Assembly: GCA_948466315.1 (NCBI GenBank)
Contig: CAOJZZ010000004.1
Location: forward strand, 1 to 56,591
Length of the DNA: 56,591 nucleotides
Origin: an uncultured Mycoplasmatota bacterium
GTDB lineage: Bacteria; Bacillota_I; Bacilli_A; RF39; UBA660
Reading direction: 5' to 3'
The notes beneath the pieces are model-generated. The model was not told where the DNA came from and made no database searches. It saw only the letters and a list, made by a program, of their open reading frames with translations. The position numbers and the translations under genes were made by a program. Of the stretch, positions 1 to 56,591 are shown in pieces; the first letter of the stretch is position 1; each line of letters begins with the position of its first letter.

Positions 1-1182
1 ATATATCAGGAATTGACTTAATAAGCGAATATCCTACAGCAAGCATTCAAGCACCAGCAGGTTCTTATTTAATATTACCAGTAGTAACTATGAACATTTA
101 CGCAGTAATGATTGGTAATATTGAGTTTAAAAGTAGTAACAGTACATGGTATTTAAACAATTCTGAAATAAATGCCAAAATATCAGAACTTAATTTTTAT
201 AAATATGAAACCAAAGATTATGTAGAAATAGGAGAAGAATTTGAGTACACACTAGAAGTATACTTTCCTAAATATCCAACAAATGCTACCAATAAGATAT
301 TTTACATAAAAGATGTAATAGATAATGGAATAACTTTTAGTGGATTTTCATCAATAGAAGTAGAAGTGGATGAAACAAAAGTAGCAGTATTAGAAGATGG
401 GAGAATATTAGATGAAGATGAAAAAGAGCTTGGAAACATCTCTATAGAAGGTCAAGAAATGACAATAAATTTTAATGTTGATAATATTATATCTGATAGA
501 CTATATATATATTACAAAGCAAAATTAAATAATAGTGCTAGTATTGGTGTGGATAATAAAAATAAAAATACCGCAACCCTAACATACTCTAATGACCCTT
601 ATTGGTACAAATACAACAACACAAACAGTGGAAAACCTTGTTGGTACATTCGGTTTAGAAATATTTAAATATGAAAATAATAATAAAAACAAACCACTAA
701 GTGGTGCTGTATTTGAAATTTATAGAGATAAAGAATGTACTCAAAAAGTAGGAACTACAACTCCAACAAATGAACAAGGAATTGCTTATTATAAAGGACT
801 TAGTATAGATAAGTTGTATGATAATGAAGAAATTGATATTAATGGTATATATTATGTAAGTAGACAAAAAAAATATTATTTAAAAGAAATAACAAGTCCT
901 GAGGGATATGTTGTATCTAGTAAGCCAATTATGACAAAAATTGGTTATGACTATGTATCTGAATCTGGAATTTATGAAAGTGAAGCAGTACCAAATGGAG
1001 AAGGAACATCTATAGGCGAACGCGCTGGATATTATAGAATTGAAGTACCAAGCTATAAAAATATTTTATTACCAGTAACTGGTGGGGCAGGGACAATTAT
1101 TTTTACTATTATGGGCTTAATATTAATTTGCAGTTCAACCTACTACTATCTAAAATATAAAAGTAAAAGGATTAATGATTAA
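1..1182 (+). pseudogene. SpaA-like LPxTG surface protein, 5' truncated by the window and frameshifted
   Basis: The frame is already open at the left edge (codons in phase with position 3), so the N-terminus lies outside. The first part runs to a stop at 668. The continuation is in another frame (592-1182) and holds a SpaA/Cna-B-like prealbumin domain (GTFGLEIFKYE, then GAVFEIYRD), an LPVTG sorting motif at 1069-1083, a hydrophobic helix and a basic tail. Deleting one T in the 'gacccttatt' stretch near 598 joins the two frames as YSNDP-IGTNTTTQTVEN, so a single-base insertion or an assembly error splits one gene. The upstream part has a repeat-like 'TATLTYSNDP' ending typical of isopeptide-type adhesin domains. 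The intact product would be a sortase-anchored adhesin or pilin; no sortase is present in the window. Family assignment is from pattern recognition. Confidence 0.7.
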
Positions 1183-1185
1183 AAT

Positions 1186-1971
1186 ATGAAATTAGAAGTA
1201 TTACTATCAACAATTAATTTAGATAAGAAGACTCTAGATTCTATGAATATAACCAGTGATTGTATAGTGATAAATCAATGTAGTAAAAACACATATGAAG
1301 AATATAAAGATTTTAAAATATATTCTTATAACGAAAAAGGAACATCACTAAGTAGAAATAAAGCCTTAGGAAAAGCAACAGGAGATATTCTTTTATTATG
1401 TGATGATGATATAATATATAATTCAGATTATGAAACCATAATATTAGATGAATTTGAAAAAAATGAAGAAGCAGACGTAATAGTATTTAATCTTTTCTGT
1501 GAAGATAGACTACAAAAAAATATTATTAAAAATAAAAAGGTTAAATTTTATAATTGTTTAAGATATGGTAGTCCTCAAATTGCCTTTAAAAGAAGTAAAA
1601 TAGAACAAAAACAAATAAAATTTGATTTAGATTTTGGTCCAAATGCCAAATATTCTTGTGGTGAAGATACCTTATTTATTGTTACCTGTTTAAAAGAAAA
1701 ACTAAAAATATTTTCTAGTCCTAAGTTTATTGGAACCATAAAAAAAAGCCCCTCAACTTGGTTTTGTGGTTATAATGAAAAATTTTTCTTTGATAAAGGA
1801 GCTATATTTTATGCAATTAATAAAAATATTAGTTTAATACTATGTCTACAATATTTAATTAGACATAAAGAAACTTTACAAAATATAAATTTTACTAAGG
1901 CTTTAAGACTAATGATGGCTGGGATGGAAAATTATAAAATAAATATTAAAGATTACAGAGAGGTTTTATAA
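1186..1971 (+). CDS. Family 2-like glycosyltransferase
   Basis: This 261-residue protein has a divergent GT-A fold pattern. An N-terminal beta strand (KLEVLLSTI) is followed by 'GTSLSRNKALGKATGDILL' and an acidic metal-binding motif 'LLCDDDIIY' near residue 85, the usual nucleotide-sugar/DxD region of GT2 enzymes. There is no signal peptide or membrane segment, so it should act at the cytoplasmic face of the membrane. It starts 3 bases after the surface-protein stop and is followed within 1 base by an O-antigen-ligase-like gene and another GT2, so the three probably act together on a surface polysaccharide or on glycosylation of the neighbouring surface protein. The acceptor and sugar cannot be told from sequence. 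Confidence 0.7.
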   Translation: MKLEVLLSTINLDKKTLDSMNITSDCIVINQCSKNTYEEYKDFKIYSYNEKGTSLSRNKALGKATGDILLLCDDDIIYNSDYETIILDEFEKNEEADVIVFNLFCEDRLQKNIIKNKKVKFYNCLRYGSPQIAFKRSKIEQKQIKFDLDFGPNAKYSCGEDTLFIVTCLKEKLKIFSSPKFIGTIKKSPSTWFCGYNEKFFFDKGAIFYAINKNISLILCLQYLIRHKETLQNINFTKALRLMMAGMENYKINIKDYREVL

Positions 1972-1972
1972 A

Positions 1973-3241
1973 ATGATAAAAAAATTAAACAATATAAATG
2001 TTATGTATATTATAATATTCATTTTTCTTTCATTCCTTAGTTCTGTTTTTTTAACATTTAGAATGATTAGTTCAAGGGTATATGCCTATACATTATATAC
2101 AACAGGAATAATTTCACTACTACTTATAATATTAAACTTTATAAAAAACAAAGAGCATCTAAAACTATGTGATATAATTATTCTTTTTCTGGCCATTCTA
2201 GCAATCATTTCCACTTGTTTTGCTAAAAATATTTCAGTAAGTATTTTTGGTTTTAGAAACTGGAATGAAGGACTACTAAGTTTGCTTACTTATTATTCTT
2301 TGTTCTCGCTTTCTACCTTTATTAAAAACAAAGACAAGGAATTTATAATGAATATGCTTTTATTTTTAGGTGTTTTTCAAGTCTTTTATGGTTTGTTTCA
2401 AGTACTTGGTATATTTGAAAGTGTGCATGATGGTACAAGATATGCAGGTGGTTTAGTTGGTAATTCTATGTTTTTTGGTACTCAAAATGTTTTATGGCTA
2501 GCCCTTTCAATAGGGTTATATAGTTTTTCTTCAAATAGAAATTATATAATATATATATTTATATTTTCACTAGGGATTTTTCTTTCTGGTTCTATGAGTG
2601 CAGTTGTAGGAACAGGAGGAGTGATTCTATCATATATAATATATTTATTATATTTAAAGTACAAAAGAAATGAAGTGAAACCTTATCTAAAAAAACTTAC
2701 AATAGTCTTAATATCTTTGTTTATAAGTCTTATTGTTGGTACTTTTATAAATCACTTATTATTTGAAGATATTAAAGAAATGATATTTCAGTTATTTAAT
2801 ATTACAGTAAACAAAGAGGTTATGGATAATTATGGGACTAATAGAATTTATATATGGAAAAACGTTTTAAAAGTAGTGCCAAAACACTTATTACATGGAG
2901 TAGGAATTGATTGTTTTGCTTATGCTTTTCCAAAAGGACTCCTTCTACCATCTTCTATTTTACTACTAGTAGATAAGGCTCATAATGAATTTTTACAAAT
3001 ACTTTTAACTCAAGGGATTTTTGCTTTACTTACTTATATATCTTTTTTATTAATCATTATTAAAAATTGTACTAAAAAATTAGTTAAGGAAAATTATATA
3101 AAAATGGCTCTATTCTTAGCCATCATTGGTTATCTTACTCAATCATGTTTTAATATAAGCGTAATTACTGTAGCACCACTATTCTATATTATATTAGGTC
3201 TAGCATATAATAGAGGTAATGATGATGAAGCCATTAGTTAG
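1973..3241 (+). CDS. O-antigen ligase / Wzy-type polysaccharide polymerase-like membrane protein
   Basis: This 422-residue protein has about ten hydrophobic helices. It carries a large extracytoplasmic loop typical of the O-antigen ligase (Wzy_C/WaaL) family, with 'NRIYIWKNVLKVVPKHLLHGVG' followed by 'VDKAHNEFLQILLTQGIFAL'; the His-Asn-Glu segment is the usual family hallmark. Members join or polymerise lipid-linked glycans at the outer face of the membrane. A GAGAGG ribosome binding site precedes the ATG. It overlaps the following glycosyltransferase, so the two are translationally coupled. A role in capsule or surface glycan assembly fits the context, but the glycan is unknown. Confidence 0.75.
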   Translation: MIKKLNNINVMYIIIFIFLSFLSSVFLTFRMISSRVYAYTLYTTGIISLLLIILNFIKNKEHLKLCDIIILFLAILAIISTCFAKNISVSIFGFRNWNEGLLSLLTYYSLFSLSTFIKNKDKEFIMNMLLFLGVFQVFYGLFQVLGIFESVHDGTRYAGGLVGNSMFFGTQNVLWLALSIGLYSFSSNRNYIIYIFIFSLGIFLSGSMSAVVGTGGVILSYIIYLLYLKYKRNEVKPYLKKLTIVLISLFISLIVGTFINHLLFEDIKEMIFQLFNITVNKEVMDNYGTNRIYIWKNVLKVVPKHLLHGVGIDCFAYAFPKGLLLPSSILLLVDKAHNEFLQILLTQGIFALLTYISFLLIIIKNCTKKLVKENYIKMALFLAIIGYLTQSCFNISVITVAPLFYIILGLAYNRGNDDEAIS

Positions 3242-3977
3242 TATAATAATTCCTGTATATAATGCTGCTAAGTTTTTACCTGATACTATTAATTCTATTT
3301 TAAATCAGACCTATAGAAATTGGGAAGTAATATTAGTGGATGATAAGAGTACAGATAATAGTGTAGAAATAATAGGAAAATATATAAGTAATAACATAAA
3401 ACTAATAAAGCTAGATAAAAATTATGGTCCAGGATTTGCTAGAAATAAGGGAGTAGATAGTGCTAAGGGTAAGTTAATTTGTTTTTTAGATGCTGATGAT
3501 TTATGGAAAAAAGATAAATTAGAAAAACAAGTTAATTTTACTATTACCAACAATTATCATTTCACATATACTAGTTATGTTTATTCTAATAAATTTGGTA
3601 AAGAAACCAGCTGTGTTGTCAAGGTACCATTAAAAGTTAAATATCATGATTATTTAAAAAACACTATAATAACTACTTCTACTGTTATGTTTGATATGTG
3701 TTATTTTGATAAAAAAGATCTTTATATGCCTAATTTAAAAAGAGGGGAAGATGGAGCAACTTGGTTAAGAATATTAAAAAAAATAGATTATGCCTATGGT
3801 TTAAATGAAGATTTAGCTCTTTATAGAATATCAAGAAATACTTTATCTTCTAATAAATTACTTTCTATAAAGTGTATTTGGCATTTATATAGAAAAGTAG
3901 AAAGTTTAAGTATTTTAAAAAGTACATATTATTTTATTTTCTATACATTTAATACTATTAAAAAAAGAATAGGATAA
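3225..3977 (+). CDS. Family 2 glycosyltransferase
   Basis: A classical GT2 enzyme of about 250 residues. The N-terminal 'PLVSIIIPVYNAAKFLPDTI' is followed by 'ILVDDKSTDNS', 'ARNKGVDSAKG' and the metal-binding 'CFLDADDLW' near residue 90; 'RGEDGATWLRI' supplies the later ED acid. Three ATG codons stand in tandem at 3219, 3222 and 3225. The AGAGG at 3212-3216 best fits 3222 or 3225, and the protein family normally begins close to the 'PLVSIIIP' strand. The gene overlaps the O-antigen-ligase-like gene by about 17-23 bases, which implies coupling. It probably transfers a sugar during surface polysaccharide synthesis. It is the last gene of this block before lepA, which has its own promoter. Confidence 0.85.
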   Translation: MKPLVSIIIPVYNAAKFLPDTINSILNQTYRNWEVILVDDKSTDNSVEIIGKYISNNIKLIKLDKNYGPGFARNKGVDSAKGKLICFLDADDLWKKDKLEKQVNFTITNNYHFTYTSYVYSNKFGKETSCVVKVPLKVKYHDYLKNTIITTSTVMFDMCYFDKKDLYMPNLKRGEDGATWLRILKKIDYAYGLNEDLALYRISRNTLSSNKLLSIKCIWHLYRKVESLSILKSTYYFIFYTFNTIKKRIG

Positions 3978-4099
3978 AACATTTATAATGATAAAGAATA
4001 TATAATAAGGGCAACCATAAATATGATAGCTCTTTTTTAGTATTCTAAAAAATAATATATAATAAAGTACAAGATATCAAAAAAGTATCATTCTAGTTT

Positions 4100-4128
4100 T
4101 TGCATTCGCTATAAATATATAGTATAAT
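4100..4128 (+). promoter_or_regulatory. Housekeeping-type promoter for lepA
   Basis: TTGCAT at 4100-4105 and TATAAT at 4123-4128 are spaced by 17 bases and lie about 30 bases upstream of the lepA start. The 180-base gap after the glycosyltransferase otherwise holds no gene. Confidence 0.65.
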
Positions 4129-4159
4129 AAATACAAATACTGAAATGGTGGTAACATAA

Positions 4160-5959
4160 ATGAAACAAGAAAATATTAGAAATTTTTGTATTATAGCCCA
4201 TATTGATCATGGGAAGAGTACTTTAGCTGATCGTATATTAGAAAAAACAAAGGCCCTAGAAAAACGAGAATTAAAAGAACAGATGTTAGATTCTATGGAT
4301 ATTGAACGAGAACGTGGAATTACCATAAAATTAAATGCTGTTAGATTAACTTATAGTTATGATAATAGTGAGTATTATTTTCATCTTATTGATACCCCAG
4401 GACATGTAGATTTTTCTTATGAAGTATCAAGAAGTCTTGCAGCATGTGAAGGAGCTTTATTAGTAGTAGATGCTACTCAAGGAGTAGAAGCTCAAACTCT
4501 AGCTAATCTTTATTTAGCTCTTGATAATAATTTAACAATCATTCCAGTAATTAATAAAATAGACTTACCATCAGCTAATCCTGATAAAGTTATAAAGGAA
4601 TTAGAAGAGTTGGGTTTTAGCGAAGAAGAAATTGTTCTAACTAGTGCTAAAACAGGTGAGGGAATTGAAAAACTTCTAGAAACTATCATAAGAAAAATAC
4701 CTGCACCTGCTGGAAATAAGTCTAATAAACTACAAGCCCTTATTTTTGATAGTCTTTTTGATCCCTATAGAGGCGTAATTACTAGTATTCGTGTAGTAGA
4801 AGGAGAAGTAAAAGTAGGAGATATTATTAAAATGATGGAGACCAATGCGGTTTATGATGTTATAGGTCTTTCCATTAATACTCCTAAAGAAGAAAAAAAG
4901 ACTTCTTTAAAAGCTGGTGAAGTAGGCTATTTATATGCCTCAATCAAAAGTATTAGTGATGTTCATGTAGGGGATACTATCACTTTAGAGAGCAATTCAG
5001 CAACCAAAAAACTTCCAGGTTATAAACCTATGAAACCAATGGTTTATTGTGGACTTTACCCTATTGAATCAAGTAAATTTGAAGATTTACGTGAAGCCTT
5101 AGAAAAATTAAAATTAAATGATGCTGCCTTAGTATATGAACCAGAAACATCAAAAGCTTTAGGGTTTGGTTTTAGATGTGGTTTTTTAGGACTTTTACAT
5201 ATGGAAATTACTGAAGAACGTATAGAAAGAGAGTTTAATATCGAACTTATTGCTACATCTCCTTCTGTTGTTTATGAAGTGATTTTAACAGATGGAAGTA
5301 AAACTATAGTTGATTCTCCAACCAAGATGCCTAAAAGAGAATTAATCTCTAAAACTCTAGAACCATATGTTAAATCTAATATCTTTACACCAAGTGAATA
5401 TATCGGTCCAATAATGGAATTATGTCAAGATAAAAGAGGAACATTTTTAAATATAGATTACTTAAGTCAAGAAAGAGTAACCATAAATTATGAAATTCCT
5501 TTATCAGAAATTGTCTATGATTTTTTCGATCGTATGAAATCTTGTACTAAAGGTTATGCCTCTTTTGACTATGAAGTAATCGGTTATAAAGAAAGTAATC
5601 TCGTAAAAATGGATATTCTTCTAAATGGAGAAATAGTGGATGCCTTAAGTGTTATAGTTCATAAAGACTTTGCTTATAATAGAGGCAAAACAGTAGTAGA
5701 AAAGTTAAAAGAAATTATTCCACGACAACTCTTTGAAGTTCCCATACAAGCAGCGATTGGTACTCATGTAATTGCTCGTACAGATATAAAAGCCATGCGT
5801 AAAAACGTTTTAGCTAAATGTTATGGAGGAGATGTAAGTAGAAAGAAAAAGTTACTAGAAAAACAAAAAGAAGGTAAAAAACGTATGAAAAAAATAGGTA
5901 GCGTAGAAGTACCACAAGAAGCTTTTTTATCTATTCTTACAACGGATACTAAAAAGTAA
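4160..5959 (+). CDS. lepA: Elongation factor 4 (LepA), ribosomal back-translocase GTPase
   Basis: This 599-residue protein is full length for LepA. It has G1 '[15 protein letters not shown]', switch I '[13 protein letters not shown]', G3 'DTPGHVDF', G4 'NKIDL' and G5 'TSAKTGEG'. These are followed by EF-G-like domains II, III and V and the LepA-specific C-terminal domain ('[20 protein letters not shown]', then a lysine-rich '[19 protein letters not shown]'). The enzyme is a translation GTPase that acts on stalled or stressed ribosomes. The TAA stop overlaps the ATG of hemW by one base (TAATG), so the two are translationally coupled, an arrangement seen in many Bacillota. No oddities were seen. 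Confidence 0.97.
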
Positions 5960-7062
5960 TGATTAAACATGCATACATACATATACCATTTTGTGAAAAA
6001 ATATGTACCTATTGCGATTTTTGTAAAATGTTTTACCATGAAAAGTGGGTAAATGAGTACTTAGACCAACTAGAAAAAGAAATAAAAACTAAATATAATA
6101 ATGATACACTAGAAACAATTTATATTGGTGGAGGAACACCAAGTTGTCTCAATATAAAACAATTAGAACAATTATTAGAAATAACCACTAACTTAAAAAA
6201 AAGTACTAATTTAGAATTCACAATAGAGTGTAATTTTGAAAATACGACTAAGGAAAAATTACAGCTATTTCATAAATTCGGTGTCAATAGACTTAGTTTT
6301 GGAATAGAAACAATTAATAAAAAACAAGCTGAATTTTTAGGAAGAAATATATCTAAAAAACAAATTATAAAGATATTAAATACAGCTAAATTCATTGGTT
6401 TTACAAATATAAATGTAGATTTAATGTATGCTTTTCCCAATCAAACTATAATAGATATTAAAGAAGATTTAGAATTTTTATTTAGTCTAGATATAAATCA
6501 CATTTCTACTTATTCATTAATAATTGAGAAAAATACCAAGATTGGTCTACAAAATATTAAGTCAATTTCTGAAGACTTAGAATATGAAATGTATAACTAT
6601 ATCTGTCAAGAATTAGGTAAAAGAGGCTTTATTCATTATGAAATAAGTAATTTTGCCAAACCAAATTATAAATCAAAACATAATCTTTGTTATTGGAAAA
6701 ATAAAGAGTACTATGGTTTTGGATTAGGAGCTAGTAGTTATTTAGAAAATAAGCGAATTACCAATACAAGATCTTTAACCAAATATTTACAAGAAGAATA
6801 TATAAAAGAAGAGGAAATAATAATTAAAGAAGAACAAATAGAATATGAAATTATCTTAAATCTAAGAACAAAAGAAGGAATAAATTTAAAAAAATTTAAA
6901 AATAAATATGGAATAGAAGTAAAAGATGCATATAATTATTTTTCCCTTCTTTTACATGGTTTACTAAAAGAAGAACAGGAAAATCTTTTTATTCCAGAAG
7001 ATAAATGGTATATTAGTAACGAGATAATAGTAAAGCTTTTAGAAGGAGAAAAAGAAGTATGA
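5959..7062 (+). CDS. hemW: HemW-like radical SAM protein (coproporphyrinogen oxidase-like)
   Basis: This 367-residue protein has an N-terminal radical SAM iron-sulfur motif 'CEKICTYCDFC' (CxxxCxxC) within 'HIPFCEKICTYCDFCK', a glycine-rich 'YIGGGTPSCL' and 'RLSFGIETI', followed by a HemW-type C-terminal domain ('SKHNLCYWKNKEYYGFGLGA'). HemW proteins are close relatives of the oxygen-independent coproporphyrinogen III oxidase HemN but are generally regarded as heme chaperones rather than oxidases. It starts inside the lepA stop and its own stop overlaps the next ATG (ATGA), so lepA, hemW and the HD gene form a tight operon. No heme biosynthesis genes occur in this window, so the physiological role here is uncertain. 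Confidence 0.9.
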   Translation: MIKHAYIHIPFCEKICTYCDFCKMFYHEKWVNEYLDQLEKEIKTKYNNDTLETIYIGGGTPSCLNIKQLEQLLEITTNLKKSTNLEFTIECNFENTTKEKLQLFHKFGVNRLSFGIETINKKQAEFLGRNISKKQIIKILNTAKFIGFTNINVDLMYAFPNQTIIDIKEDLEFLFSLDINHISTYSLIIEKNTKIGLQNIKSISEDLEYEMYNYICQELGKRGFIHYEISNFAKPNYKSKHNLCYWKNKEYYGFGLGASSYLENKRITNTRSLTKYLQEEYIKEEEIIIKEEQIEYEIILNLRTKEGINLKKFKNKYGIEVKDAYNYFSLLLHGLLKEEQENLFIPEDKWYISNEIIVKLLEGEKEV

Positions 7063-7643
7063 ATAGAGAAAAAGTTTTTGAAAAAGAATTAAGTTATATA
7101 AAAAGTTCAAAGATAAAAAATGCCTGTTTAGAAATGATTAAGTTATTACCAGAGTATTTTTTTGAAGTACCAGCATCCTCAACTGGAAAATATCATCCTG
7201 AATATACTCAGGGTGAAGGTGGACTTCTTCGTCATACCAAAGCGGCAGTTAGAATAGGATATGAATTATTAAGTGATCCAAGTATTGGAGATAAATATCA
7301 AAGTGATGAAAAGGATTTAATGTTAATGGCTTTACTATTACATGATGGTCTAAAGTCTGGTTTAGAAAAAGAAAAATATACAAGATTTGATCATCCTATT
7401 TTAATGGCTGATTATATTATGGATAATGAAGAAGTTTTAGGTTTAGAGGTAGAAGAGATTGAGTTTTTAGGAGATGCTATAAAAACTCACATGGGACCAT
7501 GGACTACTGATTATAATGGGGTAGAAGTATTAGAAAAACCTAAAACAAAGTATCAAAATTTTGTCCATATGTGTGATTATCTAGCTAGTCGAAAATGTAT
7601 CTTATTACCATTTGATAGTAACAATAATATAATTGATAATTAA
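7059..7643 (+). CDS. Small HD-domain phosphohydrolase
   Basis: This 194-residue protein is a single HD domain. A first His lies in 'GGLLRHTKAAVRI', the central His-Asp in 'ALLLHDGLKSG', and further metal-ligand histidines in 'RFDHPILMADYI' and 'IKTHMGPW'. The pattern recalls the HD domain of YhaM-type 3'-5' exoribonucleases, but the OB-fold that usually precedes it is absent. A metal-dependent phosphodiesterase or phosphatase on nucleotides or RNA ends is the likely activity; the substrate is unknown. It overlaps hemW by four bases (ATGA) and is followed by a strong bidirectional terminator. Confidence 0.75.
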   Translation: MNREKVFEKELSYIKSSKIKNACLEMIKLLPEYFFEVPASSTGKYHPEYTQGEGGLLRHTKAAVRIGYELLSDPSIGDKYQSDEKDLMLMALLLHDGLKSGLEKEKYTRFDHPILMADYIMDNEEVLGLEVEEIEFLGDAIKTHMGPWTTDYNGVEVLEKPKTKYQNFVHMCDYLASRKCILLPFDSNNNIIDN

Positions 7644-7646
7644 AAT

Positions 7647-7690
7647 AAAAAATCTAGATAACTAAAATTTTAGTGGTTCTAGATTTTTGT
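7647..7690. terminator. Bidirectional terminator between the HD gene and def
   Basis: A long hairpin pairs AAAAATCTAGA with TCTAGATTTTT; an inner CTAAAATTTTAG palindrome extends it. A- and T-runs on both sides serve both convergent genes. Confidence 0.8.
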
Positions 7691-7702
7691 TATTTATAAA
7701 AA

Positions 7703-8251
7703 CTAAATAGCCCTCATTTCGTTTTCTCCCTTAAAAGGATTATTCTTATCTATGTGATCTGTAAACATAATTCCATTTAAGTGATCAATTTCATGTTGAA
7801 AAGCAATAGCTAATTCTTCTCTAGCTCTAACATGGATTTTTTTTCCATCTATATCATAAGCCTCTACTGTAACTCTAGCAAACCTTGGAACAATTCCCTC
7901 AACAGGTCTATTTACACTTAAACAACCTTCTCCCATATCAACATAAATTTTCTCTAGAGAATTACTTATAATCTTAGGATTAACCAAAACATAAGTTTCA
8001 AATTTACCTTCATCATACTCATTAACCACAACAAAATATCTTTTAGCAATCCCTAATTGTATAGCAGCAAGTCCCATTCCTGGTCGTAAATCATATTTTT
8101 CAGACAATTCTTCTATTTGACTGTTTTGTAAATATTCAATCATATCATCAATCGTTTTTTTATCATTTTCAGTAAGTGGAAAAATAACATCTTTACTCAC
8201 AGTTCTTAATCTTTTATCTTTTTCATCAAGTATATCTTTCATCTTTAACAT
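7703..8251 (-). CDS. def: Peptide deformylase
   Basis: This 182-residue protein carries all three deformylase motifs in order: motif I 'GMGLAAIQLG', motif II 'EGCLSV' (the metal-binding Cys) and motif III 'QHEIDH' (the two His ligands and the catalytic Glu). It removes the N-formyl group from nascent proteins using a bound Fe2+ or similar metal. The length and the insertion before motif II fit the type 2 enzymes of Gram-positive bacteria. The start is set by GAGGTG eight bases upstream of ATG. It is transcribed convergently to the lepA operon and appears to be a single gene. Confidence 0.96.
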   Translation of the reverse strand: MLKMKDILDEKDKRLRTVSKDVIFPLTENDKKTIDDMIEYLQNSQIEELSEKYDLRPGMGLAAIQLGIAKRYFVVVNEYDEGKFETYVLVNPKIISNSLEKIYVDMGEGCLSVNRPVEGIVPRFARVTVEAYDIDGKKIHVRAREELAIAFQHEIDHLNGIMFTDHIDKNNPFKGENEMRAI

Positions 8252-8564
8252 GAAAACACCTCATTCCATTGCCTATATTTTATCAAAAAAACTGAAAAAA
8301 TAAAAGTACCTATTATTTCGAATTATATCTTATGATTCTTAGTAGTTCATAAGTGGGAATTAAATAAAGTTTAGACTCTTTTTGCAAAAAAGCCTTCTTT
8401 ATTATATATATCCATCATAATTTAAGAAAAAATGATATTTATATAAATTACCATTTTAGAATTATAATTACTTTTATTACATAAAGAAACTAAAGAATTA
8501 ACTAAACTCAAATATTATAATAGTTATCTAAAAATAATGTTAATTTTTACTCCTATATGAATAT
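8252..8564. other. Gene-free spacer upstream of def
   Basis: About 310 bases of AT-rich sequence between the start of def and the terminator of the small minus-strand gene. No open frame with a ribosome binding site is visible on either strand. It presumably holds the def promoter. Confidence 0.4.
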
Positions 8565-8596
8565 AAAAATAAAAACGTATAAGAAAACTTATACGC
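8565..8596 (-). terminator. Terminator of the YjcZ-like gene
   Basis: CGTATAAG (8576-8583) and CTTATACG (8588-8595) form a perfect 8-bp stem with a 4-base loop. It is followed on the minus strand by TTTTTATTTTT, a classic intrinsic terminator. Confidence 0.8.
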
Positions 8597-8611
8597 TCCA
8601 AACTGTTAGTA

Positions 8612-8776
8612 CTAAGCTGCCCAACGTGTACCAATAACTATAACTAAAAGAATGAATAATACTAAAATAATAGCATAAGTTGAGTTGTTATTATTTCCAC
8701 AGCAACCCATAGGATAGTATGGCATTTGGCAGTTTTGGTTAGAACAACAGTTTTGGCCACTACCATAATAATACAT
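8612..8776 (-). CDS. YjcZ-family-like small membrane protein
   Basis: A 54-residue protein. A Tyr/Asn/Cys/Gln-rich N-terminus (MYYYGSGQNCCSNQNC, then PMGCCGNNNN) is followed by one hydrophobic helix, 'YAIILVLFILLIVIGTRW'. Polar N-terminus plus a C-terminal 'ALIVVLFILLII'-type helix is the signature of the YjcZ-type small proteins that are annotated as sporulation proteins in Bacillus relatives. The start is set by GGAGGC upstream of ATG at 8776, and a perfect terminator follows the gene. Cysteine pairs suggest metal binding or cross-linking, but that is speculation. It is the only independent hint in this window, besides spoVD/spoVE, of a sporulation programme. Confidence 0.65.
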   Translation of the reverse strand: MYYYGSGQNCCSNQNCQMPYYPMGCCGNNNNSTYAIILVLFILLVIVIGTRWAA

Positions 8777-8911
8777 AACATTGCCTCCTTTACATAATCT
8801 ACTATAAAGTATGTAAATTTACAAAAAATGTTAATAAAACTAACCTATAATAAAATAGCCATGAAAAAATTAAAAATATATGTTATATTAATAATAGAGG
8901 AGAGAATGTAA

Positions 8912-10063
8912 ATGAGAAAAATCATCAAATATTTAGATAAACCACTATTAATAATTTCTTTTTTACTATTCATTATTGGTTTAGTGATGGTTTTTTCGGC
9001 GTCTAATGTAACAGCCTATATGTCACATGCTGTAAGTCCTTATAATTATTTTATAAAACAAGGAATATTTTTAATAGCTGGTCTCATTTTCTCTATAATT
9101 ATGATTAATTTTACTACTAAAGCTTATGGAATGTTTTCTTGGGGGCTATTAATTATAACCACCATTAGTTTGATTTTTCTTCCTATCATTGGAAATGCTC
9201 AGAACCAAGCTATTAGCTGGTATGACTTAGGTTTTATAAGTATTCAGCCGAGTGAATTTATTAAAGTAATAACTATTGTCTGGCTAGCTAGTTTTTATGA
9301 AAAAAACAGCAAAAAATTAAATAGTTATGTCAAAAGTTTGTTCCCTTTAGCTATCTGTGGGATAATAGCAGCTTTAATTTTTATTCAACCCGATTTAGGA
9401 ACAACCATAATTTATTGCACTATTGTAGGAACCATCTTTTTAGCAGTACCCATAAAAAAAGAAATAAAAAATAAAACTATCTTTTCATTACTTGGGTTAG
9501 TACTATTTGCTGGATTTGCTATTATTGGAAGTGGAAAAACTCTTTTATTTGAAAGACAACTACAAAGATTTGATTTCTCAAATCCTTGTGATAAATTACT
9601 AACTACAGGAAACCAAGTATGTAATGGTTATATTGCTATTAATAATGGAGGACTAACAGGTGTTGGCTTAGGGAATTCTACTCAAAAGTATTTATATTTA
9701 CCAGAACCATATACAGATTTTATCTTTGCTATAATTATTGAAGAATTAGGAGCCATTACAGGTATAATAATTATTTTACTATATATTGTCTTGTTATATA
9801 GGATTTTATTAATTGGTAGAAATAGTCTCACTAATAGAGGAGCCATTATGTGTTATGGAGTGGCAATTTATATCTTTATTCATATAGCTGTTAATCTATT
9901 AGGACTATTTGGACTAATGCCAATGACTGGAATTCCATTGCCATTTATGAGTTATGGAGGAAGTTTTGCTATCTGTTTAATAGCATCATTAACACTAGTT
10001 CAACGTGTTAGTGTAGAAAATGGTATCATGAGTAATAAAGAAATAACAAAAATAAAAAAATAA
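8912..10063 (+). CDS. ftsW: FtsW, SEDS-family peptidoglycan glycosyltransferase (intact copy)
   Basis: A 383-residue polytopic protein with the SEDS signature: 'LVMVFSASNVTAY' at the start, 'SIQPSEFIKVITIVWLA', 'FIQPDLGTTIIY' (the QPDLGT motif), 'YLPEPYTDFIFAIIIEELG' and the C-terminal 'MTGIPLPFMSYGGSF'. SEDS proteins polymerise glycan strands from lipid II together with a class B PBP. As in Bacillus subtilis, this ftsW lies outside the dcw cluster, so it is the likely vegetative division enzyme pairing with PbpB at 25589. The ribosome binding site is GAGGAGAG. Unlike the paralogue at 53772, it is complete across the TGIPLPF motif. Confidence 0.9.
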   Translation: MRKIIKYLDKPLLIISFLLFIIGLVMVFSASNVTAYMSHAVSPYNYFIKQGIFLIAGLIFSIIMINFTTKAYGMFSWGLLIITTISLIFLPIIGNAQNQAISWYDLGFISIQPSEFIKVITIVWLASFYEKNSKKLNSYVKSLFPLAICGIIAALIFIQPDLGTTIIYCTIVGTIFLAVPIKKEIKNKTIFSLLGLVLFAGFAIIGSGKTLLFERQLQRFDFSNPCDKLLTTGNQVCNGYIAINNGGLTGVGLGNSTQKYLYLPEPYTDFIFAIIIEELGAITGIIIILLYIVLLYRILLIGRNSLTNRGAIMCYGVAIYIFIHIAVNLLGLFGLMPMTGIPLPFMSYGGSFAICLIASLTLVQRVSVENGIMSNKEITKIKK

Positions 10064-10105
10064 AATACTTAAAATCATTAAATAATATAACAATAGAAAA
10101 ATTTA

Positions 10106-10134
10106 TTGACATACTGTCTTATCTAGAATACAAT
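10106..10134 (+). promoter_or_regulatory. Strong housekeeping promoter
   Basis: TTGACA at 10106-10111 and TACAAT at 10129-10134 are separated by 17 bases, 29 bases before the downstream ATG. Confidence 0.75.
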
Positions 10135-10163
10135 AAAAAGACAATTGAAGGGAGATATAATTT

Positions 10164-10628
10164 ATGTATGATATTGAAATACTTGAATCCAGTGAAATGC
10201 TAGAAAAATATAGAGATTTAGCTCAAACATACACAAAAAAATATAATCATATTGAAAAGCCATTAAAATGTTTACTAGAGCAAGGTGAAATAGAAGAAAA
10301 AATAAACTTTGGCGGAATAACTTATAGATTCAACGAAAAAAGTAAAGGTTTAATCGGAACTGCAATTAATCATATGTCAGAAGGCCGTTACAATAGAGTG
10401 ACTATGCAAAAAGCTGTTGATGGAAGTAACGTGATTTTTAATATTCATTTTGGAAAAAGTAAATATAATCATATTCTTAGACAACCAACTAATATAAGTT
10501 TAGCTCATGTAAGTTTTTCATATAATGAGAAAGATGATGAAATAAATAACTTAAAGGTAACTGATTGTAGATTAAATAAAAGCACTACTCCAAAAGAAGT
10601 TATTAATCATCAATTTACTAAAAAATAA
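10164..10628 (+). CDS. Uncharacterised 154-residue cytoplasmic protein
   Basis: I do not recognise this family. The protein has no signal peptide or membrane helix and is rich in charged residues. It has a mixed alpha/beta pattern with a C-terminal run of alternating beta-type segments ('NVIFNIHFGKSKYNHILRQ', 'ISLAHVSFSYNEKDDEI'). It has its own near-consensus promoter, a good ribosome binding site (GAAGGGAG) and its own terminator, so it is a single-gene transcription unit, probably well expressed. Neighbouring genes (ftsW upstream, a DHH phosphodiesterase downstream) give no functional hint. Confidence 0.6.
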   Translation: MYDIEILESSEMLEKYRDLAQTYTKKYNHIEKPLKCLLEQGEIEEKINFGGITYRFNEKSKGLIGTAINHMSEGRYNRVTMQKAVDGSNVIFNIHFGKSKYNHILRQPTNISLAHVSFSYNEKDDEINNLKVTDCRLNKSTTPKEVINHQFTKK

Positions 10629-10648
10629 ATTATTGTATAACAAAATAA

Positions 10649-10690
10649 TACATCTGAGAATAGTATTTCTGAGATGTGTTTTTTATTTTT
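10649..10690 (+). terminator. Intrinsic terminator of the 154-residue protein gene
   Basis: ACATCTGAGAA pairs with TTCTGAGATGT (one mismatch) around a TAGTAT loop and is followed by a T-rich tail. Confidence 0.75.
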
Positions 10691-10809
10691 TAAAACCAAA
10701 TTAAGACTAATAATAGCCGTTTTATAATGTGATATAACTATTCTTATTACATAAAGTTAATAAAATACAATAAAATATCCAACATCTCTATGTCCAACAT
10801 CTCTACTTA

Positions 10810-10838
10810 TTGCAAAAAATAAAAAAGTATGCTACAAT
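10810..10838 (+). promoter_or_regulatory. Promoter of the DHH phosphodiesterase gene
   Basis: TTGCAA at 10810-10815 and TACAAT at 10833-10838 are spaced by 17 bases. The approximately 75-base leader contains GGTAAATTAATTA / TAATTATTACC, which can fold into a hairpin just ahead of the ribosome binding site. Whether that hairpin is regulatory cannot be judged. Confidence 0.6.
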
Positions 10839-10918
10839 ATAGCTTAATTTTGAGGGGATTTCCAAAAAAAGGTAAATTAATTACTTTAATAATTATTACC
10901 TAAAGGAGAAAAGATAAA

Positions 10919-12013
10919 ATGAGTGGTGTTTCAAAAAAATTTAAAAAAGACTTAGAAGAATCTATAAAAAAATCGTCAAAAGTATTTATAACAGGTCATA
11001 ATGGACCAGATTATGATTGTTTAGGATCTGCTCTTGGTCTATCTGTCTTATCTAGAAGATTTGATAAAAAGCATGCTATAGTCGTTGATGAGAATGATTT
11101 AGAAATAGACCCAACTATGAAAAAAATTTTAGATGAAAATAAAAGAAAGTATCATATTATAAATTTAGAGCAACTAAGAAGAAAAGTAGATGAAAATTCA
11201 TTATTAATCTTATCAGATGTTAATAAGGGCTATTTAACTCCTGTAGTAAAAGACTTGGATAGGTTTAAAAGAAAAATTATCATTGACCATCATGAACCAG
11301 ATAAAAATACTATTACTTCATCTGCAAGTTATATTGATCCTAGTATTTCTAGTGCTAGTGAGATTGTTACTCAAATACTAAATTGCTCTAAAACAAAATA
11401 TAGTAGTGAAATAGCTAATTATCTTTTAGCAGGTATTATTTTAGATACCAAGAGATTTGTAAAAAATACAACTCATTTCACCCTAGATATTGCTGAAAAA
11501 TTAATGCGTAATGGGGCAGATTCTGATTATGTAAACAGTTTATTTTTAACAGACTTCGCTGATGATGGTATTAGTGAATTATTAATTCATGAACCAGGAA
11601 ATACTATAGCTCAAGAATATCATCAACCACATTTATTTATTACCAGAAACGTAACATTTACAATTAATAGGATAAACCCAAATATGGTTTATCGTAAGGT
11701 AGAACTGGCTAGGGCAGCTGATAAAATGTTAAAATATAGCTTAGTTGATGCAAGTTTTGTCTTTGGAAGGTTGGCAGATGATAGCATAGCCATTTGTGCT
11801 AGAAGTAAAAGTGATGTTGATGTAGGGCATATTATGGGAATGTTAGAAAACGGTGGTGGTAATCCTGAAAATGCTGGTGGAATAGTTACTGACAAGGATA
11901 TTTTCGAAGTAGAACAAATGCTAATGAATTATACTAGTTTAGGGTTACCATCAGAAGTATCAAAAGAATTAGTAAAAGTCAAAGAAATAGGAACAAATAA
12001 AAGAAAAAGATAG
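10919..12013 (+). CDS. DHH/DHHA1 phosphodiesterase resembling the catalytic half of GdpP
   Basis: This 364-residue protein begins near the DHH domain: 'ITGHNGPDYDCLGSALGL' supplies the HxxPDxD-type motif, 'LILSDVNK' the next Asp, and 'IIIDHHEPDK' the DHH signature. The C-terminal DHHA1 domain ends with 'GMLENGGGNPENAGG', the usual glycine-rich substrate loop. 'YIDPSISSASEIVTQIL' matches the GdpP branch, whose members hydrolyse cyclic di-AMP. The membrane, PAS and GGDEF parts of full GdpP are missing, and no in-frame coding lies upstream of this AAAGGAG-preceded ATG. It may therefore be a soluble c-di-AMP or pApA/nanoRNA phosphodiesterase of the DhhP/NrnA type. The DHH activity is fairly secure; the exact substrate is not. 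Confidence 0.85.
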   Translation: MSGVSKKFKKDLEESIKKSSKVFITGHNGPDYDCLGSALGLSVLSRRFDKKHAIVVDENDLEIDPTMKKILDENKRKYHIINLEQLRRKVDENSLLILSDVNKGYLTPVVKDLDRFKRKIIIDHHEPDKNTITSSASYIDPSISSASEIVTQILNCSKTKYSSEIANYLLAGIILDTKRFVKNTTHFTLDIAEKLMRNGADSDYVNSLFLTDFADDGISELLIHEPGNTIAQEYHQPHLFITRNVTFTINRINPNMVYRKVELARAADKMLKYSLVDASFVFGRLADDSIAICARSKSDVDVGHIMGMLENGGGNPENAGGIVTDKDIFEVEQMLMNYTSLGLPSEVSKELVKVKEIGTNKRKR

Positions 12014-12056
12014 GATTTTTCTTTTTTTTTCGAATAATTAAATAGGAGGTGATAAT

Positions 12057-12746
12057 ATAACTTTTCAATATCGTTATAGAAAACAAATATTAATAGGAAT
12101 ATTATTAGTAATTGCAACTATAGTAAGTTGTTTTATAGTTATTTTAAATATCAAAGAAAATAAAAATCAACCTTCAAAAAATGAAGTCCTAATAGCAAAA
12201 AAACAACCCAAAAAAAATATAACGAAAACAGAAGAAAAAACTTATTATAAAGTTGATATCAAAGGAGAAATTATCAATCCTGGTATTTATTCTCTAAAAT
12301 CTAATTCTAGAGTGATTGATGTTATTGAAAAGGCTGGTGGACTAACTGATAAAGCTAATACTACTGTCCTTAATCTAAGTAAAAAAATAATTGATGAAAT
12401 GGTTATTATTGTATATAGTAACCAAGAAGTAAAAGACTTTGAAAAGACAAAAGAAAAAGAAAACCTGCTCCAAAGCAAATGCCAACAAAAAGATGAAAAC
12501 TCTCTAAAAAATGATGCTTGCGTAACAAATGATAATTCTACTAAAAAAACTGATACCAAAATTTCTCTAAATAAGGCCAGTCTAGAAGAGTTAATGACTT
12601 TACCAGGAATAGGGGAGGTAAAAGCTAAAGAAATAATTAACTATCGTACAGAAAAAGGTGAATTTAAATCCTTCGAAGAACTATTACAAATATCTGGTAT
12701 AGGTGAAAGTACTCTTGAAAAGATTAAAGCTAATCTTACACTCTAA
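12057..12746 (+). CDS. comEA: ComEA, DNA-binding competence protein
   Basis: From 12057 the frame gives about 229 residues: a short cytoplasmic N-terminus, one membrane helix (ILIGILLVIATIVSCFIVIL), a linker, an SLBB-like domain ('YYKVDIKGEIINPGIYSL', then 'RVIDVIEKAGGLTDKA') and a C-terminal helix-hairpin-helix pair ('ISLNKASLEELMTLPGIG' and 'LLQISGIGESTLEKIKANL'). ComEA binds incoming double-stranded DNA at the outer membrane face and passes it to ComEC. No ATG, GTG or TTG starts the full-length protein. A perfect AGGAGGTG (12044-12051) stands 5 bases before ATA at 12057, suggesting a rare ATA start; the first ATG-like codon, at 12312, would remove the membrane anchor. The frame overlaps comEC. 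Confidence 0.88.
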   Translation: MTFQYRYRKQILIGILLVIATIVSCFIVILNIKENKNQPSKNEVLIAKKQPKKNITKTEEKTYYKVDIKGEIINPGIYSLKSNSRVIDVIEKAGGLTDKANTTVLNLSKKIIDEMVIIVYSNQEVKDFEKTKEKENLLQSKCQQKDENSLKNDACVTNDNSTKKTDTKISLNKASLEELMTLPGIGEVKAKEIINYRTEKGEFKSFEELLQISGIGESTLEKIKANLTL

Positions 12747-14772
12747 TTATACCTATTTTATCTTAATATTTATAGTATTATTAATTTCTCTAATACGAAT
12801 AACCCTTCCTAAAAAAAGTCACTTAATAAAAAATAATAAAACATTTACCGGTACTATAGTTAAATATAATATAGATGAGATGCGACTTTCTATGACTCTA
12901 AAAAACAAAGAAAAATTCCTTGCTAATTATTATTTTAAAAATGAAAAAGAGATGCAAAATTTTCAAAAAACTATAAAGTTAGGAGATTGCATTAAGGTAG
13001 TAGGGGAAACATCACTACCTAAACAAAATACTACTAAGAATATTTTTAATTATCAAAAATACCTGCAAAATAAAAATATCTTTTATATTATAAAAGTGGC
13101 TAAATATCAAAAAATATCTTCATCAAATAACATTTATTATAAAATAAAACAGAAATTATCTAAAAACTTAGAAAAAAACTATTATTTACAAACTCTTATT
13201 TTAGGAAACAAAGACATGATACCAGAAAAAGTAATGACTAGCTATCAAGAAAATGGTATTAGTCATATTTTAGCTATTAGCGGTATGCATATATCTATTC
13301 TTTCATATCTAATATTAAAAATAATGAAAATAATTATTCCGTCCACTAAAAAAAGTTATTTATTAACAATAGTATTATTACTATGCTACATTTCATTTGC
13401 TAATATTTCTCCTTCAATTATCAGGAGCAGTATATCTTTTATCTTGTTATCCTTTAATAAACTCTATAATCTAGAATTATCCCCCATTAAAATTTTTATC
13501 CTAGTAGTAGCACTAACTATATTAATAAATCCTTTCTTTATCTTTGATATAGGATTTTTATATTCATTTACTATAAGTTTAGCTTTGATTATAACTATTA
13601 CTAAAAAGAAAAACTATCTAAAAAACCTTCTAACAACTTCTGCCATAGCCTTTTATATTAGCATTCCCATTTCTCTTTATTATTTTTATCAAATAAACTT
13701 ATTAAGCATTATCTACAATCTTTTTTATATCCCCTTAATAAGTATTATTATTTATCCACTATCTATTATAGTCCTATTATGCCCTTATTTATTACCACTA
13801 TATAACTTCTTTACTAATATTTTAGAAATTACTTCTATTTTTCTAGATAAAATAACATTAGGTAAATTGATATTTATAAAATTACCATTTTACATTTATT
13901 TACTTGAATTTTTACTTATTCTATATAGTCTAATATGTAAAAATAAATATTTACATAAAAAGGTTTATTTATTTACCATACTAATATTACTACTACATTA
14001 TTTTTATCCCTTCTATCATCAAGAAGATTATTTAAAAGTAATTGATGTAGGACAGGGGGATTCTCTTCTTCTTCATTCAAAAACTGAAAGTATTTTAATT
14101 GATACTGGAGGAGTAGCGACTGCTAAAAAACAAAGTATTGTAACAAAAACCACTATTCCTCTTCTAAAAAGTTTAGGAATTAAGAAATTAAAATATTTAA
14201 TATTAACACATAATGATTTTGATCATATGGGAGAAGCTAAAAGTTTACTAACTAATTTCAAGGTAGAGGAAGTGCTAATTAATCAAGGTCCAATAAATAA
14301 ATTAGAAAGTGCTTTAATAAAAGAAGGTTACTTAATAAGAAAAATAAAACAAGATGAACATTTGACCTGTGGTAATATAGATTTAATACAATTAAATAAA
14401 AATATGTCAAACGAGAATGATAGTAGTCAAATATACTATGTTAAATATCAAAATATTAGTGCTTTATTAATGGGCGATGCTTCTATAAAAAGCGAAAAAG
14501 AATTATTAAAAACATACGATTTTCATCATATAAATATTTTAAAAATAGGGCATCATGGTTCAAATAGCTCGACAAGTAATGAACTATTAGCAAAAATAAA
14601 TCCCAATCTAGCCTTAATCTCAGTAGGTAAAGATAACATCTATAATCATCCCCATCAAGAGGTACTAGAAAAATTAAAAAGATATGAGATACCATACTAT
14701 CTAACTAGTGAATCAGGAACAATAACCATAGATTTAGATAGTAAAATAATAACAGAAGATAACATTGATTAG
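12703..14772 (+). CDS. comEC: ComEC, competence DNA-uptake channel
   Basis: A protein of up to 689 residues. It has an N-terminal membrane helix, an OB-like extracellular segment, a multi-helix competence domain ('NGISHILAISGMHISILSY' is the family hallmark) and a C-terminal metallo-beta-lactamase domain with 'VIDVGQGDSLLL', 'LTHNDFDHMGE' and 'LKIGHHGSNSSTSNELL'. ComEC forms the membrane channel for single-stranded DNA, and its nuclease-like domain probably degrades the other strand. The open frame starts with a GTG at 12703 inside comEA; an internal TTG a few codons later is also possible. The overlap implies coupling with comEA. No comGA-type pilus genes occur in the window. Confidence 0.93.
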   Translation: MKVLLKRLKLILHSNYTYFILIFIVLLISLIRITLPKKSHLIKNNKTFTGTIVKYNIDEMRLSMTLKNKEKFLANYYFKNEKEMQNFQKTIKLGDCIKVVGETSLPKQNTTKNIFNYQKYLQNKNIFYIIKVAKYQKISSSNNIYYKIKQKLSKNLEKNYYLQTLILGNKDMIPEKVMTSYQENGISHILAISGMHISILSYLILKIMKIIIPSTKKSYLLTIVLLLCYISFANISPSIIRSSISFILLSFNKLYNLELSPIKIFILVVALTILINPFFIFDIGFLYSFTISLALIITITKKKNYLKNLLTTSAIAFYISIPISLYYFYQINLLSIIYNLFYIPLISIIIYPLSIIVLLCPYLLPLYNFFTNILEITSIFLDKITLGKLIFIKLPFYIYLLEFLLILYSLICKNKYLHKKVYLFTILILLLHYFYPFYHQEDYLKVIDVGQGDSLLLHSKTESILIDTGGVATAKKQSIVTKTTIPLLKSLGIKKLKYLILTHNDFDHMGEAKSLLTNFKVEEVLINQGPINKLESALIKEGYLIRKIKQDEHLTCGNIDLIQLNKNMSNENDSSQIYYVKYQNISALLMGDASIKSEKELLKTYDFHHINILKIGHHGSNSSTSNELLAKINPNLALISVGKDNIYNHPHQEVLEKLKRYEIPYYLTSESGTITIDLDSKIITEDNID

Positions 14773-14836
14773 AAAATTTAAATATAGACTTTTTAAATTA
14801 TTTTAGTTAAAATAATTAATAAGAGGTGGTACTAAG

Positions 14837-15742
14837 ATGAAAAAAGTAGAAAATATTATTAACAAATTAGATACCACAGCCTTAACTCATTCATTTCAGG
14901 ATGCTTGTAGCAACAAAGAATTCAAAAAATACATATATAACTTAGATATAAAAGAAGAAATATTAATGAAATATACCTCTAGTTTAGAAGATACTTTTGT
15001 AGAATATAAAAACTGTGCTAAATGTCACACGCTACAAAATTGTCCTAATAAGTTACCAGGTTATCAATACACACCAATAAAAGAAAAAAATATGATTACA
15101 TTTTCTTACTTTGCTTGCAAAAAAAAGCAGGTAGATTTAGAACAAAACGCTTATAAGGATAACTTAGAACTCTTTGATATGCCTAAAGAAATAGCTTTAG
15201 CCTCATTTAAAAATTTATACAAAGATGATAAAGCACGACTACCTATTATCAAATATTTTAAAGAATTCATTGATACTTATCATCAAGAAGAAAAGCCTAA
15301 AGGTATATATTTAACAGGCTCATTCGGTTCTGGAAAAACCTATTTAATAGCAGCATTATTTAATGAAATGGCTAAAAAAGGTGTAAGAAGTATTTTGATT
15401 TACTATCCAGAATTTTTAAGGAGCTTAAAGGCTTCCTTTAACACTAACTATATGGAAAAATTTAACTATGTTAAAAAAATTCCTCTATTATTATTAGATG
15501 ATATAGGTGCTGAAAACTGTAGTAATTGGGCCCGTGATGAAATACTTGGTCCCCTCCTACAGTACCGCATGGAAAGTCATTTACCAACGTTTTTCACTTC
15601 CAATCTAACTCTAGATGAATTAGAAAAATCTCTTGCCCTTACTACATCAGGAGTAGATAAAGTAAAAGCAAGAAGAATTATTGAAAGAATAAAACAACTT
15701 ACAATAACGTTGGAACTAATAAGTAAAAATAGAAGGGATTAA
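14837..15742 (+). CDS. dnaI: DnaI, primosomal helicase loader
   Basis: This 301-residue protein matches DnaI in length and layout. The N-terminal region has a zinc-ribbon-like 'NCAKCHTLQNCPNKLPGY' followed by 'YFACKKKQ'. The C-terminal AAA+ domain has Walker A 'TGSFGSGKTYLI', Walker B 'LLLLDDIGAE' and sensor I 'FFTSNLTLDEL'. DnaI loads the replicative helicase DnaC at replication forks in Bacilli. RBS AAGAGGTGG precedes the ATG. It sits 64 bases after comEC and 5 bases before the RNB-type nuclease gene. DnaB and DnaD partners are not in the window. Confidence 0.9.
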   Translation: MKKVENIINKLDTTALTHSFQDACSNKEFKKYIYNLDIKEEILMKYTSSLEDTFVEYKNCAKCHTLQNCPNKLPGYQYTPIKEKNMITFSYFACKKKQVDLEQNAYKDNLELFDMPKEIALASFKNLYKDDKARLPIIKYFKEFIDTYHQEEKPKGIYLTGSFGSGKTYLIAALFNEMAKKGVRSILIYYPEFLRSLKASFNTNYMEKFNYVKKIPLLLLDDIGAENCSNWARDEILGPLLQYRMESHLPTFFTSNLTLDELEKSLALTTSGVDKVKARRIIERIKQLTITLELISKNRRD

Positions 15743-15747
15743 ATATT

Positions 15748-17619
15748 ATGAAGAATATTGAGAAACTATTATATAAGAGTATATATATAACAAAAGAAAC
15801 TTTGCCTATGGAAACCTTTTTATCCTATGCCAAAACAGATAGTAATAATGTGCTCAATATTCTTTTTACTCTCTTAACTAAATATTTAGAAGAAAATAAG
15901 AATGAATTAGATCCAAAATATATTAACAAAACAAATTACTATATTGAATTACTCACTAATAATGAAGAAATTGATATTAAATATTTAAAAAGGAAACTAG
16001 TAAAATTAATAGAAAAAATTTCTCTTCTAAAAGGTCAAAAACCAAGTAATAGTATGGACATATTAGAAACATTAGAAAAGCAAAGTGAAAAACTTTATCA
16101 AAAATTAGAAGATAAACAAAATTCGCCTTATGAATTTGTGCAATATTTAATAGAAAACTTAAAAGACTTTTCTTCTGTTGCATATATTTTCCAAAAAACA
16201 CCAAGGCTAATTGAAATTAAGGATCAACGAGGTGTTCCTTTATATAAAAATATAATAAACAAGTATATTAATAGTATAGAATTAGATGATGAAACAGAAA
16301 TACTATATTATACTAACCTAATACTTTTACTATTAACTCTTAAACCCTTTGTTAGTGATGAAACTAAAAGAAGAGAAGTCTTAGAAGAGATTAAGCAAAA
16401 AATAAAAATATTAACAAAAGATGCTGTTGCTAATAATAAAAAAATTAATAGTTTAAATACTGTAAAAAATGTAATTGAAGAAAGTAATCAAAAACAGGAC
16501 TCACTAAATTTAGCTACAAAATATAATATAAAAATACCATTTTCAGAACGACTAGCAAAAGAAATATCTTTTGTAGATAGTAAAGAACCTACTAATTATT
16601 GTAAACGACATACTATAAATGATACTATAATTACAATAGATAGTAAAAATACAGTAGAAATTGATGATGGATTATCATGCAAAAAATTAGATAATGGCAA
16701 TTACTTATTAGGGGTTCATATAGCTTCAGTACTAGGATATCTTTCCTACGATTCCTTTATAATAGATGAAGCTATAAAAAGAGGTAGAACTATATATCTA
16801 ATTAAAAAACAAGCGAAAGAAAAAATGAGTTCTAATGTAATTCTTATGTTACCTGAACAATTTTCCTGTAGTACAGCCTCTCTTAGAGAAGATAAACCTA
16901 AATTAACAAGAAGTTACTATTTTGAAATTACCAAAAATGGTGAAATAGTTGCCCAGCAATTCTTAAAATCTGTTATTACAATGACTAAAAATATGACTTA
17001 TAATGATATTGATCATGTATTAAAATATGGTTCAAAAAATAAAGAGATACAAGAGCTTATACTTAATCTCCAAGCTGTAACAGAAAGCCTTAGTACTAGA
17101 TATAAAAAAAGTTCTAAGAAAAAAGAAAAATCAACTGACTCACAAGAAATAGTTAATATAGCTATGACTTTAACAGGTAATAGAGTAGCCACCTTTTTTG
17201 CTAACTCAGGCTATCCTTGCGTTTATAGAGTTCAAAAGAAAAAGGATTCTCAAATTAAGGATATAAAACAACATATTAACTCAATAACAACTAGCAATAA
17301 CTTATGGAACAAAGAATTAAAAAGTATATACTATTCAATAGATAATATGCCATCTCAAGGATATTATGCCCTATCAGGAAAACATGAAGAATTAGGATTA
17401 GAACATTATTGTCATTGTACTTGTAATTTAAGAAGAGCAGCCGATATAATATTAGAACACGCCTTAGAAGTATGCTTTGACCAAGTACCAACTTATAAAG
17501 ATATTTATGCTCTAGAAACTGAGTTAACAAAACGAACAAAAGAAATTAATGCTAAAGAAAGATCGATTAATTTATTTGAACAAGAATATCAAAAAACATA
17601 TACTAAAAAAAGAAATTGA
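15748..17619 (+). CDS. Divergent RNB-domain (RNase II/R family) protein
   Basis: This 623-residue protein has an unrecognised helical N-terminal half of about 270 residues and a C-terminal RNB domain. The RNB catalytic loop is 'ITIDSKNTVEIDDGL', which aligns with RNase II 'IDSASTEDMDDAL': the first Asp and the final Asp pair are kept, but the second catalytic Asp position holds Glu. Other family features are 'LLGVHIASVLGYL', 'CSTASLREDKPKLTRSYYFEI' and an RRxxD-like 'RRAADIILEHAL'. Cold-shock and S1 domains typical of RNase R are not evident. The expected role is 3'-5' RNA decay in the cytoplasm, with reduced or altered activity possible. It follows dnaI by 5 bases in the same operon. Confidence 0.75.
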   Translation: MKNIEKLLYKSIYITKETLPMETFLSYAKTDSNNVLNILFTLLTKYLEENKNELDPKYINKTNYYIELLTNNEEIDIKYLKRKLVKLIEKISLLKGQKPSNSMDILETLEKQSEKLYQKLEDKQNSPYEFVQYLIENLKDFSSVAYIFQKTPRLIEIKDQRGVPLYKNIINKYINSIELDDETEILYYTNLILLLLTLKPFVSDETKRREVLEEIKQKIKILTKDAVANNKKINSLNTVKNVIEESNQKQDSLNLATKYNIKIPFSERLAKEISFVDSKEPTNYCKRHTINDTIITIDSKNTVEIDDGLSCKKLDNGNYLLGVHIASVLGYLSYDSFIIDEAIKRGRTIYLIKKQAKEKMSSNVILMLPEQFSCSTASLREDKPKLTRSYYFEITKNGEIVAQQFLKSVITMTKNMTYNDIDHVLKYGSKNKEIQELILNLQAVTESLSTRYKKSSKKKEKSTDSQEIVNIAMTLTGNRVATFFANSGYPCVYRVQKKKDSQIKDIKQHINSITTSNNLWNKELKSIYYSIDNMPSQGYYALSGKHEELGLEHYCHCTCNLRRAADIILEHALEVCFDQVPTYKDIYALETELTKRTKEINAKERSINLFEQEYQKTYTKKRN

Positions 17620-17666
17620 TAAGACCACATAATACTACAAAATAATTGTTTGAGTTAGTGTAAAAT

Positions 17667-17695
17667 TTGACAATAATTATAAATTATAGTATAAT
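17667..17695 (+). promoter_or_regulatory. Consensus promoter of the M23 peptidase gene
   Basis: Perfect TTGACA (17667-17672) and TATAAT (17690-17695) boxes are separated by 17 bases, 26 bases before the ATG. Confidence 0.85.
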
Positions 17696-17721
17696 AGCAA
17701 CCAAATTTAGGGGTGGTATGT

Positions 17722-18498
17722 ATGAAAGAAGTGGATACGTCGATTATTAAAAATAAATGTATTATATCTATATCTTTGCTTTTTTTAGTAGCTGCTGTAA
17801 CTTTATTTGTAACAGAAAATATCAAAAAACAAATACCTTATGAAATAGCTTATGAATATGTAAATATTAAAGATATGGCAACTGCTAAAGTAGCAACAAA
17901 AAAAGATGATACCAATATTTTAACAACTTTAACAACAAAAAAGAGAACCACACCAATACCTGTTGAACAGATAGAACTTCCAGTAAGAAATAATACACTG
18001 CCTACCTTAGAATCACCTAAACCAATTTGGTATTTACCAGTAGAAAATGGTGTAATAACTCAATACCCAAGTTATTCCCACGCAGCTTTAGATATCACTA
18101 GTTATAGAGGTAGCGATGAGGTGATTCATCCTGTTGCTAATGGTACTATATCGGGAATCTATACTGATGGAGCAGGGGCTAAAATAGTTACTATTCATCA
18201 TTTGATAGATGGAGTAAATTATACCTCACAATACGTTCACTTATCATCATATGCACCTGATATATATGTAGGAAAACCTGTTACTATTAATGATAGTATT
18301 GGTCAAATGGGAACTACTGGTTACTCAACAGGAATTCATCTTCACATAGCAGTTTTAGATTGTACTCTATTTGATCCTAATGATAATAAATGTTCAAATT
18401 TAGGAGGCTTTTTCCGTTATGCCAGTGAAAGATATAGTCAAGGATTCTATGGGCTTGGTTCTTTAATGAATGTCCCTTACTCTTGGAATAGTAGATAA
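17722..18498 (+). CDS. Membrane-anchored M23 (LytM-type) peptidase
   Basis: A protein of about 258 residues. A single N-terminal membrane helix (CIISISLLFLVAAVTLFV) is followed by a Thr-rich linker and an M23 domain with 'YSHAALDIT' (HxxxD zinc ligands) and 'GIHLHIAVLD' (HxH). All ligands are present, so it should be an active zinc endopeptidase that cuts peptidoglycan cross-links outside the membrane. The anchor-plus-M23 layout also resembles SpoIIQ of the sporulation engulfment machinery, but no diagnostic feature separates that from a cell-division or growth hydrolase. The start is ATG at 17722, because AGGGGTGG at 17710-17716 overlaps the GTG at 17713. It is a monocistronic unit with its own promoter and terminator. 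Confidence 0.85.
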   Translation: MKEVDTSIIKNKCIISISLLFLVAAVTLFVTENIKKQIPYEIAYEYVNIKDMATAKVATKKDDTNILTTLTTKKRTTPIPVEQIELPVRNNTLPTLESPKPIWYLPVENGVITQYPSYSHAALDITSYRGSDEVIHPVANGTISGIYTDGAGAKIVTIHHLIDGVNYTSQYVHLSSYAPDIYVGKPVTINDSIGQMGTTGYSTGIHLHIAVLDCTLFDPNDNKCSNLGGFFRYASERYSQGFYGLGSLMNVPYSWNSR

Positions 18499-18537
18499 TT
18501 TAAGTTTCGGTAAAATTTTTAATTGTAATAATAGTTA

Positions 18538-18580
18538 AAAAAGCTTATGATAAAAAAACACCTAAACTTAAGCTTTTTAT
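18538..18580 (+). terminator. Intrinsic terminator after the M23 gene
   Basis: AAAAAGCTTA (18538-18547) pairs with TAAGCTTTTT (18569-18578) across a 21-base loop, with the T-run inside the 3' arm. Confidence 0.65.
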
Positions 18581-18619
18581 ACTGTATTATAAATAAAACA
18601 ATATTTTAAGGAAGATACA

Positions 18620-19246
18620 ATGGAAAAATTTATAAGAAAAATACAACTACATAATATTGAAAAATACCAAACACCTTGTCTAATTACAATGACAGGAAAA
18701 AGTGGCTCTGGAAAAACTTTACTTGCTCAACAATTATCAAGGAAATTAAAAATATTTTTATTAAGTAATGACTATATTAGAACATATTTTTTCGAAGAAC
18801 AGAAAATGACTAGAAGTCAAATAGAAAAAGAGGTTCTAAGAATCAATACAGAAAGGCTATTAAAATTAATAATTAGTCACAATTCTTTTGTATTAGACAG
18901 AGACTTCAATCAGAAAAAAGAGTTGGTACTCTCAAATAAATTTGCTAAAATATGTGGGTACATACCAATTCATATAAAAATCAATTCTTATGATATAGCT
19001 AATATCAAAAGAATACAAAATAGAAAATTAAACCACTCACAAAGAGATTTAACAATTATAGGAGATAATACCTCATATTCTAGTCCGTTTTCAGAAGCAG
19101 ATTATAAAAAAATCAATATAAGTAAACCAAGAATGGAACAAGACTTTTCATTTGATTACGTATTAGACAATTATGGACCAGAAGAAAAGTTTATAGAAGA
19201 AAGTACAAATATAATACACAGTATAAAGAAAAAATTAATAAAATAA
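18620..19246 (+). CDS. P-loop kinase of the AAA_33/zeta-toxin-like type
   Basis: This 208-residue soluble protein has a clear Walker A 'TMTGKSGSGKTLLAQQL' near residue 30, followed by 'FLLSNDYIRTYFFEEQKMTRS' and 'FVLDRDFNQKKELVL'. This pattern is shared by small P-loop phosphotransferases (AAA_33, gluconate-kinase-like and zeta-toxin-like). It probably transfers phosphate from ATP to a small molecule, but the substrate cannot be told. No antitoxin-like gene sits next to it. It lies between a terminator and the thrS T-box leader, with GGAAG as ribosome binding site. Confidence 0.65.
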   Translation: MEKFIRKIQLHNIEKYQTPCLITMTGKSGSGKTLLAQQLSRKLKIFLLSNDYIRTYFFEEQKMTRSQIEKEVLRINTERLLKLIISHNSFVLDRDFNQKKELVLSNKFAKICGYIPIHIKINSYDIANIKRIQNRKLNHSQRDLTIIGDNTSYSSPFSEADYKKINISKPRMEQDFSFDYVLDNYGPEEKFIEESTNIIHSIKKKLIK

Positions 19247-19373
19247 GAGATATACTCAAACAATGAATTTAATAAATAAATCATAATAATACCTTATTTA
19301 AAATTAAGAGGAAAACTCAGATTATATTAATATTATTAAGTAATAGTAAAATTTTGACCAAGTTCAAAAACAG

Positions 19374-19402
19374 TTGTCAAATATAAAAAATAATGATATA
19401 TT
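19374..19402 (+). promoter_or_regulatory. Promoter of the thrS T-box leader
   Basis: TTGTCA at 19374-19379 and TATATT at 19397-19402 are separated by 17 bases, just upstream of the T-box RNA. Confidence 0.65.
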
Positions 19403-19408
19403 AAATAC

Positions 19409-19622
19409 GTGCAAAAAATACAATGACAAAGGATATGATAAGTTATCTAAATTCTAAAGAGAATTCGTGGTTGGTGTAAACGAATGAATATTTAACTTAT
19501 TACTCCCTTTAGAGTAGATTTATAAAAAGTAAATCCGGGCTACCCGTTATCTAAATTAAGTAAAACCAAGGATGGTACCGTGTAATTCACTCCTACTGTA
19601 AAATATAGTAGGAGTTTTATTG
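19409..19622 (+). promoter_or_regulatory. T-box leader controlling thrS
   Basis: The 3' part contains the diagnostic T-box sequence AAGGATGGTACCGTG (19568-19582), which pairs with the CCA end of uncharged tRNA. It is followed by a terminator hairpin ACTCCTACT / AGTAGGAGT with a T-run (19589-19620). Upstream lies a long stem I region with an AGAGAATTC ... GAATGAATA arm and a base stem ATAAGTTA / TAACTTAT. ACT (Thr) at 19502-19504 is a possible specifier, but the specifier loop could not be fixed by eye. Uncharged tRNA-Thr should promote read-through into threonyl-tRNA synthetase. T-box motif plus a downstream thrS makes the call secure. Confidence 0.92.
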
Positions 19623-19680
19623 TGGGAAATTACTATAAGTATTTAATTAAATATAAAAATAAAACAAAGGAGAAGATATT

Positions 19681-21438
19681 ATGATAAATATAAAAGAAAA
19701 TGAAAAATTAAGTATAATGAATCACTCTTGTGCTCATCTTTTAGCACAAGCTGTAAAACATTTATATCAAAATGCTATGTTTTGGGTAGGACCTGTTATC
19801 GAAGAAGGGTTCTATTATGATATAGACTTAGGTGACAAAACAATAACAGAAGAAGACTTAATCAAGATAGAAAAAGAGATGAAAAAAATTGCCAAAGATG
19901 GCAAAAAAATCATTCGCCACGAAATTTCTAAAAAAGAAGCTAAAGAGATGTTTCAAAATGATCCTTATAAAATAGATTTAATAGAAAGAATGGATGAAAA
20001 TGATACCACAATAAGTTGCTATTCACAAGGTGACTTTACCGATCTTTGTCGTGGACCACATGTAAACTCAGTAAAAGAACTTAAATATTTTAAATTATTA
20101 AAAGTAAGTGGTGCTTATTGGAAGGGAGACTCTAAAAATAAGATGCTTCAACGCATCTATGGAATTTGTTTTGAAAACGAAAAAGATTTAGAAGAACATC
20201 TTCAACTATTAGAAGAAGCCAAAATGAGAGATCATCGTAAACTTGGTAAAGATCTTGGTATCTTTATGTTTGCTGACCTAGTAGGAAAAGGTTTGCCTAT
20301 GTGGCTACCTAATGGTTTCATAGTAAGACGTACTCTAATTGACTATATTACTGATAAAGAAATTAGTCTAGGTTATGAGCATGTTATGACACCATCTCTA
20401 GGTAATGTAGATTTATATAAAACATCAGGACATTGGGATCATTATAAAGAAGATATGTTTCCAGCTATGGAGTTAGATGATGAGGCCTATGTCTTAAGAC
20501 CGATGAATTGTCCTCACCATATGATGATATTTAGAAATAATATTCACTCTTATCGTGATTTACCAATTAGAATAGCTGAGATTGCTAATGATTTTCGTTA
20601 TGAAGCAAGTGGGGCAGTTTGTGGTATAGAAAGAACAAGAGCTTTTACTCAAAACGATTCTCATATCTTTTGTCGACCTGATCAAATAAAAGAAGAATTT
20701 AAAGCAGTTATTAACCTAATATTAGATGTTTATAAAGACTTTGGCTTTAAAGATTATAGTTTTAGACTTTCCTTAAGAGATAAAAATGATAGTGAAAAAT
20801 ATTTTGGAAATGATGAATTATGGGAAAAATCAGAACACGAATTACGTGAAGTTTTAAAAGAGTTAAAAGTTGATTATTATGAAGCAGAAGGTGAAGCAGC
20901 CTTCTACGGACCAAAATTAGATGTTCAGATTAAAAGCGCTATTGGTCATGATGTAACTCTATCAACTGTTCAACTAGATTATCAATTACCTGAAAGATTT
21001 GAATTAACTTATATTAACGAAGATGGAGAAAAAACACGTCCAGTAGTAATTCATCGAGCAATACTAGGTTCACTAGATCGTTTTATTGCCTTTTTATTAG
21101 AAGAAACAAAAGGAATACTACCAACATGGCTTGCTCCAGTTCAAGTTAAAACTATTCCAGTAAATGCTGAATTCCAAAGTGATTATGGAAAAGAGATAAC
21201 TAATTACTTAAAAGAAAATGGTATTCGTGTAGAATTAGATGATAGAAATGAAAAATTAGGCTATCGCCTAAGAGAAGCTCAAACAGCTAAAATTCCTTAT
21301 ATTTTAATTTTAGGAGATAAAGAAAAAGAAGAGTCAACAATAAGTTATCGTCTTCATGGTCAAAAAGATACTACAACGCTTCCTAAAGAAGAATTCTTAG
21401 AATTATTAAAAAAGGAAATAAATTTAAAAAATAGATAG
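19681..21438 (+). CDS. thrS: Threonyl-tRNA synthetase lacking the TGS domain
   Basis: This 585-residue class II synthetase charges tRNA-Thr. The editing (SAD) domain is present with '[16 protein letters not shown]' and '[15 protein letters not shown]' plus '[13 protein letters not shown]'. The catalytic core has '[14 protein letters not shown]', '[18 protein letters not shown]' (motif 2) and '[21 protein letters not shown]' (motif 3); the anticodon-binding domain follows at the C-terminus. Typical bacterial ThrRS is about 640 residues and begins with a TGS domain. Here the protein starts only about ten residues before the HSxAHLLA motif, and the DNA upstream is T-box leader, so the N-terminal domain is truly absent. 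Regulation is by the T-box. Confidence 0.96.
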
Positions 21439-21470
21439 ATTATAAAATTAAAATTTTATAAGAAAATAAT

Positions 21471-21510
21471 AGTATATATATCATAATAGAGTGGTATATA
21501 TACTTTTTGT
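21471..21510 (+). terminator. Terminator of thrS
   Basis: AGTATATATA (21471-21480) pairs with TATATATACT (21495-21504) and is followed by TTTTTG. Confidence 0.7.
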
Positions 21511-21566
21511 TTTTCTATAAATAGTACATTGAGATAGTTAAAAATCTATATTATTAAAAAATATTC

Positions 21567-21745
21567 ATTTAATAGTCAAATTTTAGTCTTAGTAAAAATT
21601 ATACAGTTATAAATATAGTTGAAATTAATAAATCATAATAAATGTAAAAACCAGTCAATATATTAGTCAAAACATTATAAACTATAAAATTAAAATGTAA
21701 AAATATAATAAATCATAAAGTAGATACCTTTGTGATTTTTATTTT
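21567..21745 (+). repeat. Leader copy A of a duplicated regulatory region with a terminator-like hairpin
   Basis: This stretch is recognisably similar, over about 170 bases, to 36545-36722 upstream of the paralogous gene. Shared blocks include 'GTCTTAGTAA', 'AACCAGTCAAT' and 'TTAGTCAAAA'. It ends in AATCATAAAG (21711-21720) paired with CTTTGTGATT (21728-21737) plus a T-run, a hairpin placed between the leader and the gene. It may be the terminator of a small leader RNA, an attenuator, or simply part of a duplicated locus. Confidence 0.6.
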
Positions 21746-21823
21746 TTCAAATTGATTTAATAATAATTATTTTGTATTAGGTTCTATATAAAATAACCAT
21801 ATTTATAAAAGAGGAATGATTTA

Positions 21824-22870
21824 ATGGATAAGAATAATTTATATGTTAGAAAAAATATGCATTACACGACAGTAACACTTCTAGGAATTTCTATAATAAC
21901 AGCACTTGTAATTTTTGTTAGCATAGCTTATGCAGCTTTAAATGTTAGCTTAATGATATCAGGAGACTTAGAGTATGAAGCTGGTAAGGAATTATACAGT
22001 ATAATATCAAAGTCATCAAAAGGATTAGATACTAATATAGACTTTTCTGTAGCACCAACAGAAGCAACATCAGGAGTATATAAAATGAATAGTACTAATA
22101 GTGATAAATATCCAGTCTATTATTATCGAGGAATAGTAAGTAATAATAACGTAAAGTTTGCAGGGTTTTGTTGGAAAATGGTAAGAACAACATCAACAGG
22201 AGGAGTAAAGTTAATCTATAATGGCGTACCAGGAAGTGATGGAAGTTGTAATAATACAGGGACAGCAACTCAGATAGGGGAAAGTAAATTTAATAGTAGT
22301 CATGATGATACAAAATATGTAGGATACACCTATGATACAAATACTAATTCAACTGTAAAAACATATATAGATGACTGGTACTATAAAAATATGGTAAGTT
22401 ATACAGGAATGTTAGAGGATACAGAGTGGTGTAATGATAGGAGTGTATCAAGTACTGATGACTATAATATATATTATGGAGCATATGAAAGAAATTATAA
22501 TTCACATAAACCAAGTATAATATGTACAACTGCCAGTGATAAATATACAGTAAGTAGTAGCAAGGGAAATGGATTGTTAAAATATCCAGTAGCCTTACTA
22601 ACAGCAGATGAGGCAACCTTAGCAGGAAATGGAAAGCCTGGATATACTAGTAGTGGATATCTGAGTACTGGAAAAAGTTGGTGGACTTTGTCGCCTAGCA
22701 AATTCAACTACAACGACCGCGAGTTCGGCGTGGGCGGCAGTGGTGACCTGTACTACAGCGTCGTGAGTTATTCAAATGGCGTCCGACCAGCGGTTTCACT
22801 AGTGCCTAGGACTAAGGTGTCTGTAGGAAATGGGACAGTTTCTAATCCATATCAAATTATAGGAGGCTGA
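21824..22870 (+). CDS. Secreted or anchored protein with a variable C-terminal lectin-like patch, copy A
   Basis: A 348-residue protein with an N-terminal hydrophobic helix (VTLLGISIITALVIFVSIAY). Its conserved body includes 'YPVYYYRGIVSNNNVKFAGF', 'CWKMVRTTSTGGVKLIYNG', 'YVGYTYDTNTN' and 'YPVALLTADEATLAG'. The C-terminus 'GKSWWTLSP...NGVRPAVSL' resembles the closing part of C-type-lectin/FGE-fold domains. It is paralogous along its whole length to the protein at 36830; the most divergent part is the segment between WWT and GVRPA, encoded by unusually GC-rich DNA (see 22691-22792). The function is unknown; display of a variable binding face outside the cell is a hypothesis. RBS GAGGAATGATTTA is identical to that of the paralogue. 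A decayed sipW follows. Confidence 0.7.
   Translation: MDKNNLYVRKNMHYTTVTLLGISIITALVIFVSIAYAALNVSLMISGDLEYEAGKELYSIISKSSKGLDTNIDFSVAPTEATSGVYKMNSTNSDKYPVYYYRGIVSNNNVKFAGFCWKMVRTTSTGGVKLIYNGVPGSDGSCNNTGTATQIGESKFNSSHDDTKYVGYTYDTNTNSTVKTYIDDWYYKNMVSYTGMLEDTEWCNDRSVSSTDDYNIYYGAYERNYNSHKPSIICTTASDKYTVSSSKGNGLLKYPVALLTADEATLAGNGKPGYTSSGYLSTGKSWWTLSPSKFNYNDREFGVGGSGDLYYSVVSYSNGVRPAVSLVPRTKVSVGNGTVSNPYQIIGG
22691..22792 (+). other. GC-rich variable-region-like segment, copy A
   Basis: 58 of these 102 bases are G or C, far above the surrounding AT-rich sequence. Codons are mostly NNC/NNY types (AAC, TAC, GAC, CGC, TTC, GGC, AGC, GTC), and the block ends in GGCGTCCGACCAGCG (22778-22792). The copy at 37702-37813 ends in the same 15-mer with one change. 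This pattern is what A-to-N mutagenesis of AAC-rich template codons would leave. No template repeat or reverse transcriptase is in the window. Confidence 0.5.
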
Positions 22871-23001
22871 GTAGTTTAATACCATATCTTTTGCCTTTGC
22901 TTAAAACACACACCCCCTTCGTAGGAACAACCTATTTATATCAAATTAATGTATGCAATATGACTGTACTTTCTTAGCAAGAATAGTGGAGGTTTTATAA
23001 T

Positions 23002-23465
23002 ATGATGAGTAAGCTTAAAAAAATAATGCCTATTTAAAAATATAATAGAAAGTATAAATGTTAAAGTAAAAAGTAATAACTATAACTTTATTAATTAGTG
23101 TAATATTACTTGCCTACATTGTCCTAGGTCTTGGTAGATTCGGTATTTTATCTATTGCCTCTAGTTCTATAAGTAATACTATTAATAAAGGTGATGCAAT
23201 TATTATAGATAAAAGAAAAAAAGAATATAAAGTAAAAGATATAATTGCTTTTTCAAGAGGAGGCAAAATAATAGTACATCGAATAACTAGAGTTATTAAA
23301 AAAGACTGAAATATCTATTACAAAACTAAAGGTGATTTTAATGAAAAAGAAGATGACTTCTTTATAAACAGTAAACTAGTTATAGTCCAAGAAAAATTTA
23401 GAATACTATTTCTTGGGATACTGTCAATTACCATAAATGAACTACTCCAAAACTTCCCTATATAA
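23002..23465 (+). pseudogene. Decayed SipW-type signal peptidase I
   Basis: From an ATG at 23002 with GTGGAGG upstream, the DNA encodes recognisable pieces of an S26 signal peptidase: 'TLLISVILLAYIVLGLGRF', 'SIASSSISNTINKGDAIIID' (the SxSMxPTIxxGD catalytic serine region, with Met-Pro altered to Ile-Asn), 'VKDIIAFSRGGKIIVHRITR' and 'IYYKTKGDFNEKEDDF'. Stops near 23035 and at the codon after VIKKD (about 23307), plus frame loss near the start, make it non-functional. SipW enzymes process signal peptides of TasA-like secreted proteins, so it probably once served the adjacent secreted protein. A shorter remnant of the same gene lies at 38063, behind the paralogue. Confidence 0.75.
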
Positions 23466-23822
23466 CAGCTATATACTAAGACTAAAATTAAGACAATTGA
23501 GAAAAATGGTTATTTGAAAAAAGCAATACTAAAGAATTTATTAAATAACAAGTATTACACTAATCATGGTAATACTTTTATTTTGCTCTAATATAAAGAG
23601 TTTTCTCTTATATATTCATGAATTTGTTATTGGGATTTTTAAAATAATAGGCTAATAAAAAGAGTAATTTAAACTTATAAAGTAAGTTTCAGATAAAAAA
23701 TTAATTTTATAATGCAAACTATAAAATTCTATAAAGAATAGCTTTTTAATAAATTATTTTATTTTTTATGTAAAGACATGTGTCAAATTCTAATAATTAC
23801 CTCAAAAAAATTCTCCCAAATA
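23466..23822. other. Gene-free spacer before mraZ
   Basis: About 360 bases of AT-rich DNA between the sipW remnant and the mraZ promoter. Apart from the terminator hairpin at 23550-23587, I see no gene or RNA signature. Confidence 0.4.
23550..23587 (+). terminator. Intrinsic terminator after the sipW remnant
   Basis: AAGTATTAC (23550-23558) pairs with GTAATACTT (23569-23577), followed by TTATTTTG. Confidence 0.7.
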
Positions 23823-23886
23823 TTTACTTTTACAAGGATTTTAGGTAATATATAGATAAGCAGTGGTTGATAGTGGTGAAAAGTGG
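23823..23886 (+). promoter_or_regulatory. mraZ promoter with MraZ-box repeats
   Basis: TTTACT (23823-23828) and TAATAT (23846-23851), spaced by 17 bases, form a plausible promoter. Immediately downstream, AGTGG occurs three times at an exact 10-base period (23862, 23872 and 23882), in the style of the MraZ-binding direct repeats known upstream of mraZ. The repeats overlap the predicted start of transcription, so autorepression or modulation of the division operon by MraZ is likely. Confidence 0.75.
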
Positions 23887-23895
23887 GGGATAATT

Positions 23896-24333
23896 ATGTT
23901 TATAGGTGAATATCATCATTCTATTGATGAAAAGAACAGATTAATAATTCCTTCTAAATTCCGTGATGAACTTGGAGAAAAGTTTATTATTACTAGAGGA
24001 ATTGAGAATTGTCTTTTTGTTTATTCGATGGAATCATGGAATAAAATCACCGAAAAACTAGAAACCTTACCATTTACCAAAAAAGATGCCAGAGCTTTTG
24101 TTCGCTTCTTTCTATCAGGTGCTACTGTTGCAGAATTTGATAAGCAAGGCCGTGTTAATATTACCTCCCCATTAACAACCTATGCCAATTTAAAAAAAGA
24201 ATGTGTTATAATTGGTACAGGTGATAGGCTAGAAATATGGTCTTTAGAAGATTGGAATGCTTTTTTCGATTCTGCATCTCTCAACATGTCAGATATAGCC
24301 GAAAATTTATTTAATGAAAGTGTGAATTTATGA
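23896..24333 (+). CDS. mraZ: MraZ, transcriptional regulator of the dcw cluster
   Basis: A 145-residue protein starting 'MFIGEYHHSIDEKNRLIIPS' and containing two AbrB-like swapped-hairpin repeats: the N-terminal one, and 'GATVAEFDKQGRVNITSPL'. MraZ binds the repeats in front of its own gene. The start at 23896 follows GTGGGGGA and matches the family length (about 143). The in-frame GTG/TTG codons further upstream lie inside the MraZ box and are unlikely starts. It overlaps rsmH by four bases (ATGA), the usual order in Bacilli. Confidence 0.95.
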   Translation: MFIGEYHHSIDEKNRLIIPSKFRDELGEKFIITRGIENCLFVYSMESWNKITEKLETLPFTKKDARAFVRFFLSGATVAEFDKQGRVNITSPLTTYANLKKECVIIGTGDRLEIWSLEDWNAFFDSASLNMSDIAENLFNESVNL

Positions 24334-25262
24334 GCGAAAAACACAAAAGTGTATTATTAGAAGAATCAATTTCTTTACTGAATCTTAAAGAAGACAGTAT
24401 AATAGTTGATTGCACACTAGGCTATGGAGGACACAGTAGTAACATCTTGGCTAGAATAAAAAAGGGGTTTTTATTCGCCTTTGACCAAGATAGTGAAGCA
24501 ATTCGGCATAGTACTAATCGCTTAAATGAGATTGGTACTAACTTCACTATCATTAAAAGTAATTTTGTCAATCTAAAAGAAGAACTACAAAAACAAAATA
24601 TCAAAGAAGTAGATGGCTTTTTATTCGATTTAGGTGTCTCATCACCTCAGTTAGATGAAGGGAAAAGAGGTTTTTCATATCATGAAGACGCAAGACTTGA
24701 TATGCGTATGGATCAAGAAAAAGAACTATCCGCATATGAGGTGGTAAACGAATATTCAAAAGAACAACTAGCCACTATTTTTTATAAATATGGGGAAGAT
24801 AAGTTTTCAAATAACATAGCTAAAAAAATAGTAGAATACCGAAAAAATAAAAACATAGAAACAACGTTAGAATTGGTAGAGATAATTAAAAGTGCTGTTC
24901 CTATGAAATTTCGTAAAGAAAAACATCCAGCAAGACAAATATTTCAAGCACTACGTATTGAAGTAAATCATGAATTAGATGTGATTGCTCCATCATTTGA
25001 AGATGCTTTGAAAATGTTAAAAATTGGTGGTAGAATAGTAGTAATAACATTTCATTCATTAGAAGATCGCATAGTTAAAAATATCTTTAAAGAAAAATGT
25101 ACTATCGACCCTAAAATAAAGGGAATGCCAAATATTCCAACAGAATATTTACCAGATTATAAATTAATAACTAATAAAGCAATTATGCCAACTGATGAGG
25201 AATTAAAAAATAATCCACGAGCAAGAAGCGCCAAACTTCGCGTTATTGAAAGGATAAAATAA
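24330..25262 (+). CDS. rsmH: RsmH, 16S rRNA m4C1402 methyltransferase
   Basis: This 310-residue protein has the SAM-binding 'VDCTLGYGGHSSNIL' motif, 'GFLFDLGVSSPQLDEGKRGF', 'LDMRMD', 'ARQIFQALRIEVNHEL' and 'ITFHSLEDRIVKNIF', all hallmarks of RsmH/MraW. It methylates N4 of C1402 in 16S rRNA. It is the second gene of the dcw operon and is translationally coupled to mraZ. Full length, no oddities. Confidence 0.96.
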   Translation: MSEKHKSVLLEESISLLNLKEDSIIVDCTLGYGGHSSNILARIKKGFLFAFDQDSEAIRHSTNRLNEIGTNFTIIKSNFVNLKEELQKQNIKEVDGFLFDLGVSSPQLDEGKRGFSYHEDARLDMRMDQEKELSAYEVVNEYSKEQLATIFYKYGEDKFSNNIAKKIVEYRKNKNIETTLELVEIIKSAVPMKFRKEKHPARQIFQALRIEVNHELDVIAPSFEDALKMLKIGGRIVVITFHSLEDRIVKNIFKEKCTIDPKIKGMPNIPTEYLPDYKLITNKAIMPTDEELKNNPRARSAKLRVIERIK

Positions 25263-25275
25263 AGAAGGTGATAAA

Positions 25276-25575
25276 ATGAGAAAAACAAAAAAGAAACTAA
25301 AAATGTCCAAATTTGAAAAACTACTTTATACCTTAGCTTTGTTCTTGTTAGTAATATCGCCAGTTTCCATTGTTTTTTCAAAAGCCACCTTATCAAAAGT
25401 TAACTTTGAAGTAGAAAAACAAAAGAAAGAAATAGAAAAACAAGAAAAAACAAATGAAAGTCTAGCGATGGCAATTAATGAATTAGCTTCCCTAACTAAG
25501 ATTCAAGAAGTTGCAGAACAGCAAGGTTTGAGTTATAATAATAATAATATAAAAACTGTAACAGAAGATAAATAG
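25276..25575 (+). CDS. ftsL: FtsL-like division protein
   Basis: A 99-residue bitopic protein. A basic cytoplasmic N-terminus (RKTKKKLKMSKFEK) is followed by one membrane helix (LLYTLALFLLVISPVSIVF), an extracytoplasmic coiled coil (KVNFEVEKQKKEIEKQEKTN) and a short tail with 'IQEVAEQQGLSY'. This layout, and its position between rsmH and the class B PBP, identify it as FtsL, which joins DivIB and DivIC to activate FtsW and PbpB. RBS AGAAGGTGATAAA precedes the ATG. Sequence conservation in FtsL is low, so the call relies on topology and synteny. Confidence 0.85.
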   Translation: MRKTKKKLKMSKFEKLLYTLALFLLVISPVSIVFSKATLSKVNFEVEKQKKEIEKQEKTNESLAMAINELASLTKIQEVAEQQGLSYNNNNIKTVTEDK

Positions 25576-25588
25576 GGAAGTGATTTAG

Positions 25589-27736
25589 TTGAAAAAGAAA
25601 AAGAAGAGAAATAATGTAAAATATTCTAAAGTAATTATCATATTTTCTCTTCTTTTATTTGGCATCATAATAGGAAGAGTTATCCAATTATCTACCTCTA
25701 GTGAAATAGATGGTGTTAACCTAAAGAAATTAGCTGCTAAAAGAACTACTAAAACTGAAACACTACCAGCTCAAAGAGGTAGTATTTACTCATCTAATGG
25801 TGATATCCTTGCTCAAAATGTTTCATCTTATAAATTAATAGCCTATCTAGATCCTAAAAGAACAACTAAAAAGAATAAACCTCAGCATGTAGTTGATAAA
25901 GAAAAAACAGCAGAATCTCTTTCGCCAATACTAGGGATGGAAAAAGATGAAGTTTTAAAATACTTAAACAAAGAAAATGTTTATCAGACTGAATTTGGTA
26001 GCAAAGGCAAAGGACTTAATGAATTAACAAGAAAAAAGATTGAAGATTTAAACTTACCAGGACTAGATTTTATTGAAAGTTTTAGAAGATATTATCCTAA
26101 AGGAGATTTTGCTTCTTATACCATTGGTTATGCTAAAAGTAGTGAAGAAGATTCAAATGACTTAATTGTTGGAGAAATGGGAGTAGAAAAATATTATGAT
26201 AAAATTCTAAAAGGAGAAGATGGATATATAACTTATCAAAAGGACCTGAAAGGTTACAAAATTTCTGATACTAATGTTGTAAGACATGATGCTAGTCAAG
26301 GAAAAGATATTTATCTAACTATTGATAGTAATATCCAATTTTTTGTTGAACAAGCCCTAAATAATGCTGATATTGACTATGATTTTGAATGGTTTCATAT
26401 TACTATTGCTGATGCTAAAACAGCGGCTGTCTTAGCAACCGCTACTGCTCCATCTTTTGATCCTAATAAAAGAAATATGACTAACTATTTAGATCTTTTA
26501 GTTTCATCTCCATATGAACCAGGTTCAACTATGAAAACATTTACTTATATGGCTGCTATGGAAAACGGTGTTTATGATGGAAATGAAACATATAATTCTG
26601 GTGTTTACACCACCTCAGATGGAACCCAAATAGGTGATTGGGACAGGAATGGTTGGGGAACAATAACTTTTGACAAAGGTTATGCTATGAGTAGTAATGT
26701 TGGTATCATTAATTTAATAAATCGTCATATGTCAAGTATTATGTTAAGACAATACTTTAAAAAATTAGGTTTTGGTAAAAAAACTAGAATATCCCTTCCT
26801 AATGAAGCTACAGGTAGTCTAGACTTTAAATACGAAACTGAAATATTTAATGCTGGCTTTGGGCAAAGAGTAACAACCACTCCGATTCAAAATATTCAAG
26901 CGATGACACCTTTAACTAATGATGGTATGTTATTAAGACCTTATATTGTTGAAAAAATAGTAGATCCTGATACTAAAGAGATAATTCTTCAAAATAAAAA
27001 AGATGAACAAGAACGTGTAGCTTCAAGTGCAACCATTCAGAAAATGATTCAACTAATGGATGATTGTGTCAACGGACTTGGCAATACTGGAAGCAGGTAT
27101 CGTCTAGATAGTGGTGAATTAATAGGAAAAACAGGTACTGCTCAAATCGCTAATGAAAGTGGCGGAGGTTATTTGTCAGGAGAAGCTGATATCATTTCTT
27201 CTTTCGCTGGACTCTATCCAAAAAGTAACCCCCAAATAATCATTTATGCTTCTGTAAAAAGACCAACTGCTGGTAGTCAAAAACCAATAGCCAATGCCAT
27301 TAAAGAAATTGTTGAAAATATTTCAAAATACTATGGTAATCATGATATTAAAGAAAATGTAATACCAATTACTGACTATAAATTACCAAGTTTTACTAAT
27401 AAAAAATTAGACACAGTAAAAACTACTTTAGATGCTGATGGTATGAAATATCAAATTATTGGTTCAGGTAATAAAGTAATAAAACAATCTCCTACTAAAG
27501 ATACTACAATTACCAATAAAGATACCATTTATTTAATAACCAATGACCAAGAAATAACTATTCCTAATGTAGTAGGGCTATCATCAAAAGTAGCTAAAGA
27601 CTTATTGCAAAAACTAGATGTTAAAGTAAATCTAGACGGAGTAGGCTATGTAGTAGAACAATCAATTCCAGAAGGAACAAAAATCACACCAGGTTTAGAA
27701 ATAAAATTAAACTTATCTCCAAAATTTAGTGCCTAA
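25589..27736 (+). CDS. pbpB: PbpB/PBP2B-type class B penicillin-binding protein with two PASTA domains (intact)
   Basis: A 715-residue protein with an N-terminal membrane helix (VIIIFSLLLFGIIIGRVIQL), a dimerisation domain beginning 'PAQRGSIYSSNGDILAQN', and a transpeptidase domain with catalytic S-T-M-K at residues 313-316, S-S-N at 368-370 and K-T-G at 514-516. Two C-terminal PASTA repeats follow ('PSFTNKKLDTVKTTL' and 'IPNVVGLSSKVAKDLLQKL'). Length and domain set match PbpB of Bacillus subtilis, which cross-links septal peptidoglycan. The start codon is TTG at 25589 after GGGAAGTGA. It is the vegetative counterpart of the split gene at 38433 and presumably partners with FtsW at 8912. Confidence 0.95.
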   Translation: MKKKKKRNNVKYSKVIIIFSLLLFGIIIGRVIQLSTSSEIDGVNLKKLAAKRTTKTETLPAQRGSIYSSNGDILAQNVSSYKLIAYLDPKRTTKKNKPQHVVDKEKTAESLSPILGMEKDEVLKYLNKENVYQTEFGSKGKGLNELTRKKIEDLNLPGLDFIESFRRYYPKGDFASYTIGYAKSSEEDSNDLIVGEMGVEKYYDKILKGEDGYITYQKDLKGYKISDTNVVRHDASQGKDIYLTIDSNIQFFVEQALNNADIDYDFEWFHITIADAKTAAVLATATAPSFDPNKRNMTNYLDLLVSSPYEPGSTMKTFTYMAAMENGVYDGNETYNSGVYTTSDGTQIGDWDRNGWGTITFDKGYAMSSNVGIINLINRHMSSIMLRQYFKKLGFGKKTRISLPNEATGSLDFKYETEIFNAGFGQRVTTTPIQNIQAMTPLTNDGMLLRPYIVEKIVDPDTKEIILQNKKDEQERVASSATIQKMIQLMDDCVNGLGNTGSRYRLDSGELIGKTGTAQIANESGGGYLSGEADIISSFAGLYPKSNPQIIIYASVKRPTAGSQKPIANAIKEIVENISKYYGNHDIKENVIPITDYKLPSFTNKKLDTVKTTLDADGMKYQIIGSGNKVIKQSPTKDTTITNKDTIYLITNDQEITIPNVVGLSSKVAKDLLQKLDVKVNLDGVGYVVEQSIPEGTKITPGLEIKLNLSPKFSA

Positions 27737-27746
27737 TGGAGGCTTT

Positions 27747-28637
27747 ATGAATAAAAAGATAATAACATTAATAGAGGCTATTGTAATAATAATAATCACA
27801 ATTCTATCAGTCTGTTTTAAATTTTACCCAGAATATAAAAAGACCCAAGGAAGCAGTGATTCTTTCTTAGATGTTGAAAATTATAAAGACATAGTCGAAC
27901 TATCAATAAATCAAGCCCCAAACTTTGCCTTAATTACTAATAATAACAATGAAGTAGCTTCTATTTTCTTTTTCGATGAAGCCTCTTTGTGTCTTTATAA
28001 TAAAAATATTGAAAACAACCAAATACCTACAACTATCAAAGAAATTATAAAACATCTGATTCAAAACGATTATTTAAAACAATATGATACTATAACTATA
28101 ACAAAATATAAAAATAATTCCTATCAAGATATAAAAAAAAGTATTCAAGATGAATTAACTAGATTACAACTAGATCTTACCTTAATAGAAAATGAAAATA
28201 CACTTACAGAAAAGGCTAAACAATTAGACTTAACTGGAGAAGACGATAAAACAATATTAAGACAATTAAATATATATTCCCAAGATATCATAAGAAAAAA
28301 TAAAAATAATGTTAATAAAAAAGATAATCAAACTATAACAAATAATAAAGAGAATTTAACAGAAGAAAAAGCTCAAGAGTATATAGAAAATGTTTATAAA
28401 AAAATTGCTAATTACACTAAAGAAAACAACATTATAAATCAGGAAATAACTTCTAATATTTTACCAATAACTTTAATACCAGCAGATCAGTCTGGCACTT
28501 ATTATCCTAGTGAGAAAAGTTGGTATTACATAGAAAATGGTCAAATATATGCTTATATAAATCTAAAGACACCAACTACTAACTATAGCTACTGCTATCA
28601 AGGCTCAATAAATATTTATAAAAAAGGGGAATGCTAA
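27747..28637 (+). CDS. Uncharacterised membrane-anchored extracytoplasmic protein
   Basis: A 296-residue protein with one N-terminal membrane helix (IITLIEAIVIIIITILSVCF) and a long Lys/Asn-rich, largely helical outside part. It ends in a small beta-type domain with 'YYPSEKSWYYIENGQIYAYI' and two cysteines near the C-terminus (SYCYQGSINIYKKGEC) that could pair. The ATG at 27747 follows GGAGG at correct spacing, so the GTG overlapping pbpB is not the start. It lies 10 bases after pbpB and directly abuts the next gene, so it belongs to the division operon. I do not recognise a family; an envelope or division-associated role is inferred from context only. Confidence 0.65.
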   Translation: MNKKIITLIEAIVIIIITILSVCFKFYPEYKKTQGSSDSFLDVENYKDIVELSINQAPNFALITNNNNEVASIFFFDEASLCLYNKNIENNQIPTTIKEIIKHLIQNDYLKQYDTITITKYKNNSYQDIKKSIQDELTRLQLDLTLIENENTLTEKAKQLDLTGEDDKTILRQLNIYSQDIIRKNKNNVNKKDNQTITNNKENLTEEKAQEYIENVYKKIANYTKENNIINQEITSNILPITLIPADQSGTYYPSEKSWYYIENGQIYAYINLKTPTTNYSYCYQGSINIYKKGEC

Positions 28638-29174
28638 ATGAAAACAAGAATCAATATGAGGAACTTAATTATTATAATACTTTGTATTACTATTATTTGT
28701 ATGGGGATAAGCTTTGCCTACCTTTCTGTAAAATTAGAAAAGAAAAATCAACAAAAAGAAATCTTTGACGTCTCTTTTACCAAAATTAGTAATAAAAGTC
28801 ATGTTAAGGGCGGACAAATAGCTCCTAGTGGTACTCATAGTATCACTGACCAAGGAAAAACTCTAAATATGCATCTTATTTTGAATATGCCACATGATGA
28901 ACTGGCATATACAGTCATAATAAAAAATGAAGGTACCATACCAGCTGAAATTGTAAGTATAAAAGAATTTCCCGATTTTACAAACAACATCAGTGCTGAA
29001 CAAAGTATTTTACCATTATCCATATCTCATAATGACGTAATAGGAGAAGTGCTTCAACCACAAGAAGAAATAGAATTAACAATAACAGCCATTTATAATC
29101 CTACTACCAGTATTACCTCTAAAACAATAGACTACCAATTAAGCGTTATTGCTACTACACCAAAAGAAGATTAA
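28638..29174 (+). CDS. Secreted or anchored beta-sandwich protein, TasA/SipW-substrate-like
   Basis: A 178-residue protein. An N-terminal signal-anchor helix (LIIIILCITIICMGISFAYL) is followed by an extracytoplasmic beta-rich domain with 'LNMHLILNMPHDELAYTVII', 'KNEGTIPAEIVSIKEF' and 'LQPQEEIELTITAIYNP'. The pattern (short helix ending in SFAY, then a beta domain of 'KNEGTIPAEI' type) resembles TasA/camelysin-like or DUF11-like exported proteins processed by SipW-type peptidases. It starts immediately after the preceding stop. Function unknown. Confidence 0.6.
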   Translation: MKTRINMRNLIIIILCITIICMGISFAYLSVKLEKKNQQKEIFDVSFTKISNKSHVKGGQIAPSGTHSITDQGKTLNMHLILNMPHDELAYTVIIKNEGTIPAEIVSIKEFPDFTNNISAEQSILPLSISHNDVIGEVLQPQEEIELTITAIYNPTTSITSKTIDYQLSVIATTPKED

Positions 29175-29517
29175 TAATTTTTTTGTTAATAAAGTAAAGT
29201 AGAAAGGAACCTTATCTTAACAAAATTATTTAAATATTTAATATATTGAAATATATCTTATATTTATGAAGATAACTTATTTTTGTAGTTATTTAGTATA
29301 AATAAAGTTATTTTAATAGATAAATAGTTATAAAATATCATATCCATTATTAAATTATCTCTCAAAATTATAAATATCCTAAGTCCTTACTCTATAATAA
29401 ATATTAAAATAACTTTAACTAATTAATGCTCTAATATCTATTCGATACAAAAAACTACCTTCATTGACAAGTAAGCTATTTTTGATATAATTATATATAG
29501 AATAGGAGTTCAGCTTT
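29175..29517 (+). promoter_or_regulatory. Intergenic region with a consensus promoter at its 3' end
   Basis: Gene-free AT-rich spacer of 343 bases. A promoter is visible at its end: TTGACA at 29464-29469 and TATAAT at 29486-29491 (16-base spacing), leading to the gene at 29518. The division operon therefore likely ends at 29174, although no clear hairpin terminator was found. Confidence 0.6.
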
Positions 29518-31047
29518 ATGGATAATAAAAAAATAGAAGTATTAGATTCAAAAACAACAGAGATTAAAATAATTAATCAAGAACAAACAGAAATGCTAAC
29601 GCCACCAGCAGCACCACCTCAAATTGAAAATACTTCTTTTAACCAAAAAACAACTAACTACGAAGAACCACTTCCTAAAAAAACTTTCAAAATATCTTTA
29701 AAACAAATAATAGGTATAATTACCTGTATAGTTCTTGCTATTATCCTAATAGTAATAGGGTGTTATCTTTCTTATGTCAGCAATCCAAAGCAAATAATAA
29801 AAACATCTATAAATAATTTTGCCTTAGCCCTAAATGATTTATTCAAGAAAGACGAAGACTTAGATATGAAAGATACCTATACACTTACTTCTGACATAAA
29901 ATTAGATTTAAAAAGTAATAATACAATTAACCAAAATACTGAGCAACTTATTATTAATAATCTTCTAAAAAATCTTAGTAATACTAATAATAGTTTAGTT
30001 TACAAAAAAGATAAAAATAAAAAACAACTATACATAAATTGGGCAACTAATTATAATAATCAAGAATTACTAAATACCAAATACTTAATAAGTGATTCTA
30101 CAGAATATTATTATGTAAGTGGCTTTCTCGATAAATATGTAAATAATGGTACTAATAACTATTTTGAATCTTTAAATGAAGAAACTACCACTAAAGACAA
30201 CATCACTTATATTTATGATACTATACTAAAATCTTTACAAGAGAACTTAAAAGATGATTATTTTGAAAAATATCAAGAAACAACTTCTTTTTCTTCAAAA
30301 GATGAAAAATTAACTAAGGTTTCATTAAAATTAAATAATGAACGTCTAAAAAAAATCTCTTCTGGTATCTTAAAAGATTTAAAAAATGATTCTAAAGCTA
30401 AAGGGATATTAACTAATACAGATAAGGACTTCTTTAAGAAAAAAGACAAAGATTCTACTAAGTTTTTAGAAAAAGATGAAAATATTATTTTTAATGTTTA
30501 TACAACTAACATACTACATAAAATTAAAAAGTATGAATTAATTTATCAAAATAATACAGAAGAGACTAAAATAACCTATGAACAAGATATTGACAAAAGT
30601 CAAGGGACAATGTATATAATAGAAAATAATAAGGTTACTTATGAATTAAAAATTACTAAAGTAAATAATAAATACAAAATAAATATTTTAGATGCTAATT
30701 CTAATAACCAATTAGGAAAAATCACCTTCGAAAAAAATAACAAACGGACATCTCTATTAGTAGACTTTAGTAATAATAATAACCAAATAAATATAGATTA
30801 TGACCTAAGACTAAGTAATATAGTACCTAATAAGTCTTATGATAGTACTATGAAATTATCACTTAAGATAATAGAAAATAATACAAGTATTTTAAATGGA
30901 AGTATAAAAGCTACTAATAAAATTACTAATAAAGTAAAAATCTCAGAGGAAACACAAACATCAATTCTAGAAAGTAGTATCACAGAAGAACAAAGAAATA
31001 TATTAAACCAAAAACTAGAAAGTATTCTAAATCAGTTAACAAGCTAG
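29518..31047 (+). CDS. Uncharacterised bitopic membrane protein, paralogue 1
   Basis: A 509-residue protein: a Pro/Gln-rich cytoplasmic N-terminus of about 60 residues, one membrane helix (IIGIITCIVLAIILIVIGCY), then a large Asn/Lys-rich extracytoplasmic part. It is paralogous to the protein at 34289: compare 'YYVSGFLDKYVNNGTNNYFE' with 'YYLIKGLFDNYVDGGENKYF', and 'ENLKDDYFEKYQ' with 'KNLKDDYFTNEN'. The two flank the NatAB/Spx block. The outside part looks like repeated amphipathic beta strands, as in lipid- or wall-binding domains, but no known family is recognisable. The high Asn/Lys content reflects AT-rich DNA. Confidence 0.65.
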   Translation: MDNKKIEVLDSKTTEIKIINQEQTEMLTPPAAPPQIENTSFNQKTTNYEEPLPKKTFKISLKQIIGIITCIVLAIILIVIGCYLSYVSNPKQIIKTSINNFALALNDLFKKDEDLDMKDTYTLTSDIKLDLKSNNTINQNTEQLIINNLLKNLSNTNNSLVYKKDKNKKQLYINWATNYNNQELLNTKYLISDSTEYYYVSGFLDKYVNNGTNNYFESLNEETTTKDNITYIYDTILKSLQENLKDDYFEKYQETTSFSSKDEKLTKVSLKLNNERLKKISSGILKDLKNDSKAKGILTNTDKDFFKKKDKDSTKFLEKDENIIFNVYTTNILHKIKKYELIYQNNTEETKITYEQDIDKSQGTMYIIENNKVTYELKITKVNNKYKINILDANSNNQLGKITFEKNNKRTSLLVDFSNNNNQINIDYDLRLSNIVPNKSYDSTMKLSLKIIENNTSILNGSIKATNKITNKVKISEETQTSILESSITEEQRNILNQKLESILNQLTS

Positions 31048-31062
31048 AAAAAGGAGTAGTAT

Positions 31063-31614
31063 ATGAGTAGAGAACAAAAAAATGTCAAAAAATCCCCTAA
31101 CAAAACTAAAAATAAAAAATTAATCAAAGAAAAAACACCAAAAACAAATTCTGATAAAGTACTAATAACAGTCTTTTTCTTATTATTAATATTAGTAGTT
31201 ATCTTAGGTATAAGTGTTTTAAATGCTAAAAATAAAAATATTGATAAAATTAAAGCTAATGTTATAATACCAGTATTAGGAACTAAATTAAATAATTCTT
31301 TAAGTGTAGATATCTCTAATATGAAAAAAACAGAAGAAAAAGAATATATTTTTAAAATTGCTAACTATCGAGGAAATAAAATAAATAAAGAAAATATAGA
31401 GTATCAAATAAATTTAACTAAACCAAAAAATGTTACTTTAAAATTATATAAAAACGATAATAATACTAATCTCTTAAGTAACAAGGAAACTTTAGAAATA
31501 GGTGGAATACAATTAGAAAGGAATAAGAAAAAAGTCGATTTATATCGATTAGTCATTAAAAGTAATAAAAAGACTACCAAAGATGATAAAATAGAAATTA
31601 TAATAAAAAGTTAA
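31063..31614 (+). CDS. Uncharacterised bitopic membrane protein
   Basis: A 183-residue protein with a strongly basic N-terminus (EQKNVKKSPNKTKNKKLIKE), one membrane helix (VLITVFFLLLILVVILGISV) and a small beta-type outside domain ('VIIPVLGTKLNNSLSVDI', 'EYIFKIANYRGNKINKENIE'). The domain resembles the short exported beta-sandwich proteins common in this window. It follows the previous gene by 15 bases and carries its own AAAGGAG site, so the two are probably co-transcribed. No function can be assigned. Confidence 0.6.
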   Translation: MSREQKNVKKSPNKTKNKKLIKEKTPKTNSDKVLITVFFLLLILVVILGISVLNAKNKNIDKIKANVIIPVLGTKLNNSLSVDISNMKKTEEKEYIFKIANYRGNKINKENIEYQINLTKPKNVTLKLYKNDNNTNLLSNKETLEIGGIQLERNKKKVDLYRLVIKSNKKTTKDDKIEIIIKS

Positions 31615-31637
31615 TATTATTTTATAATTAAAATACC

Positions 31638-31673
31638 AAAAAAAATACAGCCTACTAAGGATGTGTTTTTTCT
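31638..31673 (+). terminator. Terminator after the 31063 gene
   Basis: An imperfect hairpin, AAAATACAGCCT / AGGATGTGTTTTTT around ACTA, ends in a T-run. Confidence 0.6.
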
Positions 31674-31796
31674 ATAAATAAATATTTCATAATAAAAAGG
31701 TTACCAGTTATAAGTAACCAAATCAAATGAAATTACTAATTATGTATAAATTTATATTATAATTAATATACAAGAATCAGCATGTAACAGTTCTAA

Positions 31797-32954
31797 CTAA
31801 TTATTAAATAAAACTTTTTCAGATTTATATTGTTTAATAATATAACCTATAACTAATCCAATATAAACAAAAGTAGATAAAACCATCAAACTAATATAGA
31901 AATAATTAATACGATTGGCACTAACATCAGTAAAAATCTGTGTATAGTTTATAAAAGGTATAATAGCTAATATTGTACTTGTTTTTATATTAGTTAAAAA
32001 AGCAATAATTCCTGGAAAAAAACTAATAAAAGTAATAGGTGTAAGAGCACTCTGTGCCTCTTTAAAAGTTTTAGATTTAGAAGCAATCGCTATACAAAGA
32101 CCACTTATTAATAATGAATAACAAATAATAATAAAAATTGTAATAACAATAGTAGGTATATTAGGTATTATATTAATATCTTTATAAATATCAAAAGCTC
32201 CACCTGCATAAATCAAAGAAATAATAGCTAAGATAAAACTTAAAACTCCTGTAATAACAGATGATAATGAAACACTTAAGAACTTTCCTATGATAATATC
32301 CTTACTTTTTATAGGGAAGGTAAGAAGTGTCTCTAAAGTACCTCTTTCTTTTTCTCCAGCAGTAGTATCAGTAGCTGGATAAGTAGCAGAAATAGTAATT
32401 GCCATAATTACAAATAAAAAGGCATAACTGGTAACATAACTAGCATAAAAATTATCTTCTTCTTTTCCGATTTTTTTATAATCAATAGCCAAGATATTTA
32501 AAACCTTATTACTATCAATATGAACGTTTTCTAAATAATTGTTTTGTAAATAAACTTTATATTGGTTAAGAAACTCCTCAGCTACAGTAAGAGCTAAATT
32601 ACTTTTTTCCTTATTTTGATCATAATTAATCGTATAACTATCTTTATTTTTTGTGATATACAATGAGATTTTTTCTTCTTGACATAATTTTTTTAGTTTA
32701 GAATCCTCTTCTATTTTTACTTTAATATTATTATTTTTAGCTATTTCTTTTTCGATATCCGATAATTGATAATCAAATCCAATTGTAAATACCTGGTCAA
32801 CTCCTTTACTAACATTAGAATCAAATAATGCTGACATTCCAATAACTAATAAAGGAATCATAAAAGGCACAATTAACATCATAGCTAATGACTTTTTGTC
32901 GCGAAAAACTTCTCGTAATTCCTTTTTTAATACTAAAAATGTATTATTTTTCAT
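31797..32954 (-). CDS. ABC-2 type permease, NatB-like
   Basis: A protein of about 385 residues with an N-terminal helix, a large extracytoplasmic loop (about 140 residues) and five or six C-terminal helices. The ABC-2/NatB signature 'DTTAGEKERGTLETLLTFPI' is present. It forms the membrane half of an exporter with the ATPase encoded just upstream; NatAB homologues extrude sodium or confer resistance to membrane-active compounds. ATG at 32954 is preceded by GGAGGTG, making it the likely start. The gene overlaps the ATPase gene by about 11 bases. Confidence 0.8.
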   Translation of the reverse strand: MKNNTFLVLKKELREVFRDKKSLAMMLIVPFMIPLLVIGMSALFDSNVSKGVDQVFTIGFDYQLSDIEKEIAKNNNIKVKIEEDSKLKKLCQEEKISLYITKNKDSYTINYDQNKEKSNLALTVAEEFLNQYKVYLQNNYLENVHIDSNKVLNILAIDYKKIGKEEDNFYASYVTSYAFLFVIMAITISATYPATDTTAGEKERGTLETLLTFPIKSKDIIIGKFLSVSLSSVITGVLSFILAIISLIYAGGAFDIYKDINIIPNIPTIVITIFIIICYSLLISGLCIAIASKSKTFKEAQSALTPITFISFFPGIIAFLTNIKTSTILAIIPFINYTQIFTDVSANRINYFYISLMVLSTFVYIGLVIGYIIKQYKSEKVLFNN

Positions 32955-33702
32955 TATCAACACCTCCAATTAAGAAAAAGAAACTATCTCTTAAATTAGT
33001 AGTTTTAGTTTCCTTTTTTATTTGTTCTGGAGTACCACTTTTAATAACTTTCCCCTTATTAACCATAAAAACTAAATCACAAATATTTTCAGCTTCCTCC
33101 ATATAATGAGTAGAATAAAGAATAATTTTTTTCTTTTTCTTCTCTTTTTTGATAAAATCCAAAATAATTTGACTAGAAATAATATCTAAACCACTAGTAG
33201 CTTCATCTAATATATAGTATTTTGGATTATGAATTAAACACCTAGCAATATTAACACGTTGTGCTTGTCCCGTAGATAAATTTTCAATACGATTATATAA
33301 AAAACTCTCCATTTCCAAAGTTTTTGCTATTTCTTTAATTCTTTTTTCAATATCTTCACTAGGTACTTTATAAAATTCACAACACATTTTTAAAAGTTCA
33401 TATGCTGAAATAGATTTATATATTTTAGTATTACCTGAAAGATAAGCTATTTGCTGTTTAATTTGCAATTCGTTTTTTTGATAAGACATATTATCAAAGA
33501 AAATACTACCAGAAGTTGGATTTAGAATACCTCCAATCATTCGTAAAAGTGTCGTTTTACCAGCTCCATTAGGACCTAAAATACCAATAATTTGTCCATC
33601 ATGAGCCTCGAACGAAATATCATTAACAGCAAAAAATTCATTTGTCTTTTTACCATTAACTTGTTTTATAAATTTTTTCTTAAGATTTGTAACTTTAATC
33701 AT
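32944..33702 (-). CDS. ABC transporter ATPase, NatA-like
   Basis: A 252-residue ATPase with Walker A 'GILGPNGAGKTTLLRMI', Q-loop region 'IAYLSGNTKIYK', signature 'ENLSTGQAQRVNIARCL', Walker B 'YYILDEATSGLD' and switch His in 'LYSTHYMEEAE'. The signature 'LSTGQ' matches the NatA/ABC-2 drug-exporter type. The start is ATG at 33702 with GGAGAAAAT in front; the longer open frame to 33795 has no ribosome binding site and overlaps the divergent gene. It energises the permease encoded downstream. Substrate unknown. Confidence 0.9.
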   Translation of the reverse strand: MIKVTNLKKKFIKQVNGKKTNEFFAVNDISFEAHDGQIIGILGPNGAGKTTLLRMIGGILNPTSGSIFFDNMSYQKNELQIKQQIAYLSGNTKIYKSISAYELLKMCCEFYKVPSEDIEKRIKEIAKTLEMESFLYNRIENLSTGQAQRVNIARCLIHNPKYYILDEATSGLDIISSQIILDFIKKEKKKKKIILYSTHYMEEAENICDLVFMVNKGKVIKSGTPEQIKKETKTTNLRDSFFFLIGGVDNEK

Positions 33703-33764
33703 ATTTTCTCCTTTACCAAATATCAAAAATATTGTATCATAGAATAAGAAGAAGGAGAAGTGAT

Positions 33765-34118
33765 ATGTTATTAATTGAGTATAAAAAATGTTCAACTTGT
33801 AAAAAGGCTAAAAGTTATCTTATTAATCATAAATTAAAATTTACACAAAGATGCATTATAGAAGAAACACCATCCAAAGAAGAGTTAAAAAAATGGAGTG
33901 AGCATTATCAAATACCACTTAAAAAGTTTTTTAATACTAGTGGTATAAAATATCGTGAATTAAACTTAAAAGAAAAACTTCCTAATATGACAGATGCTGA
34001 AAAACTAGAGATTCTCTCATCTGATGGAATGCTTATAAAAAGGCCTATTCTAATAACAGATAGTAAGCTCTATCTTGGTTTTAAAGAACAACAATGGCAA
34101 GAATTATTACAAAATTAA
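33765..34118 (+). CDS. Spx/ArsC-family thioredoxin-fold protein
   Basis: A 117-residue protein with an N-terminal 'IEYKKCSTCKKAKSYL' CxxC motif, 'FFNTSGIKYRELNLKEKLPN' and 'GMLIKRPILITDSKLYLGF'. This is the standard layout of the ArsC/Spx/YffB family, with the conserved KRP near residue 90. Spx members bind RNA polymerase in redox stress, ArsC members reduce arsenate, and YffB/YusI members are uncharacterised; the sequence does not clearly pick one. The start at 33765 follows AAGGAGAAG. Divergently transcribed from natA, with overlapping promoter regions. Confidence 0.85.
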   Translation: MLLIEYKKCSTCKKAKSYLINHKLKFTQRCIIEETPSKEELKKWSEHYQIPLKKFFNTSGIKYRELNLKEKLPNMTDAEKLEILSSDGMLIKRPILITDSKLYLGFKEQQWQELLQN

Positions 34119-34288
34119 ATTATTATAATTAATACTTTTATAAATAATTAATTATAAGTTATTAAAACTAACTATAATATTTAAATACTTTTTGTGTAAA
34201 AAAAACATAAAATTAATAAGAAACTAAATTTATAAAAATGTTCTATTAATTTGATATAGACACTTTTATATAAAAAAGGAGTATATGT

Positions 34289-35725
34289 ATGGATACAAAA
34301 AAGAATGAAAAAGATACTAATAATTTAAAAGATAAACAAGCAAAAGAATTATCAAATGAAAAAAAACAATCTCAATCTAAAAAGGGCATAGTAACTATTG
34401 TAATAGTTATAGCAGTTATTTTAACACTAGCCTTCTCAGTCTATAAATTTTATTTTGGCAACTCTAAAAAGATAATTACTAGTTCTATGGATAGTCTTTC
34501 TGGTAGATTAGAGAGTTTCTTAAAAGATAATAATGATGATTATGACTATGGAGAAAACTATACTGCTACAAGTAAACTAACAATAGATGCCTCAAGTGAA
34601 ATTTTAGATACTCTAGCAACCACAGCTCCAGAATATGAAATGTACAATAATATAATTAAAAATTTAAAGAAATTAGACACATCTATTATAACCTCACAAA
34701 GTAAAAAAGATAAAAAAATGTTAATGAAAATAGACAGTAAATTACAAGATGAAGATATTATTAATATTAATTATTTAGTACAAAATAATAAACAATACTA
34801 CTTAATAAAAGGATTATTCGATAATTATGTTGATGGTGGAGAAAATAAATACTTTGAAAATTTAGAAGAGAGTGCCTCAACTATCGAAGATATGCAATAC
34901 GTTTATGATTTAGCATTAGAATCGCTAAAGAAAAATTTAAAAGATGACTATTTTACTAATGAAAATGAGAAAATCAAGGTAAATGAAAAAGATGTTAATG
35001 CTAGAAAAGTTATTTTAACTATTGATAATAAAGCGGCAAAAGAATTAGCTCAAGCTATTTTAAAAGACTTGAAAAAATCAAAAAAAGCTACTAAAATTTT
35101 AGAAAAAGTAAACTCTAATTTTAAAGATGCTAAAGTAGAAGACGATACAGAAATATTTGGTGACGGTGAAAAAATTTGTTATATTGCTTATGTTGACAAA
35201 CTAACTTATAAAAACTTAATGCAAAAAATAGAAGTACATAATAGTAATGAGTCTTTTGCTATTGCGCATGAAGAAACAAATAATAAAGACCAAGATTCTT
35301 TAAATATTTATGAAAATGATAATTTAATTGGAATCATAAATGTAAAAGAGAAAAAAGATGGTTTCTTATTTGAATTATTAAATGATTCTAAACAAAGTAT
35401 TGGTACTCTAAACATTTCTAAAAAAGATCAAGAAACAACTACAAAACTTGATATTGATATAGAAGGTATGAAAATCACCTTTAATATAAACAGTACTAAA
35501 AAAGAAGTGAAAAAGTCTAAAGAATATAAAGTAGAATCAAAAATGGATTTAAAAGTAGAAAGTGAAGGAAGCGAAATTATAAGTCTTAAAATGGATGTTG
35601 ATAGTGATATAGTAACAGAGGTAAATATTAAAGAAGAAATTGATAACGCTACTAGTAATTCTTCCATCAATCAAGAAAAATTACAAGAATATATTATGGA
35701 TACCTTTTTTAAATTAGCAAGTTAA
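34289..35725 (+). CDS. Uncharacterised bitopic membrane protein, paralogue 2
   Basis: A 478-residue protein with a charged cytoplasmic N-terminus, one membrane helix (IVTIVIVIAVILTLAFSVYK) and a long Lys/Asp/Asn-rich extracytoplasmic part that is homologous along its length to the protein at 29518. Shared motifs include 'NLKDDYF' and 'AILKDLKKS'/'GILKDLKND'. It has its own AAAAGGAG ribosome binding site and a terminator, so it is a separate transcription unit. The duplication flanking a transporter block suggests an expanded lineage-specific envelope family. Function unknown. Confidence 0.65.
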   Translation: MDTKKNEKDTNNLKDKQAKELSNEKKQSQSKKGIVTIVIVIAVILTLAFSVYKFYFGNSKKIITSSMDSLSGRLESFLKDNNDDYDYGENYTATSKLTIDASSEILDTLATTAPEYEMYNNIIKNLKKLDTSIITSQSKKDKKMLMKIDSKLQDEDIININYLVQNNKQYYLIKGLFDNYVDGGENKYFENLEESASTIEDMQYVYDLALESLKKNLKDDYFTNENEKIKVNEKDVNARKVILTIDNKAAKELAQAILKDLKKSKKATKILEKVNSNFKDAKVEDDTEIFGDGEKICYIAYVDKLTYKNLMQKIEVHNSNESFAIAHEETNNKDQDSLNIYENDNLIGIINVKEKKDGFLFELLNDSKQSIGTLNISKKDQETTTKLDIDIEGMKITFNINSTKKEVKKSKEYKVESKMDLKVESEGSEIISLKMDVDSDIVTEVNIKEEIDNATSNSSINQEKLQEYIMDTFFKLAS

Positions 35726-35787
35726 GAAAAGTAATTCTTTATCAAGTAGTGTTGGTATACCAAAAACTATATCAAATAAATTTGTAT

Positions 35788-35815
35788 AAGAGTGTCAAAA
35801 TGATGCTCTTTTTAT
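35788..35815 (+). terminator. Terminator after the 34289 gene
   Basis: AAGAG..TCA pairs with TGA..CTCTT around AAA, followed by TTTATTT. Confidence 0.65.
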
Positions 35816-36544
35816 TTAGAAATACTATATTAAGTCCGATTTTATCAACTATAAGAATGTTAATGTTTCACTTTTATATTTTCTAGTAATTTATTAATAA
35901 TAGTACTAAAAAATATATATTATTATACTTTCTAATATGAATACTAAAGCTTATTCTAGACTTGAAGCAAAAAAAATTAGTTAAAATTTTATTAATCAGG
36001 AAGTTATAATAACTAAGATTATGTTTTTAATTGTGATCATTCTATGCTTTGTTATTATTTTTATAAAGAACCCAAAGTATTATTGAATCTCTTTAAAAAA
36101 GACTAGTAACACTAATAAAAGTAAATCTCTTATCAACTCTAGTATTGATCTTCTAAGAATATGGCTACTTATTTTATTCCCTATAAGATAAGTAATATAA
36201 CTACTTCAATCATAACTTTTCTATTATAGGTTCAATACTAACAATAACTTATATGGTAGTAGTTCTAATTTTAGTCCATAAAAAAACGCCCCACAGACAT
36301 TTAATTTAAATTAAAATAATAATTAAAAGGTACAAAATGGTGCTTTTATTTTTATATGAATTTTTACTTATTTTTGATGATAATTTATTCATAAATGTAT
36401 CTGCTTTACGAAGATAAAGTATTAAAGTTATTTACCCTTTATTACACTAAATATACTATAATTTAACTCTTTTATCAATTGTTTTGTCGTTATAATTAAA
36501 TTTTTTTCATATTTTTTTATAAACTTTATTTAGAAACTATTTAT
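35816..36544. other. Gene-free region with a possible decayed membrane-protein fragment
   Basis: About 730 bases without an intact gene. Around 36018-36060 a short hydrophobic frame (MFLIVIILCFVIIFIKNP) precedes stops, and 36100-36280 encodes more hydrophobic fragments in broken frames, so an eroded membrane-protein gene is possible. A hairpin near 36325-36355 (AAAAGGTAC / GGTGCTTTT, then T-rich) looks like a terminator. Nothing else is supported. Confidence 0.35.
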
Positions 36545-36722
36545 TTAATAGTCATATTTTGGTCTTAGTAAGAATTATATAGGTATAAGTGTATTTAAAA
36601 TTAATAAAAATATAAAAATATTAAACCAGTCAATTTATTAGTCAAAATATTATAAAATATAAATTTAAAGTAAAAACTTATAAAAAATCATAAAGCAGAT
36701 ACCTTTGTGATTTTTTTTAGGC
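36545..36722 (+). repeat. Leader copy B of the duplicated regulatory region
   Basis: Similar to 21567-21745: shared 'GGTCTTAGTAA', 'AAACCAGTCAAT', 'TATTAGTCAAAA' and the final hairpin AATCATAAAG (36686-36695) / CTTTGTGATT (36703-36712) with a longer T-run. It stands about 110 bases upstream of the paralogous gene at 36830. Confidence 0.6.
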
Positions 36723-36829
36723 TTTATATTAATTTATTAATGCTTTTTTATCAATATAATTCTAGTTTCTATATAACTAGACAAATAACAAAAAATAATT
36801 ATTAGTTTATTTATACGAGGAATGATTTA

Positions 36830-37891
36830 ATGGAAAAAAATAATTTATATGTTAGAAAAAATATACATCATACAACAGTAACACTTTTAGTAACTTCATT
36901 AGTAGCAGTACTTGTAATTTTTATTAGTATAGGCTATTCTGCTATTAATGCTAGTTTAATGGTAACAGGAGATTTAGAGTATGAAGCAGGTGAAGAATTA
37001 TATAGTATAATAGCAAAATCTTCAAAAGGATTAGATACTAATATTGATTTTGGTGTTGTTCCTACAGCAGATACCTCAGGAGTATATAAAATGAATAGTA
37101 CCAATAGTGATAAATATCCAGTATATTATTACCGTGGAATAGTAGCTAATAATAACGTTAAATTTGCAGGCTTTTGTTGGAAGATAGTAAGAACAACAGA
37201 TACTGGTGGAATAAAACTTATTTATAATGGTACACCTAGTGATGGAAGTTGTAATAATACAGGAGAAGTAAGTCAGATAGAAAAAAGTACTTTTAATAGT
37301 TATAAAAATGAAGCTAAAGATATTAAACATTGTGGCTATACATATGATACAAATACAGATTCCACAATAAAATCCTATATAGATAACTGGTATTCTAAGA
37401 ATATGGTAAGCTATACTAGTATGTTAGAAGACACAGTATGGTGTAATGATAGAAGTATATCTAAAACATCGACTTATATTATAACTTATGGAGGCGCAGT
37501 AAGAAATTTTGAATTACCATATAGACCAAGTATAATCTGTCCAAATGCAAGTGATAGATATACAGTAAGTAGTAGTATAGGAAATGGATTATTAAAATAT
37601 CCCGTAGCGTTATTAACAGCCGATGAAGCAAAGTTAACAGGAAATCACTTTAGTGAATCATCAAGTGGATATCTTCATACTGGTTTATCGTGGTGGACAA
37701 TGACGCCTTACAACTCAAGCACCTACTTCAACTATAGTCAAATGATAGTCGTGTACTCTACTGGCTACATAAACAGTTACGACGTGTATCATTCGTACGG
37801 CGTCCGTCCAGCGTTATCTTTGAAGCTTGGAACTAGGATATCTAGTGGAGATGGGAGTTACTCCAATCCATATCAAGTTATAGGTGGATGA
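36830..37891 (+). CDS. Secreted or anchored protein with a variable C-terminal lectin-like patch, copy B
   Basis: A 353-residue paralogue of the protein at 21824. It shares the signal-anchor region (NNLYVRKNIHHTTVTLL), 'YPVYYYRGIVANNNVKFAGF', 'CWKIVRTTDTGGIKLIYNG', 'SYIDNWYSKNMVSYTSMLED' and 'LLKYPVALLTADEAKLTG'. The C-terminal patch between 'LSWWTMTP' and 'GVRPALSL' differs strongly from copy A, while both flanks are conserved. The ribosome binding site and upstream leader are also duplicated, and a sipW fragment follows, so the whole locus was copied. The function is unknown; a variable adhesin or receptor is a hypothesis. Confidence 0.7.
   Translation: MEKNNLYVRKNIHHTTVTLLVTSLVAVLVIFISIGYSAINASLMVTGDLEYEAGEELYSIIAKSSKGLDTNIDFGVVPTADTSGVYKMNSTNSDKYPVYYYRGIVANNNVKFAGFCWKIVRTTDTGGIKLIYNGTPSDGSCNNTGEVSQIEKSTFNSYKNEAKDIKHCGYTYDTNTDSTIKSYIDNWYSKNMVSYTSMLEDTVWCNDRSISKTSTYIITYGGAVRNFELPYRPSIICPNASDRYTVSSSIGNGLLKYPVALLTADEAKLTGNHFSESSSGYLHTGLSWWTMTPYNSSTYFNYSQMIVVYSTGYINSYDVYHSYGVRPALSLKLGTRISSGDGSYSNPYQVIGG
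37702..37813 (+). other. GC-enriched variable-region-like segment, copy B
   Basis: Relative to copy A the aligned codons differ mainly where a template AAC/AAT could have been altered: GAC/TAC, TAC/AAC, AGC/TAC, GTC/GAC, AGT/TAT, TAT/CAT and AAT/TAC. By contrast, GTG, GGC and the closing GGCGTCCGTCCAGCG (37799-37813) are kept. Base composition is visibly richer in G and C than the rest of the gene. Confidence 0.5.
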
Positions 37892-38062
37892 TTAATCTAG
37901 TCCCACGCTTTTGACTTTCGCTTGAATCCCACGAAAACCCTTTCGTAAGGTTCAAATAAGTTAGAGAATATATAGCTAAACTGGATTTTTGATTTATTAC
38001 CCAATAATCAGTAGAACCAACTAAAAAGATTTTAATAACTAATACTGAATTAACTATTATCT

Positions 38063-38302
38063 AAAAAATATAAAGTAAAAGATATAATTGCCTTTGCAGG
38101 AGGTGGCAAAATAATAGTACATCGAATAACTAGGGTCATTAAAAAAGATGGGAATATCTATTATAAAACTAAAGGAGACTTTAATAAAAAAGAAGATGAT
38201 TTCCTTGTAAATAGTAAATTAGTTATAGGACAGGAAAAATTTAGAATATTATTTCTTGGAATACCAGCAGTTACTATAAATAAACTTTTACAAAAACTAT
38301 AA
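38063..38302 (+). pseudogene. SipW-type signal peptidase, 3' fragment
   Basis: The open stretch 'KKYKVKDIIAFAGGGKIIVH' through 'ITRVIKKDGNIYYKTKGDF' to 'LGIPAVTINKLLQKL' matches the C-terminal two thirds of the decayed sipW at 23002 almost residue for residue. It lacks the membrane helix and the catalytic Ser region. Here the frame is intact where copy A has a stop, so the two copies decayed independently after duplication. Not expected to be functional. Confidence 0.75.
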
Positions 38303-38378
38303 TTAGTTTTTATATAATTTGGGTCATTTTAGAGATAGAGAAATATTTACATTATAGAACATTTATTATAGAACCAAG

Positions 38379-38402
38379 AAGACATGTAAAGTCTTTTTTT
38401 TT
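38379..38402 (+). terminator. Terminator before spoVD
   Basis: AAGAC (38379-38383) and GTCTT (38391-38395) form a short stem with a long T-run. It separates the duplicated locus from the split PBP gene. Confidence 0.6.
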
Positions 38403-38432
38403 CATATACTCTAACTAGATAGAGGTGAAAAA

Positions 38433-39491
38433 ATGTTTTTTAAAAAGATTGATGAAAGAATAAAAGTATTATTTTTAATGATGTTATTATTGTTTGCTTT
38501 AGTTGTAGGAAGAGTTTTCTACATTCAAGTTATTGATTATAAAAAGCTAAATAAATATGCATCTAATTTGTGGAGTAGAGATTTACCAATAGAAGCTAAC
38601 AGAGGATTAATTAAGGACAGAAATGGAGTCGTTTTGGCCGATAACTTAACCACAACGAGTCTTGTATTAATTCCCAATCAAATAAAGAATAAAGATAAAA
38701 CAACTAAAGAATTAGCCGAAATATTAGGTGTAACTTATGATGAGATGAAAGAACATGTTTACAAAAAAGCATCAATTGAAAGAGTTCATCCTGAAGGAAG
38801 AAGATTATCTTATGATGTAGCAGAAAAAATATCAGCTTTGGAACTACCTGGTGTATATCTTGTAAAAGAAGCTAAGAGATATTATCCTTATGGTAATATG
38901 TTATCACATAGTCTAGGTTATGTTGGTATAGATAATCAAGGTCTATCAGGATTAGAATTAAAATATGATAAATATTTAACTGGAAAAAGTGGTGCTATTA
39001 AGTATTTTTCTGACGCCAAAGGTAATAAACTAAATTTATCAGAAATTTATGTTGAGCCTCAATCAGGTATGAATATAAATTTAACCATAGATATAAATAT
39101 CCAAAAATCCATAGAACGAGAACTAGATAATATTGTAGATATGTTCTCACCAGAAATGGCATTAGCTATTGTTATGAATCCCAAAACAGGGGAAATTTTA
39201 GGTATGGGTTCACGACCTGATTATGACCCTAATAAATATAAAGATTATTCTCAAGAAATACTAAGTCGTAACTTACCAATTTGGTCTTCTTATGAACCAG
39301 GTTCAACTTTCAAAGTAGTTACAATGGCTACAGCTGTAGAAGAGAAAGTAGTAGACTTAGAAAAGGATCATTTCTATGATGGGGGTAGTGTTAATGTAGA
39401 AGGTTCGGTATTAAAATGTTGGAAGGCAGGGGGGCATGGAGAACAAACATTTCTTCAGGTATTACAAAATTCTTGTAACCATGGGTTGTAG
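38433..39491 (+). CDS. spoVD: SpoVD-type class B PBP, segment 1 of 3 (interrupted at the SxN motif)
   Basis: These 352 codons encode the N-terminal part of a class B PBP: a membrane helix (VLFLMMLLLFALVVGRVFYI), 'IEANRGLIKDRNGVVLADN', a dimerisation domain, and the start of the transpeptidase with S-T-F-K at residues 291-294. Codons 347-349 give S-C-N, the second catalytic motif; then the frame reads His-Gly-Leu-stop where 'PGFVKLG' should follow. That continuation is found at 45953. As it stands this gene makes a dead, truncated protein. Position in the dcw cluster after pbpB, the single PASTA domain and the rebuilt length of 634 residues point to SpoVD, the sporulation cortex/SEDS-partner PBP, rather than PbpB. 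RBS GAGGTG. Confidence 0.9.
   Translation: MFFKKIDERIKVLFLMMLLLFALVVGRVFYIQVIDYKKLNKYASNLWSRDLPIEANRGLIKDRNGVVLADNLTTTSLVLIPNQIKNKDKTTKELAEILGVTYDEMKEHVYKKASIERVHPEGRRLSYDVAEKISALELPGVYLVKEAKRYYPYGNMLSHSLGYVGIDNQGLSGLELKYDKYLTGKSGAIKYFSDAKGNKLNLSEIYVEPQSGMNINLTIDINIQKSIERELDNIVDMFSPEMALAIVMNPKTGEILGMGSRPDYDPNKYKDYSQEILSRNLPIWSSYEPGSTFKVVTMATAVEEKVVDLEKDHFYDGGSVNVEGSVLKCWKAGGHGEQTFLQVLQNSCNHGL
39477..39487 (+). repeat. attL-like junction of element 1
   Basis: AACCATGGGTT, near-palindromic, immediately after the SxN serine-cysteine codons. Its partner is AACCCAGGGTT at 45949. The exact crossover dinucleotide must lie in the shared AACC or GGGTT. Confidence 0.7.
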
Positions 39492-39494
39492 CAA

Positions 39495-39557
39495 AAGATA
39501 CTTTATTAATAGCAAAAAATCAATCATTATAACAATATTAAAGTATCTTGTTTTTAT
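39495..39557 (+). terminator. Terminator at the left end of element 1
   Basis: AAGATACTTTA (39495-39505) pairs perfectly with TAAAGTATCTT (39539-39549), followed by GTTTTTAT. It sits directly after the junction and would stop transcription coming from the interrupted spoVD. Confidence 0.75.
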
Positions 39558-39676
39558 ATTGGTAATTAGTTGATTTCATTAAGTAACATAAAATCATTAT
39601 ACTAATTTTAAAATGCTTTCTAAATTAATACTTAAGATATTATCACAGATTAATCATACAACAAACTATCAAAATA

Positions 39677-39832
39677 TTGACAAAATGAATTAATTATGAT
39701 ATAATATGCCCACATAATGAAAGTACAGCAAGCATATAATATAATTGATATGAAGGTGGTGTTTTTAAATTTTACAATAATTTAAAAAAATAACATTTTT
39801 ATCTTGCAAAATTTAAATTTATAGTGTATAAT
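39677..39832 (+). promoter_or_regulatory. Two tandem promoters of the element 1 cargo
   Basis: P1: TTGACA 39677-39682 and TATAAT 39700-39705 (17-base spacing), followed by GCCCACATAATGA. P2: TTGCAA 39804-39809 and TATAAT 39827-39832 (17-base spacing) within TTTATAGTGTATAAT. Similar sequence blocks occur upstream of the element 2 cargo. The cargo is therefore expressed from the element itself, independently of the host gene. Confidence 0.75.
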
Positions 39833-39861
39833 ATGTACACAAAAAAGGGGGATATTTAATT

Positions 39862-42800
39862 ATGAAAAGAATAAAACTAGTTGTAGCAACTATGGTTTTA
39901 TTAGGCATAGTGTCTATAACAACAGGGGTAGGCTTACAATTAAAATTATCTAAGGAGAAAAATATAATCGAAACGACTCCTTATGGCTATTTAGCATATA
40001 ACACAGAAAAATATAGATATTTGTCTGATATAGAATATATAAAAGACAAAACATCTGTTGGTTGGGGAAATATTCTATTTGATAAGAATATTAATACTAA
40101 CATTAACAATGGATTAATAACAGTAAATATAGACGGTGAGAAAAAATCGTTTATGAAAGGGGTACTTGCTCATGCTACTTCTACAGTGGTTTATGATATA
40201 AGTTCCTATAATTATGATTACTTTACAGCATATCTAGGAGTAGATGCTAGTGCTGGGAATAACGGAAACGGGGTAAAATTCTTAATTTATACATCAAAGG
40301 ATGGTGAAAATTGGGATTTACAAACAGCTGCAAAACCACCAGTATTAAAAGGAACTAGTGAATCTATCTTTGTAAAAATAGATATCAAAGAGGCAAAATA
40401 CTTAAAATTATATGCACATAATAATGGTAATGATTCATCTGATCATGCAGTTTATGCAGATGCTAAATTAATCAAAGAAGATTATGTAGAAGATACTAGT
40501 AAAGTAGATTTTATAAAAACAGTAGCAGAATATGATGAAATAATTAAAAGTAAAAATATATCAGATCAATTAGCAACAAATGAATTAACAATTCTTCAAA
40601 GAGAATTTGTTAATAGTGTGGGGTATGATTTATTACAATCTTTTGTAAAATACAATGATGAAAATAAGGAAGCTATATCATGGTTAATGAATGATGTAGA
40701 AAACTTAAGATTATATATTGTTGGTGGAAAACCAGAGGGAAGTTATATAAACTCAATTAGAGTTTTAGCAGAATTACATAGTAAATATAAAGCAGATTTT
40801 GAAAATAAAGAAGTAACAAAGTATGGAACAGTATTAGGCGATTTATACAAGAAAATGGCTATTACACTATCTTTAACACACTCAAAACAAGTAGCTTTAT
40901 GGATGCAACCAAGTGCACCAGAGAATCAATCTAATGCAGTAGATCGTTATGCAATTTATAAAAAAATGCACAAAGATGGACATTTTGTAGCATCAGAAAG
41001 CTTAGATATTACTAAGTGGTTTGAAGAGTATAGTGTTGAAGAGATGAGATTTGTATTAAATAATATTATCGATGATGAAGAAATACTATGGTTAAATGAA
41101 TATACACAAAAACAAATGGATGCTCATCCAAAAGAAACATGGAAATATTTAACACCACACCCATATATGGCATATGTATGGCCAAACTATGCAAAAGAAG
41201 AATTTCATGATCCAGCAAGAAAGAATTACTGGGATGAGAAATTCGATGGAATATTCAGTAAATATAATGTAACATATAGAAAAGGATTATATAAAGTATG
41301 GATGAACTTTAGAAATGAGTTCGGAACAGGAGCTGTATGTGGTGGAATATCAAAAACAGGATCTAACATAAGAGCAGTACATGGTATACCAGCAGCTGTC
41401 ATTGGACAACCAGGACATGCAGCAATAGTTTACTATACAAAAGATGCCCAAGGAAGAGGATATTGGGGAATCGATAACGATGTAAGTGGATGGACCCAAT
41501 CAGAAAAAAGCGAAAGAATGCTATTAGGATGGGGAAATGCTTCTTATACTAAAGGATCTTATCAAGTTGTATATATGGCATTAGCTCAAGAAGTGCTAAA
41601 CGACTATTCAACATTCGAAAAAAGTAAGGAAATGGTTTTAGTAGGACAATCTTATAAAGGCGATTTAAGAAAACAAGAAGAAGCATATAGAAAAGCATTA
41701 GAAATTCAACCATTGAATATAGATGCTTGGTACGAGTTAATAAATGTATATAATGAAAGTGAAAATAAAACAGAAGAAGATTATTATAACTTAGCAAAAG
41801 AGTTAGCAGAAGAATTAAAATACTTCCCATTACCAATGTATCAATTAACAAACTTAATTAAACCAAAATTAACAAGTGTAGAAAGCTCTTATAAATTTAC
41901 ATTATTACAAACTAGAATTTTAAAAGAAGCAAGTGTAGTACCTAATAATACAACAGACAACTATTATGTATATCAACCATCAATAACAAGAACAGAGGCA
42001 AATTACTTATTAGGAATATTAGATAGCACAATAGCATCCTTCTCATTTGATGGTGAAGATGCAGGAAAAATTGTATTATCAAGCCGCTTTGATGGAAATG
42101 GAGTACGTTGGGACTATAGCCTAGATGGCAAGAATACATGGAAAGAAGTAGCGTTTACTGCTAATGAAGAACATAAATTAAAATTAACAGAAAAAGAACT
42201 TGAAAGTATAAGCGTAGATAATGATATTTATGTACATATAGTTGGAGTAAATTACAACGAAGAAAATCTTTATAAAATAGATATAAAAGAACAAAGCTTA
42301 CCATCAACTATTTATAATAATGATTTGGAAAATAAAGTAATTGGTGCAACTGATTATATGGAATGGAAAATGGTTAGTAATGTATCAACAGCAAAATCAA
42401 AAGCAAAAGCTAAATCAAGTAATGGTTGGACATCATTTAAAGATAGTAAACCAGACTTAACTGGAGATAAAACAGTATCTGTAAGATGTGGAAAACATGG
42501 TGTTTATTTAGAAAGTGAAGCTGTAACATTAGCTTACACAAAAGACGTAGTAGATGAAAAAAGAAAATATATTTCAATAGATCATCTATCAATTCACTCA
42601 GTATCTACTCAAGCAACTGCTCAAGGAAGACATGCCAAAAACGCAATCGACGGAAATATTTATACAAATTGGCATTCTGCTTGGAATGGAAGCGATAAAG
42701 AAAAATATATTGTAATTAAATTAGATGAAGTTAAAAAATTAACAGCTTTAGAATATCTTCCATTAGATGGTGGAAATGGAAAAATCAAAAATGCAGTTAT

Positions 42801-43842
42801 CTCAGTAAGTATGGATGGTGAAAACTGGAAAGAAGTAGTATCTAGTACAAATTGGGCTTATAATATGACAACTAAAAGCGTAGACTTTGAACCAACAGAA
42901 GCACAATATATTAAAATAGTAGGTAAAGAAACACAATCAGCATCAAGCTCAAACAGCTTTATAGCAGCTAAAATGTTTAACCTATATGAAGATGCTAGCA
43001 ATAAAGTAGAAAAACCAACTGCTGAAATAGCATACAGTACTAAAGAACAAACAAATCAAAATGTAACTGTTACTTTAGTAAATCCAAGTAAAAAAATAAC
43101 AATTACTAATAATGAAGGTAAAGATACATATACCTTTACAGAAAATGGCACATTTACTTTTGAATTTATTGATGAAGCTGGTAATAAAGGTAGTGCAACT
43201 GCAACAGTTGATTGGATAAAAAAAGATGATGATTCATCTAATAAACCAGGACAAGATGATGATAACAACAATGATAACAAACCAGGTCAGGACGATGATA
43301 ACAACAATGATAATAAACCAGGACAAGATGATGATAACAACAATGATAATAAACCAGGACAAGATGATAACAAACCAGGTCAGGATGACGATAACAACAA
43401 TGATAATAAACCAGGACAAGATGATAACAAACCAGGTCAGGACGACGATAACAACAATGATAATAAACCAGGACAAGATGATAACAAACCAGGTCAGGAC
43501 GATGATAACAACAATGATAACAAACCAGGTCAGGATGATGATAACAACAATGATAACAAACCAGGTCAGGATGATAATAATAATGTTAATAAACCTATAG
43601 TAGATGATAATGGTAATACCAATACACCAAATGATACTACTAATACAAACAAGCCAACTGTAGACAATAATACAAATGGTTTAACCTCAAACAAAAATAA
43701 TTCAATTAACACAGAGGTTCCAAATACTAGTGTAGATAATGATATTTATATATATGTATTTACTATTTTAATAATCCTTATCATCTTAAGTATTACTTAC
43801 TTTTATATAAGAAAAACTAATATTAAAAAAGTTGAAAAATAG
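39862..43842 (+). CDS. Element 1 cargo: secreted, wall-anchored multidomain protein with a Cys-His-Asp core
   Basis: A 1326-residue protein. Domains in order: an N-terminal signal helix (LVVATMVLLGIVSITTGVGL); an NPCBM-like carbohydrate-binding domain at about 50-210 ('GVLAHATSTVVYDISSYNYD', 'YLKLYAHNNGNDSSDHAVYA'); a central helical/catalytic part with 'FGTGAVCGGISKTGSNI', 'GQPGHAAIVYY' and 'YWGIDNDVSGW', a Cys, His, Asp order like transglutaminase/papain-fold enzymes; TPR-like helices; an F5/8 type C domain at about 910-1050 ('KNAIDGNIYTNWHSAWNG'); an Ig-like domain; a GQDDDNNNDNKP repeat stalk; and 'EVPNTS' plus a hydrophobic helix and a basic tail, a variant sorting signal. It likely acts on glycoproteins or peptidoglycan outside the cell. 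Function inferred; strong GGGGG ribosome site. Confidence 0.75.
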   Translation: MKRIKLVVATMVLLGIVSITTGVGLQLKLSKEKNIIETTPYGYLAYNTEKYRYLSDIEYIKDKTSVGWGNILFDKNINTNINNGLITVNIDGEKKSFMKGVLAHATSTVVYDISSYNYDYFTAYLGVDASAGNNGNGVKFLIYTSKDGENWDLQTAAKPPVLKGTSESIFVKIDIKEAKYLKLYAHNNGNDSSDHAVYADAKLIKEDYVEDTSKVDFIKTVAEYDEIIKSKNISDQLATNELTILQREFVNSVGYDLLQSFVKYNDENKEAISWLMNDVENLRLYIVGGKPEGSYINSIRVLAELHSKYKADFENKEVTKYGTVLGDLYKKMAITLSLTHSKQVALWMQPSAPENQSNAVDRYAIYKKMHKDGHFVASESLDITKWFEEYSVEEMRFVLNNIIDDEEILWLNEYTQKQMDAHPKETWKYLTPHPYMAYVWPNYAKEEFHDPARKNYWDEKFDGIFSKYNVTYRKGLYKVWMNFRNEFGTGAVCGGISKTGSNIRAVHGIPAAVIGQPGHAAIVYYTKDAQGRGYWGIDNDVSGWTQSEKSERMLLGWGNASYTKGSYQVVYMALAQEVLNDYSTFEKSKEMVLVGQSYKGDLRKQEEAYRKALEIQPLNIDAWYELINVYNESENKTEEDYYNLAKELAEELKYFPLPMYQLTNLIKPKLTSVESSYKFTLLQTRILKEASVVPNNTTDNYYVYQPSITRTEANYLLGILDSTIASFSFDGEDAGKIVLSSRFDGNGVRWDYSLDGKNTWKEVAFTANEEHKLKLTEKELESISVDNDIYVHIVGVNYNEENLYKIDIKEQSLPSTIYNNDLENKVIGATDYMEWKMVSNVSTAKSKAKAKSSNGWTSFKDSKPDLTGDKTVSVRCGKHGVYLESEAVTLAYTKDVVDEKRKYISIDHLSIHSVSTQATAQGRHAKNAIDGNIYTNWHSAWNGSDKEKYIVIKLDEVKKLTALEYLPLDGGNGKIKNAVISVSMDGENWKEVVSSTNWAYNMTTKSVDFEPTEAQYIKIVGKETQSASSSNSFIAAKMFNLYEDASNKVEKPTAEIAYSTKEQTNQNVTVTLVNPSKKITITNNEGKDTYTFTENGTFTFEFIDEAGNKGSATATVDWIKKDDDSSNKPGQDDDNNNDNKPGQDDDNNNDNKPGQDDDNNNDNKPGQDDNKPGQDDDNNNDNKPGQDDNKPGQDDDNNNDNKPGQDDNKPGQDDDNNNDNKPGQDDDNNNDNKPGQDDNNNVNKPIVDDNGNTNTPNDTTNTNKPTVDNNTNGLTSNKNNSINTEVPNTSVDNDIYIYVFTILIILIILSITYFYIRKTNIKKVEK
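43237..43590 (+). repeat. Tandem repeats encoding an Asp/Asn-rich stalk
   Basis: Units of 36 and 21 bases alternate, encoding NKPGQDDDNNND and NKPGQDD variants, about eleven units in all. Units differ only at a few third-codon positions, so copy number is prone to slip. The repeat forms the wall-spanning stalk of the cargo protein. Confidence 0.9.
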
Positions 43843-43888
43843 AATCTATTAATACTATAATGATATTAACATAATTACTAATAAAAAT

Positions 43889-43930
43889 ATATCTTACTAT
43901 TTCAATATTCGAATAGTAAGATATTTTTAA
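43889..43930 (+). terminator. Terminator of the element 1 cargo
   Basis: ATATCTTACTATT pairs with AATAGTAAGATAT (14-bp-scale stem), followed by TTTTTAA. Confidence 0.85.
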
Positions 43931-44023
43931 TTTATATAAAAAATACACATTTTAAAAGAATCTAAATATTAGGTTCTAATTTTTATTATAACTTAATAGT
44001 CTTAATCAAAGGAGGAACATATT

Positions 44024-44218
44024 TTGAATATAGTTGATAAATATCATAGCTTTACTGATTCAAAAGAATTGCCTAAAGACTATTTAATTTTAAAATTAAG
44101 AATGTATTTTAATAAAGAATTATATCAAAAAAGAATTATTTCTTTTGAAATCTATAATAACATGCAAAATCTATTAATAAAAAAAATGAATAAAATAATT
44201 ATGGATAATAGAGTATAA
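44024..44218 (+). CDS. Small protein upstream of recombinase 1, possible directionality factor
   Basis: A 64-residue, highly charged helical protein with a TTG start behind AAAGGAGG. Its C-terminal part 'YQKRIISFEIYNNMQNLLIK' has a SHOCT-like two-helix look. It stands 48 bases before the recombinase gene, the same relative place as the 52-residue protein in element 2, to which its C-terminal half is weakly similar. Small partners encoded next to serine integrases often control excision (recombination directionality factors), so that role is a reasonable hypothesis but has no direct support. Confidence 0.55.
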   Translation: MNIVDKYHSFTDSKELPKDYLILKLRMYFNKELYQKRIISFEIYNNMQNLLIKKMNKIIMDNRV

Positions 44219-44266
44219 ATAATTAAAATATATTTTTAATATTTTAATAAAAGGGGATGAGACTCA

Positions 44267-45901
44267 ATGGATATAATAAAAGCAAGAAAGGAATTATTAC
44301 TTGGAAAAACTATATATGATATGAACTTAAGAGTAGTTGATTACGGCAGGGTATCAACAGATAAAGATAATCAAGTAAATTCCCTTACTAATCAGATTAA
44401 CTATTTTAATGAAATGATCTCTAGTATCAAAAACTGGACTCATATAAGAAGTTATAGTGATGAAGGAATAAGTGGAACGAGAGTAGAAAAAAGAGAAGAA
44501 TTTTTAAGAATGATAGAAGATGCAAGACTTGGCAAAATTGATTTAATATTAACTAAAGAAGTATCTAGATTTGCTCGTAACACTATTGATAGTATTAGTT
44601 ATACTCAGACCTTATTAAAGTATGGTGTAATAGTCTTTTTTATCTCAGATAATATAAATACTCTTTACCCTGATAGTGAATTTAGACTAACTCTTATGGC
44701 GAGTATGGCTCAAGATGAAGTTAGAAAGTTATCAGAAAGAGTTAAGTTTGGTATTAAAAGAAGTATTAAAGATAGAAAGGTAGGCGGAGGGGGACTTTAT
44801 GGTTATATAAAAAAAGATTGTAAACTAATAATAAATGAGAAAGAAGCTCCTGCTGTTAGGATGCTATATTCCTTATATTCAAGTGGAGAATATGGTTTTA
44901 AGAAAATAGGAGAAGAACTAGCAAGTAATGGTTATTACACTAAAAAGGGCAAGATTTTTAGTGATACTACTCTAAAGAAAATGTTAAATAATCCAAGATA
45001 TAAAGGTTATTATACAGCTAATATGTCAGAAGTAGAAGATTATAAAACTCATAGAAAAGTAAAAAAGCCTAAAGACGAATGGATTATCGAAAAAGATAAA
45101 AAAGGAGATGTTCCCGCTATTGTCAGCGAAGAACTATGGGAAAAAGCTAATGAAATATATAAAGAAAAAAATAATAAATGGAATAAAAACGTTTTAAATA
45201 AGGAGTATTATTTAGAAAATAGAAATTATACTTCTAAAATATTTTGTATAGAACATAAAAAAACATTTATCAGAAGTGCCAGTGGTAAAAGAAAAAACAA
45301 TCCAGTATGGCAATGTGGTGAGTATTTAAGAAACGGAATAAAGGGTTGTGCTTCTCCACGTTTATTTGAAAAAGACTTAAATAATATTTTTTCTAAAATA
45401 ATAGAAAATATTATTGATAATAAAGAAACACTTTTGAATATGATAATAAACGATTATATTACTCTAATAAAAGATAATAATACAAATAATAAGCAGTATT
45501 ATTTAAAACAAAAACTACAAGAACAACAAATATATAAAGATAAATTATTCGATATGTTTTTAAAGGAATTAATAACAGATATTGAGTTCTTAGAAAGAAA
45601 TAATAAAATATCCTCAGAAATTTCCACTATTAAAAAAACTATAAATAAATTAGAAGCTAATCAAAATTCTTTAGAGTATTATGAAAAGGAAAAATCTAAA
45701 ATAAGCAAAGAAATCTTACTCTTATTAAATATAGAAGATAATATAGGAAAATATTTTAACTTATTTATTAATAAAGTTTTAGTTAGTAAGATAAATAATA
45801 ATAGAAAAAATATTAAATTAACCATAATATTTAATTATAAATACCCTAATAAAGATGTAGAATTTATATATAACAACAAAGATATCTTAATAACAAATTA
45901 A
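44267..45901 (+). CDS. Large serine recombinase of element 1
   Basis: A 544-residue protein. The N-terminal resolvase domain has 'VDYGRVSTDKDNQVNSL' (catalytic Ser about residue 30), 'YSDEGISGTRVEKREEF', 'LILTKEVSRFARNT' and 'MASMAQDEVRKLSERV'. Then come the recombinase domain ('MLNNPRYKGYYTANMSEVED'), a zinc ribbon with 'FCIEHKKTF' and 'WQCGEYLRNGIKGCASP', a coiled coil, and a C-terminal beta tail. It is closely related to the recombinase at 48448. Such enzymes integrate and excise DNA at short att sites through a Ser-DNA linkage. It ends 48 bases before the right junction, as expected for an integrase adjacent to its att site. RBS AAGGGGATGAG. Confidence 0.95.
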   Translation: MDIIKARKELLLGKTIYDMNLRVVDYGRVSTDKDNQVNSLTNQINYFNEMISSIKNWTHIRSYSDEGISGTRVEKREEFLRMIEDARLGKIDLILTKEVSRFARNTIDSISYTQTLLKYGVIVFFISDNINTLYPDSEFRLTLMASMAQDEVRKLSERVKFGIKRSIKDRKVGGGGLYGYIKKDCKLIINEKEAPAVRMLYSLYSSGEYGFKKIGEELASNGYYTKKGKIFSDTTLKKMLNNPRYKGYYTANMSEVEDYKTHRKVKKPKDEWIIEKDKKGDVPAIVSEELWEKANEIYKEKNNKWNKNVLNKEYYLENRNYTSKIFCIEHKKTFIRSASGKRKNNPVWQCGEYLRNGIKGCASPRLFEKDLNNIFSKIIENIIDNKETLLNMIINDYITLIKDNNTNNKQYYLKQKLQEQQIYKDKLFDMFLKELITDIEFLERNNKISSEISTIKKTINKLEANQNSLEYYEKEKSKISKEILLLLNIEDNIGKYFNLFINKVLVSKINNNRKNIKLTIIFNYKYPNKDVEFIYNNKDILITN

Positions 45902-45948
45902 AAAACGATTATTTTTTAGCTAAAAGTATCTCTTGCTTTACTCAAAGA

Positions 45949-45959
45949 AACCCAGGGTT
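45949..45959 (+). repeat. attR-like junction of element 1
   Basis: AACCCAGGGTT is a perfect odd palindrome around the central A and continues directly into spoVD codons for G-F-V-K-L-G. Compare 39477-39487. Confidence 0.7.
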
Positions 45960-46164
45960 TGTAAAATTAGGACAATTACTTGGTAAAAAACGTTTATTCT
46001 CCTACTTAGATAAGTTTGGTTTTGGTTCTAAAACTGGAATAGATTTAAATGGAGAGGGTAAAGGTATTATTTTTAATCTTGATAAAGTAGGTAATGTCGA
46101 ACTATCTACTACTGCCTTTGGTCAAGGAGTAAGTGTAACTCCTATTCATCTTACTGTCTATTAA
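45953..46164 (+). CDS. spoVD: SpoVD-type PBP, segment 2 of 3 (middle fragment)
   Basis: The fragment of about 66 host codons encodes 'PGFVKLGQLLGKKRLFSYLD', 'KFGFGSKTGIDLNGEG' and 'TTAFGQGVSVTPI', exactly the stretch between the SxN motif and the KTG motif of class B PBPs. It has no start codon or ribosome binding site of its own and stops at 46164, 16 bases into element 2. It has no internal stops and keeps all conserved positions, arguing that it is maintained rather than decaying. It makes sense only when joined to segment 1 and segment 3. Confidence 0.88.
46138..46148 (+). repeat. attL-like junction of element 2
   Basis: ACTCCTATTCA, inside the conserved V-T-P-I-Q codons. Its partner is ACTACTATACA at 50081; identity is 9 of 11, with shared ACT, CTAT and CA. 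Confidence 0.65.
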
Positions 46165-46226
46165 ATGATACCTTTGCTCTAACGAAAGGAATAACTAGTA
46201 AATATACAAAGAAATTATAAATATAT

Positions 46227-46321
46227 TTGGCAAGAGAATTAATTTTATAGTGTATAATTTTGTATTATTTAGGGATTAAATAGCAAAAACGTTTGCTATT
46301 TTTGTAATTATGTTGTATAAT
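46227..46321 (+). promoter_or_regulatory. Promoter, attenuator-like hairpin and second promoter of the element 2 cargo
   Basis: P1: TTGGCA (46227-46232) with TATAAT (46253-46258) in TTTATAGTGTATAAT, like P2 of element 1. A perfect 10-bp hairpin AAATAGCAAA / TTTGCTATTT (46278-46301), followed by TTG, would end P1 transcripts after about 40 bases. P2: TATAAT at 46316-46321, followed by ACCCACTTAATGA, resembles P1 of element 1. The short terminated RNA or attenuation is a hypothesis. Confidence 0.6.
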
Positions 46322-46347
46322 AATACCCACTTAATGAGGGGGATAGA

Positions 46348-48033
46348 ATGAAAAAGAAATTATTAGAGAAAGCAAGATCGATTATATTCTTAGGAGGACT
46401 AAGTACCTTATGTATTACAACTAGCTTATCTTCACTTTCTAAGTCACAATATAAAATAGTAAAAGAATCAAAAATAGGTACAGTATTAGAAAAAGAACCA
46501 GTACTAGCTAACTATTTTACAACTGGTGAATGGTTATCAGAAGATGCCCTACTAAGAATAAATCAAATCTGTAATATACCAGTAGCACCAGTAACAACAC
46601 CATATGATCCAAGGTATTTAGATATTTTAGGTATTAATAAAGAAAATACTAAAAAAACTTATGAAAGTTTACAAACTATTAAAGCAAATAGAAAACATCG
46701 TAATACTAAATATTATGATGAAGAAAAAGATGATATTAAATGGGAATTATTAGCTGAAGATTGTTATACAAGAAGTGTTAATTATAAAGAACCAGACAAT
46801 AATGGTATAATATTAGACCAACCATTTTCAAAAGAAGAAATAAAAGAAAAAATAGCTAATATAAAACAACTTACTCAAAATCTATGTAAAGATTTTAAAG
46901 AATTCGATATAAAGGAATTTGCCTGTACCTTAGCAGATTATAAATTCATCAAAAAATTAGACTATGTTAGTACAGCTTTAGCTTATACAACTAATGATAC
47001 TGTTACATATAATACTTTATTTACACATAGCTTGACAAAAGATGAAATAAAACCTATAGATTTGCATGAGAATTTTCATATTGCAGTAAATGGATGTAGT
47101 GATAAAAATACTGGTTTATCATCTAAAAAAAGGGGTATTAGTGTTCAAAATAAAGATGATAAAAACGTTAGTAATGATAATTTACTATGTATAGATAACT
47201 CTTCTTATAATTATAATAACAGTTATAGTTATAATTTTTTAGAAGAAATATATGCAGAGCTTTATAGTAATAGTGTTTTAAAAACAAAACAACAAAACTA
47301 TATAAATCATGATGAAATACTAAATGCTCTTCAAATAAGTTTAGGATTAAGGTCAAATTACCAAATAGATGATATTTTACAAGATTTAGTCTACCATGAC
47401 CCATTATCATTTATTAAACGTTTCCCAAGCTTTGGAGAAAGAAAGGAAGACTATGTTGTTGATAATTGTAAAATGTTAAAAGCTTATGATATCTTATTAA
47501 GTGATAAGTCACTATATAGTCAACTTCTAGAAAATTCTGATCTATCAGATATTTATAACTATGATAGTGTTAATAGTCTAGCCTTATTTGCTAGTAGTCA
47601 ATTAACTAAAAACTATTTTAATAATTTAATTGTTATGAACGAAATGCATTCAAAAGATATGGAACTAGAAGATAATTATTATATGATAAACTTATTTGAG
47701 AATACCTTAAAAAATACTTTAAAAGCTATTAAAGAAGTTAATCCAAAGTTATCAATAAGAATTAATGATACAGCATTTTATCAAACTAGAACTACTTTTT
47801 TAGGTTATTTAAGTGATAAATATAAACTTTTTCCAAAAGATGTTGAAAGTAAATACTATAGAGAATATAGTTATACAGTTCCACCAAAAGATTACCAGGG
47901 ACCATCATTTTTCGATGACAATAAAAGGTTATATTACATGACTTTATTAAAAGAAGGAGAAAATCACAATATTAAAGCACCATACAATCTACCAATAGGA
48001 ACTTCATATAAAGTCCACAAAAAAACAAAATAA
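46348..48033 (+). CDS. Element 2 cargo: secreted HExxH metalloprotease-like protein
   Basis: A 561-residue protein with an N-terminal signal or anchor region (ARSIIFLGGLSTLCITTSL). A zinc-binding motif 'IDLHENFHIAVNG' (HENFH = HExxH) lies near residue 235, followed about 60 residues later by 'NFLEEIYAELYS', where the EExxAE acids are plausible third ligands of a gluzincin. The rest is helical with many Asn and Lys, ending 'IGTSYKVHKKTK'. It is probably exported and proteolytic. I do not recognise a named peptidase family. GAGGGGGATAG sets the start. It is the only cargo gene of element 2 and has its own promoter and terminators. Confidence 0.65.
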   Translation: MKKKLLEKARSIIFLGGLSTLCITTSLSSLSKSQYKIVKESKIGTVLEKEPVLANYFTTGEWLSEDALLRINQICNIPVAPVTTPYDPRYLDILGINKENTKKTYESLQTIKANRKHRNTKYYDEEKDDIKWELLAEDCYTRSVNYKEPDNNGIILDQPFSKEEIKEKIANIKQLTQNLCKDFKEFDIKEFACTLADYKFIKKLDYVSTALAYTTNDTVTYNTLFTHSLTKDEIKPIDLHENFHIAVNGCSDKNTGLSSKKRGISVQNKDDKNVSNDNLLCIDNSSYNYNNSYSYNFLEEIYAELYSNSVLKTKQQNYINHDEILNALQISLGLRSNYQIDDILQDLVYHDPLSFIKRFPSFGERKEDYVVDNCKMLKAYDILLSDKSLYSQLLENSDLSDIYNYDSVNSLALFASSQLTKNYFNNLIVMNEMHSKDMELEDNYYMINLFENTLKNTLKAIKEVNPKLSIRINDTAFYQTRTTFLGYLSDKYKLFPKDVESKYYREYSYTVPPKDYQGPSFFDDNKRLYYMTLLKEGENHNIKAPYNLPIGTSYKVHKKTK

Positions 48034-48069
48034 ATTAATATGAAAAGTAATTCAGCTTATTTATATTAG

Positions 48070-48137
48070 ACTGCCTTCAAAATTTTTCGACTTTGAAGGC
48101 AGTATGAGAACTAGTAAAAGACTAGTTCTTTTTTTTG
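48070..48137 (+). terminator. Double terminator after the element 2 cargo
   Basis: First hairpin: ACTGCCTTCAAA / TTTGAAGGCAGT (48070-48103), a perfect 12-bp stem. Second: AGAACTAGT / ACTAGTTCT (48107-48129) with eight T's. Together they insulate the recombinase genes from the cargo transcript. Confidence 0.9.
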
Positions 48138-48253
48138 TATTCTGATAATAAACTAAAAAGAAGGGATTAATTATATAACTAAAATTACTAATAGAAAGAA
48201 ATAATTAAAATAATTTATCATATTTATAATATTGATTATAAAAGGGGAATAAT

Positions 48254-48412
48254 ATGGATTTAATAAACAAAATATCATCACGAATTATTGAATTAGAATT
48301 ACAGATAAAACTTCTAGATTATTTAAAAAGAACAGAAGAAATAGAAAGTGATATGTATGATTATCTAGTAAATAAATTACTTATAAAAATAAATCAAGAA
48401 AAGAAAAGTTAA
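48254..48412 (+). CDS. Small protein upstream of recombinase 2, possible directionality factor
   Basis: A 52-residue helical protein (begins MDLINKISSRIIELELQIKL, ends NKLLIKINQEKKS) starting at ATG 48254 behind AAAGGGG. It stands 35 bases before the recombinase 2 start and is the positional counterpart of the 64-residue protein in element 1. The two share a 'YxKRxxxxE...L..KLLIK'-like C-terminal helix pattern. Regulation of excision is an attractive but untested role. Confidence 0.55.
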   Translation: MDLINKISSRIIELELQIKLLDYLKRTEEIESDMYDYLVNKLLIKINQEKKS

Positions 48413-48447
48413 TATAGTATAAATATTTACTAAATTAGGAGGCTGAT

Positions 48448-50079
48448 ATTATAGATTTATATACAGTAAGAAATAATATCCTAAAAGGAAAATCTATTCA
48501 AGAGTTAAATTTACGAGTATGCTTTTATGCTAGAGTATCAACAGAAAAAGATGAACAACTTCACTCATTAACTGCTCAAATATCTTTTTTTAAAGATTAT
48601 ATAAAAAAAATTCCTAACTGGAAATACATTGATGCCTATATAGATGAGGGAATTAGCGGAACTAGAGTAAAAAAACGTGATGCTTTTTTAAAAATGATAA
48701 ATGATGCTAAAAACAATAAATTTGATTTAATTCTTACTAAAGAAATTTCAAGGTTTTCAAGAAATACTCTAGATAGTATTAAATATACTCAAGAGTTATT
48801 AGAAAATGGAGTAGGTGTTTATTTTTTAAATGATAATATTAATACAATATTACCAGACTCTGAATTAAGATTAACTATAATGGCTAGTGTTGCCCAAGAT
48901 GAGGTTAGAAAGCTATCAGAAAGGGTTTCCTTTGGTATGAGACGCAGTATAGAAAATGGTGTTGTATTAGGCTCTTCTAATATTTATGGTTTTACTAAAG
49001 AACATGGCAAATTAATAATAGATCAAAAAGAATCTCTTATGATTAAACTAATTTTTGATAAATATGCTAATACAAATGATGGCTTATCAAAAATATCAAA
49101 AGATTTATATCTTCTCGGTTATAAAAGTAAAACAGGTAAAAGAATAGATCCAACTATATTAACAAGAATTATCAAAAACCCTAAGTACAAAGGATATTAC
49201 TGTGGTAATAAAAGTAAAATAATTGACTATCGTAACAAAAAAAAGAAAAGTCTTGACCAATCAGAATGGATAATTTATAAAGATCAAAAAAATATTCCCG
49301 CTATTATTAGTGAAGAATTATGGGAAAAGGCTAATGAAAAATTATTAAAAAGACAAAAAAGTATTAAAAACAAAGTACAAGATAAAGCAATCTTTCAAAA
49401 TAGATATACTTATTCTGGAAAATTATATTGCCATAATCATCAATTAACTTATCACAGAAATGGTGCTGGTAAAAGAAAAGAAAATCCAGTTTGGGAATGC
49501 CAAGTATATCGTAAAGAAGGATTAAAAAGTTGTAATAGCCCAAGAATATATGAAAAGGAATTAGATAAAATTTTTTATTATATATTTTCAAAAATTCTAA
49601 AAAGTAATCAAAAAATAACAGAAGATTTATTAACTGAGTGTCAAACTTATTTAAAAAATCAAAATAGTATGACAAAAATAAAAGAATTAAAAACAAAACT
49701 AGAAGAACTTGAATTAAAAAAGAAAAAATTATTAGAATTACTAATAGATGATATCATAGAAAAAAAAGAATATCAGAGCCAAATTGTTTTATTGAAAAAG
49801 AAATCAGATGAGTATAATAGAAAAATAAAAGAAATAAAAAACATTTCAAATAATAAGCATACCATTAGAAAAAAGATCACCAACCTACAAAATAGTTTTA
49901 AAAATTGTCTTCAAGATAAAGAATGTTTTAAATCATTTTTTACTGAAATAGTTGACTATATTATAGTTTGTCAAAAAGATAGTATTAATAAAAAACAATC
50001 AATTTTAAAAATAGTTCTTAAAACTGGTAATAATTTAATAGTAACCAGTAATAATTTAGGTAAGGAGTATCATTTTTGA
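48448..50079 (+). CDS. Large serine recombinase of element 2 (non-canonical start)
   Basis: The full frame gives about 543 residues, the same length as recombinase 1. It includes the essential N-terminus 'VCFYARVSTEKDEQLHSL' with the catalytic Ser, 'YIDEGISGTRVKKRDAFL', 'LILTKEISRFSRNT', 'MASVAQDEVRKLSERVSFGM', the recombinase domain ('IIKNPKYKGYYCGNKSK'), zinc-ribbon cysteines ('YCHNHQLTYH', 'WECQVYRKEGLKSCNSP') and a coiled coil. The first ATG (48694) lies after the catalytic serine, so it cannot be the true start. AGGAGG at 48437-48442 points to ATT (48448) or ATA (48451). A rare start codon would keep recombinase levels low. The stop lies directly beside the right junction. Confidence 0.9.
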   Translation: MIDLYTVRNNILKGKSIQELNLRVCFYARVSTEKDEQLHSLTAQISFFKDYIKKIPNWKYIDAYIDEGISGTRVKKRDAFLKMINDAKNNKFDLILTKEISRFSRNTLDSIKYTQELLENGVGVYFLNDNINTILPDSELRLTIMASVAQDEVRKLSERVSFGMRRSIENGVVLGSSNIYGFTKEHGKLIIDQKESLMIKLIFDKYANTNDGLSKISKDLYLLGYKSKTGKRIDPTILTRIIKNPKYKGYYCGNKSKIIDYRNKKKKSLDQSEWIIYKDQKNIPAIISEELWEKANEKLLKRQKSIKNKVQDKAIFQNRYTYSGKLYCHNHQLTYHRNGAGKRKENPVWECQVYRKEGLKSCNSPRIYEKELDKIFYYIFSKILKSNQKITEDLLTECQTYLKNQNSMTKIKELKTKLEELELKKKKLLELLIDDIIEKKEYQSQIVLLKKKSDEYNRKIKEIKNISNNKHTIRKKITNLQNSFKNCLQDKECFKSFFTEIVDYIIVCQKDSINKKQSILKIVLKTGNNLIVTSNNLGKEYHF

Positions 50080-50080
50080 G

Positions 50081-50091
50081 ACTACTATACA
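50081..50091 (+). repeat. attR-like junction of element 2
   Basis: ACTACTATACA, two bases after the recombinase stop codon begins, leading straight into spoVD codons for Q-V-T-A-V. Compare 46138-46148. Confidence 0.65.
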
Positions 50092-50752
50092 GCAAGTAAC
50101 AGCTGTTTCTGCAGTAGTTAATGGTGGTTATCTATATGAGCCATATATTGTAAAAAGTATTTCAGAAAATGAAACAAATACTATTATTAAGGAAAATAAT
50201 AAAAATTTAGTTCGTAAAGTAATCAGTAGTGACACCTCAAGGATTATGCGACACGCTCTAGAAAGTGTCGTGGCTAAAGGGGGAGGAAAATCAGCCTATA
50301 TTGAAGGATATCGAATTGGTGGTAAAACAGGAACAGCCCAAAAGGTAAAAGATGGCAGATATTTAGTTGGAAATTATATTATGTCCTTTATGGCTGTAGT
50401 ACCATCAAATGATCCAGAAGCAGTATTGTACTTAGCTATAGATAATCCTAAAAATACAGCCCTTTTATCTAGTTATACAACAACTCCGATTGCTAGAAGA
50501 ATCCTTCTAGATATAATAGATGCTTTAGGAATTGAAAAACAAGAAAATGCCATGCCTAAAGACTTAGAATGGACGGATAAAGTAACTTATGAAGTTCCAA
50601 ATGTAGTAGGAAAATCAGTTGATGAAGCTAAGAAATTATTATCAAACTTTACTATTGAATACTCAGGAACAGGAGAAACTGTTGTAGAACAATCACCTAA
50701 GGCTAAAGAAAAACTAGAAGATCAAGGAACTGTAAGGCTATTATTAGAATAA
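50092..50752 (+). CDS. spoVD: SpoVD-type PBP, segment 3 of 3 (KTG motif and PASTA domain)
   Basis: The segment continues 'QQVTAVSAVVNGGYLYEPYI' and contains the third transpeptidase motif K-T-G at 50324-50332 in 'IGGKTGTAQKVKDG', 'GNYIMSFMAVVPSNDPEAVL', and one PASTA domain ('VPNVVGKSVDEAKKLL' to 'QGTVRLLLE'). There is no start codon for the first part; an internal ATG at 50246 opens a shorter frame but would give a headless product. Joined to segments 1 and 2 it completes a 635-codon gene including stop. No frameshift or nonsense mutation is present, implying that selection acts on the assembled gene or that insertion is recent. Confidence 0.9.
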
Positions 50753-50883
50753 AAGATTTGAAAATACGAAATATTTAAATAATTTTTACGAACAAGTACT
50801 TTTTAAGTCCTAAAAAATTACTTATCAAAATAAAATTAAGTACAAAAAATAAAATATATGATACAATAATATAAGGTGATACT

Positions 50884-52635
50884 ATGAATGATACAATTGG
50901 TCAAAAAGGGGACGTTAAAGATAAAAGAAGAACACTAATAATAACTAAAGAAAATAAAAGGAAATTACAAGAATATGAAAAAGATATTAAAGCAGAAGAA
51001 CTGCATCAATTAGAAAAAAATGTGAGAAACCTTCAATATATAACATTATTAAAAGCACTACCATTGGTCTTTGCTAAAGAAGTAGTAAAAACTATTATTC
51101 CAACATCTGATGCAAAAAAAGAAATATTAGATAGCGAAGAATCACTAGACCATATAAATAGTTCCAATTTATTCAAAGATAATTATAAGTATGTAACTAA
51201 CTCTTTAGGTAATAATAAAGAACCTATAGAAAAAATTGAAGACATAGATTCTTTATTTTTGGATGATAGTGAACAAGTAGTTGAAGATATAGAGCATATT
51301 TCTCAAGAAACATTAAAAGAAGATTTGAAAGAAGAATATCTAGAACCAGTATATCAAAATAGCAATAATATAAATAGTTTCTTAAATAAAAATTATTCCT
51401 ACGATAATCAAAATTCAGAAAAGTTATCTTACAAAGGTATTGATGAAACATCATATCCAAAAAAACAAGTCACTGAAGAAAAAGCATCCCCAAAAAGATA
51501 CCAAGTCGATATAAAGAAGCAAGAACAAGACAAAATTCCTATAAAAGAAGAATTAGATGATTTCTTAGAAGATAGTTTAGCAGCAGCTAATTTAGATAAA
51601 TTAACAAATCATAAAATAATTGATGAGTATGATAAAAAATTAAAAGATATTAGGGTTGATCTAAGAAAACTAATTTTTGAATATAATACTTTATTAGATG
51701 ATGCCTCACAACTATATACTTCTAAAGAGGCTGAAAAATTATTAAATAAACTAAATGAAATTATCAAAAAAGTAGAAGAACTGAAAAAAAAATTAGAGCT
51801 TCCTGATATTGATAAGTATGATGATAATTATTTATATACTTTAGTCAGTAATTATATGGAAGAGTTCAAAAATGAGAAATTTGCAGACGAAATAAAAGAC
51901 TCTGAATTATATATAACTATTTCTAAAAAATTAGAAGAATTGGATGAAAAAAAGGATATTTTAAAAAATAAGGTGGATAGCAGAAAAGAACATTTAGAAA
52001 TGGATGAGGAGCAATTTGCAGATATTAAAGAGAAGTATTTTGATTATCAAACCTTTAATGATAGACTACTACGTTTACAACAAGAACAAGAGCAATTACT
52101 TAATGATATTAATAAAAAAATAGCTCATTCCACTAATAGCTATGAGCGTGTTGTAGTTCAAGTAAAAACTATGGAGCGTCAAAGTAGAAAATTATTACAA
52201 TTATTGGCTATGCAGATGACCATTCCTGGCGCTAGGAGTGCAAAGGCCTTAGCAGCCACTGCCTTAACATTTATGTATTTTGCTAAAAGAATGATGAAGA
52301 CAACTACTAAAACCAAAAGATACAAGGTAGTTAAAGTAACAGATTATCAAATAGAAATTGAAAATAGTATTTCTAAATTAGACGATATTGTATCACTATT
52401 AAAGAAAAGTTCAGTTCAATTAGAAACTCTAATTAAAGAATTTAAAAATAAGTATCAAGAGTACTTTGGCATACTTCCTGAATGTGATCAGTTACTTGTT
52501 AATTTAGAAAAAGTAAAAGAAAATTTAAAGGAAAAAGAGTATGAAATAGAAAAAATCAAATTAGAGCAAGAAAGAAATTTAGCAAGAAACAATGAAAAAG
52601 TAAAATTATTAACTAAAGAAGAAGAAGTAATTTGA
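50884..52635 (+). CDS. Uncharacterised coiled-coil protein of the cell-wall cluster
   Basis: A 583-residue, very charged protein: a basic N-terminus, an acidic low-complexity middle (about 100-230), long coiled coils (about 245-440 and 510-583), and one short hydrophobic helix near 455 ('SAKALAATALTFMYFAKRM'). No signal peptide is present. It lies between spoVD and mraY in the place where murE often occurs in Bacilli, with its own GGTGAT site. I do not recognise a family; a structural or scaffold role linked to wall synthesis or spore formation is conceivable from position only. Confidence 0.65.
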   Translation: MNDTIGQKGDVKDKRRTLIITKENKRKLQEYEKDIKAEELHQLEKNVRNLQYITLLKALPLVFAKEVVKTIIPTSDAKKEILDSEESLDHINSSNLFKDNYKYVTNSLGNNKEPIEKIEDIDSLFLDDSEQVVEDIEHISQETLKEDLKEEYLEPVYQNSNNINSFLNKNYSYDNQNSEKLSYKGIDETSYPKKQVTEEKASPKRYQVDIKKQEQDKIPIKEELDDFLEDSLAAANLDKLTNHKIIDEYDKKLKDIRVDLRKLIFEYNTLLDDASQLYTSKEAEKLLNKLNEIIKKVEELKKKLELPDIDKYDDNYLYTLVSNYMEEFKNEKFADEIKDSELYITISKKLEELDEKKDILKNKVDSRKEHLEMDEEQFADIKEKYFDYQTFNDRLLRLQQEQEQLLNDINKKIAHSTNSYERVVVQVKTMERQSRKLLQLLAMQMTIPGARSAKALAATALTFMYFAKRMMKTTTKTKRYKVVKVTDYQIEIENSISKLDDIVSLLKKSSVQLETLIKEFKNKYQEYFGILPECDQLLVNLEKVKENLKEKEYEIEKIKLEQERNLARNNEKVKLLTKEEEVI

Positions 52636-52672
52636 TGAAGAATGTAAAGTTTTGTCTAAATTTCTCGGATTA

Positions 52673-52702
52673 TTCATAATCTGATTTGATTTATGATATA
52701 AT
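52673..52702 (+). promoter_or_regulatory. Probable mraY promoter
   Basis: TTCATA (52673-52678) and TATAAT (52697-52702) with 18-base spacing stand 27 bases before the mraY ATG. Confidence 0.5.
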
Positions 52703-52728
52703 GTTGCAAGAGAAATGGAGTGAAAAAC

Positions 52729-53709
52729 ATGCTATTATTAACCAAAGCCGTTTTTGCAGTAATGATTGGTTTCTTATCAGCGACCGTTTTAGGTTTGTTT
52801 TTAATACCAATATTAAAGAAAATGCGTGTTGGACAGAAAATAAGCATCTTTGTAGGAGAGTCACATCGTAAAAAAGAGGGTACTCCCACCATGGGAGGTT
52901 TAATTTTTATATTACCAACAGTTATTACAACAATAGCCCTGATATTTATGGGTAAAATTCCTTATACCTCAAACTTAGGTATTGTCTTATTGGTCTTTAT
53001 TGGTTATGCCTGTATCGGTTTTTTAGATGATTTTTTATCAATTCATAAAGGAAATAATGAAGGTCTAACGACTTATCAAAAACTATTTATGCAAGTTTTA
53101 ATTGCTATCGGTTTTTTCTATATTTATATGAAAAGTGGTGGTCAAACCTCATGGGTAGTTGGTACACTACATATTGATATAGAATTAAGTTGGCTCTATG
53201 GCTTATGTATTTTATTTATTTTAGTAGGTGCTAGTAATGCAGTAAATTTAACTGATGGAGAAGATGGTTTAGCTGGGGGGTTATCTGCTATTGCTTTTAT
53301 TGCCTTTAGTTTGATATCTCTAACTGTAGGCTTCGAAGATATTGGTATCTTTGGTCTAATATTAGTAGGTAGCTTAATGGGTTTCTTAATTTACAATACT
53401 CATCCTGCTAAAGTATTTATGGGAGATACAGGTTCTCTTGCCTTAGGTGCTGTTATGGGGGCTATTGCTATCTTGACTCATAGAGAGTTAACTTTATTAG
53501 TAGTCGCTGGTATCTTTGTAATAGAAACCTTAAGTGTTATTATTCAAACGTTTTGGGTTCAAGTATTTAAACGAAAATTGTTTTTAATGACACCACTTCA
53601 TCATCATTTCGAAAAATTAGGTTGGATAGAAACTGATATAGTAAAATTATTTTGGGTATGCGGTCTGATATTAGCAATGGCTGGAATTATCTTTGGCGTT
53701 TGGTTATAA
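52729..53709 (+). CDS. mraY: MraY, phospho-N-acetylmuramoyl-pentapeptide transferase
   Basis: A 326-residue polytopic enzyme that makes lipid I from UDP-MurNAc-pentapeptide and undecaprenyl phosphate. It has 'EGTPTMGGLIFILP', 'YACIGFLDDFLSI' (catalytic Asp pair), 'NAVNLTDGEDGLAGG', 'YNTHPAKVFMGDTGSLALG' and the C-terminal 'LMTPLHHHFEKLGW'. The start at 52729 (MLLLTKAVF) has GGAG at good spacing; the GTG at 52720 overlaps it. The usual neighbours murE, murD and murG are not visible between spoVD and spoVE, so the cluster is reduced compared with Bacillus subtilis or continues elsewhere. Confidence 0.97.
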   Translation: MLLLTKAVFAVMIGFLSATVLGLFLIPILKKMRVGQKISIFVGESHRKKEGTPTMGGLIFILPTVITTIALIFMGKIPYTSNLGIVLLVFIGYACIGFLDDFLSIHKGNNEGLTTYQKLFMQVLIAIGFFYIYMKSGGQTSWVVGTLHIDIELSWLYGLCILFILVGASNAVNLTDGEDGLAGGLSAIAFIAFSLISLTVGFEDIGIFGLILVGSLMGFLIYNTHPAKVFMGDTGSLALGAVMGAIAILTHRELTLLVVAGIFVIETLSVIIQTFWVQVFKRKLFLMTPLHHHFEKLGWIETDIVKLFWVCGLILAMAGIIFGVWL

Positions 53710-53771
53710 TTAAAAGTTCAACAATAGTTCTTTTTTTTTTACTTAAAAATATACTTTAATAAGGTGATAAA

Positions 53772-54767
53772 ATGAGTAAAAAGATGGATAAATTATTGTT
53801 TATAGCAGTCATTATATTATCACTATTTGGTCTAGTAATGATTTACTCAGCATCCAGTATTTGGGCTGAATATAAATTTAATGATAGTTTTCATTACCTA
53901 AAATATCAAGGGGCTTTTTTAGTTATCGGAATAATGATTTTACTATTGTTTTCAAAAATAAACTATGAAGTTTATCATAATAAATCAAACACTTTACTAC
54001 TAAGTTGTATTATTCTTTTGGTATTAGTATTAATACCTGGAATTGGTAGTGTAAGAAATGGTAGTAGGTCTTGGTTTGGAATCGGTCCTTTAGGTATTCA
54101 ACCCAGCGAATTTGCGAAATTAGCAGCCATCATTTTTGCTAGTAAATATTTATCTAATAGTAATAAATTTTTAAAAAGCTACAAAGAAGGCGTATTTCCT
54201 ATTTTAGGTATTACATTACTTTTATTTGGTTTAATCATGCTACAACCAGATTTAGGAACAGGAGTAATCCTAGTAATGTCTATTGTATCTTTACTATTTA
54301 TAGCAGGTGTAAATATGAAATTTTTCTTTGAAGTAGGCTTTTTAGGAGTAATAGGAATAGTGATTTTAATTATTATTGCTCCATATCGTATGGATAGAAT
54401 TACTTCTTTTATTGATCCGTGGAGTGATGCCTTAGGTACAGGCTTTCAAATTATTCAAAGTCTTTATGCCATTGGACCAGGAGGATTATTAGGTAATGGT
54501 TTTCAAAAATCAATTCAAAAACACTTTTATTTACCAGAACCACAAACAGATTTTATTTTTTCTATTATAGCCGAAGAATTTGGTGTAGTAGGAGCATTTA
54601 TTGTTGTAGGCCTTTTTTCAATAATACTTTGGCGTGGTATTAAAATAGCCTTAAATACCAAAGATGCCTTTGCTAAATATTTATCTTTTGGTATGATTTT
54701 TCAAATGATTTTTCAAACTCTCATGAATTTAATGGTTGTTATTGGAATGATACCAGTAACAGGGTAA
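53772..54767 (+). CDS. spoVE: SpoVE-type SEDS protein, truncated at the PVTG motif
   Basis: 331 codons of a SEDS glycosyltransferase: 'LVMIYSASSIWAEYKF', 'GIQPSEFAKLAAIIFASKYL', 'MLQPDLGTGVILVMSI', 'YLPEPQTDFIFSIIAEEFG' and finally 'NLMVVIGMIPVTG' followed at once by a stop. All SEDS proteins continue here with I-P-L-P-F-x-S-Y-G-G and a last membrane helix, as the intact FtsW at 9917-9960 does. The break is therefore inside the most conserved motif, exactly as in spoVD. Location after mraY and pairing with spoVD suggest SpoVE. The missing end is not in the window. RBS AAGGTGAT. Confidence 0.9.
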   Translation: MSKKMDKLLFIAVIILSLFGLVMIYSASSIWAEYKFNDSFHYLKYQGAFLVIGIMILLLFSKINYEVYHNKSNTLLLSCIILLVLVLIPGIGSVRNGSRSWFGIGPLGIQPSEFAKLAAIIFASKYLSNSNKFLKSYKEGVFPILGITLLLFGLIMLQPDLGTGVILVMSIVSLLFIAGVNMKFFFEVGFLGVIGIVILIIIAPYRMDRITSFIDPWSDALGTGFQIIQSLYAIGPGGLLGNGFQKSIQKHFYLPEPQTDFIFSIIAEEFGVVGAFIVVGLFSIILWRGIKIALNTKDAFAKYLSFGMIFQMIFQTLMNLMVVIGMIPVTG

Positions 54768-54858
54768 GTCCTGCTAAGTAACTGAAAACGACAATGAAAA
54801 TAAACCTTTATTTTATAAGGTATTTAGAGAACCTAATAAAAATATAAAAGATAAAAAA

Positions 54859-54887
54859 TTGACAAAAAAGTAAAAGTACATTAAAAT
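54859..54887 (+). promoter_or_regulatory. Promoter in the putative third element
   Basis: TTGACA (54859-54864) and TAAAAT (54882-54887) with 17-base spacing, about 100 bases before the first gene. Confidence 0.6.
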
Positions 54888-54988
54888 ATAAAATTTTGCA
54901 GATAAAAAATGGGGGTAATTTTACCATTACTGCAAAGAAGTTGATTTGAGCAATACCAAAGATACCTCACATATTTTTGGAGGAAATA

Positions 54989-55392
54989 ATGATAAGAAAA
55001 ATTGATGTAGGAAGTGTTTTTGGTACTGCCCAAAGAACTAGTTATGAATATATGAAATTACTAAAAGAAAAACATAAGGATGGACTTCACTCTTTACCTT
55101 TTGCTCATCATGAATCTAAGGTTGTTATGTATGAGTCAAATAAAATATATATTAATGGAGGAATAATTGATAATGAAATTATTACCCCTATATCTAATAG
55201 GAAATATTATAAAGAAAATTTAGATAAAATAGAAATTAGAAATAAAAACTTTTATTTTCTGTTAAAGATGATGGCTATATCTGTATATTTTATCACATGG
55301 CAAAAAATGAAAATGATATTAGTAATTCTTCTAAAAATCAATATTTTAGAAAAAGTGAAATGCAAAATTATTTTGATCCAAGAATATGGTAA
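54989..55392 (+). pseudogene. Unknown protein with a one-base frameshift
   Basis: Starting at ATG 54989 (GGAGG at the right distance), the frame encodes 'MIRKIDVGSVFGTAQRTSYE' and 'YINGGIIDNEIITPISNRKY'. Near 55258 (tattttctgtt) the coding sense shifts: adding one base restores 'SVKDDGYICIFYHMAKNEN' and 'FRKSEMQNYFDPRIW', ending at 55392, while the unshifted frame turns into low-sense sequence. It is therefore a broken gene or carries a sequencing error. No family recognised. A further His/Asn-rich open stretch at about 55393-55545 may be a remnant of the same gene or another. Confidence 0.5.
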
Positions 55393-55604
55393 ATTATAAC
55401 TATAATAGAAAATAATCACAATACTAATCATAATGGTCATCCTTATCATAAGAAAAATCACGAATATAGAATAGGACATATTTTTGCTAGGAAGAAAAAT
55501 AATTGTTTGGTACATAAATATTTCTATGAAATAACCTTACTTTAAAATCATGATTTGATAACTAATATAAAGAAGTTACCATTCAAGCAATTAGAGGTCA
55601 TTGC

Positions 55605-55754
55605 ATGAATATATTTGATAAAAATTATAAGAAAAAAGAGAAAGATATTATAAAATTTTCCCATACTATATTATTATCAAAATTATTGCTTTTAAATTAT
55701 GAATATAATGGTAAAACTATAACAGATTTTGAAAAAATAGAATTTGAGAAATAA
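55605..55754 (+). CDS. Small hypothetical protein
   Basis: A 49-residue helical protein (begins MNIFDKNYKKKEKDIIKFSH) with AGAGG upstream of its ATG. No family recognised. It may be a fragment of a larger mobile-element gene. Confidence 0.35.
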   Translation: MNIFDKNYKKKEKDIIKFSHTILLSKLLLLNYEYNGKTITDFEKIEFEK

Positions 55755-55853
55755 TTTTTTGCTCATTAACTACTATATAAATAAGAGTAAAAAATGTTAT
55801 AATGTATCTAACAGACAAATAGTAAGTTTGTTGAAATGATTGGAGATGTAATT

Positions 55854-56489
55854 ATGGCTTTTGATTATAAGAAAGAATATAAGGAATTTTATATGCCTAA
55901 GAATAAACCTAGTATTGTTGAAATTCCTAAAATGAATTATATTGCAGTTAGAGGACAAGGAAATCCAAATGATGAAAATGGAGATTATAAAAATACAATA
56001 GGTTTATTATATAATGTTGCTTATACAATTAAAATGAGTTATAAAGGTACTCATAAAATAGACGGCTTTTTTGAATATGTTGTTCCTCCATTAGAGGGAT
56101 TTTGGTGGCAGGAAAATACAAAAGGAATGGATTATAATAGAAAAGATGATATGAAATTTATTTCTATAATTAGATTGCCAGATTTTGTAACAAAAGAAGA
56201 TTTTATTTGGGCTACCCAAGAAGCAACAAAGAAAAAGAAACAAGACTTTTCAAGAGTTGAATTTTTAACTTATGATGAGGGGATTTGTGTTCAATGTATG
56301 CACAATGGTAGTTATGATGATGAACCTGCTACTGTTGAATTAATGCACAAATATATGAAAGAAAATGGATATGAATTAGATATAACAGATACTAGATACC
56401 ATCACGAAATATATTTAAGTGATCCAAGAAAATGCGATGTAAGTAAATTAAAGACAGTAATAAGACATCCAATTAAAAAGATTAAATAA
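55854..56489 (+). CDS. GyrI-like small-molecule-binding domain protein
   Basis: A 211-residue cytoplasmic protein with the GyrI-like fold signature: 'IVEIPKMNYIAVRGQGNPND', 'LLYNVAYTIKMSYKG', 'YVVPPLEGFWWQ', 'VEFLTYDEGICVQCMHNGSY', 'LMHKYMKENGYE' and 'HHEIYLSDPRKCD'. These stand-alone domains bind hydrophobic small molecules or dyes and are related to the effector domains of BmrR/SAV-type regulators; some hydrolyse cyclopropanoid or other xenobiotics. The start at 55854 follows TTGGAGAT; the open frame from 55836 has no better site. It is probably cargo of the putative third element and is unrelated to wall synthesis. Confidence 0.8.
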   Translation: MAFDYKKEYKEFYMPKNKPSIVEIPKMNYIAVRGQGNPNDENGDYKNTIGLLYNVAYTIKMSYKGTHKIDGFFEYVVPPLEGFWWQENTKGMDYNRKDDMKFISIIRLPDFVTKEDFIWATQEATKKKKQDFSRVEFLTYDEGICVQCMHNGSYDDEPATVELMHKYMKENGYELDITDTRYHHEIYLSDPRKCDVSKLKTVIRHPIKKIK

Positions 56490-56522
56490 TTACAAATTAC
56501 AAGTCAATTTAGGAGAGTAAGT

Positions 56523-56591
56523 ATGAAAAGGAAAGGGTTAATTATAATTGGCATTCTCACAATATTATTAGCATTTATGGATATAAGTGGA
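56523..56591 (+). CDS. Exported or membrane protein, 5' part only
   Basis: The 23 visible codons start with ATG after AGGAGAG and encode a signal-type helix, 'KRKGLIIIGILTILLAFMD'. The rest lies beyond the window, so nothing more can be said. Confidence 0.5.
   Translation, partial: MKRKGLIIIGILTILLAFMDISG

Follow-up and report, generated by a model that had tools for sequence, protein, structure and literature searches.

How can a spore-wall gene that lies in three pieces still serve its host, and what kind of DNA separates the pieces? SpoVD, as known from Bacillus subtilis, is a spore-wall (cortex) protein expressed in the mother cell, and SpoVE is its partner in the cortex synthase pair. 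The window, i.e., the whole stretch of 56,591 nucleotides analyzed here, carries a spoVD gene interrupted by two elements, B and C (cf. Table 1). A preliminary description of this DNA had listed three host fragments and two inserts and had read them as a two-key switch acting by double excision. All of these parts were present as described, and joining the fragments restored the frame. Judging from the sequence, we consider it probable that the inserts are mobile elements whose home is in sporulation genes of the mother cell, from which they would be excised to rebuild SpoVD and SpoVE.

Table 1 Features of the window and the detached end of spoVE (positions are those of the window unless another contig is named)
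Feature	Position	Strand	Basis or remark
Intact vegetative SEDS paralogue (FtsW-type), control	8912..10063	+	
Intact vegetative class B PBP (PBP2B/PBP2X-type), two PASTA domains, control	25589..27736	+	TIGR02214 only 343 bits
spoVD 5' fragment, codons 1-349 including STFK and S-C-N codons	38433..39480	+	99% match to joined query, stop just past junction
attL core AACC, element B (site B, SxN motif)	39477..39480	+	attP-arm symmetry, relatives
Element B, 6472 bp, in spoVD at SxN codons	39481..45952	+	joined frame, att geometry, empty sites
Left arm, site-B attP inverted repeat, AGCAAAAGATACTTT	39490..39504	+	
Element B cargo, 1326-aa secreted protein	39862..43842	+	NPCBM and F5/8-type C domains, acidic repeats, C-terminal membrane anchor
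Element B small protein, directly upstream of LSR1	44024..44218	+	candidate recombination directionality factor
LSR1, large serine recombinase of element B, 544 aa	44267..45901	+	
Right arm, site-B attP inverted repeat, AAAGTATCTCTTGCT	45923..45937	+	
attR core AACC, element B	45949..45952	+	attP-arm symmetry, relatives
spoVD middle fragment	45953..46148	+	joined frame
attL core CA, element C (site C, TPIQ motif)	46147..46148	+	attP-arm symmetry, relatives
Element C, 3943 bp, in spoVD at TPIQ codons	46149..50091	+	joined frame, att geometry, empty sites
Left arm, site-C attP inverted repeat, GTCTATTAAATGATA	46156..46170	+	
Element C cargo, 561-aa secreted protein, HENFH (HExxH-like) motif	46348..48033	+	no family match
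Element C small protein, upstream of LSR2	48254..48412	+	candidate directionality factor
LSR2, large serine recombinase of element C, 543 codons	48448..50079	+	non-standard start
Right arm, site-C attP inverted repeat, TATCATTTTTGAGAC	50068..50082	+	
attR core CA, element C	50090..50091	+	attP-arm symmetry, relatives
spoVD 3' fragment, KTG motif and one PASTA domain	50092..50752	+	joined frame, domain search
spoVE 5' fragment, first 330-331 codons	53772..54763	+	
Left part of third intervening element, in spoVE	54764..56591	+	runs off contig end
spoVE last 32 codons, another contig	G000:C9:17572-17670	-	adjoins another LSR

Joining of the spoVD fragments

The three joined fragments encode 634 amino acids followed by a stop codon, with no internal stops. 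The product is a class B PBP composed of a dimerisation domain, a transpeptidase domain, and a single PASTA domain, in which the motifs STFK, SCN, and KTG lie at residues 291, 347, and 493, respectively. Its preliminary assignment to SpoVD was borne out by the NCBIfam profile TIGR02214 (spoVD_pbp), against which it scored 708 bits (cut-off 688). Uninterrupted homologues, at most 87% identical, aligned to the joined protein across both joints without a break, which excludes a chance joining of fragments. Furthermore, the recombined att cores (AACC and CA) give back the reading frame together with the conserved motifs SCNPGF and TPIQ, and in close relatives the coding sequence continues across both cores without interruption, these being the empty sites that the preliminary description had proposed to look for. 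A sigma-E/K-like -10 motif (CATAnnnT) was present in 58 of 99 spoVD upstream regions, compared with 9.4 expected.

Recombinases and attachment sites of the two elements

As had been noted before, both inserts share one design, consisting of a cargo gene, a gene for a small protein, and one for a large serine recombinase (LSR). The LSR of each element contains PF00239 and PF07508 domains (and a Zn ribbon), and the R-V-S-T of the catalytic region is invariant. LSR1 and LSR2 are about 40% identical, and their cores differ. The true N-terminus of LSR2 lacks an ATG, GTG, or TTG start; its frame is open from about position 48448, with ATT/ATA after AGGAGG. The core of site B is likely AACC, which centers the inverted attP arms with a symmetry of 18/28, a value reached by 48 of 8056 window positions. 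GGGTT, which is also in frame, was considered as the core, but the relatives and the attP-arm symmetry favor AACC. At site C, the likely core is CA (symmetry 16/28, reached by 476 of 8056 positions), and the element ends are conserved among the relatives read. A small ORF lies just before the LSR in nearly all spoVD elements that have enough upstream sequence; the small proteins gave no family match in profile searches.

A PHROGs search of the window elements returned clear matches for the LSRs alone (as integrase) and no other phage genes; with neither structural nor replication genes of phages, the elements were rejected as prophages. Relatives of the LSRs in IMG/VR were at most 55% identical over part of their length, none of them adjoining spoVD, and an attP sequence of the site-C pattern was not found in viral contigs. 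When genomes were searched with this pattern, most matches proved to be attL sites, tandem elements (G201 and G202), or, in G064, whose spoVD is intact, a junction of an element at another place. Such attP-like junctions were rejected as excised circles.

Split spoVE and other genes of the same genome

The spoVE gene, which lies farther downstream in the window and adjoins spoVD and mraY, is cut by a third element starting at 54764. This interruption on the same contig was absent from the preliminary list. Joined SpoVE scored 434 bits against TIGR02615 (cut-off 448.8), and spoVE was still its best match. Further genes of this genome, found locus by locus, are cut as well, namely yabG (L006), cotD, and parts of those for LysM and collagen-like proteins; sigK is intact.

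Distribution across the family

We found spoVD to be split in at least 27 of 123 family genomes (about a fifth): 25 at sites B or C, as judged by frame length, and at least two more at site A. It was uninterrupted in 86 and ambiguous in about 10, mostly at contig ends. The main insertion sites are three (SxxK, SxN, and TPIQ codons). A separate LSR clade belongs to each of them, and the LSR phylogeny clusters by insertion site (support 100/99 for site A, 94/94 for site B, and 100/100 for site C). The vegetative paralogue pbpB showed no internal split in 134 cases, contig ends aside (Fisher p ~1e-9 versus spoVD), while spoVE was split in about 8–11 of 116 genomes. The state of spoVD varies even within one genus, g9, where it is intact in G008, split at site B in G175, and split at site C in G277; one relative apparently has three elements in the gene. 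LSRs more than 93% identical occur in hosts whose spoVD genes are about 60% identical (rho 0.04), and we concluded that the elements are mobile, because near-identical LSRs sit in distant hosts.

Proposed excision in the mother cell and competing explanations

According to the explanation that we favor, each element would integrate by means of its own LSR into a mother-cell sporulation gene, always at the same highly conserved stretch. Once the gene product is required, the LSR would excise the element, in all likelihood in the terminal mother cell, the small protein before it probably serving as the directionality factor, and the element would persist because of this excision. In the forespore, the elements would stay in the genome and be handed on. 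What we infer here is that excision takes place, that it is confined to the mother cell, and that the small protein has this role; sporulation in this lineage is itself predicted, from genes alone. A functional SpoVD would take two separate excisions, the cores AACC and CA not being expected to be interchangeable, and SpoVE a third one in this genome. That the elements sit at catalytic motifs has its simplest explanation in these codons being the most conserved target DNA. We suggest more tentatively, with slightly more doubt than confidence, that spore-making in the family could involve reassembly of the mother-cell genome at many places, SpoVD–SpoVE being unavailable until several independent excisions have occurred. 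These would number up to three in spoVD and one or two in spoVE; yabG, cotD, and spore-surface genes would undergo further ones, and every excision would be made by its own site-specific recombinase.

The preliminary interpretation was right in that two independent LSR elements, of the kind known in sigK, spoVFB, and spsM, split spoVD and that their removal restores it, but the pattern fits mobile elements that exploit a conserved att site better than two-key control. A host-adaptive switch with two or three keys would mean that the elements are kept since multiple excisions delay or guard cortex synthesis, as proposed for the skin element of Clostridioides difficile, the loss of which leads to premature sigma-K activity (PMC5025042). 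Two elements in spoVD plus one in its partner spoVE, and the relative with apparently three, would suit such a device; however, spoVD is uninterrupted in most family members, its state differs within genus g9, and the recombinases move between hosts independently of spoVD. Because the two LSRs are only about 40% identical, their cores differ, the clades are site specific, and near-identical LSRs sit in distant hosts, we regard the switch as unlikely.

The elements might instead be selfish insertions into dispensable genes of hosts that have given up sporulation, with excision incidental and the fragments decaying. Their horizontal mobility and polymorphism within genera agree with this, as do the complete absence of a spoVD match in about one-fifth of the family genomes and the LSR copy of one relative, which is itself broken by an IS21-type insertion. 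Yet decay by stops, which the preliminary description had proposed to check, was not seen: the host coding parts of the listed split spoVD genes have no premature stops, and dN/dS is about 0.04–0.2 in the split-gene pairs where dS is lowest or amino acid identity is high. Sporulation-type sigma-factor genes are intact in genomes with split spoVD, as is yabG in most of them, and the sporulation copies are targeted while the vegetative paralogues are spared. Recent arrival may be part of the cause of the lack of decay, since the elements move horizontally. On balance, we give this account little credence.

Phase variation, i.e., random excision and re-insertion in a growing population, would yield a mixture of sporulating and nonsporulating cells without developmental timing. 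It recalls the yabG element of Clostridium botulinum, found both integrated and excised in one culture (PMC10747680), and the search for a mother-cell promoter of the small-ORF/LSR operon gave no enrichment of the CATAnnnT -10 motif (5 of 33, compared with 7.6 expected). Against it, a directionality factor is usually required for excision by serine integrases (PMC5595907), and in no assembly examined were both states of spoVD seen, making this explanation rather improbable. An assembly or binning artefact, to which a metagenome assembly as fragmented as this one (79 contigs, 71% complete) might be prone and which the preliminary description had named as a risk, is in effect refuted, because more than 20 other assemblies have orthologous LSRs at the same sites, in several cases on contigs of 60–148 kb.

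Relation to known elements

The mobile elements favored here can be compared with known rearrangements of sporulation genes, which mostly involve a single element in a single gene. As the preliminary description supposed, no described case of a spoVD split of this kind was found in the literature searched. Precedents in other sporulation genes have been reported (PMC5595907, PMC10747680, PMC5025042, PMC6957869). The best reading is that the spore elements described here are of the skin/vfbin/gin/yin kind: they share with these a mother-cell sporulation gene as target, a recombinase of their own, and an att core with exact restoration of the frame. What is new is the targets, the several sites per gene, and the unusual density. 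Skin likewise splits a mother-cell gene, sigK of Bacillus and C. difficile, carries its own LSR, and restores the gene by precise excision, the small directionality factor in C. difficile being CD1234 (PMC5025042); in contrast, sigK is intact here, and the window elements have no phage genes besides the integrase. The gin element in gerE of B. cereus ATCC10987 is also nonphage, with an LSR, a directionality factor, and a short core in coding sequence, for which an AA central dinucleotide was predicted (PMC5595907), but it measures 28.6 kb, has three recombinases, and occupies one gene, whereas here elements of 3.9 and 6.5 kb share one gene and further genes are split. The yin element in yabG of C. 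botulinum V73, seen integrated and excised in culture, shares its target with the yabG element of this genome (PMC10747680); its description presents it as unique to a single strain and a single gene, unlike the many-gene pattern found here. Vfbin (in spoVFB), the spoVR element, and SP-beta in spsM also split mother-cell genes and have cognate recombination units (PMC6957869, PMC4191935), but they affect neither spoVD nor spoVE and, as described, use a single site per gene. The best NCBIfam resemblance of the LSRs was to the SCC recombinases CcrB/CcrC (100–128 bits), and tandem elements at one site occur in both; however, these scores are far under the 900-bit cut-off, and targets and gene content are unlike, so identity with SCC elements was rejected.

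In a widespread uncultured gut family, cortex synthase genes have been invaded repeatedly at fixed catalytic codons, with a matching recombinase clade for each position, while the vegetative paralogues were spared. This makes it possible to test why mobile elements favor genes needed only in a cell destined to die, and it provides many natural site-specific recombinases for which the att sites are mapped. Split sporulation genes can also escape genome surveys; in one survey, reduction or absence of spoVD was reported for the Bacilli order RF39 (PMC10868615), an order that is not equated here with the family studied.

Upstream region of the recombinase operon

An Rfam search of the window gave no match. 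The possibility that the region ahead of the small ORF forms a leader-RNA switch was considered and rejected, as the longer structure is lost in some site-C elements. A terminator-like hairpin with a T-run is conserved upstream of the small-ORF/LSR operon in most of these elements.

spoVD of the source genome is split by two elements

A gene for a class B penicillin-binding protein (PBP) was found cut into three fragments by two inserts, all of them where the preliminary description had placed them, and removal of the inserts gave, as it had claimed, a single frame (634 aa plus stop, no internal stops). A domain search of the joined protein revealed PBP dimerisation and transpeptidase domains and one PASTA domain. 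The protein scored 708 bits against the NCBIfam stage V sporulation protein D profile (cut-off 688), whereas a second class B PBP of the window, which is intact and has two PASTA stretches, reached only 343 bits. Hence, it is the sporulation gene that is split, the vegetative copy being whole, and the observation of a doubly split spoVD was confirmed.

At element B, inserted in the SxN codons (site B), recombination across the common core AACC rebuilds S-C-N-P-G-F, and at element C, in the TPIQ codons (site C), the core CA rebuilds T-P-I-Q-Q. Each reconstructed attP site is an inverted repeat with the core at its centre. Symmetry amounts to 18 of 28 complementary positions at site B (a value attained at 48 of 8056 window positions) and to 16 of 28 at site C, which is weak by itself since 476 of 8056 positions attain it; the window's site-C core is backed by element ends conserved among relatives. 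Based on cores and inverted repeats, the limits of both inserts agree with those proposed earlier. The frame of LSR2, the large serine recombinase (LSR) of element C, has no ATG, GTG or TTG at the homologous start, implying ATT or ATA after AGGAGG. Element C also encodes a secreted 561-aa protein with an HENFH motif, a possible metallopeptidase that had no match across Pfam, NCBIfam, PHROGs and PDB.

Features of the split sporulation genes and their elements (G, C and L numbers denote genomes, contigs and loci; G000 is the source genome)
Feature	Location	Remarks
spoVD fragments	window 38433-39480, 45953-46148, 50092-50752	
Element B	window 39481-45952	
Element C	window 46149-50091	
HENFH cargo gene of element C	window 46348-48033	
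LSR2 frame	window 48448	
Second class B PBP gene	window 25589-27736	
spoVE	window, from 53772	downstream of mraY
Third intervening element, in spoVE	window 54764-56591 + G000:C9:17572-31096 (L257, L007)	
yabG split	L006 5876-16247 (G000:C1)	gap encodes a sigma-factor-like protein and a dockerin-containing protein of 1011 aa besides two LSRs
cotD-like coat gene split	L002 5884-14870 (G000:C3)	~9 kb, an LSR in each apparent element
Broken site-C LSR	L192 9877-11919 (G201:C29)	
attP-like site	L189 4964-5000 (G064:C14)	

spoVE and further genes are split as well

SpoVE is the SEDS partner of SpoVD. Its gene in the window ends at residue 331 of about 362, and the last 32 residues (VTLPFLSYGGSS...) are encoded elsewhere in the source genome, on contig C9, directly 3' of another LSR. 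When the parts were joined via a GG core, a full SEDS protein resulted and the score against the spoVE profile rose from 382 to 434 bits (curated cut-off of TIGR02615, 448.8). The FtsW/RodA paralogues are intact. We infer that one element bridges the two contigs; its C9 side carries two-component system and ABC-type permease genes. Among 116 genomes, interruptions of spoVE at this same C-terminal site numbered about eight within contigs or near their ends and three at contig edges, and one genome (G008) has two sites in spoVE.

The source genome holds 20 LSR matches, and yabG and a coat gene are split too (cf. the table). The latter, without a Pfam match, was named cotD-like by eye; its insert looks like two tandem elements, and an attP-like junction lies between them. 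A LysM/peptidoglycan-binding gene is also split, and LSRs are likewise followed by the C-terminal ends of two other proteins, a second one with LysM and a collagen-like one (L004, L005 and L012 for these loci together); from the gene type, these are presumably relevant to sporulation. The cargo at L004 comprises DNA methyltransferases and an OLD-like ATPase, possibly defence genes.

Intervening elements are known in sigK, spoVFB, spoVR, spsM, gerE and yabG (PMC5595907, PMC6957869, PMC4191935, PMC5025042, PMC10747680), and the spoVD inserts are of this kind. Our search, which covered open papers, yielded no such element in either spoVD or spoVE. Within that scope, what is new is the choice of targets, the number of sites in one gene, the matching of recombinase clades to sites and how densely sporulation genes are hit. 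In a survey of Bacilli, spoVD was described as reduced or absent in the order RF39 (PMC10868615); the present records carry the names uncultured Bacilli, Tenericutes or Candidatus Onthousia.

The elements are mobile and have fixed addresses

Our survey covered 154 genomes from across the family, and 123 of them contained the C-terminal part of spoVD. By frame length, 86 genes were intact, 13 were interrupted at site C and 12 at site B; the 12 others included at least two splits at site A (G067 and G119, where an LSR and the N-terminal part share a contig), and most of the rest stop at contig edges. Uninterrupted genes of related metagenome-assembled genomes run through both joints. The three main sites are the SxxK (A; STFK, residue 291), SxN (347) and TPIQ (412) codons, and L137 and L143 hint at another one near residue 403. 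In G031, spoVD appears to be split at all three main sites, but across two contigs. The vegetative PBP paralogue, used as a control, was matched in 134 genomes and had no internal splits, its few truncated copies adjoining contig ends (Fisher test, 26/123 versus 0/134, p ~1e-9).

LSR clades sort by insertion site (support 100/99, 94/94 and 100/100 for sites A, B and C), and the LSRs almost abut the right junction, pointing toward it. Site-C LSRs can be more than 93% identical between hosts that average 60% identity in the C-terminal part of spoVD, the two identities are uncorrelated (rho 0.04, 231 pairs), and cargo varies from element to element. These findings indicate that the spoVD elements are mobile elements with fixed addresses. 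In G201 and G202, site C holds tandem insertions; in G201, one site-C LSR is broken by an IS21-type istA/istB insertion and the second, tandem element has an intact LSR. G064, with an intact spoVD, has an attP-like site with an LSR reduced to its C-terminal part, and an ABC transporter system there is shared with the G201 tandem element.

Function appears retained, with excision in the mother cell most likely

Decay of the split genes by stop codons was not seen: host coding parts of split spoVD contain no premature stops, those flagged at L097 lying at the junction. For split-spoVD pairs with low dS or high identity, dN/dS was about 0.04-0.2 (most pairs are too distant), which recent insertion could also explain in part of the cases. 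Sporulation-type sigma-factor genes are intact in split genomes. A CATAnnnT -10-like motif occurred upstream of spoVD in 58 of 99 sequences versus 9.4 in shuffles, an excess in keeping with mother-cell sigma control.

Most likely, each element would be cut out by its LSR together with a directionality factor, allowing the mother cell to make SpoVD and SpoVE. The two-key switch proposed in the preliminary description is a possible regulatory role of the spoVD elements. The best candidate for the directionality factor is a protein of 40-82 aa, without a good family match, whose gene immediately precedes that of the LSR in nearly every element for which enough sequence is available. The mother-cell -10 motif was not enriched upstream of this small-ORF/LSR operon. 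Most site-C elements have a terminator-like hairpin 5' of it, which disfavours simple read-through from the spoVD promoter in these elements. At L094 and L112-L128, the small ORF is preceded by a leader that is strongly conserved and may be an attenuator: it contains hairpins, a T-run and a segment able to pair with the ribosome-binding region.
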